From Trebouxia sp. TZW2008 (taxonomy: Eukaryota; Chlorophyta; Trebouxiophyceae; Trebouxiales; Trebouxiaceae), in NCBI GenBank assembly GCA_002118135.1, contig BDIU01000290.1:1-64000 (forward strand): a stretch of DNA of 64,000 nucleotides. Reading direction: 5' to 3'. The first letter of the stretch is position 1. Every line of letters begins with the position of its first letter. The notes under the pieces are model-generated. The model was not told the origin of the DNA, did no database searches, and was given only the letters and a program-made list of their open reading frames with translations. Made by a program: the position numbers and the translations under genes. Of this stretch, positions 1 through 64,000 are shown in pieces.

Positions 1-1247
1 ACCATTTCAGGTGGGGCATACTGCGGGGTGTAGGCGCCGCGGCACTTCTGGTCTGCAGTCACAATCAGCAAGACTAAGCAAACTCATGCTGAGAATTGAT
101 GCCTAGATTTTGATTGGGAGTGATAAGCATGTCTGGATTTGATTGGGAGTGATAAGCATGTCTGGATTTGATTGGGAGTGAGGCATGACAGAATGGCAGG
201 GCACAACTCCTTTCTCTTCAGCCTGCATGCCCAGCAAGATTTAATATCAATGCCTGAATCTTCACTGGGACTGGCAGGCATGCCAAAGGGGCAGGGCATG
301 ATTGCTCAGCAACGCGGCTTGTGTCCAGAGTAAAATTCAGTACTGATGTCAAAATTGGGTGTGGGTGACAGGCATAACGCAGTGGCAGGGTATGATTGCT
401 CAGCGCCTCAGCCTGCATGCACAGCAAAGTTGAGCACTGATGCCTGACTGCTGGCAAGGATTGCCAGGCATGAAAAGGTGGCAAAGTGATGAAGTCGCAA
501 AGTGACAGGGCATGGGTGACGAAGGCCGAAGCCTGCAGGATCAGCAAGACTCAGTTGTCAAGTCTGCCGAAGAGCTGAGACCAACACATATTGCAAAGCA
601 GGTGCTGACAGGTAGGCTCATAAGCCAGTGCATGTACAAGTTGTCAGTGCCAAAACAACTTGAACAGAAACAGAGCTTATAAGATGAGCTTGTGATCGTG
701 CATATCTTGAGCTGCTGCTGTTGACAGCTGGCGTCTGAAGCTTGCTGTGCGAGACCATGTCTGCCTCTGTACATGTAACTACTGCAGCTTCTTCATACCT
801 GGATGTGAAAACTAGCAGGGGCACTGCTACCAGCATCGCTCAGAAGAGACCTGGTTGCAGCTTTCTGCCCAGGCAACCCCTTAAGGGGGGTCTTGATCCA
901 GGCCACTAACTTACTGGACCTGTTTGTAGCCTGCAGAACACAAAAGATGTACAGTTCTGTGTTCAGACTGCACTGCCCAGTGATGCAACCTTACGTCAAA
1001 GAATACGCACCTTGACCGGGCCTGCAGATCGCGCACTGCCCTCGTCTGATCTGTAGAAGCTAGCGTCAGTCTCACATCCCTGTAAAACACGATGGAAGTC
1101 AGTACGTTACAGTACAGAGTGAACTGGCTCTCCGGTACAGGTGTTCATCAGAAGTCTTACCATGTTGACCGGCTGACAGTTGTCTGATTCATGCCTTTCG
1201 CGCGGCTTCAGGCACGACAAAGTCAGGTATGAAAGCAGGAACTTCAT
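1..1247 (-). CDS. Truncated paralogue of the receptor-like kinase locus (5' exons plus one kinase exon, runs off the window)
   Basis: Four exons can be supported by alignment with the locus at 5993-14975. Exon 1 (1161-1247, 29 codons) starts MKFLLSYLTLSCL and ends in a GTAAGA donor; exon 2 is 1011-1079 (69 nt); exon 3 is 799-930 (44 codons, containing KLVAWIKTPLKGL). Exons 1 and 2 have exactly the same lengths as their partners at 14889-14975 and 14745-14813. At the window edge, 1-52 is the 5' part of a kinase exon (GAYTPQYAPPEM) matching GANYTAQYAPPEV at 6570-6829, with the same phase-1 acceptor. The transmembrane part, linker, glycine-rich loop and catalytic loop present in the other copy are all missing between the repeat array and this kinase exon, so the gene looks internally deleted or rearranged. 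Whether it is expressed cannot be told. Confidence 0.5.
84..540. repeat. Degenerate ~100-bp minisatellite, copy 1
   Basis: Units share the core CTCAGCCTGCATGCACAGCA followed by text like TTGATGCCTGAATCTTGACTGGGACTGCCAGGCATG. Three shorter units of about 34 bp (ATTTGATTGGGAGTGATAAGC) lie at 105-182. The same unit forms the array at 13690-14230. Read on the minus strand, each unit carries a good splice acceptor (TGCAG followed by GCTGAGGC). Confidence 0.75.
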
Positions 1248-3190
1248 CGCTGCTTCTTATGTCTGACACGGGGTCAATCAGACTGAAACTTGGGCAACAA
1301 CGGCTGTGCCCTCTGTCTGTAGTATTGTCTCGTGCTTGCAGTCAGGTGTGCCCTGCTGTGAACAACAAGGTCAAGAGCTACTTGCATGTATGTCGTTCTT
1401 CGCAAACGGCCTCTCTCAAAGTCAACACGAGCTTCTGCGAATGGCCAACGAGCAAGCCAAAGAAGGCAAGTTGAACTTGCCAAGTTCACAACGTGAACGG
1501 TCTCGTAATCGCGAAGCTGCAACGGCAACTCGCGTCAGGACCTGCAACGAGCCAGCAATGTTGCAAGACTCTAAAAGGCACGTCGACACTCACGAACGCT
1601 TGTATATCGGCTAAGGGCGGGTTGATGTCCTCGATGTCAAGCTTATTTGTGGGTGGGAAAGCGGTTGCGAGCCATGCGTTGCGTGCTCGCAGACGGTCAC
1701 CTGGCACGGAGACGGAGCTTGAAACGGAGAGAGTTAGCGGCAGAAGCGGAAGTCCAAGAGCCTTTTACGATGCTACGGTAGGCTCAGTTGGTGAATGTGC
1801 ATTTTGTGCGTCGCGTGCTCCTCAAAGGCAAGCATGTAGACACACAGCTAGCGCTGCTCAGGAACTGCTGCGGTTCAACACGTGCATCGTGCTGCTGATC
1901 TGTAGCGCCGCGTATTTGATGAAGAGTTTGTTGAAGCCTTCGTCCGCTTTGCAGCACTCCACACAACTGCTACTTGCCTGACAACTTGAATGCGTATGCA
2001 GACTGCTTCGACAAAGAATGCCAATGGGCTCACCTTGCCTGCCTGTACATGCACTGTTCAGGATGCGCATCGCATCAGCTACAGGTGCCTCCAGCTTCTG
2101 AACTGTGTGATGCACAGCAGGACATCAGCAGGCAGCTGATCAAAGCATACTAGTGCTCTTGAGAGGCAAAGGTGCCTAGACTGATATCTGGCAGCAGATC
2201 TGATGGCGTGTGTACAGCTGGCAAGCCATAGCAGAAAATTCAAGCGCAGGTCCAGGACAGCTGAGTGAATGGGCAGCACACATAAGCAAGTCAACATCGC
2301 CCAGCAGTTGAATAGGCACAGCACAGCTCGGCAAAGCACAGCACAGCCCAGCACAGCACAGCACAGCACAAGTAAGCACAGCACAGCACAATGTCTGCAC
2401 ACTAGACAAAGCATCTTTGAGCCAATGCAAGTTGTAGGATTGCAGGTTGCCCAACACAACCAAAGCTTTAATTCAATCAATGAATCAGTTTTACTGTCCT
2501 TGGGACCCAACAGGCGGGTCAACAGACAATATCAACAATGAATCAATGCAAAACACACCTAAACTAGAATAAGCATGCAATAAGCATGCAACAGACGCCG
2601 GTGTCTCGGCGTTCATCAACAGAGCACCTGGATAGCTAGGGACATGAGGGAGAGCTGATTCAGCTTTTCTTACAAAGTAGCCACCTGTCAGCTAGTTCAT
2701 TGCATAGCATGTGCAGGCTCAGCATCATGAATCATGCTGGTGTCATGCAAGCTCCCTTGGATACAAGCTTTGAATGGCATGGTACATTGGTCCCTTGTGA
2801 AACAAAGCGTGTACAATAGACATATAGATGAACAGCTCAAAACTTTGAGTTTCAAGACAGATCTGCCACCAAGCACGTAACTCAGCTTCCATAAATGTGT
2901 AATAGGTCAGCAAAAGAGGTGCAGACTAAATTGTCGTCTGTGATGGTGTGACTCCCAAACACAAAGGAAGGATTTGATCACAGGTGAGACTGCACTAAAC
3001 AGATGAGACACAACATAATGAAGTGAAAATGGAACAGGCAACAAACGTGGCAAGGTACAATGCTGAAACGTGACTGCTTGAGTTGCTTTGCTGGACACTA
3101 AAATGTTTCAGAAGGATCCTTTGCTGCTCCAAAAGGATTGCCATGAACACCTGGCAACTATATCGTAGATGGTGTATAGTGTGCTTGCTG
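541..3190. repeat. Duplicated block, copy 1 (first exons and upstream region of the kinase paralogue)
   Basis: This stretch aligns colinearly, with scattered substitutions and indels, to 14350-16990. Matching landmarks are exon 3 (799-930 against 14541-14666), exon 1 (1161-1247 against 14889-14975), the CTCGTAATCGCGAAGCTG segment (1500 against 15222), the CAGCA microsatellite, and the tail around 2770-3180 against 16560-16985. From 1248 to 3190 it holds no gene I can support: plus-strand open frames there are not kept intact between the copies. It is probably upstream regulatory DNA of the kinase paralogue. Confidence 0.75.
2311..2395. repeat. (CAGCA)n pentanucleotide microsatellite
   Basis: Imperfect run of CAGCA/CACAG units, interrupted by CTCGGCAAAG and AAGTAAG. 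It sits at the matching place to the longer run at 16000-16140 in the second copy of the duplicated block. Confidence 0.85.
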
Positions 3191-3415
3191 CATGCAAATG
3201 CACCATCTCCGCAATCCTGTCAGGGCCTACATATCAGCCTATGTATCTGCTCTTGGGTGCCTTGTGCTTCGGCCCATTGCCAACACCATTTAATACTGGA
3301 CTCTGCTGTCAAGAATACATCACAAATAGAGGGTTTTTGCATGAGCTGTTGCTGTTGACTGCTGCTTCTCCTCAAGGGGCTCATTGCAAGATGCAGCTAT
3401 TACAATCGCTGGCAT

Positions 3416-5574
3416 TCAGTCACTTGTGTCCGAGTCTTCCTCTTCACCAAACTGTGCCAGCGTTCTCATGAGCTTGTTCTGAGCTTCTATCATTGCAGAG
3501 GACTGCTCCCCCTGCATGCACTGATTAACCCTGATGATGCAAAGCAGACTCAACCGAGATCCTGCTGCATGCATGCCGGCAAATGGTGTTTAAAACCTAT
3601 GCAGCAAAACACAAGGTGCAGGACTCATTGCAGGCATGCTGTCCATTGTGTGTGCACAAGCATGGCATAGATATCAACATCAATTTATAGTGCTAAAAGT
3701 GCGCGTATATGCATGCTTCAGTTGAGCATTGATGAGGCACACTCAGACATACTGCTCTCAGGACGTGCGACACTCCTGTCAGGATACACAAACAACCTGC
3801 AGAGGATTGTGCATCATCACATGAGTGCAGAAGACCGCAAGCAATCACATGGACAACGAAGCTTTGATGTACCTGCCACTTGTAGTCTTTCATCCATTGC
3901 TTGTCCTGAAGATAGGCTTCTCTGTATCCTAACTTCCACAGCAAGTCTACCGCAATAGTCAGAACATCAAGCAACACAGCATCTCCTCCTATGCGATGAA
4001 GGATGTCTTCAGAGACCTTCTCCACAAGTTTCACAGGTTCTGCAGGAGGTGCTGAGTCCTGGCTCGAGTCCTCGCTGCTGCTGGCGTCGGGATCTGTCAG
4101 GATCATGTATTTTAACCATATGCGCAGCCGGGACTGCACATCAGCACACCAGGCATGTAGGTCGCTAGAGCCTGTCTGCATCTTGGTGTACTCGAACAGC
4201 CTTGTGGCAGTAAGGGTTGTTTTGGCGCTTTGTGATGCAAGCGGCAGAAGCTTGCAGTTGCAGTGGTCGGCGCAGCATTTGTGAAGTGCTGAGAGACATA
4301 TGCAAAGAGTGTTGGCGTAGTAAAAAGACCACAAAGTAATGGGCGGCTGCATGCACAGGAAAAAGCATCTACACTGCTGCTTCCTGCTCACAGACCTCTT
4401 ATTTTGCTTCATGCCAGACTTAATGATTCTCTTTCAGCATGACGCTGGTGTTGGCTCATGATTGCAGCCAATGCGTGACAAAGCAACTTTGAAGCTTTGA
4501 ATCTGTGCATTTTCTTTCAGTCTGACCTGCTTTTCCAGCTCAAAGTACTCGTTATCAGTTAGTAGCTCTGGTTTGTCTATTGGACTGTGGAGTGTGTAGT
4601 TTGCCATCTGCACACACAGAAAGCATCAGTCCACTTGAGATATCGTCAGCACTAGCTGGCATAGTGCAGATATGGAATGTATGCACAAAACAAGGCGCAG
4701 AATGCAGTGGCAGCTGAACTGATCAGCTTTGTGATTGCTGTACATGGCTTGGTGTTAATGCACAGTCAGTTTCACACAAAGCCTCGCACAAAGCTTCAGG
4801 ATTTGCACCGGTCTCTGTGCTGAGAATACCCATGTAACAGCTAAGCAGAAGGCTGCAAATCCAGTTTAGTCGAAGCAGACTTTGAATATGTCTGATGTCC
4901 GCTCAATGCAAGAACTCGTGAAGATATAACTGGTGTTGCACATCTTAATTGTGCAGTGGCAACCTCAGAGACGCACCAGGTCGTCTTGGCTGAGGATGAC
5001 TAGCTCCTCCAACCCTGAATACACCTCTCCGGGCACGCAATACTTGTACTGTGGCTCTCTGAATCTCATGTCCAGCTTCTCGTCATTTGGGTAAGCGTAG
5101 TTGACTGGAAACCTCTCGGTCATTGTCATGAGCCGAATGTGTCTTTATTGAGAAATTCTTTAAAGTCTTCATCCTTTTTTGTCTCTTCCGTCGCGAAGGT
5201 GGCCAGTTCTTTGTGAAAATATAAGGCCTCGCGAAGTTCGTCTCCATTGACTCAGTGATCTCCTTTCCATAGAAGGGATACATCCATCTTTGGGTTTCAG
5301 GATGCTTGAACTTATGATCCAAAATATTGTTTTCTGATGAAACCCTTCCTCCCAAGGGTTCATGCTGTATACGTTAAAGGACCCTGCAATAGAAGACAGA
5401 CCTGGGTCTGACACGGTCCTTAAGCAAGTATCGAGCAGCATCGCTTTGAGTATGCAGATCTGCAGCGCCTCTGGTGATGCGTATGACACTGTGCAAGCGT
5501 ACCCACCGGGATTGAGCTCTGAATCGCAAAACGGCCGCCAAAACACCAGTCCGGAACCAGCAGCAAAACGCTGA
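3416..5574 (-). CDS. Unidentified gene, with apparent frameshifts in its 5' exons
   Basis: I do not recognise the product. The 3' half reads cleanly: an exon ending at 4977 (...EELVILSQDDL), exon 4527-4607 (27 codons, starts MANYTLHSPIDKPELL), exon 3873-4250 (126 codons, with an acidic serine stretch and VEKVSEDILHRIGGDAVLL), and last exon 3416-3511 (GEQSSAMIEAQNKLM, acidic end EEEDSDTSD, stop TGA). All these junctions are phase 0 with normal GT/AG sites. Upstream, from about 5360 down to 5100, good coding sequence moves through all three frames (SMNPWEEGF, then FKHPETQRWMYPFYG, then DELREALYFHKELATFA, then FPVNYAYPNDEKLDM) with no room for introns. Each switch equals one missing base. Either this is a young pseudogene or the assembly lost bases. 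The start codon is not resolved; a further possible exon lies at 5640-5775. Confidence 0.5.
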
Positions 5575-5992
5575 TTGCCAAGCTTATGTGTCCGAAGGAG
5601 CCTCAAAAGCGCTGTATGACGAGACTAACAGACAGCAGTCAGCGTGACTGCAAGCTTCAAACGTCTTATGCGTCAATTTGGACAGCTCAGCAATCCTTGC
5701 CACATTTGTAGCAATGTCTCGACGGTTCGTCTGGGGTCCACGCCTGGACCACATAACGCCCAACTTGGTCTTCATGTCGATGCTGCATGAGCCTGATCGC
5801 AAATACACCAGCATCCAAAGCAATTGTCAAGGGGCCATAAGTAGCAACTACAACTGGCCAACTCCCAGGCAATGCTGAGGACGACTTGCTTCAAGAGCCA
5901 ATAACGCTGAGATATTGTTACTGCACATGGCAAGCAGACATGTGATATCGCTGATGAATCACTATAACTCAAGCTGCAGCTTATCCAGACCG

Positions 5993-8900
5993 TCAGAAAA
6001 ATTCTGCTACAGGACATCTTGCAAGTGGCTTGTGTGCTGCCTGACTGATCCAGCTTGTACTGACAACCTCAGCAGCTGTAATGCGTGCACTGCAATTTGG
6101 GTGACACAATCTGGCCAACATACTGCTCACATCCCCCATAGAGACTGAATTGTCTAGGCATGTCTGGAGGCTCTGAAGCTGGGTGGACAATTCAATCTGC
6201 GCATCAGGGCTCAGCATGCCTGAATGCGCCTGTCCCTGCAGCATTGGTCATCACACCACTCAGCAGGAAGCAGGGGGGCTTGACAGGGATCACACTTGAC
6301 TGACACGGGTTAGTCTTGTTGGGCTGCTTGGCAGACGGCTTGGCTATTGGGGCACTCAAAGTGTTCCAGTCATCATCTAAGCAACACTGAGCCGATACTG
6401 AAAGTCACCAGACTTTGCATTGGGTTGTGACCTAGGCAGACGATACTCTGTGTGAGCTCATGCTTTGCACAGGCATGGTCCGAGTGAGTAACATGCCAAG
6501 CGAGTGCCATGCCATCAATGTGCACAGGCGCAAGCACGTGAACAACCGCTTTGATTGGCAGTAACATACCCAGGTTTGCTGGTGAGCTGCCACGGCAGCA
6601 TGCAGGGCCGCCCGCTGTTCACGGGGGTCCTGGACAGCTGCTACTGCAACAGCGTCACGCAGGAACAGCGAGCCACACTGGCAGGTTGCTGCCAAGATCT
6701 GCTGGAAAGTCACACCCAGAGACCACATGTCATGGGGGCCAGCAGGGGGGAGTGTCTTGTCTGTGCCGAATGCAGCAATGACCTCTGGAGGGGCATACTG
6801 TGCTGTGTAGTTGGCGCCGTTCTTGCATTCTGCAGCGCCCACAATGCGTTCAGTGCCATGACTATATAGTGGGTGCTGGATGCATTGACACATTCAAGCA
6901 GCCACATGCTTGATGTGCATTCAGAGCAGTGTGTCACAGTCGCACAATGACACATCAGGTATGCTACATGTAGGCAGCACACACTGTGTCTCAGGCGGCA
7001 TTGCCAACTGCATGAAACAAGTACACTTTGCTCAAGCTGCTGTATGTCTAATGTCATTGCAAGAACACGCACTGATGCAATGGAACTGACACTCAATGTG
7101 CAGGCAAGCCCACCAGTCCTTGCAATGCGCAGTATATGACAGCGTTCCTGCCATCTGAACAAGCTGTATTGCAACAGCAGCATTCTGTGACAGCTGTCTG
7201 CTCACCTGTTGCAATACTCTGGCTGCTCCCCCAGTCAATCAGCTTCACTTGCAGCTTGCCAGCATCATCTACTACCAGCAGGATGTTGTCAGGCTTAATG
7301 TCTCTGTGGGCTGTTGTTTGGTGCACCTCAGCCAATGCCTGTACTGGCGCATGAAGCCCTTATTTACGTTAACACCCCAGGTAGAAGAATCTGTATGTTG
7401 GTCTTCCTGAGCTATCTGGAAATATGCTGCTGACAAGTACGTCTTGTTCAATACCTCTGCCTTGACAACAAGACAGCATGCTATGACATGACGGTTGATC
7501 CTCTGACATATGAAGCTGTCAGGTGACTGCAACTACATAAGGGAAATGATTGGAATCCTCAGGTCCTTCCAACCTACCTGAATTATGCTGCTAACGAGCA
7601 ATTCTTTGTCAACACCGGGCATCAAGCAGGTCGATCCATCTGGCGAGACAACAATCAACAGAGCATGCTATGACACGACTGAGCTAATGGCCTTGGTGCA
7701 ACAAGTACATCGCTAAGTCTGTTATGTAGACTGTGGCAGATCCAACCATCAAGCAAATGTAAGCGTAGAGCGCAATACATACCAGGGCGGGTGCATATAG
7801 CACGTGGATGGCAAGATGGCACACCCAGCTCTTGAGCTCTGCGGCCTGCTCTGCTGACAGACCCTGGACCACTTTTAACACATCACTGCAGACGCTCTGC
7901 AGGCTCCTACCTTGCACCAGCCTGTCACACACAGCCGCTCAGCAAGGGATATGATGATCAGAGAACATGCATGAAGATTTGCATCTGCACGGACAGCTGC
8001 AGGCATGTACTGCATTGCAGCCATAAAAGTCTCAACCATGTATTAACGTAAATGCATGCTTTGGTGCAGCACAGCAAACACAGCACAGCACAGCACTGTA
8101 CAGTACAGCACAGCACAGCAGAATGCAACACAGTACAATACACTTCAATGCAATACAATGCAAGACAATTCAATACAGTGCAGTCTGACATGCTTGATAG
8201 CAGTCGTCAAGCTGTAAGTGATAACAACTGAAAGCAGACCTTAAGCTATAACCCAACATTCTTCAAAGCATGCATGTTCGGTCAAGCCGCAGTGAAGAGG
8301 CATAAGGCATACCCCATGACAATGTAGGCGCAGTTTTGCTGAGCACGAGCAGGCTTCTCCACAGTCACAGTGGTGTCAGCAGTGCTCCAGAACAGACCAT
8401 AGAAATCCACCATGAAGGGCTTGCCAGCGAACTTGCTCAGCAAATCAGCTTCCTGCTGCACCAAAGCTGCTGTGTGTGGCAAATGGGTCTTGGCAACCTG
8501 CTTGACTGCCACCTTAAGACGCTTAGCAGTGACTGCCTCACCAACTGCTGTGTTAAGGGGCGTTTGTTCCACCTTCTCTGCCCTGCACAAGAGGTAAAAT
8601 AAACGTCATTTTATGCTTTGCAACAGTAGCAGGTCAGGCTTGATGAGGTATGAGTTCAGGTGTACGTGAAATCCGTCTGATATGTTGTAAGGGGCAATAA
8701 TCCTGTGGAGCAGGGGGGTGAAGGAGGGGGGGAAAAGGGGGGCTCATACATCAATACTTTGCCAGGGGGCTTGTTCACCCATGAGTTCTGCCTGCAGCAT
8801 CATGTCAGATGGACAATGGGATCTGTGCTTGTTGTCAAACCGCAGAGACAATGCTCTGCACAAGCATGCCAAAGTGTCGACTGCAATGCCAGTTGCATCT

Positions 8901-11900
8901 GGCTGTTGTGGTTCATGCCATGCAACTTGATACTGATGGAGTGCCGAATGCACCCATTGTAGGGAGTGCTGGGTCGTGCGACTGATGGTGGTGCAGCTGT
9001 GTGCCAAAACCAGCAGAAGAGAGCTTTGCAACTGCTGCAGGCTGCCATCACATGAACCAGGTTGCTTGCTGCTGGACCCTTTGGTCACACTACTCCAGCA
9101 CTCTGATTGCAAATCATGATATCATGCACTTCACAATGTATGACAAAGGCAGATGCCACCCACAGCACAAGAAGAGGCAGCTGTGTCAAGGTTGGACAGA
9201 CATACAGACAGACAGACAGACAGACAGACAGAAAGACTGACTGTACATAAGCACAGATCTACAGCTGCTGCAGTGTTCCCACACAGACTCAGTCTGTGAC
9301 TCACCAGTATACTTTTGCTGCGCCGCCGGCAGCAGAGACAAGATGCAAGGGCTTGTCTTGTAGCTGTTCCCAGCTTGGACTGTGAGATGCAAGGTACCAC
9401 CCCTCAACCCTACCCTCAAGGAGTGCAGGAAGGCGACCAACAGTTACACATGCATACTCACCAGTAGACTTTTGCTGTGCCACCGGCAGCAGACACAAGA
9501 CGCAATGACTTGTCCTGGAGCCACTTCCATGCTGGGCTGAAAGGCGTCGGCTCAAAGAAACTCTTAGGAAACTTCTTGGTATAGTTGGGTCTCTTCACCT
9601 GTACAGCACATCCAGAATCAGCACCTGCTGCTGGTGACTTAAGAATCACACCTCTGCTTTGCAGCCTCTCAATGCCTGTTGAGCTTTGTGAAACTGACCC
9701 TGTCTTAAAGCCACAATCTAGCTACAATAGTTTCTTGTTATGAGTTCACTCACTACGAGGACATTCTTGATGTAAGGACAAGGCAATTGGGAACCAATCA
9801 CTGCATCCCAACTGCAGCTGTATCTCTGAGTAAGGGCAAATTGGTATAAAAAACTTCTCTTCATGATTAACGCAGTCCTGATACAGAGAACACACTGTAA
9901 CCTTGCGACTTCGATTTCTGCAGCTTGTTGCAACTTCCAATGACACTTTGAGGCTTTAGCAATAAGTATGGATGATGACAGCCAGGTATGAACAAAGGGC
10001 CGGACAGCTGTGCAGCAGATGTGCAATTTCTGTCTTTGAAATCCTTGTTCTGCTTACGTACCGCCTGAATCAATGAATAACACAATGAAAGGAGTATGCA
10101 ACAAGCAGCTCCAATGTTCCTTGCACAGACATTGCATCAGTCAGCCACAAGATCAATATCAGACAGCATGCTTGCAAGAACAAACTTGCGTCAGTCGAAT
10201 GACTGTGCGACGTCAGACAGAACACTTACCACGCCTGCGACTGGAGCTGCTGGTGTGCTTGGAACAAGCGTCGGTGGAAGAACAGAAAAGTGCTCTGCTT
10301 GCATGCTGCGTGGAATGATTGACGGCACAATTTGCTGAGCAGGCAACATGCAGCTACGACTTGCACAGAAATTTGTGTCACTGAGCCAGAAGACCAAAAT
10401 CGAACAGAATGCTTACCACGATTGCAACTAGAGCCACTGATGCTCTGTGAACAAGGGGCTTTGCAAAGAGTGACATGTCTCTGCCCGCCTGGCCTTGAGA
10501 TATCCCCAGCTCTTGCCGAGTTGAAAGCCTTGCCGCAATTCCACCAGACTGCGACAAAACAAGCAGGTATACATCAGCATTGCACAGGCATGGCAAGATA
10601 TTGCGTTCAGTGCAATGCTTTATGCCCTGGTCACTTAACGATTGCATTAAACGTGGCAAGGCCAAGAGCTTCCACATCTCAGACTCCAAACTTCAGGCAT
10701 TTGCAGGCGCTGACAGATCTATAGCATCAATGCAAACAGAAGAGACAACACCTATGAACAGGGTGATTAGATATGCCATCAACAATCAAACAATCATCAT
10801 GCTGCCACCCGCCCCTTCCGTAACCCTTTCAAACCCTTCCCCCACCCCAGCCCCCCCAGCGTCCTCCACCCCTACATTGCAGACAGCATGAACAGCAACA
10901 ACTGCCTCACCTTGCGCGCCCTAGTTGACCTCTCAGAAGCAGCTGCGTTGCCAGGACCCTTGATGCTGCTGCTACCATCGTCTGAGGCGCCCTTGTTTGC
11001 CTCTGTGCCTGCCTGTGAATTTTCACGACCAACGTTCCCTGAGTCTGTCTGGTGAGTCACGGTGCTGCCACTGTTTGAGGAAGCCTTTGTTGCCTCTGTG
11101 CCTGCCTGTGGAGTTTCACCACTGACTTCCTGCGGAGTCACGTCGCTGCCACTGCCTAAGGCACTCTCTGTTGCCACTGAGCCTGCCTGGGAAGTTTCAG
11201 CGCTGCCTTCATTTGAAACTGCCTCAGGAACCACTTTGTTGCCTGCTTCTGGCTGCTCAGTCTTGACCAAAGCACCTGCTGCTGCCTGCAGTGAAACGAT
11301 ATTGTCAGTCTGCTGTATATAGCTGTTAGCTTGTCTGAATGGACTGGCTAAAGCATACTGGTCTGCAACTATGTAGCTATTACGTTTGTGGCACAGACTT
11401 GCAACAGTGATGTTCAACAATGGCTGTGATAGCATGTTTGCCTGATGACTGTAAACGCTGAAACTCACATGACATGCATTATCAACAAGATGTGCCTTGA
11501 ACAACAAACAAGATATGGTAGAAGAAGCGCAAAATGACTTTGAGAAAACCACCTGTGACACCAGTGGTTCTCCTGAGGTTGTCAAAGGGACTTGAGTCAT
11601 GGGCATTGATGGAGTGATGGACGCTTCAGCAGCGTCTGCAGAACCAGTGTGGGTAACACCAGTGTGGGTCGCACCAGGAGGTGCAGCCTTGACAAAGTCT
11701 GCAGTTGACGATGATGACAACGACGATGATGAATGGGCAGTGTTGCCAGCCTCAGCCTCTGCAATCCTGGCTTGAAGGATTGCAGCCTGCACAAAAGGAT
11801 ACACTTTCAGAACCATTAGCACAGGACTTGCGCATCCTTGAATGAGCAGAAGCAGTGATCATACCTGCCTTCATTACTCTGTCATGCAGTTGTCTGGGAC

Positions 11901-12306
11901 AAAGAAGCTGCAAACATGTCATTTCAGCCTGCAAGTCTTCATCCATACAGCATATGATGTGAAGACACTTTGCAACCTATTGAAGAGGAGCAGTGAATAC
12001 AGGTGAAAGTCAAGCCACGCTTTAGCCCCAACGCTTGACAACTTGCATGCCTATAGACAGTAGGTCAATGTAGCGGCTGTGATGACTTGGGAAGGTACAG
12101 GCATGTGTGTTCACCTGTGATGTGGGTGGGAGAGGCTCAGATGCCGCCGCCACTGCTGCTGTTGAACGCTTGCTCACAGTCAACACAGGTGTTGTCGTGT
12201 CAACAGCAACGGGTGAAGCTGCAAAAGTGAAGGCCTGCTGACTGTTGATAGGCTCTGAGTGCTTCTGAACGCTGCTTTGGGACACAGGTACAACATTCCA
12301 AGCCAT
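5993..12306 (-). CDS. Protein kinase with long Ser/Ala/Thr-rich N-terminal region
   Basis: The kinase domain spans exons 9462-9653, 8313-8582, 7783-7921, 7206-7338, 6570-6829 and 5993-6235, with all junction phases compatible. In order it shows a glycine-rich loop (VSAAGGTAKVYWA), the VAVK lysine motif (VAVKQVAK), a catalytic loop HRDIKPDNILLV, IDWGSS in place of the usual DFG, YAPPE for the APE motif, and HDMWSLGVTF in subdomain IX. Upstream exons 9750-9917, 10230-10334, 10417-10548, 10911-11285, 11553-11786, 11865-11928 and 12115-12306 encode a low-complexity Ser/Thr/Ala/Glu linker; the joins near 9917/10230 and 11786/11865 are not fully resolved. The first in-frame ATG is at 12304-12306, two codons after an in-frame TAA that ends the membrane ORF, so the two may be one receptor-like kinase or two cistrons. 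Substrate unknown. Confidence 0.7.
8066..8125. repeat. (CAGCA)n microsatellite in a kinase intron
   Basis: Run of GCACAGCACAGCACAG units, interrupted by CTGTACAGTACAG, in the intron between the kinase exons ending at 8313 and starting at 7921. Same pentamer as at 2311-2395 and 16081-16140. Confidence 0.8.
8713..8742 (+). other. G-rich tract, possible G-quadruplex
   Basis: Three runs of six or seven G separated by TGAAGGA and AAAA, inside a kinase intron. Composition alone suggests quadruplex-forming potential; no function can be assigned. Confidence 0.45.
9200..9236. repeat. (CAGA)n tetranucleotide microsatellite
   Basis: About eight CAGA units (GACAGACAGACAGACAGACA) in the intron just 3' of the duplicated glycine-loop exon on the minus strand. 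Confidence 0.9.
9305..9379 (-). repeat. Tandem copy of the kinase glycine-loop exon (75-nt cassette)
   Basis: This segment repeats the end of exon 9462-9653, offset by 157 bp. It encodes SPSWEQLQDKPLHLVSAAGG followed by AAKVYW, where the main exon has PAWKWLQDKSLRLVSAAGG followed by TAKVYW. It has its own acceptor (CTCACAG) and donor (GTGAGT), and its 75 nt keep the frame if it is spliced in, which would give the kinase two successive glycine loops. It could instead be a skipped relic. Confidence 0.65.
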
Positions 12307-12312
12307 GAAAGT

Positions 12313-14975
12313 TTATACAAGGCTGCTGAGTTTGCTGTTGCACCAGGGCATCATGCTATTCGCTGTGTTTGATGAAAGAAGCGCTTTCCTGAGTGCTGCT
12401 GGCATACAACGGTGGGTTGCTGTGCTGACAGCACACATGGCTGTCTGGATGCTGAACCTCATGATAGTGTACACAATGGCGAGTATGAAAATGTCGCGAC
12501 TCCCTGACAGCTCGCACAGGGCAGCTAACACAACAGCTATTGTGCATGCTGACAACAGGGCCTGTAGCGCCTGCAAGGGGTGAGTGTCCTCCAGCATCAA
12601 CAGCATGCTTGCTGTAATCAGGCTGAAGATAAAGATGAAGATGCCAGGACACATCTGCTCTGCGCTTGCTGCCATCTGTACCAAGGCTTTCAAGCTTTTC
12701 AGCGCTGCGCTTGCTGCTAGTTGGTACAAGGCTCTCAAGCTTCTGACCGCTGTGCTTACTGCTAGCTGATACAAGGCTCTCAAGCTTCTGAACGCTGTGT
12801 TCTTGATGTTTGCGATGCCTGCGCGGCCTGTGCATTGGATGGTGACGCCAAGATCCTTGGATGACGTCCAGACTGTATTGCAGTAGGAGGGGAAGTCTTG
12901 CTTCAGCTGGCAAAGGGTTGATTTGCATCTAGAGATGGCAATGGAGCAGTTATGCTTGAGCTGCGCAAGAATTGACTTGCATCTAGCGACGACAATGGAC
13001 ACAGCTGCTGCGGCATCTGACAGCAGGCTTCTGATTGCAGTCAGGGTGAACAGCGCTAGCCAGCTATGCATTTCGTCAACCACCTGTCTCTTGGTAGTAG
13101 CAACACTCTTCTCAAGGTGCAATGCTGAGCTGATCATGAAGTTGCAAATCATATCTGGACCTTTGAAGAAACCAGCATCACCAGTGATGAAGTACGACAC
13201 GATAGCTGTTGGAAGGCATGTCAGGTGTATCACTGCCATAAACACTGCTGACAGAGCCGAAGGTGCTGTGGCAGGAGAGGCATCACTCTCAGCTTCAGTA
13301 GGCAGGTGTGCAACGGAAGGCATGCTGTTGGGGACTGCTGAGGAAGTCAAGTTGCCAGCTGAGGGAGCCCACGGGATGTCTTTCCATTTCTGAGTGGAGT
13401 GAAGACCGCTGCTTGGCAGGCTGGCGGACGGGCTACTAGAGGGCGTTGCCACTGCTGATGCTGCTGAAGGCGCACTGGGGGCATCAGCCCGTGTCTGCTG
13501 GGAGTTGGCATCTCTGGAAAAGTCACAAGTGCTGTGGGCTTCAGCCTGCATGAACAGCAAATTTGAGGATTGCAGGCTGCCAGAGGCGGCTGCTACTGAG
13601 GATGTGACAGCTGCAGGCGCACTGAAAGCATCTGCCAATGACTGCTGAAGGGAATTGTGACCATTCAGTGTGCCACCATTGCTGTCTGCCTCAGCCTGCA
13701 TGGTCAGCGAACTTGAATACTGATGCCTGAATGCTGACAGGGACTGACAGGCGTGACAAAGTGGCAGGTAGTTCCTCAGTGCCTCAGCCGGCATGCACAG
13801 CAACTCTCAACACTGATGTCTCAATCTTCAATGGGACTTTCAATTGTGATGGAGTAATTAGCATGATTGCTCAGCGCCTCAGCCTGAACAGCAAATCTGG
13901 CAATTGATGCTGGACTTTTGAATGGAACTGGCAGGCCTGACATGAGTGGCATGGTATGATTGCTCAGCGCCTCAGCCTATATCAACAGCAAATGTAAGTG
14001 ATGCCTTTCCCTCGACTCGGACTGACGGGCATGGTAGAGTTGCAGAATATAGTGGCTCAGCACCTCAGCCTGCATCAAGAGCAACACTGAGTATTGATGC
14101 CTGAATCTTGACTGGGACTGCCAGGCATGATTGATTGGCAAGGTACAATGGCTCAGCAACTCAGCCATGCATGAAGAGCAAGACTGAATATTGATGCCTG
14201 AATGTTGGCTGCTTGAACCTTGACTAGGACTGATAACATGAATGCAGTGGGGTGGTGTGTTTGCCTTGCGCGTTGGCCTGCATTATCAGGAAGTGGCGAA
14301 TTGTCAAGCATGGCAAATTTTCTGATGGCAGGTAGAACTGTAATGGTATGGATCTGTCAGTAATCTGTGCCTAACAGCCTATCTTGGGGACCGCTGAATG
14401 AAACCAGAGGTGTCACTATGAGCTTGGTGCTCTGCAGGTTTTCAGCCAGTGGAGTATTGCTGCTGACGATTGGCAGCTGGCAGATGCTGCAGAAGCTGTT
14501 GTCTGCCCCTGCAACTGTGACTGTTGCAGCGTTTTCATACCTGGATATGAATACTAGGAGGGCTGCCAGCAACAATCACAGGTGACTTGATTGCAGCCCT
14601 CTGCCCTGTCAATCCCTGAAGGGGCTTCTTGATCCAGGCCACTAACTTGCCAGATCTGGTGGTTGCCTGCAGGACACGGCAGATGTGTAATCCTGTGTCA
14701 TATGTGCTGCCCAGTGATGCACCCTTGTGTTGAAGACAACGCACCTTGATCGGACCCGAACTGTGCGCAGTGCCCTCGTTTGATCTGGACAACATAACGC
14801 CTGTCTGGCACTCCTGCAGAACGCAGTGTAAGTCGGTACATTTGGTTTGATTGAGTCTGAGGTACAGACAAACTACCAGAAGTCTTACCACGTTGACCGA
14901 CTGACATGTTTCTGAATCATGTGCTTTGCGCGGCCTCAAGCACGACAGAGTGATGCAGGAAAGCAGATAAGTCAT
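12313..14975 (-). CDS. Repetitive multi-pass membrane ORF, probably the N-terminal part of the kinase receptor
   Basis: First exons match the paralogue at 799-1247: exon 1 14889-14975 (MTYLLSCITLSCL, hydrophobic start), exon 2 14745-14813, exon 3 14541-14666 (KLVAWIKKPLQGL). Further exons lie in the minisatellite region; a long open stretch runs from about 13800 to the TAA at 12313-12315. That stretch has an Ala/Ser-rich part, then hydrophobic segments near 13195-13260, 12590-12660, 12510-12575 and 12420-12490, and in between three near-identical blocks of about 14 residues (SLRALYQLAVS, SLRALYQLAAS, SLKALVQMAAS; about 12675-12790). I do not recognise a family. After the TAA the frame stays open (Thr, Phe, then Met 12306), which suggests this was, or is, continuous with the kinase ORF. 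Confidence 0.5.
13690..14230. repeat. Degenerate ~100-bp minisatellite, copy 2, overlapping coding sequence
   Basis: About five units with the core CTCAGCCTGCAT...CAGCA...TTGATGCCTGAATCTTGACTGGGACTG...CAGGCATG, the same unit as at 84-540. On the minus strand the unit supplies the text LLMQAEALSH and an acceptor TGCAG followed by GCTGAGGC. Variants of it (MQAEADSN, MQAEAHST) occur inside the open reading frame at 13540-13710. Confidence 0.75.
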
Positions 14976-16990
14976 CGCTGCTTGCTGTGTCTGACACCGG
15001 GTCAGACAGACTGAAACGCGGGCATCAGCAGCTGCGCCCTTTGTCTGCTACGTTGTCTCGTACTCGCAGTCCATGGTGCCCTGCTGTGATGAATATGGCC
15101 GAAAGCTACTTGCGTATGTGACGCTCTTCACAAAGGGTCTTTCGCAAAGTCAACAATGTGCGAGAGCTTTCAAGGAGGAGATTCAAGTCAAAGAAGGCAA
15201 GTTGACAACATGAACATTCTCGTAATCGCGAAGCTGAAACGGCAGCTCGTCGGGTGCATCCAGCGCCAGGGCCTGCTTTTGGTCTGCAATGAGCGAGCAA
15301 TGTTACAACGACTTGAAAGGGGCCTCAATTTCGAAAAATGCATGTGTGTCGCCTCAGGGTGGGTTCTCGACATCAAGCTGATTCGTGACGGGCAACGTAA
15401 TTGCCAGCAATGCACTGCATGCAAGCAGCTGGTCACATGGCACGGAGAAACAGCTTCATTCGGAGAGTGTACTGGATCATAAGGGACAGAAGGAGCCGGA
15501 TCAAGCGCTATGATGGGTTCAGATCGCCAATGTGCGTGTTGTGCATCGAGTGCTCTTCGAAGGCAAACCTGTTCACCCACAAATGGCGTGCTCAGGAAAG
15601 ATACCGTACAAGATTCAAGTCGTCCTGCAAATCTTCAGCGCCAGGAATGTGATGGAAGTGAAATGACTGGGGCGTTGATCAGCTTTGCCACAGTCCAGAC
15701 GTCTGTACAACTGCTGCTTGCATGCAAAACTAGGTTTTTGCCAACTTGAATGATTCTCAAGGCTGACTTTACCCGCCTTTACATTGGCACTTCTAAAAAC
15801 GCTTGGTCTTGGCCACATCGTGATATGCTGCAGATACGTCCGGCAGCTGAACTGTGTGCAGCAGGACAGCAGCAGGCAGCTGAACAACGCATAACATCAG
15901 TCCTGAGACAAAGGTGCTTAGTTACATATCTTGCCACAGGTTTGCTGGTGTGTGTATAGTCGGCAAGCTGTAGCAGAAATTGAAGCGCAGGGTCAGCCCA
16001 GCCCAGCCCAGCCCAGCCCAGCCCAGCCCAGCCCAGCCCAGCCCAGCNNNNNNNNNNNNNNNNNNNNNNNNNNNNNNNNNACAGCACAGCACAGCACAGC
16101 ACAGCACAGCACAGCACAGCACAGCACAGCACAGCACAGCGTTTGCATACTGCACCAAGCAATTGTGAGCCAAAGTCAGGCGCAGGATTGTATGTCGCCC
16201 ATCACGAGCAAAGCTTGGATCCAGGTTTTGTCACAAGTTTCAAGCTTCATAGCAGCCACCCGTAATCCAGTTGGTCGATGGAATCTGCAGGCTCAGCAAC
16301 ACAATGCTTTTCCCCTGGTGCCATGCAAGTTGCTGTGGTTACAAGCTTGCACGTAGCAAGCTTACTTGAGCTTGAGCAGCACAATGTGACAAGCATGGCT
16401 CAATGGGCACTTCCAGCAAAGCTGCAGGGCACAGCATGCAAACAAAGGAACGAAGAGAAGACGCATCGGCTGAGGCATGTAGGAGTGCCTCATTCATGTC
16501 AAGAGGCCGTGTTGCCCTTGAGACAGCACTGAGCTCAGCAAGCGTACAACCACATGGAATGGCGTGGTACAATGGGACCTTGTTGAACATAGCGTGCACG
16601 GTGGACATACAGCCAAGTTGCTCAATACTTTGAGTTGCCAGACGGATTTGCCAAGCAAACAGATCGGTTTCTATGGCAATGTAGCAGGTCAATGAAAGAA
16701 ATGTAGACTAATTGAAAGTCAATGATGATACTGTGACTTCTGAATATGTAGGAAGGATTGATTGTAAGTCTGCAAAACATTGCTAACAGCTTAGACGCAA
16801 TGTGATGAAAAGCAGGTGCAATTTCACTTTGTTGTTGAAGGCAGCAGACGTTGCAAAATACAATGCTCAAACTTGACTGCTTGAAGCGCTTTGCTTCACG
16901 CTGAATGGTTGCAAAAGGAAATGCTGCTCCAATAAGTACCACCAATATCTGGCAGCTACGCTGTAAAGTATGCTTGTTGCATTGGCATAC
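14350..16990. repeat. Duplicated block, copy 2
   Basis: Partner of 541-3190. It covers exons 1-3 of the membrane/kinase locus (14541-14975) and about 2 kb of upstream DNA. From 14976 to 16990 I see no supported gene; the open frames are broken differently from those of copy 1. The unit ends about 180 bp before the stop codon of the next gene (17168). Confidence 0.75.
16000..16140. repeat. (CAGCC)n / assembly gap / (CAGCA)n
   Basis: CAGCC units up to 16047, then 33 unresolved bases (16048-16080), then twelve ACAGC units. The unit differs on the two sides of the gap, so the true sequence must change from CAGCC to CAGCA within it. The gap length is probably arbitrary. Confidence 0.95.
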
Positions 16991-17167
16991 ATTGACATAA
17001 CCTGTACAACATGCGCTGCACAACTGAAACCCTGAGCAAGCTGTGACCAGTGCCAGTGTGTTATCATACACTCATATATGCACAAACATATTTACGATAC
17101 GCGCAGATCTCACTTCTGATTGTGATGATGCATCAAAAGCTCTAGTGCTGAAAGCGAGCTCTTGATC

Positions 17168-18214
17168 TCAATGTGCAGCGTCTTGCTGAGGCAGCTCAGC
17201 AGAGGCAATGCCAGCTTCTTTCTGTAAGGCCCGCTGCAATGCTCTGCGCATGAAGTTGATCTCTCCAAACAAGTGCACTGTGTACTGTCCTGGCTGTGAC
17301 CAAGATACGCTGTTGGCGCCATGATTTGCTATGATGCTACCAGATTGTTTGAGCTCACTCAAAGCGTGCTGCACTATGCTGTCAGTGTGTTGCGCACTCT
17401 TGGGATCTGAGCCAGCATGTGATGTCAAATGCTGTATGATCTGCTGATCTGTAGCTTTGACATTCCTTTGCAGGAAATCGAGAATGGTGTTTTGTATGCT
17501 GGCTGTTGACAGAGGCCTTGGATCTACGTTGTTGCCATGCCGCACTTTCTCAAGCCATAGCTGCTCAATATCTGGTGCTTCTGAGTTCAGTAGGCCCAAA
17601 AGGATCTCCATTATATCATGCCCCGGCTTGAGCTCAACTGTAATGCGGCTGTGTGAGTTTTGTTCAAGCTCCTGTGTAAGGCTCTCATATCTGCTTGAGT
17701 CTGCAGTCAATACACACAGCTGTCTTGATCGCGCATTGGATAGCATTGCACGCAAGAGGAGCAGCTGCAGTGCATAGCTCATGACGTGCAGTGACTTCAT
17801 GTCTGCAGGAATCTGCTGTAGCTGCAAACACACTGGGTGTGCATGCGAGCGGCCTGACGCATAGCACCGACCGGGCGTGCACAGAGCTTTCGCAGGCAAG
17901 ACGCATACATACTGCCAGTGCGCGAGAACTCCGTCCCGTTTATGTCTTCTTGTTGCAGCGTCTGTCAAGGTGGCAAGACGCCACACACTGTTATACGCAA
18001 CAAAGAGCTGCCATGTTATAGTACCTCGAGCTCGCGTTTTTGCAAGCATCAGCACAGCGACAAGGCACGGCAGGACCAATCTGGTCACCCATGTTCCCGC
18101 CCTCATAAGAATTGCTTCGCAGGGTACCGCGCCAAGGTGGCGTGTGTTGAGATCTCGCGCGTTGGTGAGTCGGCAGATGTCGGTCTCCTCCTGGGCATCT
18201 GGCGCGAGAAATAC
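17168..18214 (-). CDS. Unidentified protein, possible winged-helix-like C-terminal region
   Basis: Two exons are supported: 17168-17821 (217 codons plus stop TGA; starts LQQIPADMKSLHVMSYALQ) and 18089-18214 (42 codons; ETDICRLTNARDLNTRHLG), joined in phase 0 by a GT..AG intron (donor GTGACC, acceptor GTTTGCAG). A further 5' exon around 18285-18360 (LKRLLEVGNVICGCIDAYEH) is likely, but its phase does not fit the simple junction and no start codon was found. The last part (TDQQIIQHLTSH ... IVQHALSELKQSGSI ... YTVHLFGE) has a helix-helix-strand look like a winged helix, which is only an impression. Not recognised. Confidence 0.55.
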   Translation of the reverse strand, partial: VFLAPDAQEETDICRLTNARDLNTRHLGAVPCEAILMRAGTWVTRLVLPCLVAVLMLAKTRARGTITWQLFVAYNSVWRLATLTDAATRRHKRDGVLAHWQYVCVLPAKALCTPGRCYASGRSHAHPVCLQLQQIPADMKSLHVMSYALQLLLLRAMLSNARSRQLCVLTADSSRYESLTQELEQNSHSRITVELKPGHDIMEILLGLLNSEAPDIEQLWLEKVRHGNNVDPRPLSTASIQNTILDFLQRNVKATDQQIIQHLTSHAGSDPKSAQHTDSIVQHALSELKQSGSIIANHGANSVSWSQPGQYTVHLFGEINFMRRALQRALQKEAGIASAELPQQDAAH

Positions 18215-18399
18215 CTGCAGAAACGGTCCACAACATCAGAGCTCCACCACGCTTCAAAGCGTGTCGAAGCCAGGTCATGGTCAGGTGCACACCTTGCAGC
18301 CTGTTGTGCTCGTACGCGTCAATGCAGCCGCATATGACGTTCCCGACTTCCAAAAGCCGCTTCAGCACCGGTGCGTCGGCCTGCAGATGATATTGCGCA

Positions 18400-19103
18400 G
18401 TCTCGCGCTTTCACCCAACTTGCTCAAGTCGTTTCGAGAGACTGAGCTGCAAAGATCAGGCGTCCGAGCTGAGTCACATGAAAACGCTGACTAAATTTCA
18501 GCCGGCATGGCGATCAACACCGCAGCTGAAATGTCTCTTCAGTATGGCTCCGCAGCTTAAGCCGCAGCTACATGTCTGCATGGCGCCCTGCTGACGCCAC
18601 TGGATGCCCTCTTGGCTTGTCCTAAAGTGCAGCAATTACAAATTGCTTGTGTACAGCGTGTTCGCTGCGTCCATTGGTCGATGCAGCGCCTTGCTCGGAC
18701 AGGCATGCTATAAATGCTTTGCTACAGGTGCAACAGTTCCTGAAGTGCATTGCCTGGCACTGCATGTAGCATGCAATGCTACAATGGCAATTTGCAGCAG
18801 CCCGCTATGGCACAGCAAGGCCACACTGCAGGCACATCATGGCAGCATCAAGGCATTGCAGTCCAATGTCAATGCTTGCTGAATGAACAGCTTGCAAGCA
18901 CACTGTGAGATATTCTCTGTCAATGCAACAAAAACACATCGTTTGCGTTGAAACAATGATTGTTGCACTTTAAAGCAAATTTGCAGCCCTCAGGCAACAT
19001 ATTCAGCAAGTCTGCAATGCACAACGTCCCAATATACACTCCGGAGCGCAATCAGATATTTTGCAAAGCCACGCTTTCATTTCTTCACCGGCATAACATC
19101 ACT
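18400..19103. other. Intergenic region, no gene seen
   Basis: Lies between the 5' end of the gene at 17168 and the stop of the phosphoesterase at 19104, both on the minus strand. It contains only short, unconserved open frames; the left end may hold the missing first exon and promoter of the upstream gene, the right end the phosphoesterase 3' UTR. Confidence 0.5.
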
Positions 19104-21624
19104 TCAGGACATTTCCCCAACGTTCGATACAACTCGTTCCAAGCGTGTATCATTGCCATCAAAATCAGGACAAAAAGGCATCTTAGAGGAGTCTGTCGTG
19201 TGCAAACATATCCTTGTAAGCTTGCCATCCAATAAGGACTTTGCTTGAACAAGATCTTCACAATTCGTAATTTGACATTCAGTACCAGTCACAGCCACCC
19301 ATACATGTGAGGCGTGTTCAACAAATCTGCCATCGATGGCCAAGCTCACGACAGTGAAATGATGTAAGCTGCTGCTGCTGGCGCCATTTGTGCTTTGAGT
19401 CAATCTTGGCACCACAGCACAGTTTAGCAGAACAGTGCCGGTTTTGTCATCTATGTGGACCATGTTTCTTCGCTTGGTGCCACCTTTCAGCATGTGGTGC
19501 ATGTGACCAAAGACTACAAGAGGCACAGCTCTGCCTGAAGCTGTTGCTTGCTGCAATGCTGCTTGCAGATCAGGATCTCCATGATCTCCTGCAATGCAGC
19601 AGCATGCCATTGCTAAGGAAAAAAGAGCAAAAGAAAAGAGAAGGAAGATCTATTCAGGCGTCATAATTGGACAGCGAGCATCTGGTTCCAAATCGTATTG
19701 TCAAGCTCATTTAACAGCGCTGCTGGCGCTTTGTGAAGCCTTGGAGCCGTTTGTGACTCATGCACTTTGTGGCGTTCTGGCAACATTGAGGACATAGCAT
19801 CACTGGAACTGCAGCAGCCAAAAGGTATGCATGTCAAGATGCAGTGCAAGCTTTTTATCATGCTGTTAACATGTCACAAGTCTGGTACCCAGAAAGGACC
19901 TCCCTTGCAAAAGTTTCTCTCAGTCCTCCAAAGAGTAATGTCGTTTTGGGATATAGGGGTGTATCCGGTAGCTAGGAAAGGTTATCTCATCAATTCTCAG
20001 GGGTGATGCAACGCACCTGCTTTGTCTGACCAGTCCTTGCCGCATATGTCATGTGCTGCTGCACCAACACCAGAAGGGCCATTGTGCGCCATCACCACCA
20101 CAGCATGCTCAGCAGGCTGCTGACTAATGGTGTCAGCAATCTTGTCTGCTGAGGACTCCATGCTGTCAATGCCATATAACAAGTCGTTGAATCTGGCAGC
20201 TCTGGCCCACTTGTTTCCACCCTGCACGCAACACCTCCCTGACCTCAATAATATATGCACGCAACACCTCCCTGACCTCAATAAGATATGCACAAAACAT
20301 TGAAGAAGAGAAGCAAAAGAAACGTCTGCGCTGTTAGGCAATGCATAACAGAAGCATCTGTGAGTAGCAGCCTGGTATCATATACAGAAGCATACATGCA
20401 GCCTGTGGGCAAGCATATGTGAAACCATTGGTGAAAAGATTGAAAGAAAAAGCAAAAGAGAAGTCTCCACCATTAGACGCCACAAAAGCAGCCTCTGTCT
20501 TTGGGCTACTAGGTAATAAAGCAGTTTCATGATTGGGACATAAACATACATGACAGGTTCAATGCTCAGCTGTAGCGTAGGGAGGGTGCATGTCTGACAG
20601 TCTATTGGACTGTTCCGTGTTGTCACCAAAAGCACTGCACTGCTCTGCTTGACCAAAGCAAGCTGTCACTCAGCTATGTATTGCCGCCCAAGTTTGTTTG
20701 CCCAATCATGGTTGGCTACGCTTCTCATAAAATTGCAAGCAATCCAGAATCGTCATTACTGACATGATGCCTACCCACACCAGAGGAGCCAGCAGTTTTG
20801 TCAAGAAGGATAACTCACTGCTGAGAAAGGCCTGCCTCCCACAATGCAAATGCCTTGCTCTGGAAAGATCTTGGAACTGTAGCCAACATGGTCTTGTCCG
20901 AGAATGTCAAGCTGAGCTTGCACACCAGCTAATAGAGGATCATCTCTGCCTGTCAGGTGCTTCTTATGCAAAGAGTGCCTGTGTCACAAGAATGATGATT
21001 TCCTTCTTGCTGACGTGACAAGGGCATGCCAACTTATGTCTTGATGACTTTGTCATCACCCGCATTGGCGGGCATGGCATTGCATTGCGCATTGTGTGTA
21101 ACAGCTGACCAGCTGACATGCAAGCTGACTTGAGGAATGCAGCACAAAGGCAATACAGCTGCGTGTATAGGCTAATTGGAGGAGCTGCGTATTGCATTGC
21201 TTGTCTCACCAAGCATCATGATTTCCAAGAATGTATGCTGCTGGGATATTATGAGCATCCACCTGCTGCTTGATGGCTTGCACCAGATCAACAACTTCTT
21301 CACCAAAGTCGCCGACAAACAAAGCAATGTCCGGCTCCAGATGCTTCAGTGCTAACGCATCTGCTTCGCACCAATGGTTGTGTACGTCGCCAATCAACAC
21401 TAGCTTAACAGGCTCTGCACAGATATACATGTGTGACGTCGATGCAGACACCGGCTTCTAGCCACACCAACCAGATATACTATACGCTTACTTGCGGCCC
21501 TCCGTTTTGATGAAGGCATGTGCACGTTATGGTTGCAGCGAGCTGGCACCGCTCTGCTGAAAGGCCTTATGCAAATAGTTCTCCAAATAGGTTTAGCTTG
21601 CAATACGAGCAATGATGTGCGCAT
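19104..21624 (-). CDS. Calcineurin-like metallophosphoesterase, cyanobacterial/plastid type
   Basis: Exons: 21492-21624 (basic, Ser/Arg-rich start MRTSLLVLQAKPIW, likely plastid targeting), 21210-21414, 20819-20949, 20017-20221 and 19104-19588. Metal-binding motifs appear in order: LIGDVHNHW, LFVGDFGEE, ILGNHDAW, MAHNGPSG and VFGHMHHML. RPFSAGGNKW and CGKDW further match the subfamily catalogued as TIGR04168, found in cyanobacteria and photosynthetic eukaryotes. Its substrate is not known to me. The join between 21210 and 20949 is out of phase by the sites I can see, so a small exon in 20950-21209 is probably missing from this model. An upstream in-frame start at 21759 is possible. The gene is head to head with the kinesin, 480 bp away. 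Confidence 0.85.
20225..20293. repeat. 35-bp tandem duplication at a splice acceptor
   Basis: CACGCAACACCTCCCTGACC... occurs twice in a row, once as CACGCAACACCTCCCTGACCTCAATAATATATG and again with AAGATATG, directly 5' (minus strand) of the exon starting at 20221. It duplicates the region before the acceptor, a small case of the exon-edge pattern seen elsewhere. Confidence 0.85.
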
Positions 21625-22104
21625 TCCCAGCACGGAAGAGTTGCACAAGTCAGAAGCACTCCGCCTAGCAAGTGTGTTCTGGGTATGCACGCAATGATCG
21701 TGCACAGCGCATTGCATTGGCGCAAACAGCAATGCAATTCGGGCATGTGGATCTTGCATGTGGAGCCCTCATGAACGACCGCCGCTTCAAAGCAGGAACC
21801 GCCATTTCCTTGCTCATTAGTCAAGCAAGAACTTTCAGAACAACTGCTGGAGCAGCGAACATGAGCAGCGAGTGACGATTCATCGCTAGTGTAGTATGCT
21901 TGCACACATGTCTTACAAGCCAGCATGGTTGTTTTGACTAGCGGCGGGACTTTCCTGCTCGTACTTCGGCAAGTGATGCCAAACACTCCAAACTTGACAT
22001 CAGGCCTTGCTGCTGATTGACTTTAGCAGCGCAAGAGAAGGGGAGAAATGTCCCGTTGAACCACTCTCGAGATCAGATGCTGCAGTTTTGAAACAAACTT
22101 GACC
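21625..22104. promoter_or_regulatory. Divergent promoter region, phosphoesterase / kinesin
   Basis: 480 bp between two head-to-head starts (21624 minus, 22105 plus). I see no clear TATA box. The role is inferred from gene arrangement only; part of it may be coding if the phosphoesterase starts at 21759. Confidence 0.4.
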
Positions 22105-25100
22105 ATGTCTGCGGCCAAGTCTGTACACAAGCATCAGACATTTGCTTCGGGTCCATATTTGGCCAAAACCGCTTCTCCTAGCAGGCCCTTGACAATCCGT
22201 CCAGGCAGTGCAAACCTGCAACAAAGCCGTGGCCCCAGCAGGACTGGATCAGAAGCGTTGGCAGCGCAGGCAGCGATCCCTGCTTCTCCCAGAACCCCAA
22301 GGCCAAAGAGCGCTCTTGCTCGCTCAGCAACCTTGGGAGCCAAAGAAACAAATGTCAGGGTCGTCTTACATGTCAGGCCCCAGTCACAGATTGAGGCTGC
22401 AGCTAGCAGCAAGATCAAGGTGCTCATTAAAAGTGCCCAGGAGCCCGCAGCTGTGGTGCTCGGTCACCCTGATGTCTACAATTTTGACAAGTAAGCATCG
22501 CTAGCTCTTTCTTGTTGCTCTACAATCAGCCACACTAAACCTTGGCAGCACGACAGTGTGCTTTGCCAATTGCTGATCAAGATCTGCCGTCGCAGTGCAT
22601 TTGGCCTGGGAGGCAAAAGCGGCGCAAACCTGTACCCTGAGATGATCAGCCCCTTGGTGCAAGACCTGTTTGACGGCATCAATGGCACCGTCCTGGCCTA
22701 TGGTCAGACCGGCTCAGGCAAGACCTACACCATGGGAACCGGCAATCCCGGCCAAGACGACCCCCATGGCATCCCAATCCCCCACCCTGGCTGGGAAAAT
22801 GCTGTTCTCACCAGGTCCATTGAGGCAGTCTTTGAGCAGGTTGGGGCAAGGCGGCTGTCAGGCCAGTGGGCGGTCAACGTGGCTGTCAGCTTCAGTGAGG
22901 TTTACATGGACAAGCTGTACGACCTTTTAGAGCCCACTGGGGCTGATGGCACACGCCGGCCCTGTAGGCCTGATGCCTTGAGGCATCCTATAGTCCAGAA
23001 TCAGGAAGCCTTGCAGGTATGCTACTGGCGAGTCAGATTGTGGCAGTACTGCTGACAAAACACTGCTCGTGCAGCTGTGCTGCTCTGTGACTACAGCAAC
23101 AGCGCCTCAAGGTCAAAAGTCTTGGCATGCAACAGCATCATGATCTCGTAGACTGTGGACTTCTTTGAAAGCAGATGCAATAACCTGTGCCTTGTCATTT
23201 GATCACGCTTGCTGGGGGGCGCCAATGACCTCCTTGCCGCACACACAGTCCGCAGCCAGGGCTAACCCTCTTTTGACTTGAGCGTTCTAATCACTTGGAG
23301 CTTGACCTGCATGTTTGACGACTCCCAGTGTCATACGCCATTACTGCTGCACACACGCTCATATGCAGCAGGCGCACCTCAGGTTAGCAGAAGTGCACAA
23401 CATGAAGCAGCTAAGCCATTGCTGGCACTGCATGCCATCAGCCTTGTTGACTGCCTGCAGCATATAAATTTTGTATCATTCTTCATCTTCTTCTGCGGGC
23501 TGAGCTGCATCTGGGCGTCGGCAACAGAGCAGTAGCAGCAACCTGCATGAACGCCTCTAGCAGCCGGTTCCATGCTATCTTCACAATCCATGTGCAGCAG
23601 AGACGCCTGTTGCCCTCCTCCGCTCCCTTGCCACAGCGGTCTGAACAGCATCTGTCATGCAGGCGGAGCTTCATCTGGGCATTGGCAACAGAGCGGTAGC
23701 AGCAACCCGCATGAACGCCTCTTCCAGCAGGTCCCATGCCATTTTCACCATCCACGTGCAGCAGCGGCGCCTGCTGCCTTCCTCTACTCCATCGCCACAG
23801 CAGTCTGAAGATGGTGGCTTGCTTGCTTCCCCTCAGCGGCCTGCTAGGGAGAGTGACCAGGTGGAGGAGCTTGTTGAGGCGCACATGGTGTTTGTGGACC
23901 TTGCAGGTCCTGAATCACAGTCTGTGTTGTCAAATTTGTTGCTCACAGAGGCAGCGGTGTCGCAGTCACACAGATGTGATCATGTCAGAGTAAAGCAGTC
24001 CTGCTTGCAATCTGATGCACCGCAAACCCCTGTCCTGTGCCTGATGCATGGTGCTGCAGTGCATGGACTGTGTGCTGTTGGTGTGTAAAAACCAGCTTTC
24101 TGAAGTCAAGGTTTTATTGCTTTTTGTCTCAATAGATGAGACAGATGAGCAGATGCGTTGTAAACTATTGCAGGCAGTGAACGTCTGTCCAAGTCAGGGG
24201 CTCAGGGTCAGCAACAGCGAGAGGCTGCTAGCATCAACAGCGGCCTACTGGTCCTAGGCCGAGTGATTGATGCCTTAGTCAAGGGCGACAAGGCTCCCTA
24301 CAGGGACCATGTGCTCACCAATGTGCTGTCAGACTCTCTGGGCGGCAACAGCAGCACTATCATGATTGCCTGTGTTAGCCCTGTGGACACTCACCTGGAT
24401 GAGACCTTAGGCACCCTTGAGTGAGTCACACCCCTGCTACCCATTGCACTTTACACTGTACAGCATGTTGCTCCCTGAGCAGGCCAATGTACATCACTGC
24501 CTTGCCTGCAACTCGTCCCGTGCAGTTCTGCAGGTTTTGTTAGTGATAGCTTTTACACCTTTTGCAAAGTCGTGTTGTGCACGGGAGCAGGCGCACACTA
24601 CCAAGTCACTTACGCACTGCTCTAAACCCTAAACCCTAAACCCTAGTGTAGCAGCGAGTTGCGCATGCATCTGTGTCACAGAGGAGATGCAGACATGCAC
24701 CCTCTCTGACTTCATTCATGCTCTTCAATTGCTTCTCTGATGACTTAGTGACAAGGACATTTGCTTACCTGCTGGCTGCAATGACGCTTCTGCTGCTGTC
24801 AGCTCTCGTGTGCCTTTTGCTGACGTGTTGTGTGCTTGCAGGTATGCAGCAAAGGCTAGGAAGATCAAGAACAAGCCAGTGCAGAACAAGAACAAGATGG
24901 GCGCTCTAAGGCAGGAGGTGGAGATGCTAAGGAAACAGAATCAGGACTACCAGGTTAGCCTTGCTAAAAGCTCTGAGGAACTGGAGTATATCCTGACTCA
25001 CGTGCAGCAGGGGAACAAGGTCTTGCCATGACTAGAGTTGATCAATGGATGCCACATTGCAGTCTTTGCTATCAGGAATTGGTTTGCAGATAAGTGCATA

Positions 25101-28100
25101 GCTTGCTGTGAAATGCTGTGGTCTGAATAAAGCAGCTCTCTCTTTGAAGAAGTCTCAAACTAGCAACACATCAGCAGCCGATCAAGGATGAGCTACAGCT
25201 TGCAGTGTAACAAAACGACCCAGGATCTCAACAGGAGCAGTTTGACATCACCCGCAAACGCAAACATGGTCCGCTTTTCCGCTGCCACAGGTCGAGTTGG
25301 CAGCCAAGGGTGGGCGCATCAGCGAGCTGGAGCAGGGCGCTGTGAGCCGGGAGCAGTTTGAGGAGGTGCAGAAGGAGCTGCAGGACCAGCGCCTGGAGAC
25401 CCGCCTTGCGCAAGCACGCTGTGAGGAGCTGCAGCAACACTGTGAAGAGCTGGTCAGTCCTCATGCTGAATGTCCGATGAAGTCCATGCAGCATGACCCC
25501 TGCACTTTGTTAGGCAGCAGCAAGAATTGAGCAGGCATACCTGCCGTACTGTCACAGGCATGCTGACTGTGTGCATCACGCCTGCAATGCACTCATCTTG
25601 ATGAGCTTTGCTATGCTACTTGACCATAGCGCCATCCAGCATTACAGTCTTGTGTCACTGGTCAAGCATCTTCAATCCAATGAACTTGTGATAACAAAAG
25701 AGCAAAGCGTTGACCAGCGCATGAAACATGGAAAATCTGTTTTTTGCAGCAAGAAGCAGTGACTCTTCTCGAGTCAAGATCAGGTGACGGCAGCCTACCA
25801 GAGGAGGACGCCGGTGAGGAAGCTGACACTGCAGAAGAAGAGGCAGAGGCTGAAGAAGCTGCAAGGGCCCTCCTGGGTTTGCCAAGCACTGCCACAGGTA
25901 TATCAGTAGTGTCATGAAATATAGGGCTATCACCACATGATAGTCAATGAAGCTCAAAGTCGTCCAAGCTTTCTCAACATGACACGGTGTGAAGATACAG
26001 CTGTGGCTGCATGTTCTGCTTGAAAGGCATGAGTCTGAGATACGTTGAACATTATAGTACTTGACACTGAGGCACAGATGTAGGGGCTGTTCAGCTCAGT
26101 CCTGGGGATCTTGGAGCAGAAGTGGTCTGAGTTCAATCACTCAAAAGTGTGTTGCTGTCGTTGCAACAGCATCACAAATGACATGACCCTGTACAGCACA
26201 CCTTTTGCATACAAGCACCAGCAGCGTTTCTGCATCCAAAGCAATCTACTTTGTCAGTCAAGCAGCCACAGGTACGTCTTGAAGCATGCTTTGCATAGCC
26301 CACCATCAGAGAGTTGGACTTACCCTACTGGTCTTCCACTTGACGCCAGCAGCTGCAGCACCTGTGTTGCTGTTGCCAGGGCTTGCTGCTGTTCATTGGC
26401 AGTGGCTAGCCCATCTCCATACAATTGGTCCCATGCATCTAGCGGCAACACAGATGCTGCGCTTCCACCACCACTACACCACCCAAAGCGATTGCGATCA
26501 GTGTCTCTTGTATTCATCCCTTCAGCACGTGCAGTTGCACTGGCAACTGCACAGAGTTGATTGCGTCATGCATCATTACTGCAGACAAAGCATCAGCCAC
26601 GTTACTGGCACCTCCTGCTACTGTGAAAGTCTTGAGGCATCTGCAACTGTACTGGCATCTGTTGCTGCAGAAGGTGCTGATGAGCAGCAAGCTTTAGCGC
26701 ATCAGCCAACACAAACAGACCAGGCTATGCTGGACAGCGATCCAGCAGAAGACGAGCCCCCACAGCCTGCCATACCCCCCTTCCGCCCTGCTAAGACCCC
26801 CCACTCAGCCCTGCAGAGATCCGTCTCCAGTCAGCCAACCACACGCCACAAGGGCAGCGCTAGCTTCAGCGTTCTTAGCCCTGCCTCAAAGCTGCACTCA
26901 AGCCAGTGGGCTCGGCGCTCAACTCAGGCTGCTGGGGTTAGTCACGGGCGAGTTATGGCGCGTCATGGCAGCATGATGATGCGCCCCATTGGCCACCAGC
27001 TCAGCATGGGGCAGGGCAAGAGGCTGTCAGCAAGAGCACTGCTGGGGGCTTTTGGACCGATGGGCCTCAGCGCTGTGCTGTTTGACCTGCAGGGCAAGAT
27101 AGATGCTGATCAGCTGCAAGCTGCTCAGGTACAGCACCTGTTCTCAGCAGTGCCGGCAATCTTGTGAATTTGCAGCGCATGCGTCATGTGCGCAAAGCAG
27201 AGCATGCCAAGGGAGGTTGAGCAACACACTTCAAATCGTGTTTTCACATGGGCCTGATTGATTCAGCTGTATGGCACATGCTCTTGCGAGCAGGATAGAA
27301 ACAGCAGCAGCTCTCCAGTCCGCACTAGGATAAGCCATCAGTTGGGTGGCAGCTGTTTTGCTACTTTGCATGAACAGCTGACTCGCTAGACCGTTATATG
27401 CTGGTGATCTGCATTGCCTGACAAATAAGTCAGGTTCTTATCTGTTGCTGATGCCTGGCAGGGAGTGAGACGGGTCTACACACCTAGCACCTAACATGTG
27501 ACTCTGTGCGTAAACATGTGACTCTAGGTCTTGACTCATGATCATGCCTCGCAGGTGGAGCAGCAGCAACAGGTGCTGATGAGGAAGCAGGAGCAGGCGG
27601 CTGCTGCCAGGGCGGTGCTGCAGCAGCTGAAAGCCAGCCCGCAGCCAGATCAGCAGATTGCACAGCTCATCTTGCAGCAGAACCAATCCCTGTACCTGGC
27701 TCGAGTCCTGCAGGTACCGTGTCTGGATCAAAGGCAAATCCTCTGCCTTCATGTCGGCATTGAAACTGTCTAAGCCCTGTTTGCTGCTAGTCATCGTTGC
27801 AATAGCGAAATACAGAAGTGCGTGATTAGGACAATCTTCAATTGAGATGATTTGTCATTGCTCATTTCTTTTCTGGGCATCCAAAGCTGCCGTAAGCTAT
27901 TGAGTTGATATGCCCATGGCTGACCTAACTTTGTGTTTGGGCATGGAAAGCTGTTCTGGGCTACTGGGATCGCATGACTTCTGGTTGAGATGGCTAGTAC
28001 TGCTGGCAGGGTGAGTTCATGGCTAGGGAGGAAGCTGCCAGGGAGCTAGGGGGGGTGACTGACCGCCTGCAGGGGCAGGGCAACCTGCAAGAAGAGGAGC

Positions 28101-31100
28101 GCGCAATGCTGCTGCGCAAACAGCAGCAGCTCACCCACACCCTGGAGGAGCACAGTACCCAGGTGAGCCTAGTGCATGTTGCTGTTTGTGAGCTCCTTGT
28201 CAAATCTTGTTGTTCACTATCTTCTGATCAAATGTTGCTGTTCCTTTGCTTCTCATCTCCCTGCAAGGGTAAAGTGGACAGCATGTCTGGAAGGCGCCGC
28301 TCAGCTTTGTGTCATTAAACTTTGCATGTGTCGTATTTGCGTTGCTTGAACTTCATGCATATGTACAGCGCAGACACAGGAGCTGCAAGCTTGGCAGAGC
28401 TGCTGAGGTTCAGCAGACACAGAGGGTGGCAAACACTGCTACTTCACCTTGCACACCCAGCTCCAGCCCGCAGTCATGTTCACTTGTTACCATTGTTGCA
28501 TTCTACGTTAAATGCATACACACAACAGTGTTTTACAGTAATGGCCAGTGAAGTAAGGGTCAAAATACATTGAATCGTAAAGAGCCCAGTGCACAAGTGA
28601 CTGTAGCAATATTTGGTACAAAACAAGCAAGGTGAGTGATTCTGTTGCTACTACTCCTCGTTCTCATCCTTGCTGCCACTCCACTCAAGTTGTCACTCTT
28701 GCTCTATAGATAGAGGAGCTGCAGGCTCAGGAGAGCCAGCTGAGGTCTCAGGAGGCGGAAGGGCAGGGCGAGCAGCACATACATGCTCTGCTTATGCACC
28801 TGGGCCACAGCAACCCTGAAGAAACTGCAGAGGCCCTACAGCAGCTTCTCACTGCTGCTGCAGCATCCAGGCAAGTCTTATTGTGGTGAACAAGAAGCTG
28901 TGGTGCATGTGCAGTCCTAGCAGCAGGCCTTTGCAATGCTCCACCTCACATGATGCCGCTCTGTTGCGTGGAAGTCCCTCTGGCTCGTATTCCCATTTTC
29001 TCGCTTGGAAAATGAAGCCTCTACCGCAGATCCACAATGCTGCTGTGTCCAGGCAAGTCTCAGTCTGCTAGCTCTGTTCCACCTGCATTTGTCACAGCCT
29101 GTTCATTTGTTTTGCAAGGAGGTCCCTCAGTAAAACTGCATTAGGCAGCCCGCCATGATCAACAAAGCATGCTCACTGGACGTCTCTAAAGATGTCACAT
29201 GGCACGTTGCATGCAGGGGTGAGAGCCTACATCTGCAATCTCAGCTAGCAGACACTCAAGAGGAGGCTCAGCTGCTGCGCCGCCTGCTCACCCTGTGCAA
29301 TCAGGCACTCAATGCAGCTGCACTGGACACACTACCAGTCTTGCCTACTGTGGAAGAAGAGCAAGAAACAGAGCAGCAGCACAGGCCCACTCGGGAGCTC
29401 AGGGCAGCTGACACAGCTAAGGTTTGTGCTGTTATCTGACAACGCGCTCCTTGCATCATGAGCACATCCCAAGCCAAAAGGATCACTAATTCTGTCTAGC
29501 ATCAAAGGAAGGTGAACAGCAAGGCATAGGGCATAGAGTGCTGCCCAGTTGTCAACACTCACGTCAGCTGCGTACATATCTCAATTGGCATGACAGAAAA
29601 CGCAACTTTTTGCATGGAGGTTCTGAAGATGACTCAGCGGTAAGCCTTTCTCCTTGCATTGCAGACCGTGATGAGCAAGTCTCGGGTTGCTTTGCTGGAG
29701 CTGTACCACCTGAAGCGCTGCCAGTATCTCTCTGCCAGCATTCCCATCTCTCTCTGGGGCATGGCAGTGTGTGCTGTTGCTGCTATGCAACGCTGTGGCC
29801 TCCAACTCTGTGAAAGGCTGCAAGCTGTGGAGGAATATCTTGTTGCTGAAGAGGCCTTTTGATTGCTGCTGCATGATCCGATAGTGATCTCACAGTGGTT
29901 CTCAGCAAAATTGCCATCAGATCATCATGAACTCTGTTTGAGAACACAATGATCTCAGGGCAAATGTGGCTGGGCCCTGTGCAGTGACTGTTTCTCAAAT
30001 GCATAATCAATTTCACCATTTGTGATCCAGCAGCATGCTGCCGCATGTTTAGTAGACCTTTCAAGAAGCACAGACCCCTTTTTGCTTTGTTTTAGGATGT
30101 TGCAGCTTCTTTCTCTCTTTCTTGGCTCCCGCTTTGTACCTATCTTGTATCAGGCAAGATCAACAGACACTTTTCAGGCTTGTGTCCGGATCCTTGCTTT
30201 GTGCTAGGTCTGCCTTTGCACTAGGCTATTCTGTACCATATTTGTGTTCTCTGTTATGTTGTTGACTGCTGGTTCTGCTTTTCTCCCTTGCTTTGGTTGG
30301 AATAGCTTGTACATTGTACGACAATTGTTGATGAAGCTGCTAGGCTAGGCATGTCATTTGCCCCTGAGGTGTTGTGATATGTATATATCACAGCTTTAGC
30401 TTAGTTATCCTTTTGGCTATAGGAACAGTCCCTTGCAAGACCACCTGCTTGAACCTCTTGATCCTGCCTGTAATAGCATGACAGGCACCAATCTCTTTTC
30501 TGTGTTGATTGTTGCACTTGACATCATAGCTTGCTTTTGCTGCAAGCGCACATGCATGCTTGCTGTCGAGACTGCCGCCACATGGCAAGCAAGTCTCGCA
30601 TGGTAGCACCAGCTTGGCGGAAGCACTGAGTCTCCCTGCAGTCAGTCATGTCATAAGCAGGGGACACTTCTCTGGTACTTTGTGATTCAACTTGCACTGA
30701 CCAGCTCTGCTCACAGACGGGACCTGAGACGAAGCTGGTAGCTGCTGAGCAGCAGGTAGCTGTCCTGAAGCAGCAGCTGGAGCAGACAGTGCACATGCTG
30801 AAGCTGCAGTCTGCCGCAGACCTGCCACAGTCTCATCGCCTGTACCGCCTTACATCCATTTCAGGCAAGTATCCAGTCCCCCAAAGCTACTTGTTCTCAC
30901 TGCATTGCCTTGGTACCTGCCTAGACCTGACTCAGCGCCTGGCTCTATGCATGCAAGGCTTTGCTCATTTGAGGTTGCATGTTGACATCAAGGGACTCAT
31001 CCCAAAACAGTGATGAAGCACTCAAGAGGTTGGGTTACAGGTGATGGTACACCAGCTCAGGACAAGGCGTCAGACCCCAGCAGCCAGCCTCAGCAGCATC

Positions 31101-34100
31101 AAGGGTCATCAAGTCAGCCTTCAGCCCTGCCGGAAAGAGCAGCATCTCCAGCTGCCTCAGCACTCACACTCAGCAGTGCTCACGACCGTTCACCAGATGC
31201 TCAATCCCCAGAGTCCGCCCAGAAGCTGCGGGACAAGTACAACAGGCTGTTTGAGATGGCTGAGTCAGCGCCTGAGGGACCTGTGCCTGAGTCATCGCAA
31301 CAGCAGGGCGTCATTGACAGATTCTTGGATGCACAAGCACAAAGCAGTGCTCAAGAAGTGCGAACCTTATCAGCCATGAGATCACATGATGCTGAGATGA
31401 GTCACCTGAGGCTGGATACTCCCCAGATCAGGCAACAGGCAGATGATCTTGGCAAAAGTGCCAGTTTAGGCAATGCTCCCAATGCATCCACAGCAGCAGC
31501 AGCGGCAACGGCCAGGGATGCAAGGGGAGACACTTACTTGTCACTGACAGAGATGCTTCTGCTAGAAGAAGACTCACTGGCAGAGTCAAAAGCCACTCCT
31601 CTTCTTCAGCACAGAGTTTCAATGGCAAGCAATCTTGCAGACGTCTTCCCCACCTCCCCTACTTCTTCAACATCCCCACTGCACTCTGAGCGATCAATCT
31701 TTGGATCACCGGATCATCCCAGGCCAGCTGACTCAGCGTCCAGTCAGCAGGCTGAGTTCAGTGGGGGCGGGGGTGTGGGCTGGCCTGGCCCAGCCCCAGA
31801 GTGGATCAGCGTAGTGATGAGGGGGAAGCATGGGGGCAGTAGGGAGACCTTCATCCAGTATCATGTCCCTGAAGCCCTGGTGTATGTCAATGGCAGCAAT
31901 CTCAGTCTCAAGGTACTGCTTGTTGTCCCTCAAAGCTTGTCTTTGCTGCTGATGCCCTTCTACCAGTTGGTCCTCAACGCAAGTCAGCTGATGCACATCA
32001 CTGGCATTGGTTGCTCATCATTCCACTCAATGCACAACAGCTGCTGCTGCAACAGGCTGACCTGTTGCTAGCCATGCTAGAGCTGTCTGAATTTGCATAA
32101 AACATTGTTGCATTCCAAATCTTAAGGCCAAGGGAAGGCTTGACATGCAACTGATATTCTTGTACTTGCTGAATGCAGGAGTGGGCGGCGCAGCTGTCGG
32201 AGAGGAACTGGCGCAATGCGGTGCTGGTGCACAACACCAACCTGTTCCTGCACGATTGGCTGAAGCGGGCCGCCCTCAAGGAAGCCTTTTGCGCCTTCTG
32301 CTGCAGGTCAGTACCTTCACCTCTTCTCTTGAAAGTATCAGCCAATTTGAGCTTCAAATAGCTCCTTGGCATACAACAATCTGCGATGGCATTTGTAAAC
32401 AGGCTCACTGCAACACCAATGATACAATCGGCATTGCTGCATTGCTGCATTGCACAGGCAGATAGCATCTTGGTAAGTGCCCAATGATCACCTAGAGTTT
32501 GTGTGCCTGCCAGTGTGCCAAGAGTGCTTTGACTTGCTGAGGCCAGCAGCTTGGCAGCTCAAGGAGGACTTTGTGATTGTGTACCTGCGTACAAGATGAT
32601 ACGTGGACAGATCGTTGTACACTGTATGGCATTGAGTGTATCTGGACTGCAACAGCTGCAAAACGCCTTTGCTGTGCAGGAACGAGCCCGGCAAGCGCAA
32701 GCACCCAGAGTTTGCCAGCCTGCCAGTGTGCAGAGAATGCTTTGACTTGCTTGGAGCAGCAGCTTGGCAGCTCAAGGAGGACTGGCATGATGAGACAGGC
32801 CACGACAAGTACTGCCGCTTCTGTGCGGGTTCTGCGCCTGGAGGGACCAGCACCCTTAAGCACTGCAGCAACAGCAAGTGCAGCAGAGGCTTCTGCACTG
32901 GGTAAGCCACTGTCATGCGGCTATTACTTGGTAAACAGTGGCAATGACAACTTCCTGCCCCTTCTGTGCGGGTTCTGCGCCTGGAGGGACCAGCACCCTT
33001 GTGTACTGCAGCAACAGCGGCTGCAGCAGAGGCTTCTGCACTGGGTGTGCCACAATCATATCTTTGTTACTCGGTACTCTTCACAAAGGGAAATTTGACT
33101 GTGGGTGTGGCAGATGCATGCCTTCCACAGATTAACTGCCCAAACAGAAATGGTTCGTATGGGCTATCACTGCCAGCAATGCTTGTGCTGAACAATGATC
33201 AGCCATCCCAGCAAAAGCTATATGTGAGCATGCTGCTGTCAGAGAAGTCTTGTGACCAGCAACACCACCAACTACCATGCAATTTTGTTGCTGCAGGTGC
33301 ATCTGGCGCTTCACAGCAGACAATATGCAGGACATTCAGGGCAGCCCCAGCTGGCAGTGCCCCTGCTGCCGGCCCCGCCAGCCTTGCCCCTGCAGTACCC
33401 TCCCAGGCCACGCCACCACAAAAGTCTGGCAGTCATGAATCACAACAAGAAGAGCCAGATGCAATTTTGTTGCTGCAGGTGCATCTGGCGCTTCACAGCA
33501 GACAACCTGCAGGACGTTCAGAGCAGCCCCAGCTGGCAGTGCCCCTGCTGCCGGCCCCCACCCGCCCTAGCCCTGCAGTACCCTCCCAGGCCACGCCACC
33601 GCACCAGCCTGCAACAGAGCCTTACAGACAGGTAAACTCTTCTTTCCACCAGCCTGCCGCAGACCACTAACAGCAGATACCCTGAACTTTGTTACAGAAC
33701 GCCTGCACTGCCTTTCCATGTGAACAAACACGATGTGACCATGTTCCTGCTCAGGGCTGCTTCCAGCCACAGGGGCTTTCCTTGTCTTGTATTCTGTTGC
33801 CTTTCTTTGTGTTCACACAGCACTGGTGTGGTCTGTTACGTGATTTGTAGCATCTATCGATGTAGCAGTTTCTGGTCAGTTCTTTGAATGTGTCTTTAGC
33901 AAAGGCAAGGATGTGCAGTTGCTGGTCAGACTTGTTGCCCAGCTGTAGCTTGTCCCCGCCAAGATGTTTGGACCTCATGTCTTGTGATGTTTGTTCAGGG
34001 GCCCCACTCAGCGGCCCTCCTTCAGCCTTGGGGGTGGGGATGGGGTTAAGAGGCGGCCAAGTCAGAGCGGGGCGTCATCTCCTAGAAGAGGAGTTTCTGC

Positions 34101-35119
34101 TTCAGCGGAGGTTCGCATCCCAACTGCACAGTGTAGTGCATGCATTTGTGCCTTTGTATTTCTGAGTTGCTATAGTAGGCAGCGTTGAAGAAGTCTACTT
34201 CCGTGAATGCTGCTTGTCATGCAAGATTGAGTGTGCTAGCATCTGTCTTCTGCTGACTTTGAACCTTGTTACAGATAATGCATGTGTCCCAGGCTGCTTC
34301 CACTCACAAAGGCTCAAATCAGGATGCCGCATGTTGATTCGCAATGCCGGTTTTGTCGGAATACTTGCACTCCATGGTGCCAGCTTGTGAGCACAGGTGC
34401 CATTTGCTGTGTGTACTCTGTGCTGAGGGTGACTAAATTGCCAGGGGCAGTTGCAGCATTTGACGGGCATATTGTGGATGCAGGTGACCATTGCGGCTCA
34501 TGATGATGACTTTGTGATTCCCACAGTACGGCCATTGAGCAGAGCCAACTCACGGCACAGCATTCTGATGTCTGCCGGTCATGACGCTCAGCACAACCGC
34601 ACGCAAGGGCACTCAGCCCGGTTCATGCAGAAATCCAGCAGCAAGAAGACTTCCTTCAACCTGGGCAGTCTTGCTGCAGAGCTAGGTGATGCTGCTGAAC
34701 AGCCAGATGCGCAACAGCCAGATGCTCAACAGCCAGAGGCGGCATCTGAGCTCAGTCAGAGTCCAGCGAGTCTTCAGCAGCAACAGCAGCAGAGTACAGA
34801 ATTTGCCTCTGTCAGTGCTGCTGTAGTCTTGGGCAGTGATGATCATCAGCATCTGATCAGCAACCAGCAGCAGATTCTGAAGCCGGCCTCGTTGCCTGAT
34901 CAGGCAATGGCTAGGCAAACATCAGCTCTTGATGCTATGAGCCAGGACTATGTCGCAATGCTCAGACAGTCGAGTCTGGCTCAGAAAATGGGAGCCACTA
35001 AAGTGGCAGGATTTGGCAGCAAAACATCACCAGGCAAAACAGCTCAGAAGGCTGTCAAGCCGGTGCGACAAACGCAGGATTGGGTGGGTGTCAACAGCAG
35101 AAAACAACTACATAAGTAG
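22105..35119 (+). CDS. Kinesin-4-like motor protein with C-terminal ADD-type zinc finger
   Basis: About 20 exons, roughly 1,750 codons. The motor domain is in 22105-22490, 22596-23016 (P-loop [14 protein letters not shown], residues about 163-176), 23663-23906 (switch [15 protein letters not shown]), 24174-24420 ([22 protein letters not shown]) and 24842-24953 ([15 protein letters not shown], typical of kinesin-4). A short motor exon between 23016 and 23663 was not found. Coiled-coil and linker exons follow: 25291-25452, 25750-25897, 26671-27128, 27555-27713, 28010-28162, 28710-28870, 29217-29421, 29665-29766, 30717-30864, 31041-31912. Exons 32179-32306, 32680-32901 and 33479-33631 encode the cysteine pattern CAFC...CREC...CRFC...CSNSKC...FCTGC...CPCC, as in ADD (DNMT3/ATRX) domains. 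Last exons are 33999-34110 and 34484-35119 (stop TAG). Every junction listed is phase-compatible, so I model one gene; two genes cannot be excluded. Motor toward microtubule plus ends is the family expectation. Confidence 0.75.
23499..23634 (+). repeat. Decayed tandem copy of the kinesin switch I exon
   Basis: Repeats the start of exon 23663-23906 at an offset of 164 bp. It reads [15 protein letters not shown] then [15 protein letters not shown], against [16 protein letters not shown] in the real exon. The conserved Arg and the switch I Ser are both changed, and no clear donor follows, so it is probably non-functional. Confidence 0.75.
24622..24645 (+). repeat. Interstitial telomere-type repeat (CCCTAAA)3
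   Basis: TAAACCCTAAACCCTAAACC plus CTAG, inside a kinesin intron. Three units of the plant/green-algal telomere sequence, in an internal position. Confidence 0.9.
32493..33430 (+). repeat. Tandem partial copies of all three ADD-domain exon parts
   Basis: Copy A, 32493-32573, repeats the exon part at 32706-32786 ([18 protein letters not shown] against [18 protein letters not shown]). Copy B, 32961-33044, repeats 32818-32901 ([22 protein letters not shown]) at an offset of 143 bp. Copy C, 33297-33430, repeats exon 33479-33631 ([14 protein letters not shown] against [14 protein letters not shown]) at 182 bp. C has a good acceptor but no donor at its far end; B ends in GGTGTGCC instead of GGTAAGCC. 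The working set is probably 32680-32901 plus 33479-33631. Confidence 0.75.
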
Positions 35120-35451
35120 ACCTGCATTTGGAGGGCTTGCTGTGCGGTATGTACATTATGACATTAGCAAGTACTGACTATATGCATGCAAGTGCTCCAG
35201 AATGACATCGTTTGCAAACGCGAGGCGAGGCAAAGGAACTGTGTATTTTGTGATGTGTAGCAGCATCATGTCACAGATTTCACAAAGGCAAGGTCTCTGC
35301 CAAGATGTACACAAAAGACATCAAAAGACACTGTTTTGTGGTGTGGTTGCTGAAAGCAGACTGGGAGGTTGTCAGTAGCAAATGAACACAAAGCTCACAG
35401 TCCAGCAAAGAATTGCAATGCTTTGGATTGTCCCATACTGGGGGATCATGG
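35120..35451. other. Convergent intergenic region, no gene seen
   Basis: 332 bp between the stop of the kinesin gene (plus) and the stop of the small membrane protein gene (minus). It presumably holds both 3' UTRs; no feature stands out. Confidence 0.5.
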
Positions 35452-35958
35452 TCAATCTGGTTTGCTTCGTGAAGCACTGCGAATACTTTGCGCTCCAACA
35501 GTAGTGCCTCTGCTATGCGTCCCAAGTGACTCCCCACGTAACGCTGCTTCATATCGATCTTCAGTGCGGTCCTTGTTTTCAAACTCACCCAGCAAGACAG
35601 CTAGCCGCTGCCTGTTAGCCTTGGCAAGGCTCTGCAGGGATACAGCAAGACCTCAATGTCTGTCCAAGAATCTTGGCTTTGCCTGGTGTTGCAGGCATGC
35701 ACTATCCCTGCTTTATCAGCTTCATCATCTTTACAGTCTCACCTCATGATGGAATGTTTGGCGACCCTTCAGCTGTGCTTGCAGCGCCAGATCTCGCTTG
35801 CGTGCCACCTCAGGGTTTGTACCCCACATGACAGCTTTGCCAAGACCATAAGGAACCACAAAGCATGCAGCTGCAAAGCTGGCGTAGAAGACAGGCGACT
35901 GCTTTGTTTTGGAAACAATCTTCCGCCAGAGTGGGCTTTTCTCAAATACCCAAGCCAT
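35452..35958 (-). CDS. Small single-pass membrane protein, probably mitochondrial
   Basis: Two exons (35743-35958 and 35452-35631) joined in phase 0 encode 131 residues, from MAWVFEKSPLWRKIV to a basic/Ser-rich end (SIRSASRSKPD, stop TGA). One hydrophobic segment lies at about residues 21-45 (YASFAAACFVVPYGLGK), flanked by basic residues; the rest is charged and helical (ARKRDLALQAQLK). I do not recognise a family; the size and shape resemble accessory subunits of respiratory complexes, which is inference. It starts 33 bp after the stop of the CHCH gene on the same strand, too close for separate promoters, so it is probably the second cistron of one mRNA. An internal GGTGAGT (near 35585) could be an alternative donor. 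Confidence 0.75.
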
Positions 35959-35991
35959 GTTGCAGCTGGATGAACTGAAGTCTTGATGTGA

Positions 35992-36307
35992 TCACTTGGA
36001 GCTGTCCTCCTTGCCTTGTGCAGGCTTCTTGCCGGAAGTCTCCTCGTCAGGCAGCAAGCTGAATTTCACAACTTTCTGCACCATATCAGTATTGGGTGAG
36101 CCGAATCCTCCCGGTGAGCTTGAGCTACCGAGGGAATTGCTGTCCTACCTTTTTCTCAATGCAGGCTCGTAGCTTCTGTAGCAACGGTTTGCACTTAGCC
36201 TCGCTGTATTGCTTGCTTGCAACGCAGTTCAGCAACGCTGAGGCTTCGATGCCACAGGCAAACCCAGGCTCAGCAGATGGTGAGTCTCCCTCTTTCTCGC
36301 TGGACAT
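35992..36307 (-). CDS. Twin CX9C (CHCH) protein, probable mitochondrial intermembrane-space protein
   Basis: Two exons, 36149-36307 and 35992-36075, joined in phase 0 encode 80 residues starting MSSEKEGDSPSAEPGF. Cysteines fall at 18, 28, 39 and 49: CGIEASALLNC and CKPLLQKLRAC, an exact twin CX9C pair, as in Cox17/Cox19/CHCHD-type proteins that fold by oxidation in the intermembrane space. The C-terminal tail (DEETSGKKPAQGKEDSS) is hydrophilic. Which family member it is cannot be settled. A longer upstream in-frame start exists at 36460, but the chosen ATG gives a normal-sized protein. The next gene begins 33 bp downstream. It is head to head with the cyclophilin gene. Confidence 0.85.
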
Positions 36308-36524
36308 CAGCCGATCAGAGCAACGCCGTTGCGGCAGGAAGTGCGCAGTGTCGCAGCTGAAAGGTTCGCGCGAAGCTTTACTAACTTTTAGTGATCTCGC
36401 GTTTAAGCGAAACTGCCAAAATTGGCAATCGCACCAATGTCCTATCCTGACTACAGCCATGCAAGCTCGAATAATTGCTTGACGCGACCTGCGTCAACCT
36501 GGTATAGCGAATCGGTGCGCAGCA
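36308..36524. promoter_or_regulatory. Short divergent promoter, CHCH / cyclophilin
   Basis: 217 bp between the two starts. It contains the perfect palindrome TTCGCGCGAA near 36366 and an inverted repeat GCCAA-AA-TTGGC near 36415, both plausible factor sites in so compact a promoter; no TATA box seen. Role inferred from position. Confidence 0.45.
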
Positions 36525-39500
36525 ATGGCGAACTGTCTTAGCGGATCTCTGTCCCTGACACAGACCGGTCCCTCAAACCGGCTGAGAAGCAGCAAACATG
36601 CGTTCACTGAGCAGCGTGGACCGGCACGCCTGTCGCACCGCAAATTGCAGGAACACCGCATTTGCTGCGCAGCTCGTGATGGAAGCTCTACAGAGGTACG
36701 GGCATAGTGCGCCTGAAAGCTTATTTTGGTGCTGGAACGATAATCAGGACCATCGCGTTGCTGTGTTGCAGACAAGTGGGGTGCTAAATGCCATCCGCAA
36801 CTGCGCTTTCGGGCTTGCAGCAGCCGCTGCAGTGGCCTTGCCAGCGACCATGATGCCAGCGCCGGTACGACGTTCTCGCAGGGTGTTGATCAGTCCTGCA
36901 TCCGCAGTCAGTGACTCAGCTTTTGAACCGCTGTCCTACAGATTGTCCCAAGCGCTGAGGCCAAAGCACTGCTAGATAGGGAGCCTGTCAAGAACGCACG
37001 AGCTCTGCTGCGTTATGCGCTACCAATCGACAACAAGTATGCAAGGCAGATGCAGGTGGGACAGCACACTCAGCAATAGCATCATATTGCTTGCACTTGC
37101 AGCTTGCATCACTGCAGCGAACCCGCGTTGCACACCACCCTGGTGCACACTCTTGCGTCAAAGATGTCAGCCTCAAGAGATTGAGTTGTTACATGCAGAG
37201 GGAACTAGAAGGCATCAGCGAGTCACTTCGAATCCCTGGCAGCAAGTCTTTGGGGCCTGTTGCCAAGGTGAGTCCACAAAGCTCACAACAATAATCACCA
37301 AGGCAAGGCACGCATTCTGTGCTTATTCCGCTGATGCCTGTGACATCAATCACAAGGCATTCATGATGTGCTGAGGCTAAGCTGTTTTTTGTGCAGGCTT
37401 TCAGAAAGGCTGAGAGTGTGTTGGGTAACAACAAGCAAGCCATCATTGCTGACTTTGCACCAGATCACAAGGTAAAGCCTCACATCAACCTCTGTCTCAA
37501 AGCTTGATAGAAACACTGTCAAAGTGGCAGTGTCGACCAGTCTGGCTGATGTGTCACACCCCAATAGCAGCAATTCTGACAATGATCAGCATTCAATGCT
37601 GCATCACTGGGCATGGGCTAAATATTGACAGACTTCCAACAATGGACAGCATGGTACTGACATCATGCATACACAACACATTTGGTAACAGGGAACTTTG
37701 CAGACACTGCTGAGCATGCAAGTGACGTTTCGTGCATTGTGCATGCCGCATTCTGGATTTTGCAACTGGACTATGAAATTTTCTGAGTGCACAGTGAGGT
37801 TGAGCAAACGGGCGTATTGCAGTCTGTTTGTGATGTGCATGCCCACATCAGAAGATCAAATTCGCTGGTTGTAGCAATGCTGCTGGCGCCCAGCAGCAGG
37901 AATGGAACAGACAGCACCAGCAGCCTTGCACATTTTCTGTTGCCAGGGGCTGCTTTAGCAAAACATGGCATTTGCTTGTGTTGCAATTGACCACACACTG
38001 TATGTGTGCAATAGCAAGAAGGCATGAGGAAGCTGCAGCTCAGTGCTTGCAAGCTTCACAGCCAAGGAGCAGGCTAACATGGAAGCTCAACTGCAGTCCT
38101 GTACACGCACACTTGACTGCAGTTGGACTGCTCATTTGCCTGCTTCTTGGTTTTCAAGCTAGCTGGCATGGCAGCTGGAGGATGTCATGTTCTCCACTTT
38201 GAAGATGTTGTGTGTCCATATGTTCCATTTGTGCTACAGCAAGAAGGCATGAGAAGGCTGCAGTTCAATGCTTGCTAGCTTCACAGCCACAAAGCAGACC
38301 AATGCGAGATTGTGCCTGCTCTGTGGCCGTCAAGCTAGCTGACATTGCACTTGAAGGCTGCTCTGAAGCTTGCAGTTGTACTAAAGAGGTGTGTCAATAT
38401 CAGACAGCGTCATCATGCCATGGCAAAACCTTTGCAGGCTTGGCACTTTGGAGTTTGGTCTTACCTGCTTAGAACTGAGGCTCAGGATTGTGAATTGCAT
38501 GCTTGGCTTGTCATGCCAGGTGTGCTGCTACATCCAGCACGTGGGTTGTTGGTGTGTAGGGCAATGCGCTTCACGTTTGCTGCACAAGCAAGTCAGCTCA
38601 AGGAGCAAGTGATTTTTGCCCAAATCCTGTCTCACCTGGCAAGCTTGTTCAGAGACATCATACTACGGAGTCGTTGTCAATGCGGATTCAACATCAGACA
38701 TGACACTGTCATTCCAGATCAGTTGAGGCTGACCTGCATTACACACAGCATGCATTCAGAGAGATGCCAGCCTCTTCAGACACCAATGAGCAGATGGGAC
38801 GATTTAACACAAAAGCAAACACATTCGTTGGTTGGGGGCAACAAGTACTGTTTGGCCCCCAACAAAAGAGCAAAAAGAGGTGTTTGATGTGCAGGATGAA
38901 GGGCTGAAGGCCATTCAAAACTTGGAGGCAGCCTTCAAGGAATGCGACAGGGTGGTAGAGACAGGGGACAAGCAGGCAGTGCCCTCAGCGCAGCAAAATG
39001 CCCTGACCTATGTGGGGCAGATTGAGGAGGCCATGATGAAGGGCTTCCCCTTCACCGTGCCCTCACAGTATGACAACCTGCCCCAATTAAAGGTACGCAG
39101 TTTGACGCGCTTAAACAGTGATTTCTCGATGTGACCTTGAACCCCAGGAAACTGTCCCTACATTAAATTGTCCTTAGTCCGACGAAGCTTTGCACTTTAA
39201 ATGCAAGGATGGGTTCCCAACGACAGTGTACTCAACAATGCCCTGAATTTGCGTGTTCTTAGACAATGACATCACCGTACGTCAGGTCTGCTCCAGCTGC
39301 TTGAACTCAATCACAAGCGTTGCTCACTAGCGTAGCAATGCATGAATAATGCTCTTGCTGCCAAATCTTCACAGACCGGTTGCTAGACTTCTGAAGCTGA
39401 TTCTATAGCAGCCAACCATGAGCACTGACAGGATAGTAGTGCTACTACTGTTCCCTTGCTCCCAGGCCGACGCTTCCCAGACAGGCTGTATGTCAGTGAT

Positions 39501-41755
39501 GCTGAAGCTGATACGTCAGCAGCCATCCATGAGAAAGGCCCGCTGGCAACATAGCAGTGCTATTACTGTTCTCTTGCTGCCAGATCAAACCGTTGTTGAT
39601 AGGCTGTATGTCAAGAGTACTGAGGCTGATTTTCTGGCAAACAGTCACAAGCAATGCTCCACTGAAGACGCAGCACCACCTTTGCTGCCTTCTTGCTGCA
39701 ACATCACAGCTTCATAGATGCCTGCTGGCTTCTCTAGATTTGTGCTTTCACAGGGGTGGAGAGGTAGCCAACAATGCCTTGCACTGATAGCATAGCCATG
39801 CATAGGCTGAGCAAGGCCTGCAGAAAACACAGCAATGCTTTTGCTGCCAGCTTGCTGCTGGATCAGATTGTCACAGAGTCATGTATGTTGACTTCTCTGC
39901 GATTGTAGGTTTGAAGCCTTTTGATGCTCTGGGCTTTGCCTATCCCCACAAATCAAAAACGCCCTCAAAAAGCCAAAAACACCTGAACCTACATATGATT
40001 TGCATGTGTTTGCAGGGCCGAGCCTACCTTGAAGCTAGAATCAAGCTGAAGGAGAAGAGGTATAACAATGTGGGTGGTGGCATCATGAAGATTGTGGTTG
40101 ATGGCTACAATGCGCCGGTGACAGCTGGCGCCTTTGTGGACCTTGTGGAGAAGAAGTGGTACGATGGCATGGAGGTCCAGCGAGCTGATGGGCTTGTGGT
40201 ACAAACTGGCAGACCAGAAGGCGATGTGAGTAAACACTGACTCTTGCAACATAATTATGCGCGTGTGTTTTGTTTCCATCTAAAATGGCGCCCTTGTGGA
40301 TCTGGTGGTGGAGAAGAAGACTTGCGATGGCATGGAGGTCCAGCGAGCAGATGGACTTGCAGTGCAGACTGGCAGACCTGAAGACGACGTGATTTCGTTA
40401 TTTGGATCATACATTCATTCTTTGGGTCATACATTGATTCTGGGGTCGATGTCAGACCCTGCTGAACCCTTTTGTTATCTGCTGCTGACATCTAACATGA
40501 TGTTAGCGCGCTTGCCAGATCAAGTTCTAATAAGAGGTTCTGGTTGCCAATGGCTGTGACAGTAACAGATTCTGTTTGAACGGTGCATGCATGGGACGTC
40601 CTGAATTCTTTGTGGTGACAGAGTTGTCATGGCCAGCTTGACATCAGGCTGAAGCCCTTGACCTGCTCTGCTCCAGTACCAAATGCTCTTTTGCTTCTTG
40701 TGACAGCCTGTTAATTGTGGCTTGTGACAGTGTCGAAATCTGCATATGCTTTGCAGGATGAGGGTTACAGGGACCCTAACACCAAGGAAATCAGGAGGGT
40801 TCCTTTTGAGATCATGGTTGCAGGCGACAAGGTCCCAATTTACGAGGAAACCCTGGAAGATGTGCGCAGATTCAATGAAGACCCTGCTCTACCCTTCAAT
40901 GCTTTTGGGACCCTAGCTTTGGCCAGGGCTGAGTTTGATGCTAACTCTGGCTCCAGCCAAGTCTTCTTCTTGTTGAAGGTATGTTGAGTCATCATCAGCA
41001 ATTCAAATCCTGACCGAAATGGGCTCTGCTAGTCATTGCATCACACATTCCTAGGCAATCAATTACATGTCTAATGTGGCGTCTGAGTCAAGCATTGACC
41101 AGAAGCTGACAAGGTTGGAAAGAACAGACAGGCATCTTGCTGAAAAGCTTGCCCTACAGACAAGAGCATCAACATTCAGCATCAGCGCCAACTCTGCTCT
41201 GCTGCAGGCCACAGGCACGCGCAACCTTGCCGCCACAGTGCAAGAATCTGCTGATCTTTGCCCCTCCCCTGGACTCAAAGCCTGATCTGCTTCTGACACT
41301 GTGACTGCATGCTTCGTCAAGCATTTGCAGCTGACTCATCTGTTCTGCTTACTCAGACCTCACAGAAAGGACAAAGGACAGCAGCATGTTCTCAGAGACC
41401 ATCATATGATCGCAGATGATTTGTTTGTTTGACAAAGCAATCCCTGTGCCGGGCAATATGACAGGATCCAGGAACAGCCTGAAATTGCTCACCCAGTGAT
41501 TAAGTGACATTTGCGTCCCAGGCTGCGCTCAGAACTTGTGATTGTGAATTGCTGTCGCAGGAGTCTGAGCTGACACCAACAGGAGCAAACCTGCTTGATG
41601 GCAGATATGCTGTGTTTGGCTATGTTGTTGACGGCGCTGACCTGCTACAAGAGTGCCAAGTAGGAGACACATTTGAGTACATTAAAGTGACAGACGGCGG
41701 TCAATTCCTGGTACAGCCAGTGCCACACCCAAAAAGCAGCTCAGGCACAATCTGA
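36525..41755 (+). CDS. CYP37: Thylakoid-lumen cyclophilin-type PPIase, CYP37-like
   Basis: Nine exons, all phase 0: 36525-36695, 36772-36882, 36942-37055, 37199-37267, 37397-37471, 38895-39092, 40016-40225, 40757-40978, 41561-41755; 454 residues. The N-terminus has a Ser/Arg-rich plastid transit region, then an Ala-rich hydrophobic stretch ([15 protein letters not shown]) as expected for lumen import. A helical region follows ([14 protein letters not shown]), as in the CYP38/TLP40 group, then the cyclophilin-like domain: [61 protein letters not shown]. The run PFNAFGT...[17 protein letters not shown] is what points to CYP37 rather than CYP38. The donor of exon 2 (36883) is the least certain site. 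CYP37/CYP38 proteins help photosystem assembly; catalytic isomerase activity is uncertain. Confidence 0.85.
38010..38330. repeat. Two-unit ~227-bp tandem repeat in the cyclophilin intron
   Basis: AGCAAGAAGGCATGAGGAAG followed by CTGCAGCTCAGTGCTTGCAAGC (from 38014) recurs as AGCAAGAAGGCATGAGAAGG... (from 38241). The 1.4-kb intron 37472-38894 otherwise shows nothing I can name. Confidence 0.65.
39330..39640. repeat. ~115-125-bp tandem rep in the cyclophilin intron
   Basis: Units with GCTGAAGCTGAT...CAGCAGCCA(A/T)CCATGAG...AGTGCTA(C/T)TACTGTTC...CAGGCTGTATGTCA, best seen at 39411-39525 and 39526-39640, with a partial unit before. Intron sequence; no exon similarity noticed. Confidence 0.6.
40287..40394 (+). 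repeat. Tandem copy of the cyclophilin exon 7 tail
   Basis: Repeats 40127-40234 at an offset of 160 bp, encoding [18 protein letters not shown] and [13 protein letters not shown] against [17 protein letters not shown] and [13 protein letters not shown]. The splice donor GATGTGAGT of the real exon is GACGTGATT here, so it looks silenced. Confidence 0.8.
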
Positions 41756-42602
41756 CGGCCACATCACTGGATGTCGCTAGTTCCTCACATGTAGTCTTCA
41801 ATCAACTTGAAGTCTTGCTAATCACTGTCTGCCAGTCAGTGACACCACAGTTGTGCACCGTCGTTCAGGCCACTTGTTTGCTGGCTGCATGCTTCAGTTT
41901 GAGCAGGCCAGGGCGTTCTTCAGTATGTTGACTGTTGGTCATGACAGGCCAACCAAATTTGCTTCAGTGACAGATGGTCCCCTCAGCCGTATGCGGCTTT
42001 GATGCACCTATTGCAATGTCGCCGTTGGATACCGTGTATTGTCTAACATCGCACTACAAGATATAGACACAAAGCATTCGCGTCCTGTCCGCCTGCAAAA
42101 TCTCGTGCATTTAATTTACGTAATTTACTTGCGAAGGCAAACGCAAACTTGACAAGCACAGCGGGGGCTTGTAGCCACCAGACGTCAGAAAACGGCAGCT
42201 CTTGCAAGTACAAAATGAGCCTTTAATACGAAAACAGGCTTCAAATGTCAGCCAAATACAATCTTAGCATCATACCGATGGCATGCAAATGGCAGTACTG
42301 TCACAGATACTCTCATACCCAAGTGACCTCTGGGTCTCAAATGTCAGGGCTGCGCAGAAGACGATCACTGCACGCACCATGCCAACACATATGTTACTTC
42401 ATACACAGACAGCAGCTGTTTGTGCCTGCTATAGCTTCACTGCTTTCATGAACTCAGCATTGCAATCCGTTCTGCATGTTTGTGAGCACATATGTCGCAT
42501 GCATGCCTGACATGGGGCTGCATGAGCAGTCACCAACATATAGAAAAGTAAAACCAGCTAGGAAAGTGCAACCATATAGGGAAGTACAAGCTTTCATTTG
42601 GC
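41756..42602. other. Convergent intergenic region, no gene seen
   Basis: 847 bp between the stops of the cyclophilin (plus) and the aminopeptidase (minus). Contains only short open frames; it should hold both 3' UTRs. An AT-richer patch with TTTAATTTACGTAATTTAC lies at 42110-42130. Confidence 0.5.
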
Positions 42603-45197
42603 CTAGCTTGCTGATTGCAACCACTGACAAACTTGCTCTGCGTTGGACTGGAGCCATTGCATGTTGGCCTGTATGCTGTCAATGCCATTATCAAAGTAGC
42701 TGCGCTCTGACAGATACTGCTTGTGTGCCTCATACAACTGGTTGACCTGCGTATACAAGTCACAGATGTGGCTGGTACTGAATGCACAGGAACTAAACAG
42801 CAGCAGACTTCACTTTATTGTACAGCATGACAGCGGGAGTAGCCGCATTTGAAGCAGGACATACAGTAGCCGAGAGCTGATCATTCGGCCAACTCATGGG
42901 CTAGACAGAACTGCAGAGCATACACAAAACAGAAATAATCTCAGGTGTGAACAGGGCATTTATGCATGGCAGCAACCTAGCGATGCCAGCTGCATGTCGC
43001 ATGAGCTCCAGCAAGCACAAGCAGTTCATTGCCAGAATGGCGCATGCTACGAGACACAGCGCTGAACAGACTCTGCAAATCATGTCCATTGTCAAGGACA
43101 TGTCCAACTGTGTCCAATGTAGAGCATCTGTGCTGATTTGCATAGCACGCGCATGCGATTTTGATGCTCTTGAGCCAAAAAATGCTGGGGAAACGCGGTT
43201 CTGCAACACATGAACTGGCAAAGCATCAACAGTTGCTGAGCTTGCACCAACTCCATCTTTGAAAAAAGCGGAAGCTAAGGCTGCCATGACGCTTGAGTGT
43301 TGTCTGATCAACCTGTGCTTGAGTAGCAACGTTTAAATGCATGCGCAGCTGATCAACACGTCCAATGCGAGGCATGAATGCTCCGTCACGTCTGTCCAGC
43401 GTCAGTGCAACACCATGAAGGTGCATCAGCCCTAAGGCACAGCTGAGTTATGGGTTTAGCGTTAGGGTTCACCTCATCAATCTGTGATTGTATGGCAAAG
43501 TGTGAGGCAATGCTCTGCGTAGCTTTGCCCATGATGCGGCTGGCTTCATTGTCGCCGCCCAACTTCCTGTACAACGCCATCCAATTCCTGCAGCACATCT
43601 CTAGTCAGTACCGCACTTTGAGCTAATTTGCCTTTTCCACAGACAACCTTATCTGGCTAGCTTTGTCGTTGCCGCCCAACTTCCTGTATAGGGCCATCCA
43701 GCTCCTGCAGCACAAATGTACTCAGTACTGCACATTGGACTGCAAGGGAGGATTGCCTGCCCGTTACTAGGAACCTTGTTGAAGTTACTCCAAGTTGGGC
43801 ATTTGCGTTTTATAGTCTGCTAAGCCTTTTGGCAGTGCTGCACAAAGCGTCCAGAACAAAGCGGACCAATCCAATCGTGACATTTAGTCAACACTGCGTT
43901 TGGGCACAGATGATCAAGTCCAGCTGAAAGCACAAAATAACCAGAGCTATCTGCTATAGGTAAGCACCTGGAGCTACAAGCATTGAAAGCCACGGATACA
44001 ATGACATGGATTGCAAACACATTGCTGCACAGGGGTTTGATGAAACGCGCAGACATTGTGTGTTGAACAAGATGAGATTGTCTTGCTAGTCAACCTGTGA
44101 AAATATCCCAGGCAGCGTAGGCAGCTGTATTCAAGCAGACAGCCACACAGACAGCAGGTTTCTGAGGCTGTATTGAAAAGAAAGTTTCGGAACACACAAA
44201 TGCATTGCATTCATAGACTGGGACTCACTCTGTGAAAAAGTCCGAGGCAGCATGGGCAGCGGTGTTTGAGCGCACAGCCACTCCAGATAGCACATTGTCA
44301 AAAACACCTTGAACAGCAAATGTGAAAGAATGCTATACTCACTCTGTGAAAAAGTCCCAGGCAGCATGAGCAGCGGTGTTTGAACGCACGGCCACTCTAG
44401 AAAGCAAACTGAGGGCGTCTTGAGAGCGCACAGATGGCTCCAGAACCATCTCTAGAGTGCGCTGCCGCAGGGTTGTATTCCTGGCATAGGCCAGTGCATA
44501 CATGTTGCGCTCTTTCTCTGATGGATCAATTGCCTACAAGAAGCGGAATTGAGTGCTTTAATGCTGTTCTCCTGCACACGGTAGTCACAATCTCCCTAGC
44601 AAACATGTACAGGATGAGATGTATGCATTTGACGCTTCTGGTGTCATCGTACCTGAAGACATGTGCACAGCACAAGGCTACGTGTTCTGGAAGCACTTCT
44701 AGCATGGACACCAATACAGGCAGCGACTGAAGCATTGCTGTGGGATGTCAATCCAGCAGAGCGGTTTGCGCAGCTGATGCATGCTGTTTGCTTTTGCACA
44801 TAGTCTTCTCTATCATCCACCGCGAGATAACGAAAGAAAACAGTAAAAGACAGCTGGCAGCCAGCATCTGCCAGGCATCTTTTTGACTTACGTCCAGGTA
44901 CAGTTGGCGCATGATGTCATAGCTGGCAGCCCCGCCATTGGCCACGGCTTGTGTGTACACCAGCTCCCGCACATCTGGATCAATGCCCAGAACGTTGTTG
45001 GCGTTGTCCTGCAAACACTTGTCATGCTCACACTCAACACACAAAACAGATCACACAAGAATTCGTGTCACCTTTTGCTGTGCTGCAGCTGCATAGCCAA
45101 ACTTTGTCAAACTCAACTGAGAGCTGCAGAGGCAGCGTTTTAATGTCATGGGCGCAAATCATCAACAATTGTGACAGCATGTGCTGTTGCTGTCTGA

Positions 45198-45230
<33 letters not shown>

Positions 45231-45529
45231 TTGTGAAAGGCCAACGAGTTTGCACTGGGTCAGCATGAAAGCATTGACTGCGGCTGCAGCAACCCATGCA
45301 AGGCATCATACTGGCCCCAGTGCAAAAGTGCTGGTCACTCAAAACAGCAGCAGACCTGGAAATTGTGAATGGCATTGCCAGCAGCAGAAGCATCCATGGG
45401 AACATTGACGGAAGCACAGTCAGCAGCAGCAGCAATAGCGACAACACTTGACAGCAGCAGCATTGCTAGCAGCAGCAGCAGCAGCAGCAATTGCAACAAC
45501 CACTGACAGCAGCAGTAGCAGTAGCAGCC

Positions 45530-45562
<33 letters not shown>

Positions 45563-48500
45563 CCCAAGGCAGCAACAATGACAGCGGTAAGTCGGTCCAT
45601 CAGGTGTTTTTAACGTTTTGTTCAATAATTTGAAAAAGACTTACACGAATGTTCTCGATGTCTTGCCGTCAGATGAACAATCTGTCGCGAGCGACAAATC
45701 TACCCCAGCCAGACGACTGCACAGCCGGATCAGCTACAGTGGTGGTGTTGAAGTGGTCAACCAGGGACAGCATCAACAGCAGCAGCGGGGTTTTGCCAGC
45801 TGTGCAGCTTCTACAGGTGGGCACATTTCTGCTGCTAGTCTGCTACCTCCTCTGGTCCTGCCGCTGACAACATCGTTGCTCAGCCTCAGAAGCAGAAACG
45901 AGCTAGTAGATTGACAGCAGAAAGGTGTCCAGTGTGGAAGCTGCATAGCCAGGGCAGGCCGCAGCGGTGGTGCTGCAGCAGCCAGCCAGGAACAGCAGCG
46001 TTGACAGCAGCAGCAGCAACATAAAATACCACCACCACCACCACCACCACCACCACCACCACCACCAGCAACTGCTGCTGCTTTTACCAACAGCAATAGC
46101 AGCAGCCGCAGCAAAGTTTGTCAACTACACTGACATGTAGGAGCTGCACAGCCGGTTGGGCTACAGCGGTAGTGTTGTAGTAGCCAGCCAGGACCAGCAG
46201 CGTTGACAGCAGCAGCAGCAACAAAAAATAGCACCACCACCACCACCAACACCACCAGCTGCTGCTACCAACAGCAATAGCAGCAGCAGCAGCAGCAAAG
46301 TCTGTCAACTACACTGACATGTGGGAGCTGCACAGCTGGTTGGGCTACAGCGGTAGTGGTGTAGTAGCCAGCCAGAGACAACAATAGCAGGACAGCAACA
46401 GCAATGACAGCACAAGTAGTAGCAGTAGCAGCAGCAACAGCATCAACAAACGCAGCAGCGTTTGTTACCAGCAGCAATAGCAGCAGCAGCAAAGTTTGTC
46501 AACCAGTCTGACCTGTAGAAGCTGCACAGCCGGCTGGGCTACAGTGGTAGTGTTGAAGTAGCCAGCCAGGGACAGCAGTGTGGGGCGCAGCAGCCTTAGG
46601 GACTCTGAGTTGGCATCAGTTCCAGGGATGGCGCTGGAGATAGAAATCCCATGGGTTTGAGCTGCAGAACAGACAAGCAGAATATTTTGCACTGATGTCG
46701 TAGGGTCAGGAGATTAATGCGTGGTAGAGCAGAGAATGTGTGGGAATAGCAGCGTAGGGCGCAGCAGCCTTAGGGACTTTGAGTTGGCATCAGTTCCAGG
46801 AATGCTGCTGGATGCATTTGGGCTGCAACACAGAACCTGATTGAGTGGTGGCACAGTAAAAAGGCAACAGTTTGTCACAGAGTAGTAGTTCGGCAGGGAC
46901 AGCATATGGGCAGAAGCAGCCTTAGGGACTCTGAGTTGGCATCAGTTCCGGGGATGGCGCTGGAGATAGAAATTTCATGGGTTTGAGCTGCAGAACAGAC
47001 AAGCAGGATATTTTGCACTGATGTCGTAGGGTCAGGAGATTAAGGCGTGGTAGAGCAGAGACTGTGTGGGAATAGCAGCGTACGGCGCAGCAGGCTTAGG
47101 GACTCTGGGTTGGCATCAGTTCTGGGAATGCTGCTGGAGATAAGAATCCCATGCATTTGGGCTGCAACACAGAACCTGATTGAGTGGTGGCACAGTAACA
47201 AAAGCCAACAGCGCGTCACAATGCGCAATGATTCAGCAGGGACAGCATGTAGGCCAAAGCAGCCTTAGGGATTCTGACTTGGCGTCTGTGCCAGGAATGC
47301 TGCTGGAGATAAAGATCCCATGGGTCACAACTGCTGTGCAACAGGGCAATGTGCGCTGGAGACGAACCAGCAGACAACTTTGCCAGTGCACAATCTCAAA
47401 CACGCCTAACAGCAAAACACTTTGCTTTATTCTATTTTTTCCTGTCATGCATTGGGGATGCAGCGTCAGGCAAAATCTGCAGTACAGAGCAATGACCATG
47501 TCAGGGTAAGTAATCGAAGTGGGCGTCACTTCACCATCCTCACCAAAAGGGACGCAGTGCTGCTGGTGTGAAGTTTGCAACATGGTGCAAATGTTTTATG
47601 TGTGTCACCTGAGCAACTTGATGATTGGAGCCTGTCACTCCCATTGCATGCAAGTTGGGAGAGTGTCAGACGGAAGAAACCCACAGCCAAACTACGGCGT
47701 ATGCTGCACAGCAAGCAATCTAGGCTGGAGCACATAGTGCACAAAAATGAATAGATTTTCTTACCTGCTGTAATGTATGTCAGAACTGGGATGGAGATGT
47801 TGTTGCGCACAAATGCTGACCATTCAGCTGCGCAGCTGGCTTCGCCCTGGGCCATGTTCAGGTACTTGTAGATTTGGGTCAAGGGGGACGCCCCCACCAT
47901 CCAGGCTGACACCAGGGGCTCAGGCCTCTGGGCCAAAGACCTGCAATGAACACATAGCATCATGCATGTGGGTGCTGGTAGGTTTGCACGACCCTACTGA
48001 GCGCATGCAGGAGTCATGCTGAGATACTGGTAGATGTGGGTCAAGGGGATCCTCCACCATCCAGGCTGACACCAAGGGCTCAGGCCTCTGGGCCAAAGAC
48101 CTGAAATGAACACGACAATCTTCTTCACTACCATCACTTCACTGTCAGCATCTTCTGCATCATAATCATCAAGGTTTTGTCACTGGGGCCAAGGGGGCGC
48201 GGCCCATCAGCCAGGCTGACACCAGGGCTCATGCCTCTGGGCCAAAGACCTGCAATGAACACATAGCACCATAAATATGGGTGCTTGCAGGGTTGCATGA
48301 CCCTGATGGCCATCTCCAGGATACCCCAGCTTTGGGGCAGCTAATAGCCATCATCTACCAATCTGGCCAAGTCCTTGCTGCCCATGATACATGGAAGGAC
48401 CACAAATCAGCACAGCAGGGCTGCGTTGGAAGATAGCGTAAACAAAATTAGCAGACCTTGGGTGCTAGAAGACCATATGTACCTGATAAGGTCCAAGTAA

Positions 48501-49784
48501 ACAGTGATTGATAGCACCCCACCTTGTAAAAGCTGATAGGCATCGTCCAGCAATCCTGCCAAACCCTTGCTGTCCACAGTTATGCTACACCATAACACAG
48601 GAAAGGCTCCAAACACGGGCCGGAAAACTTGAAAACTGACGAGATGCAGGTAGACAGGAATGAACAAGGCCCCAGCTTTTGACAGCTGATAGGCATGATC
48701 CACCAATCCTGCCAACTTCTTGCTGCCCATAACACATTGTAGGACCAAAAGACAGCATAGCATAATCGGCTTGAAAGATCAGCCAAATAAGATTAACAGA
48801 CCTGACAGCCCGAAGTACTAAAAGACCAGATCAGGTCCGAGTAGACAGTGATTGATAGCAACCCAGCTTTGGACAGCAGATAGGCATTGTCCAGCAATTC
48901 TGCCAACTCCTCCATCCCCACAGTTATGCTGACACCATAACACAAGAAAGGCTTTCACAATAAGCCAGCAAAGTTCAATCACCTGATGAGATCCAGGTAA
49001 ACAGTGATGGACAGCACCACAGCTTTTCACAGCTGATAGGCATTGTCTAGCCATCCTCATCACCGTCAACCATGTTGAAGTTTGTGTACAAGCAAGACAG
49101 AAAAGGCTACAACAACAAGCCAAAAGTAGTATAGTACCTGATGAGATCCAAGTAGACAGTGATTGACAGCACCCCAGCTTTTGACAGCTGATAGGCATCG
49201 TCTAGCAGTCCTGCCAAATCCTCACTGCCCAACACAGTCCTGGCGCCATAGGAAACTGCCGCAGCAGCTGCCAGGGACTCCCACATGGGCTGGGTGTAAT
49301 TCACGCGGTAAAAGCCGTATTGACCGGCATTCAGCTTCACCCATTCCGTTCCAGGGTCTACCGTGATGGTGGCTGCATGCGCTCCAACACAAGTGTCCAG
49401 TTGGATTGCCCAGTTGAGTTCGGGATTGGTGTTGGCTATTGTGGGCAGGGGTATCCACCATGGGGGGGTCCCTGTTGTGTTGGTCTCATCACACACGCCT
49501 GGACCCTGGCTAGTGAAGGGCACCTGCGCAACACAGTTGTCTTGTCAACATTCTATGCCATTCGGCAGCCTGATGATGTGCAAGCAAGACTTGTATTGAA
49601 GATCAGCACTGTAAACGCAACTTCAAGAGCTCACTTCCTTTGCCTGCATATGAAGTATCAAGCAGAATCAAGCAAGGCGCATGTCAAAATATGACAACAT
49701 GTGACGCTCAAAACAAGCCGGCCTGGCGGGATAGGAGTTGGACCACACACACCTAGCACATAGGCTGCTGAATAAAAGTAATTA

Positions 49785-49828
<44 letters not shown>

Positions 49829-52800
49829 CTGTTGATGACGTCATCATGATTATTATTATGTCACACCGTTGCCCAAACACTTCAGCTTGTGCATCAAGTC
49901 TCTCTCAACATTGACACACAGGAAGCCTGACTAGATTGCAGCACTTGACACACAGATGACATTTGCACGGTTTGCATACAATTCATGCATCACACAAAGC
50001 CCGCTGTGCATCACCTGGGACACCACAACTTGTGTGTCAAACCTCTCAGCATTCACAAGCGGGAAGCCTGACTGGTAGGTCCATTGCTGGGTCCATCTAG
50101 GGATGGGCAGGTGGGTTTCCTGACCCACAGCCTCCCACAATTTCTCGCTGCTGCCTGTGCTGTATTGGTTGGCTTTGAGGTACCTTTGCAGTCCCCTAAT
50201 GAACACATCTGGCTGCTCAGCCTGCATTTTAATCACACAAACAACAAATGCATGCAATCCTTGGAAAGGAGGCAGTAGGTAGCAGTATATCAGCCTTCAG
50301 GCAAGCCATACACTTGAGATTTGTCATAAAACCAAATCCTCAAAACAAGGAATGGCAAGATGGGTGCAGCTGAGAAGCTGTAAGTGTGAAAACCAAGAAG
50401 CACTTTCAAGTTTGCAAAGTCAGGGGAGATGCGATGTTGGTAGCCTGCACATATGCTGCACTGCTCTGAGGTGTGAGTCAGACTGGCAAGCGAGATCCTC
50501 ATGTCAGCATAGAGGCAAATATTGCTCATACAGCCATCTCACTTGACAAATGTGTTCACTTCTATAAGCAGCGCATGCCTTTGATACTCATGCTGGCAGG
50601 ACCGAGAACATCACCCTTGCATTTAGAACAGCAAATGCTGCCCATGCTGGCATGACCCAGAAAATCATTATTTCAGACCCTAACAAACAGAACAGTAAAT
50701 GCTGCTATATAACCAGCAATTTTAGCACAAGTCTTTGTCGTTATACGCAGCATCTTGCTGCTTGATCATGCTGACAGGACTCACCACTCTGATGAGCGGC
50801 TCCTGACATTATGATTCATCAGGTTTTGGGCAATGGGGTTTCAGAACCCTGAGAAAAATGTACAGATTTATTTTTGGCAGGGGAATTGATGAGGTTGAGG
50901 GGTTTAGGGTTTTGAGGTTTTTTGCGCTTTCTATGGTGGGAATCAAAATCCAATAAGATGTAATGCAGGGGTTGAATTGGCTCTACAGGTGCAACAGGTT
51001 ATGGTGTTTGGTTAGGTCAGGTTCAAACCCTCCAGGTCGGCGTCAGAAAATCTGAAATGACATTTTTTGTTCAACTTCCAGACATTGAATGTCAGTCGTT
51101 CTTACAAAGATGCTCAGAACAAGCCTGCACTCTCTATGGGAGTATTGCACTGGCTGTGATGCCAGCTAGAGCAGCTCACACAAAAAGATTGCGGCGCCAG
51201 ATCTGATGGGCTGTACCTCTGAGCATATGACGCATCAGTAGTAACAATCAAGTCACTGCTGTTGCATCGACTTTTGAGCTGCTGATGATGCCTTCTGCAG
51301 CCTTGTGTCACTGACCTGCAAGAAGCTGCTGTGCTCTGCTACATGCTGCAGCGTACACTGGTGCATGCTTCATGATGCAGTACAATGCAACTCTTGAGTC
51401 TTTGCTGCCTGTGTATCAGAGGTAGCTGTTCTGCGTGCTCAGCCCAGGATACACAGCATCGCGTGAGATCAATCCACTGTATGGTGCATGCTACATGTCA
51501 CGTGTAGACACAAAGTTCACAAACAGAACACAGACCTGTTGTCCATGTTTTGCAGCAATAAACCCCAGAAAGCTGCAGCCTGAAGACCCCATTTGCGCTG
51601 AAGCGTGCATAAGGCCGGCATCATCGATTTTCAAGCAGCATGATATCTTTGACATTGCCTGTCACGTGTTTGCGCAGTTACACCATCAAAACTCTCCCCA
51701 GATATGCAAAAGTGTCTAGTTTATGAGAAGCACACCTGAAGCAAGCTGCGGCGTAGGCCATAGGGCTCGTCAGCAATGCGGCGGCTGTTGAGGTAGGCTC
51801 GGAACATGCGGATGACTGAGCCGCCTTTCTGGTAGCTGATGGCATCAAAGAAGGACTCGATCCTACCAATAGAGTCCACACCTGCACATCAGTTGTGATA
51901 TTTTCAAAGCTTTGTGATTGGAAGCAGTCACCAGAGCAAGCACTTGGCAGAAGAGGAATGCTGCACCATCAAAGCTGCACTGCAGCTGCAGTGCCGGCAC
52001 ATGAGTGCTTTTGGAAAAGATTGGTTTTTATACAGAAACAGACTACAGCACAATCAACACTAGCAAATACATCATGACCTGCACCCAGTTAGACCATGAA
52101 GTATCCTTGCTGAGACCAGCAGTGGTTGTAGAAAGGAGCAACAAAGACCCGAAGTCACAATCAAGGCATACATGGACACATTCTTGGCATCTCACAGCTG
52201 CCCTATAAAAATTCCAACTTTAAACAGTAAGTCCTTGAAAAAAAGGACACATCCACCGACCTGAAGTGGTTGCCAAGGCATGTGTGGAGACATTCTTAGC
52301 GTCCAGCAATTGTCCAAGGCTGGTTTGGGCGGCGTAGAAGGTGTCAAAGAAGCGGTACTCGGGCCTAGCAGCTGTCGCACCGTAGTTCTCAAAGTAGGTT
52401 GCAAAACCCTCGTTCAGCCATAGCTCACCCCAGTAGTCACATGTGACCAAGTCACCAAACCACTGCATCGCAAGATCAAAATGACAGTAAGAATGACATC
52501 TCAAGGTAAGGGAAGTCTGGTGCTTAGTACTGACACAAAGCTGTATATATCGCACATCAAGCAGCAGTTTATGCTGCTCATAGTCATATGGCTGGGCAAT
52601 GAAGGCATGAAAAGTGGCTTGTTCATTGAAAATAGCTCACAGCAAGGCAGCACATTATAGTACCGATGTAGGCCATGATCAGCTGCATCACCTGATTACA
52701 TGGTTGGTCCATGACTATCTGTTTTCTGAGGCCAGGTGAAGATCAAGCCCAACATGGCCAAGATCAAAGACAGCCGGAACAGAATGCAGGGGAGTCAATG

Positions 52801-55800
52801 GCATCTGCTTGTGCCATTAGACAAACTTGTTGCTGGAAGGGTCGTGACTCAGCTGAACTGCTGCAACAGGCCAGTCAAGTTGTTGTCTGGTCATCTGCTT
52901 GTAAACGTTTTGCAAAGCTGCTTGCAAATGCAACACCCTGTCTTTAGCTTGCAAAGGTGGTGCACTGCAAGCAGCCTGGCAGAACAGCAACATCCAGACG
53001 ACCAGGCAATGGCATGAATGGCTTGCTGCGGTACTCAGCCTGAGTGATGCAAGCATGAAACAGGCAGTTTGGCGCCTCTTGCTCTTCTTCCTGGCTATTG
53101 ACAGCTCAAAGCAACATGCGTGCGAGATCAACGGATTGCAAAGCTATTGCAATGTCCAAACTAAGCAGCATGAATGATCTCAAGGCGACTTTGACTTCAT
53201 GTTTCCGTGTTGCCATCAAGCTCGACAAGCAATGCATGCAGCAATGAAACATTGGAAAATGTACAGTGGCAACATTGACGGCGAACAAGGAACTGTTGCA
53301 CAACTCCTGAAATTTGCGTGCTGGATGTGCCCATTGAAACATGATACAGATGCTGTAACGGCCAATCAATGCAGACATGGCAATATTTTGCAAAAGCTCC
53401 TCAGTAGAGCCTCACCTGGTGAGTCATCTCGTGGGCGATGATGTAAGCCACATTCCTGACATCTGCCAAGCTAGCATGATCTGGGTCTACTAATAGAGCA
53501 GTCTCTCTGTATGTAATCAGGCCCCAGTTCTCCATTGCTCCAGCAGCAAAGTCAGGAATGCCAATCAAATCCAGCTTTGGCAGACTGAAGGGGATGTCGA
53601 ACAAGGATTCAAAAGCTGGCAGCACCCTGGCTGTGATATCAAGGGCAGTCTGCAGATTCCCCGCCCTGCAGTGTTGAACAACAGTCTTTGCAGCAATGTC
53701 AGGAATGCCAACCAGGTCTAGCTTCGGCAAACTGAAGGGGATCGACAATGCAAAGTTGCAACAGCAGCCACTGTGAGTACAATGCTGTTCAGCTCTGGTG
53801 ACTGCAAAGCAAGAAGAGTCTTCATTTCACCACAAACAACAAGAACCAAGTGACCAAACAACAGGCTCACAGACCTTACAGCATAGCAACCAAGAAAAAT
53901 TGCCCGAGGATGGTGGCCTAAAATGGTGGGCTAAAAAGGATCAAGACACCTAGAGTGCCAACAACACCACCAGCATGATGAGCAGCAAATGGGATGCAGA
54001 TTTTACCTGTCAGGAGTGCCATAGATGCTGACATTGCGGTCTGGCTGCCCGCTCACAGGGTGAGGCACCATGGTAGACACGCTGGTCAAGTTGCCCATGA
54101 TCAAGGCTACCAGATAGGTAGACATTGGGGGAGACGCCGCAAACTGGGTGCTTGTGAGGCCCCCTGAGAGGTCTTGCGTGGAGGCGACCGGCATGTTTGA
54201 AAGAGCTGTCAAGCCTGTCTCTGTGGTCAGGCTTATGTCAAACGTTGCCTGCGGGGTAAGAATCGCGATGTTGATGTATGCGTTAGCAGTGCATCCTGAA
54301 CATTGGTGAAGATGTGGCAAACTGGGTAGTTGTGAGGCTCTCTGAGTGTTCTTGTATGGAGGCAACTGGCATGTTTGAAAGAGCTGTTACGCCTGTCTCT
54401 GTGGTCAGACTGACGTCAAATGTGGCCTGCAGACACCAGCAAACTCAAGACACAAGACAAAGAAAACTGTATGCCGATAGACGCTCTGGGCAATTTCAGG
54501 TGGAGACAACTGGCATGTTTGAGAGAGCTGTCAAGCCTGTCTCTGTGGTGAAACTTATGTCAAAGGTGACCTGTAAGCACCAGCAATCTTATGAGACAAG
54601 CAAAGAAGATGTATGCCAATAGGCATGCTGGGCAGTGTCATGTGGAGGCAACTGGCATGTTTGAGAGAGCTGTTAGACCTGTCTCTGTGTTGACACTGGT
54701 GTCAATGGATGCCTGCAGGCATGATAGCTGCAACATGAATGCAAGCATCACTTGTACATGCTTGCAGCCAGCAGCCTGCAATCAGCAAGAGAGCTGTCAA
54801 CCCTGTCTCTGTGATTAGACTTGAGTTCAATGTGACCTGCAAGCATGTGCAGTCATGACATGAATCAAAATATGGCTCCAGCCTTGACCGCTCCAGCCTT
54901 GACTAATCCAGCCTTGACTAATCCAGCCTTGCATTTGGCATGCGTGACTGGCGAGGCGCTCTGACACTCAACAATTAAACCGGGCACACTGCACATGTTT
55001 GCATTCATGCTGTTTTGCCCATAGTCTGCTGCTCCCAGGTTGCCCTTCTCAGCAGCAGCATACTAGGAGAAGAACAGTATCAAAGCAAACAACGGCAGCA
55101 TGCCAGACTTCACAAAGGGTGACAGCAGGGCATCTACCACCCAAAGATGCTGTTGACCATGCTGAGATGCATACATAGGCATCCAGGCTTTGAAACAGTA
55201 AGAAACAGAGCACTGCTATGCAGACTTTTCTGCAAGCAAGCAGGCAGTGCAAAGAAGAAAGACTGCAGTCTCAACACTAGTGACACTGGTCAAGGTTGGG
55301 AAGCCCTGCGTAAGCAGAAAGAAGCTCTGAAACCAAACAGCCAAGCTTGGCATACTGAATGTGTTTGCTCACATGCTGTTATACCCACATGTGGCTGCTC
55401 TCAGGTCAAAGTCGACTTCAGAGCTGCCAGATTTGGGAATGACAGCTTTTGACACGGCAATGCAGTGTACCAAACTTGCTGGATCATGCCTCAATCTCAA
55501 CGAGAACTGTGGCATGAATTCAGCCCTGAATAGCCTTGAAGTCCGGCATTACAGATGCATCAATGATGAAAAGCTGTTACATCAAACAAACAAGCCTCGC
55601 ACACTGCACATGTTTGCTTTCATGCTGTTATACCCATATGTGGCTGCTCTCAGATCAACAGACTCAACTCCAAATCTGCCAGATGTGGGGTTGACAGCTT
55701 TGGACCCATCAGCATGCAGCATACCAAACTTGATGGATGGCAATAGCAGGCCATGCAGCCACCCGAGCATACTGTTGAATGTGCTGAACAGCTAACATAG

Positions 55801-58800
55801 GAGCAGTTGAAAGTCTGAGGCAATCAGCTTTTGAGCAGCAAGAAATGAGCACTGCTATGCAGACTCTCCTGCATGCAAGCGGGCAAGTCATCTTGTGAAT
55901 GACTGGAATTCCCAACAAGAATGACAATGATCAAGGCTGGGAAGCCATGCATAAGCAGGGAGAAGCTCTGAAACAAAACGACCAAGCTTGACATGCTGAA
56001 CGTGTTTGCTTTCATGCTGTTACACCCACATGTGGCTGCTCTCAGGTCAACAAACTCAACTCCAGAGCTGCCAGATTTGGGAATGACAGCTTTTGACACG
56101 ACAATGCAGTGTACCAAACTTGCTGCATCATGCCTCCATCTTAACGAGAACTGTGACATGAGTTCAGCCTTGAATATTCCAGCATTACAGAGGGCACGCG
56201 TCAGTGATGAAACGCTGTCACATCAAACAATCAAGCCTCGCATACTGCACATGTTTGCTTTCATGCTGTTATACCCACATGTAGCTGCTCTCAGGTCAAC
56301 AGACGCGACTCCAGACCTGCCAGATGTGGGAGCAACAGCTTGATGCTAGATCATGCAGCATGCCAGAGTTGATGTATGCCATCAGCCACGCAAGGATACT
56401 GTTGAATGTGCTGAGCTGCTTCAAAGCAGCGACTGACATTCAGGCTGTTGATCAGGAAGAAAAAGAGCACTGCTAAGCAGACCCTCCTGCATGCAAGCTA
56501 ACAAGCCATTGTTTGAATGACTGCAGGTTCCAACAAGCATGACAGAAGTCAAGGCTGAAAAGCCCTGCATAAGCAGGAAGAAGCTCTGAAACCAAATCAC
56601 CAAGCTTGGCATGCTCAATGCGTTTGCTTTCATGCTGTTATACCCACATGTGGCTGCTCTCAGGTCAACAGACTCGACTCCAGACCTGCCAGATGTGGGA
56701 GCAACAGCTTGATGCTAGATCATGCAGCATGCCAGACCTGCTAGATTCATTCACTCATTCTTTCATTATAAAGGTGGGCTAGGCAGGCTCAGCAGGCCCA
56801 ACATGGTGCATACAGAAGCAATCAACTGTTTCCAACCAATTCGATCTTCCGCTAATTCAAAAAAGTTATATGCTAGATGCCAACAGGAGACCAGGTTGCT
56901 TTCTGAAACGACACGCTGAGAACGCTCGAACAGCTGTGCTTTGTGATTGACATAGCAGTGCTCTCTTCTGCACTGCTGTCAGTGCCTGGTTGCGTAGGAC
57001 TCAGCTTGAGCATCCAGTATCACTCTGGAGCCGACTTAAACAGCGTGTCACATTTTCAAATAAGAATTTGACGCCGTAAGGCTCCAGGATTTCAAAAACC
57101 CTCATGTCTAGGGGATGCATAAGGTAGAGCCCAGCAGGGCCAGGAAGGACTACTCTGGCATTGGTGGGGTAGAGGATCAATGCTACAGAGTTTCTACAGG
57201 TTGGCCTGAGATCTGACGCTAGATTTGCTGTACCTTGAGCCTCAGCAAGGCAACTTTACTTTTCTAGCACAGATTTCTATCACAGATTCTCTAGGCAAAG
57301 ACAGACATCACAGATTCTCTACCTTGAGGTTGGGGTCATGAAAGCAGAGAAAGACTTTCGTGGCATTGGTCGGGCATGGGATAGGTGTCACAGGTTCTCT
57401 AGGCAAAGAAAGACATCACAGATTCTCTACCTTGAGGTTGGGCTCGTCAAAGCAGGGAAAGACTTTCCTGGCATTGGTGGGGAAAAGGAAAGTGGTGGCC
57501 ATGGCTTGCCTGTACCCCCCAGCTGCAGCCACCACACATCATGCTGAGCACGCTGGGCATGCTGAGGGACACAGGCATGCCACACCACCTGCTACACAGC
57601 TGCTTCTACGCTCTGTTTCAAAATTCATGTTACTGTGTGACAGACCAACCTTTCCGCTGACCGGAGTCTTTATGAGCCTGGGAAGGTTCTGGACTGACTT
57701 GGCCCTGTTTGTGGTCAGAATTGTATGGAAAAGCAGCAGGAAGGGCATTGCAACTAGAAGGGTTGCTTGAAAGAGGAAGGAAAACAGATCCAGCTTTTAA
57801 GCTTTGCACTAATGGGGATACAGTTGTCTTTGGAATCAACAAAGCAAGTAAGTAATGATGTGTAGGGGGTTTGGAGCTAGCTGCACACAAGTAGGAGTCT
57901 GACTGACCTTCAATGCAGGCTCATCTAAGCAAGGGAAAGCCAGCCTAGCTCCTGAAGTCTCAAACTGAGTAGTGCCCAAAGTGTTGTTCACACCATCAGC
58001 CGCTGCAACAAACAGCAACGCTGATGCCTTGACCGACTTCTACACTTGATGAGACTCTGTACATCAAGTTCGCCATGAGAATCTATACATTGTATACATA
58101 ACGAAGCTCTACAGATTGTATATATGATGAAGCTTGAAATGGCCATGCACAACATTCCTAAATCAGCAGCACAAGCATGATTGCACGCATGCAATACAAG
58201 CACAGCAGACAATACCGTTGACATAGTCTGTAAGGCCCTTAGGTGTGACACAGTGAAAACATAATGTTTGATGGAGCGCACTTGTACCTGTGAACTCGCT
58301 TCTGTAGAGACCTTCCAGGCCAGGTCGCAGGTAGTAGTCAAAGTCCACACCTATGGTAGCCAAGGGTCTGGGGACGAGGCTGTCAAACCCTAGGATCATT
58401 TGCTCGCTGGTGGTGTTATGCGCATATACGCCGCCTGAACATGAAGCATGCGTCTCAGACCTCCAGTTTTGATAGCAACAGCCATATGGCCTTGTGCAGT
58501 TGATAATTGACTTATGACTTAGGCGAGGTTGTGAAGATGAAGGGAGAGGACATATGGGCAAGGACCAAGGGTGAATGTGTGCAGCTTGAGCATGTGCAGT
58601 CACACTCAGGAATTATGTGTGTGTGGTGATGGCTGCTCTCAACAGCTGCCCAGGCAACACCAAAGTCCTTTTGCATGCTTGCTTCCTGGGCTGTTACAGT
58701 GCTATGCAGCTGCAAACAAGCAAAGGCTGCACTGTTGTGTGGCACAACAGCATTGCGGCAAGGTACACTCTACTCAATTCCATGGCGTGTGAATTGTATG

Positions 58801-59740
58801 TACGCATATGGCTGCTTGAAATACCTGTAAAATTTGCAACAAGATTTTTTGGCATGCATGCTGTTTGGGCTATGACGTTGTGCTATGTAGCTACAGGCAA
58901 GCACAGGCCGCACTGTTGCATGACACAACAAAACTGAGGCAAGGTACAATCTGCTTTGCACAGGGTACATGGGCCATCAACAGAAGTTATTGGCAGTAGA
59001 TAAAAGTCCTACAGGGTGTAAGGTTGAGATATAAAAGAGAAATCACCTGTTGTGTTGCCCATGACTGACAATGATGAAATGTTCATCCTGGATGTGTGCA
59101 GCACAACACACGGTGTGTCCTCTGTCACGTTAAGCTGTATCTGGACTGTGCCTGTGACTTTGAATGGCTCGTGTAGCTGTACATTGAGACTGAGGTTGTA
59201 AGCCACAGGTGTGATGGCTGCTGGAAGTCTCCAGGCATCCCACCGACATGTTGAGTACTGGTTCAGGAAGGTTGCGTTTGAGATTTTGTTGATGATGTCT
59301 TCTGTGTTGTCTGATATCGCATCTGCTGCTGCTGATTTGCTGCTGGAAGGCAGAGCAATGATTGCAAGAATGATGACCAAAGCTGCAGCAAAGCCTCCGC
59401 AAATCCACCAAAACAGCCTTTTCTGTTTTCTGGTCAGCTGATACCACCAGCTGGGGGGGAGGAACCTCGAGCAAGGAGTGCGTGTGACGAAGCGGGTACA
59501 GTCGAGGCCACAGCAACGCACGCGCTTCATGCCAGCATATTGCTCCCAGTCTAGCAGGACCTGGTCATCTTCGTCGTAGTCCATGGACAAGTCAAAGACG
59601 GTCTGGTCGTGTCTGTCAAAGCTAGACTCGCGCTGTTGCCCATTTGAAAGCAGCTGATCGTCGCCATCATCGTCTAGCGAGTAGTTCTGCATGTTGTTGC
59701 GCCTGTGGGGCGAATGGGATCCACTTCTTGGGGAGTCCAT
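42603..59740 (-). CDS. M1-family zinc aminopeptidase, type II membrane protein
   Basis: Fifteen exons in phase: 59047-59740, 58288-58434, 57908-58002, 54007-54248, 53416-53665, 52261-52462, 51736-51881, 50015-50221, 49138-49523, 47765-47940, 46513-46661, 44892-45008, 44343-44533, 43473-43587, 42603-42746. They sum to 3,261 nt, 1,086 residues plus stop. A cytoplasmic acidic tail is followed by one transmembrane helix (about 109-130), then the M1 ectodomain: FPCLDEPALK, the substrate-recognition motif GAMENWG (435-441), zinc site HEMTH (471-475) with the third ligand Glu494 in WLNEGFA (HEXXH-X18-E), SYQKGGSVIRM with the catalytic Tyr, and an ERAP1-like C-terminal helical domain (IDPDVRELVYTQAV, IDPSEKERNMYALAYAR). 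It should cleave N-terminal residues from peptides outside the cytosol, at the surface or in a vacuole. Introns carry about 25 partial exon copies, listed separately. Confidence 0.92.
43650..43704 (-). repeat. Copy of aminopeptidase exon 14 start
   Basis: Reads SWMALYRKLGGNDKASQ against NWMALYRKLGGDNEASR in exon 43473-43587, offset about 117 bp, with its own CTGCAG acceptor. Confidence 0.75.
44090..44290 (-). repeat. Two copies of aminopeptidase exon 13 tail
   Basis: The exon end at 44343 (NTAAHAAWDFFTE, donor GTGAGT) is repeated with junctions near 44230 (VAVRSNTAAHAASDFFTE, donor GTGAGT kept) and 44094 (AVCLNTAAYAAWDIFT, donor lost). Offsets are about 113 and 136 bp. Confidence 0.75.
45181..45575. 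repeat. CTG/CAG trinucleotide arrays
   Basis: CTGCTGCTG...GTTGCTGCTGCTG at 45195-45235 and a longer (CAG)n/(CAGTAG) tract at 45418-45565 with about ten uninterrupted CAGs at its end. They lie in the intron between aminopeptidase exons 11 and 12. Confidence 0.9.
45700..46400 (-). repeat. Array of four copies of aminopeptidase exon 11 tail, separated by triplet repeats
   Basis: The second half of exon 46513-46661 (LAGYFNTTTVAQPAVQLLQ) recurs with anchors near 46333, 46149, 45941 and 45721, against 46529 in the exon (offsets 184-220 bp). Text drifts: LAGYYTTTAVAQPAVQLPH, LAGYYNTTAVAQPAVQLLH, then weaker. Between units lie CAG runs and a (CCA)n run at 46028-46068. Confidence 0.8.
46750..47335 (-). 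repeat. Array of four copies of aminopeptidase exon 11 head
   Basis: The first half of exon 46513-46661 (THGISISSAIPGTDANSES) recurs four times upstream. The anchor CTTAGGGA(C/T)TCTGA falls at about 46595 (exon), 46770, 46921, 47095 and 47263, i.e. steps of 175, 151, 174 and 168 bp. Copies read SSSIPGTDANSKSLRLL, ISSAIPGTDANSESLRLL, ILISSSIPRTDANPESLS and IFISSSIPGTDAKSESLR. One further copy loses part of the head. Confidence 0.85.
47999..48252 (-). repeat. Two copies of aminopeptidase exon 10 head
   Basis: The start of exon 47765-47940 (LAQRPEPLVSAWMV, acceptor before 47940) is repeated with junctions at 48100 and 48249, offsets 160 and 149 bp. Plus-strand text CCAGGCTGACACCA(A/G)GGGCTCA is nearly unchanged; the second copy has an indel. 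Confidence 0.85.
48340..49065 (-). repeat. Array of five copies of aminopeptidase exon 9 tail
   Basis: The end of exon 49138-49523 (LAGLLDDAYQLSKAGVLS, then ITVYLDLIR) recurs. The anchor GCTGATAGG is at 49188 in the exon and at about 49032, 48875, 48684, 48532 and 48343: steps of 156, 157, 191, 152 and 189 bp. The copy near 48532 (LAGLLDDAYQLLQGGVLS, YLDLIR, donor GTACAT) is still fully readable; those near 48684 and 48875 are altered. Confidence 0.88.
49785..49828. repeat. (TTGCTG)7 hexanucleotide repeat
   Basis: About seven perfect TTGCTG units in the intron between aminopeptidase exons 8 and 9. Confidence 0.95.
53680..53740 (-). repeat. Copy of part of aminopeptidase exon 5
   Basis: IPFSLPKLDLVGIPDIAA repeats IPFSLPKLDLIGIPDFAA of exon 53416-53665, offset 148 bp, directly before that exon's acceptor. 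Confidence 0.85.
54290..54840 (-). repeat. Array of four copies of aminopeptidase exon 4 head
   Basis: Exon 54007-54248 starts ATFDISLTTETGLTALSNMP. Copies start at 54427 (ATFDVSLTTETGVTALSNMP), about 54572 (VTFDISFTTETGLTALSNMP), 54713 (ASIDTSVNTETGLTALSNMP) and 54838 (VTLNSSLITETGLTALL). Steps are 179, 145, 141 and 125 bp. Each keeps an acceptor-like (C)CTGCAGG or CCTGTAAG complement. Confidence 0.88.
55000..56740. repeat. Higher-order tandem repeat in aminopeptidase intron 3
   Basis: The anchor CATGCTGTTATACCCACATG followed by TGGCTGCTCTCAGGTCAAC occurs near 55008, 55372, 55620, 56013, 56262 and 56632. Steps alternate 364, 248, 393, 249 and 370 bp, so two unit types (with and without the CTTAACGAGAACTGTG-like segment) form a repeating pair of about 620-640 bp. 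I found no resemblance to aminopeptidase exons. Confidence 0.8.
57300..57480 (-). repeat. Two copies of aminopeptidase exon 3 tail
   Basis: Exon 57908-58002 ends GARLAFPCLDEPALK. Copies end at 57431 (NARKVFPCFDEPNLK) and 57323 (NATKVFLCFHDPNLK), each followed by a GTAGAG donor-like site and the sequence AATCTGTGATGTCT. The two copies are 108 bp apart and about 480 bp from the exon. Confidence 0.82.
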
Positions 59741-60325
59741 TTGAACGCGACCACCGCGCGACCCTCAGCTCTTGCTCAACGCCAGGCAAAAGTGCTTCGC
59801 CGCTGATAATCGATTGCGGGAAGATGAAAGCTTTGTATCTGCGCTACCTGTGGTGCTTGTAAATGTTACTTGCTATGCCAGTCAAGCAGATAAACGGCGC
59901 ACTTGGCAAGCTGATCAATGGCTGGATCGACAAGCTATGTTCATGCAGAACGCAGACAAAACTTGAGCAAGGTACAAGCGATTCCGCAATGTTCTCTTGA
60001 TGAGGATTGCCGGTACGGCTGGTACGATCTAACAACGATATTGCCCTGCTGACACTCTGCAAAGCTCTGTTTTCGGAAGCCCTGTGAAAGATCACAAGTG
60101 CGACATCCGTACCCGGCGTTCGTCGAACGAGTTACTCGCCGTCAAGTGCGGCAATGGCCCGCTGGCAAGACGCAAAGCACAGTGCACTGCTTGCAGGGTC
60201 ACTCACCGGGTTTACGTAACAATACGAAGGAAGTTGATGTGCTCTCTGCACTCGTGACAACCCGTGCGGCCATCGCAAGCGCTTGCACACTCAACGCTGC
60301 ACGCAATAGCTGCATTTGCATCTGC
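59741..60325. promoter_or_regulatory. Divergent promoter region, aminopeptidase / dehydrogenase
   Basis: 585 bp (or about 790 bp if the dehydrogenase starts at 60533) between two head-to-head starts. No TATA box or other motif stands out; role inferred from arrangement. The frame used by the dehydrogenase stays open back to 60098. Confidence 0.4.
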
Positions 60326-63118
60326 ATGATCGGTTGTAGCCCTCTGGGTCGAACATCATTCGTTGTGCACCAAACCAGGGCATTTGTCAGGCAGGGTCTG
60401 CAACGTAGACTCGCTGTTCGACAAATCAGCAGGTTGCGTCTGTGTGCGCGGATTTCAGAGTCGGCACAGCTGCATGATGCAGTACATTTGACGTTGGCAG
60501 CGCTGCTGCGCAGGCGAAATCAAGTCTTAGATATGTCGTCCGCTGCCAAACAGGGCGATGTTGAATTGTTTGTGCTTTCTGGTCGCGGAGCCCCAGAGCT
60601 AGATGAGCTTACAAATCTGCCGAATGGAGTGCACTTGCTGGGAACTGGCAGACCCGATCAAGAGTTGAAAGGTGCGCAACAACGCTCCGCTCGGGACACT
60701 TGCTTGCTCGCCGTGTCTCGTATCGATGCATATGCAAGTTTCCCCACAGGCTGGTCAAAGGCAGACTGGGAGAAAGTACAGGTGCTACTGAAGTGTGGAA
60801 CAGGCAAAGATGCATCAACGAAGCAAGAGCTGCAGGTGACTAGCACAGAGTGCTTGCAATCTAGACAGCAATCAGCCGACAAAGCTCAAATGCAGCTCAT
60901 CATTCAGCTGGGCATGTGCTGTCTGTCTGGACCAATCAAGTTTTGAATCTGTGGGATACATCCACCAGGATGTTTCCAAAGTATGTTGCTCTGCTTGTAG
61001 GACATCTGGCCGCATCTGACCAATTTGAAATGGATTCACTCAGCATCGGCAGGTGTGGAGAAGTTGCTATTTCCAGAGCTTGTCAAGAGCCAAGTCATTG
61101 TCACGAATGCCAAGGTACTGCTTGCCAGCTGTAGCCACTGAGTTGCGCTGTGCTCCCGCTCCCACCTGTCTGCAACCACATTGTTTATTGCTCTGCAAAC
61201 ACTGCATTGCCAGTAGGCTTGTCTGTCTATAGCATGCGTGCTGATACTGTGATGGCTGGCGCTGCATGATGCTGTCTGCTGTTGAAGACCTTGATCAAGA
61301 TTGTGAAGAGAGGCATTGTCGCGTCTGCTGTTGTCCCGCTATGAGCCATGCAGCACAGCGGCAGCGGCAGCAGCGGCGGCAGCAGCAGCAGCAGCAGCAA
61401 GCCTCTCCGTGCTCTTGCAACAAGTCATTTGCTTGGTGCTGTCACTCTAGACTGTAAAGTGTGTGTACTTCCAGGGTGCATACAGCCATTCTTTGGCGGA
61501 GTGGGCGCTGACAGCATGCAATTGGTTTGCCAAAGACCTGCCACGCCTGAAACGGCAGCAAAAGGATAAGAACTGGGAGTCCTATTATGTTGAGGAGCTC
61601 AGGTTTGCTCTCATCAGTGCTCGCACCAGCGCACGTGCTCACTATCTGAAGGTATTTCAACTCAAGTAGGTTGAGCTTGGAAAACATCAGCTGTTGATAC
61701 AAGTTATGGCATCTGCATCCAGCATGATGTGGCACTCATGGTAACCAATGGAGTTTATGACACTGCATTCTTTCTCTAGCGCGTTGTCCCTGCCTTTCAC
61801 CATACTTTTCCATGCAAACGCTGCTGTAAGAACAGTCATGTTTGTAGGGGTAAAACGCTAGGTGTAGTGGGTTATGGCGACATAGGTCAAGAGACAGCCA
61901 ACATAGCACGCGCCTTCAAGATGGACATCATAGCACTCAGAAGGCGAAAAGAGCTTTCACAGCATGACAAAGACTTGAATCTCAAGGTATGTGTCCTGTG
62001 ATGCTGAGACAACCTTTTCTGTTTGGTTTACTACTTCTGTGGCGTCTCATGGCCAGCTTGCAGGCAAAGCCTCGATCAGACAGACATGACAGCCTCGTGA
62101 TGCCTTCCTGACCTGTTTCATGCATGTAAGGGGCTGCTGGGACACATGACTGGCCTGACTAAGCACTGTACTGGCGCTGTACATCTGGTCAGTGCACCTC
62201 TTCTTGCAGAAGTGGTTTCAGAGATCTCAATGCATAGCTCGTTTCTTGTAGCCAATTCGTGCTGTTGAGCATGAATATTGAGCGCGGCAAAGCTAATTTG
62301 TCAGTGTTGCGAGTTGGCAGGCACCTCTAACAACAGACTGCATACTCATCTTCAGTGTTGGCATGGGGATTCAGTCAGCAGACCTCCCTGAACAGCAAGA
62401 TAGCTTCAAATGTCAATATATGGTGCAGATCTACACACCTGACAAGCTGAACGACCTGATGGCATCAAGTGACTACGTCGTGGCAGCACTACCACACACT
62501 GACAAGACAGAGAAGCTCGTGAATGCTGAAGCTATCAGCAGTATGAAAAAGACGGAGGTCTTTGTCAACATCGGCAGAGGTCAGACTGTAGATGAAGATG
62601 CTTTGATAAAAGGTGAGAGCCTTGCTGATTTTTTGTTTTCCCAGTGACAGCAATGCAGACATCAAAGAAGTTTATGACACAACACATCTGCACTCCTAGC
62701 GGTCAAACTATTTATATACTTGCAGCATGTGCTTGTACCATGAACATAATTTTGCATGAGCACTCCAGCTTGTCTTACAGAGCATTCCTGGCGTCGAGAC
62801 AAGCTTGTTTGCAATGCCCACATGGGACTTTTGTTTGCTTTGACTACTCACAGCAGGACTGCTGTGACGTTGCTGATTGAACATGCAGCATTGCAAGAAA
62901 AGCGCATCAGGGGAGCTGCATTGGATGTCACGTACACAGAGCCCCTACCTCAAGACAGCGCTCTATGGGACCTAGATAATGTGCTGTTGTCGCCGCACTG
63001 TGCTGATCGCACCACTACCTTCCAAGCAGAAGCTATCCAGCAGTTCACAGATTTGGCAAAGCTGTATGTTGAGGGCAAAGACCTGTACAACGTTGTTGAT
63101 AAGGGTAGTGGGTACTGA
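60326..63118 (+). CDS. D-isomer-specific 2-hydroxyacid dehydrogenase (glyoxylate/hydroxypyruvate reductase-like)
   Basis: Exons: 60326 (or 60533)-60671, 60750-60835, 61001-61114, 61475-61602, 61848-61986, 62429-62612 and 62889-63118 (stop TGA); all phases fit. From the ATG at 60533 the protein has 339 residues; the upstream in-frame ATG at 60326 adds 69 basic, Arg-rich residues that could be an organelle-targeting peptide. In the 339-residue numbering the NAD(P)-binding motif GYGDIG is at 164-169, the substrate Arg at 252 (NIGRGQTVDEDAL), the catalytic Glu at 281 (TEPLP) and His at 300 (LLSPHCAD). KWIHSASAGVEKLLFP and AYSHSLAEWAL are typical of the family. It should reduce a 2-keto acid with NAD(P)H; the exact substrate cannot be told. 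Confidence 0.88.
61353..61402. repeat. (CAGCGG)/(CAG)n microsatellite in a dehydrogenase intron
   Basis: GGCAGCGGCAGCAGCGGCGGCAGCAG followed by further CAG units, in the intron between 61114 and 61475. Confidence 0.9.
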
Positions 63119-63402
63119 CTGCAACTTTACGCTGCAGCAGCTAACAGTATTTCATTTGACTAGCTATTTGGTACTCAATGTCAGTAGGGATAGATTTGAC
63201 AGTCTGTCAGAGCCAAGGATTCGGCCAGCCAGCGTGCCAACGCTGCCATTACTTATGGCAAACGTTGAGCCTTGATAGTCAGCGGGTGCTGTCTACTGCA
63301 TATTGACTACTTTTACTCTTGACAAAGACATTATTGCATTGCAAATTGAGGTTTGCCAAGGCCTGGTTGAAACAATGCTGAACATAGACAGAATGTTCAA
63401 GA
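63119..63402. other. Convergent intergenic region, no gene seen
   Basis: 284 bp between the stops of the dehydrogenase (plus) and the MINDY-like gene (minus); presumably both 3' UTRs. Confidence 0.5.
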
Positions 63403-64000
63403 CTAGAGGATGGGCTCAGAACCATGCCATTGCACTTTGGCTCGAGGCCACTTTGTGTGCAGCACATGCTCAAGAGGAGGTGTCAGTGCATGGCTGTTGA
63501 AACTTGCTGCAAGATCTTGGTCATGTTGGGCTTGATGGTCCAAGTCACCATGCTCAGTCAAGATCAACGAGATGGGCTGCTCTTGATTTGCTAGCCCATC
63601 ATAGTACAGTAATGTCACAATATGTTCATGGCCAGCAGCTGCAGCACTGTTCTGGTCAATACGCTGCTCTTCTGCAAACAATAAGGTGAAATGGCTTTCT
63701 GAGCAGACCACCCAGATTGGCAACAACGGCTCCTTCAAGTTTCTGCAGTGCATTGACACACCGTTAGCAGCGCCTGCATGTTGCATCTTACAATGCAACC
63801 TACTGATCTGCATGTGCCCATACTACCTGACTTTGGCGGGCATGCACCTGCCTAGTTCAGCATAATACAAAGTAGTCACGTCTATTTTGGGCATTACCTG
63901 CCAACCTGAGTGTTGCCATACCACTCAAACAGTGTTAGGAAGCCCAAGCGGGAGCGCTGCTGCACGCCCTTGCACATCGTGCCCGCCACGTCCTTCTGGC
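63403..64000 (-). CDS. MINDY-3/4 (FAM188)-type deubiquitinase, C-terminal part
   Basis: Two exons: 63898 to beyond 64000, and 63403-63742 (stop TAG), joined in phase 2 through AG|A. The upstream exon reads CKGVQQRSRLGFLTLFEWYG; the last reads PIWVVCSESHFTLLFA, then TLLYYDGLANQ, and ends LHTKWPRAKVQWHGSEPIL. The blocks GFLTL, PIWVV(C/G)SE(S/T)H and TKWPxxxxxW are those of the MINDY-3/4 (DUF4205) cysteine-protease fold, where the His in SESHF is part of the active site. The family trims polyubiquitin chains. The catalytic Cys lies outside the window. The region between the strands seems shorter than in animal MINDY-3. Confidence 0.82.

Follow-up and report, generated by a model that had tools for sequence, protein, structure and literature searches.

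Why do the introns of an aminopeptidase N gene in a Trebouxia-like lichen alga carry repeated pieces of the exons beside them, and what kind of process left them there? The gene lies in the window, the whole 64-kb stretch of DNA analysed here, which comes from a fragmented assembly (68.5 Mb, 527 contigs). In our manual model, all nine introns between exons 1 and 10 are bounded by GT..AG, and the product matches the ortholog from Trebouxia sp. C0006 at 80–81% (81% over residues 250–840). The C0006 protein lacks about 140 residues of the modelled exon 1; it contains the parts from exons 2–10 once each and, by a by-eye comparison of its downstream part with the reading frames, exons 11–14 once each. 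The manual model, the gene finder and the C0006 protein together place the functional copies of exons 3 (57908..58002), 4 (54007..54248), 5 (53416..53665), 9 (49138..49523) and 10 (47765..47940), all on the minus strand. Exon 11, on the same strand, has approximate ends (46510..46661; 46510–46656 by hand and 46513–46661 by the gene finder). The gene finder placed 9 of 10 aminopeptidase exons exactly, a check made partly on exons used in its training. No Rfam family matched anywhere in the window at gathering cut-offs.

A sequence-only reading had put the number of exon-repeating intronic segments in this gene at about 25 and had named exons 3, 4, 5, 9, 10, 11 (both ends), 13 and 14 as their sources. 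We counted 24 segments from these eight exons, each of which has copies: two for exon 3, four for exon 4, one for exon 5, five for exon 9, two for exon 10, four at each end of exon 11, and one each for exons 13 and 14. Weak matches to exon 6 (E 0.007) and exon 8 (E 4.7e-5) were left out of this count. Most copies are parts of exons, not whole ones. All lie on the minus strand. Intron 3 holds a tandem pair of exon-3-like segments (57280..57482; offset 108, 91.6%), overlapped by an older exon-3-like segment at 57431–57523 that contains the motif F-P-C-F-D-E-P. The 5′ edge of exon 4 recurs as four decaying copies across 54300..54845 (54300–54426, 54500–54567, 54642–54705 and 54790–54822) at a spacing of about 115–180, and an inner part of exon 5 is found again at 53690..53742 (offset 147, 86.8%). 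The 5′ edge of exon 10 is present in two copies at 48015..48304 (48015–48113 and 48186–48304). Exon 11 is repeated in two places, its 5′ part four times at 46748..47325 and its 3′ part four times at 45717..46383, where simple repeats of CAG and ACC are interspersed. A copy of the exon 13 3′ edge lies at 44223..44292 (source block 44337–44406; offset 114, 91%), and the 5′ edge of exon 14 forms a pair at 43538..43737 (43538–43620 and 43655–43737; offset 117, 81%). For an intron array at 54.9–56.7 kb, no source exon was found among the sampled loci, and two open frames tried gave no Pfam family above the cut-off.

The array at the 3′ edge of exon 9 (48323..49057) comprises five copies with intron sequence between them, in a unit of about 155–190, and shows signs of two units that doubled later. 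Its alignment spans whole periods, including the intron parts (233 bp, 75%). Units 1 and 3 agree at 66% in the exon part and 69% in the intron part, and units 2 and 4 at 79% and 61%, respectively; in most unit pairs the intron parts agree at 34–59%.

Exon-edge copies had also been claimed for four other genes of the window, and we found tandem pairs at each. They lie at an exon edge of a putative kinase gene (9299..9521, minus strand; 9299/9456, offset 157, 86%), at the 5′ edge of a kinesin exon (23494..23809, plus strand; 23494/23658, offset 164, 84%), at exon edges of a gene with putative ADD exons (three pairs within 32489..33611, plus strand; 32489/32702, 32798/32940 and 33277/33459, offsets 213, 142 and 182), and at the 3′ edge of a cyclophilin exon (40126..40392, plus strand; 40126/40286, offset 160, 82%). 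Within the window, exon-edge copies match beside their own exon only; matches at a distance come down to simple repeats and one pair of paralogous segments with its repeats.

We then compared the window with 29 further loci, giving a nuclear set of 30 sources and 279 kb from which the short loci L001–L006 and the low-GC loci L012 and L022–L024 were omitted. L022 carries NifH/frxC-family and cytochrome-c-assembly genes, and L024 gave a ParA/MinD-type match in one of two frames tried; no family matched in L012 (one frame tried) or L023 (two frames tried). Local repeats within 2 kb were direct in 232 cases and inverted in six (51 and none in the window alone), and Markov-2 sequences, our control for chance repeats, yielded neither. 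With the low-complexity filter off, 8 of the 80 matches listed for the window were inverted, all in a TGC/CAG-repeat region. Direct repeats outnumbered inverted ones in 24 of the 30 sources, and the remaining six had no direct match at all. The direct repeats group into 100 clusters, or one for roughly every 2.8 kb, a density of recognisable clusters that may be unusual among eukaryotes. At least one cluster was present in 15 of 17 nuclear loci chosen irrespective of genes (8–10 kb each, four low-GC loci excluded; mean 3.8 clusters per locus), in agreement with the proposal that the process extends beyond one gene. The nearest-copy offset per cluster ranged from 67 to 342 bp and was no more than 225 bp in 93 of 100. 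The offsets had been described as mostly 110–220 bp and often 145–180 bp, and 69 and 35 of the 100 clusters, respectively, fell in these ranges. Pair identity ran from 64 to 95% (209 pairs, offset ≤600), a range of divergence that fits the suggested variety of ages.

Could the assembly have created these copies by false duplication of reads or haplotypes? Its fragmentation is in keeping with such an artefact, as is the lack of long-unit arrays with at least 95% identity in the sampled loci; because none was found, young long-unit arrays may have been collapsed. The wide spread of identities nevertheless argues against an artefact for the copies seen, which also contain stops and multi-level arrays, and the direct orientation and the clusters in gene-blind loci recur from source to source. 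We consider this explanation highly improbable.

The preference for nucleosome length that had been read into the offsets did not survive correction, since the apparent peak is largely an effect of detection. Corrected for detectability, the size distribution stays more or less level between about 75 and 175 bp, then drops steeply (175–225 bp), and the top bin of the histogram moves from 150–175 to 75–100 between the two indel settings used. What the correction leaves standing is an upper size limit near 200 bp. The most alike arrays (≥95%, period ≥10) have units of 10–49 bp in 12 of 12 cases, and all 12 lie outside exons.

Whether the copies favour splice sites, as had been claimed, depends on the exon set. 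With gene-finder exons the claim stands: only 11 of 100 clusters lacked exon contact, compared to 30.3 ± 4.1 under rotation of the annotation. It does not reach significance with homology-supported exon pieces, a small independent set in which 69 of 80 pieces, those without a stop, were entered (9 vs. 6.2 ± 2.0 expected, p = 0.14). Neutral tandem-duplication simulations, run under four settings with gene-finder exons, gave exon-touching to non-touching ratios of 1.25–1.94:1 against 84:11 observed (plus 5 exon-only), a median length/offset of 0.77–0.99 against 0.65, and block ends no further than 20 nt from a splice site in 15–38% of cases against 18 of 29. Across all pairs, arrays included, block ends pile up 5–15 nt past acceptors (49 vs. 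7.3 expected) and 0–10 nt past donors (30 vs. 6.6). Predicted splice edges lay inside a duplicated block in 155 of 928 cases, with no significant polarity between donors (73/458) and acceptors (82/470).

The excess of exon contact over both rotation and simulation, the termination of blocks near splice sites and the spacers that often lack homology would suit a process directed at exon edges, linked to splicing, transcription or chromatin, or exon-anchored gene conversion refreshing the exon half. Against this, donor and acceptor edges are affected alike and intron DNA is duplicated too, in the arrays and, on average, in the flanks, which speaks against the splicing-linked mechanism suggested earlier. 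The class with an edge in one copy only was not significantly enriched (82 vs. 68.8, p = 0.055; 209 of the 232 direct pairs entered, offset ≤600), and the 12 most alike arrays are short-unit and lie away from exons. The excess is not significant with the 69 homology-supported pieces, and we regard an exon-directed process as unlikely. The same low odds apply to the idea that duplication favours exon edges, or that gene conversion keeps refreshing their intronic copies, so as to make introns reservoirs of spare exon pieces; if true, these pieces, with their ready splice sites, would constantly be available as material for cassette exons and new introns.

The intron flanks and the decay of the copies bear on whether the duplications were tandem and whether the products were used. 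Flanks of 103 copied edges showed excess identity at 11–60 nt, both beside donors (0.65–0.70 vs. 0.52–0.59) and beside acceptors (0.61–0.70 vs. 0.56–0.58), and 17 of 28 flanks scored z >2 when the aligned part was counted. For the 20 of these 28 single-pair flanks that extend 25 nt or more past the block, the spacer had a mean z of 0.5 and showed no homology on average, and 13 were under the 5th percentile expected from a tandem clock. GT was kept in 36 of 52 copies (0.69; nearby exon dinucleotides 0.52–0.81) and AG in 39 of 51 (0.76, slightly above the 0.55–0.71 of its neighbours). In-frame stops numbered 17 in 80 pair-sides, and a separate tally gave 15 in 74 and 6 in 20 pairs. Offsets modulo 3 showed no significant frame bias (41/29/25 of 95, p = 0.11). 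The dN/dS between exon and copy was 0.30–0.40, compared to a hand-derived value of about 0.55 for a fully neutral copy, and position 3 held 0.49 of the differences (80 pair-sides). An early impression of protein-level constraint, drawn from the mostly synonymous differences in exons 4 and 5, failed across all pairs. The copies are mostly drifting.

Tandem or mutually exclusive exons are exon copies adjoining their source, and the copies could be, or long have been, functional alternative exons of this kind. Blocks would then end just past splice sites because selection spares the exon and its site while the introns diverge, and the pile-up of block ends, the dN/dS and the slightly raised AG retention are all compatible with this. 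So is the exon-3-like segment at 57431–57523, which retains frame and motif (45% over 31 codons against exon 3, E 3.7e-7) and may, judging by its sequence, be an exception among copies otherwise without such character. Whole exons with a conserved frame and both splice sites were not what we found in the aminopeptidase gene, where most copies are partial, and neither splice sites nor frame are clearly conserved. GT retention stays within the range of its neighbours and AG barely exceeds it, stops occur in the copies, the frame bias is not significant, and the C0006 protein has a single copy of each compared exon. We therefore hold the alternative-exon reading to be quite unlikely.

We favour, with a probability of roughly 70%, the explanation that the copies are remnants of frequent short (about 60–225 bp) head-to-tail DNA duplications in the nuclear genome. 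Their direct orientation, their local placement, the inclusion of intron sequence in arrays and on average, and their spread over the sampled loci support it, as do the drift seen in most copies, the lack of donor/acceptor polarity and the fall-off of corrected sizes above 175–225 bp. The initiating lesion would be a staggered-break repair or a replication error, and unequal exchange or slippage probably turned some duplications into arrays later on. A duplication across a splice site would leave the coding sequence intact and would be tolerated by splicing, because the site next to the exon body (the outer site) is still usable; it would therefore survive, with the spare exon piece staying in the intron and decaying. 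The exon half would be recognisable longest because one of its copies is under selection, while the intron half is free to drift in both. Several observations stand against a purely tandem model: neutral simulations do not reproduce everything observed, spacers in single pairs lack homology, intron identity is low in most exon 9 unit pairs, dN/dS lies below about 0.55, and AG is retained slightly more often than neighbouring dinucleotides.

How do these duplications relate to known systems? Introner elements are repetitive, dispersed elements in algal introns. They share with our copies the repetitive material in algal introns, but the copies match the neighbouring exon only, and no dispersal over many loci was seen in the 64-kb window. 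Gao and Lynch (2009) reportedly described internal gene duplication, or short tandem duplication, in genes. The alga resembles this in the direct, local, DNA-level duplication of exon–intron pieces: direct repeats lie near their source, and the intron is duplicated with the exon in the exon 9 array and in the mean of the 103 edges (not in every pair). On a head-to-tail arrangement without foreign spacer the evidence is divided: the exon 9 array has it, whereas the 20 single pairs lack spacer homology on average. It differs in density (about one cluster per 2.8 kb), in that most copies are diverged, and in the upper size limit near 200 bp. The sequence-only reading knew of no named process that fits, yet passages of PMC4974935 and PMC2891723 already describe such duplication and link it to intron gain; one in PMC4974935 cites internal gene duplication as commonly observed, and both contain cases of intron gain by tandem duplication (the Rogers model). 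There, too, duplicated exon pieces carry splice signals that splicing can absorb; the alga's copies sit inside introns beside the matching exon. In mammalian cells with nickase-induced staggered breaks, fill-in by CST and Pol alpha-primase produces small tandem duplications, according to PMC8355091. Those duplications are likewise direct, head-to-tail and small, and staggered-break fill-in is a plausible source of the alga's. Term searches of the available text of two Trebouxia genome papers (PMC12712428 and PMC11523091) gave 0 occurrences of 'tandem' and 'exon', those for Asterochloris (PMC6652019) and Coccomyxa (PMC3446292) named no such feature, and matches in PMC3488318 were confined to the reference list.

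For annotation, decaying copies can be miscalled as exons, a warning we give because the gene finder called several exon 9 and 10 copies as exons (e.g., 48457–48722 and 48827–48928). If the density observed here holds genome-wide, about one in six predicted splice edges would lie in a recognisable duplicated block. Trebouxia would then offer a convenient natural archive in which to follow short tandem duplications within genes from their formation through spread to decay, and to see how frequently they supply alternative exons or new introns.

The window lies on contig C275 of a 68.5 Mb assembly of 527 contigs, and its GC content of 50% is in line with that published for Trebouxia, passages of PMC11523091 and PMC12712428 giving genomes of 63-74 Mb at about 50-51% GC. 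Its aminopeptidase N carries Peptidase M1 and ERAP1_C domains and best matches a Trebouxia sp. C0006 protein (81% identical), followed by an unnamed database protein (56%) and Myrmecia, the next named alga (48%), which identifies the source as a Trebouxia-like lichen alga. Splice sites together with homology guided our model of exons 1-10. The C0006 protein contains the parts from exons 2-10 once each and is without about 140 residues of modelled exon 1; exons 11-14 are likewise present once each, as judged by eye against the reading frames.

The sequence-only reading had described decaying copies of exon edges in the introns of this gene, and these were borne out: 24 copy segments represent eight exons, comprising copies around exons 4, 5, 9, 10, 11 (both ends), 13 and 14 and two exon-3-like segments, with weak matches to exons 6 and 8 left out. 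Copies were also found in its other example genes in the window, which include a putative kinase and a putative ADD-exon gene; the kinesin and cyclophilin labels held. An open exon-3-like segment at 57431-57523 (minus strand) retains the motif F-P-C-F-D-E-P and is 45% identical to exon 3 over 31 codons; it is a candidate alternative exon. Blocks of about 110-170 bp are arrayed in intron 3 (54909-56746), with higher-order offsets of 615 and 1256; the array matched none of the other fetched sequence. Simple CAG/CTG, ACC and TTGCTG repeats (45182-45562, 46028-46578, 49785-49834 and 61350-61399) lie mostly in aminopeptidase introns. Elsewhere, two diverged versions of a longer segment occupy 758-2468 and 14500-16216, at a distance of 13.7 kb and matching at 67% across 1785 alignment columns; related 93-bp repeats lie ahead of each, at 218-483 and 13688-14211, respectively.

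We analyzed a nuclear set of 279,092 bp, consisting of the window and 29 loci from the same genome (12 centred on chaperonin and kinesin genes, 17 chosen regardless of genes), after excluding four low-GC and six short loci. Local self-comparison yielded 232 direct versus 6 inverted matches, and Markov control sequences yielded none of either. Direct matches outnumbered inverted ones in 24 of 30 sources, the other six having no direct match. The 209 pairs with offsets up to 600 fell into 100 clusters, of which 53 consisted of a single pair, and at least one cluster occurred in 15 of the 17 loci chosen regardless of genes. Two low-GC loci rich in direct and inverted repeats, L022 (contig C17; NifH/frxC-family, chlL-like, and cytochrome-c-assembly genes) and L024 (C19; a ParA/MinD-type gene), are plastid or plastid-like contigs.

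Nearest offsets per cluster ranged from 67 to 342 bp (≤225 in 93/100). The proposed 145-180 bp mode was present, with 35 of 100 clusters, but is not supported as a preferred length: it stems largely from detection and an upper limit, because sizes corrected for detectability varied little between about 75 and 175 bp and fell off steeply beyond. Of two indel settings, one put the highest corrected bin at 150-175, the other at 75-100. Only one cluster exceeded 300 bp, though half or more such units would be detected. Arrays of at least 95% identity and period ≥10 had units of 10-49 bp in 12 of 12 cases, none exonic; young long units may be absent through assembly collapse.

Exon contact was assessed against rotated annotation, using a self-trained gene finder that predicted 483 exons and placed 9 of 10 aminopeptidase exons exactly. 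Its base sensitivity was 91%, measured on 80 pieces with homology support, part of which had also entered the training. Pairs outside exons were rarer than expected (30/209 vs 66.8 ± 8.1), as were clusters without exon contact (11/100 vs 30.3 ± 4.1). Splice edges in both copies were commoner (55/209 vs 39.1, p 0.003); the remaining classes were an edge in one copy only (82/209 vs 68.8, p 0.055), pairings of exon interior with non-exon (34/209 vs 26.5, p 0.08) and both copies in exons (8/209 vs 7.7). Donor (73/458) and acceptor (82/470) edges were equally affected. The claim that copies concentrate near splice sites held with gene-finder exons; with homology-only exons the excess was not significant (9/69 vs 6.2 ± 2.0, p 0.14). 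Enrichment at exons is thus probable, with significance reached on gene-finder exons only.

The exon 9 array could be aligned through complete periods, with the intron sequence covered as well (233 bp at 75%). Among its six units, intron parts were clearly alike in units 1/3 (69%) and 2/4 (61%), the remaining pairs reaching 34-59%. Averaged over 103 edges, excess similarity extended about 60 nt into the intron flank. By contrast, in 20 single pairs the mean homology of the spacer past the aligned block was undetectable (z 0.5), and 13 of them scored under the 5th percentile in a tandem-clock simulation. Block ends accumulate just past splice sites, and neutral tandem-duplication simulations reproduced neither this pile-up nor the exon excess. 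The unexplained remainder could reflect intron turnover faster than modelled, birth of some copies without the intron, or an exon half that is refreshed or constrained.

The copies mostly drift. In-frame stops occur, and offsets modulo 3 were 41/29/25 (p 0.11). The splice dinucleotide was retained in 36/52 donor copies (0.69; neighbours 0.52-0.81) and 39/51 acceptor copies (0.76; neighbours 0.55-0.71). Exon versus non-exonic copy gave a dN/dS of 0.30 (with transition weighting, 0.40 in one subset and 0.33 in another), below the roughly 0.55 expected, by hand calculation, when one copy is constrained and the other drifts; an early period of constraint is possible.

The sequence-only reading had proposed a genome-wide process fitting no named one. 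This interpretation was partly supported: occurrence beyond this gene held, the lack of a named process did not. Break repair is a recognised source of short tandem duplications, as passages of PMC8355091 describe; internal gene duplication is cited in PMC4974935 as commonly observed, and passages of PMC4974935 and PMC2891723 present tandem duplication as a proposed, partly demonstrated route to new introns. Compared with these, the Trebouxia copies are apparently denser and mostly diverged, the unusual density being an impression gained from this genome rather than a measured difference. Term searches of the literature on Trebouxia or its relatives found no account of such copies. Short tandem duplication, an ordinary mechanism, is most likely, and beyond it a modest residue around splice sites remains.
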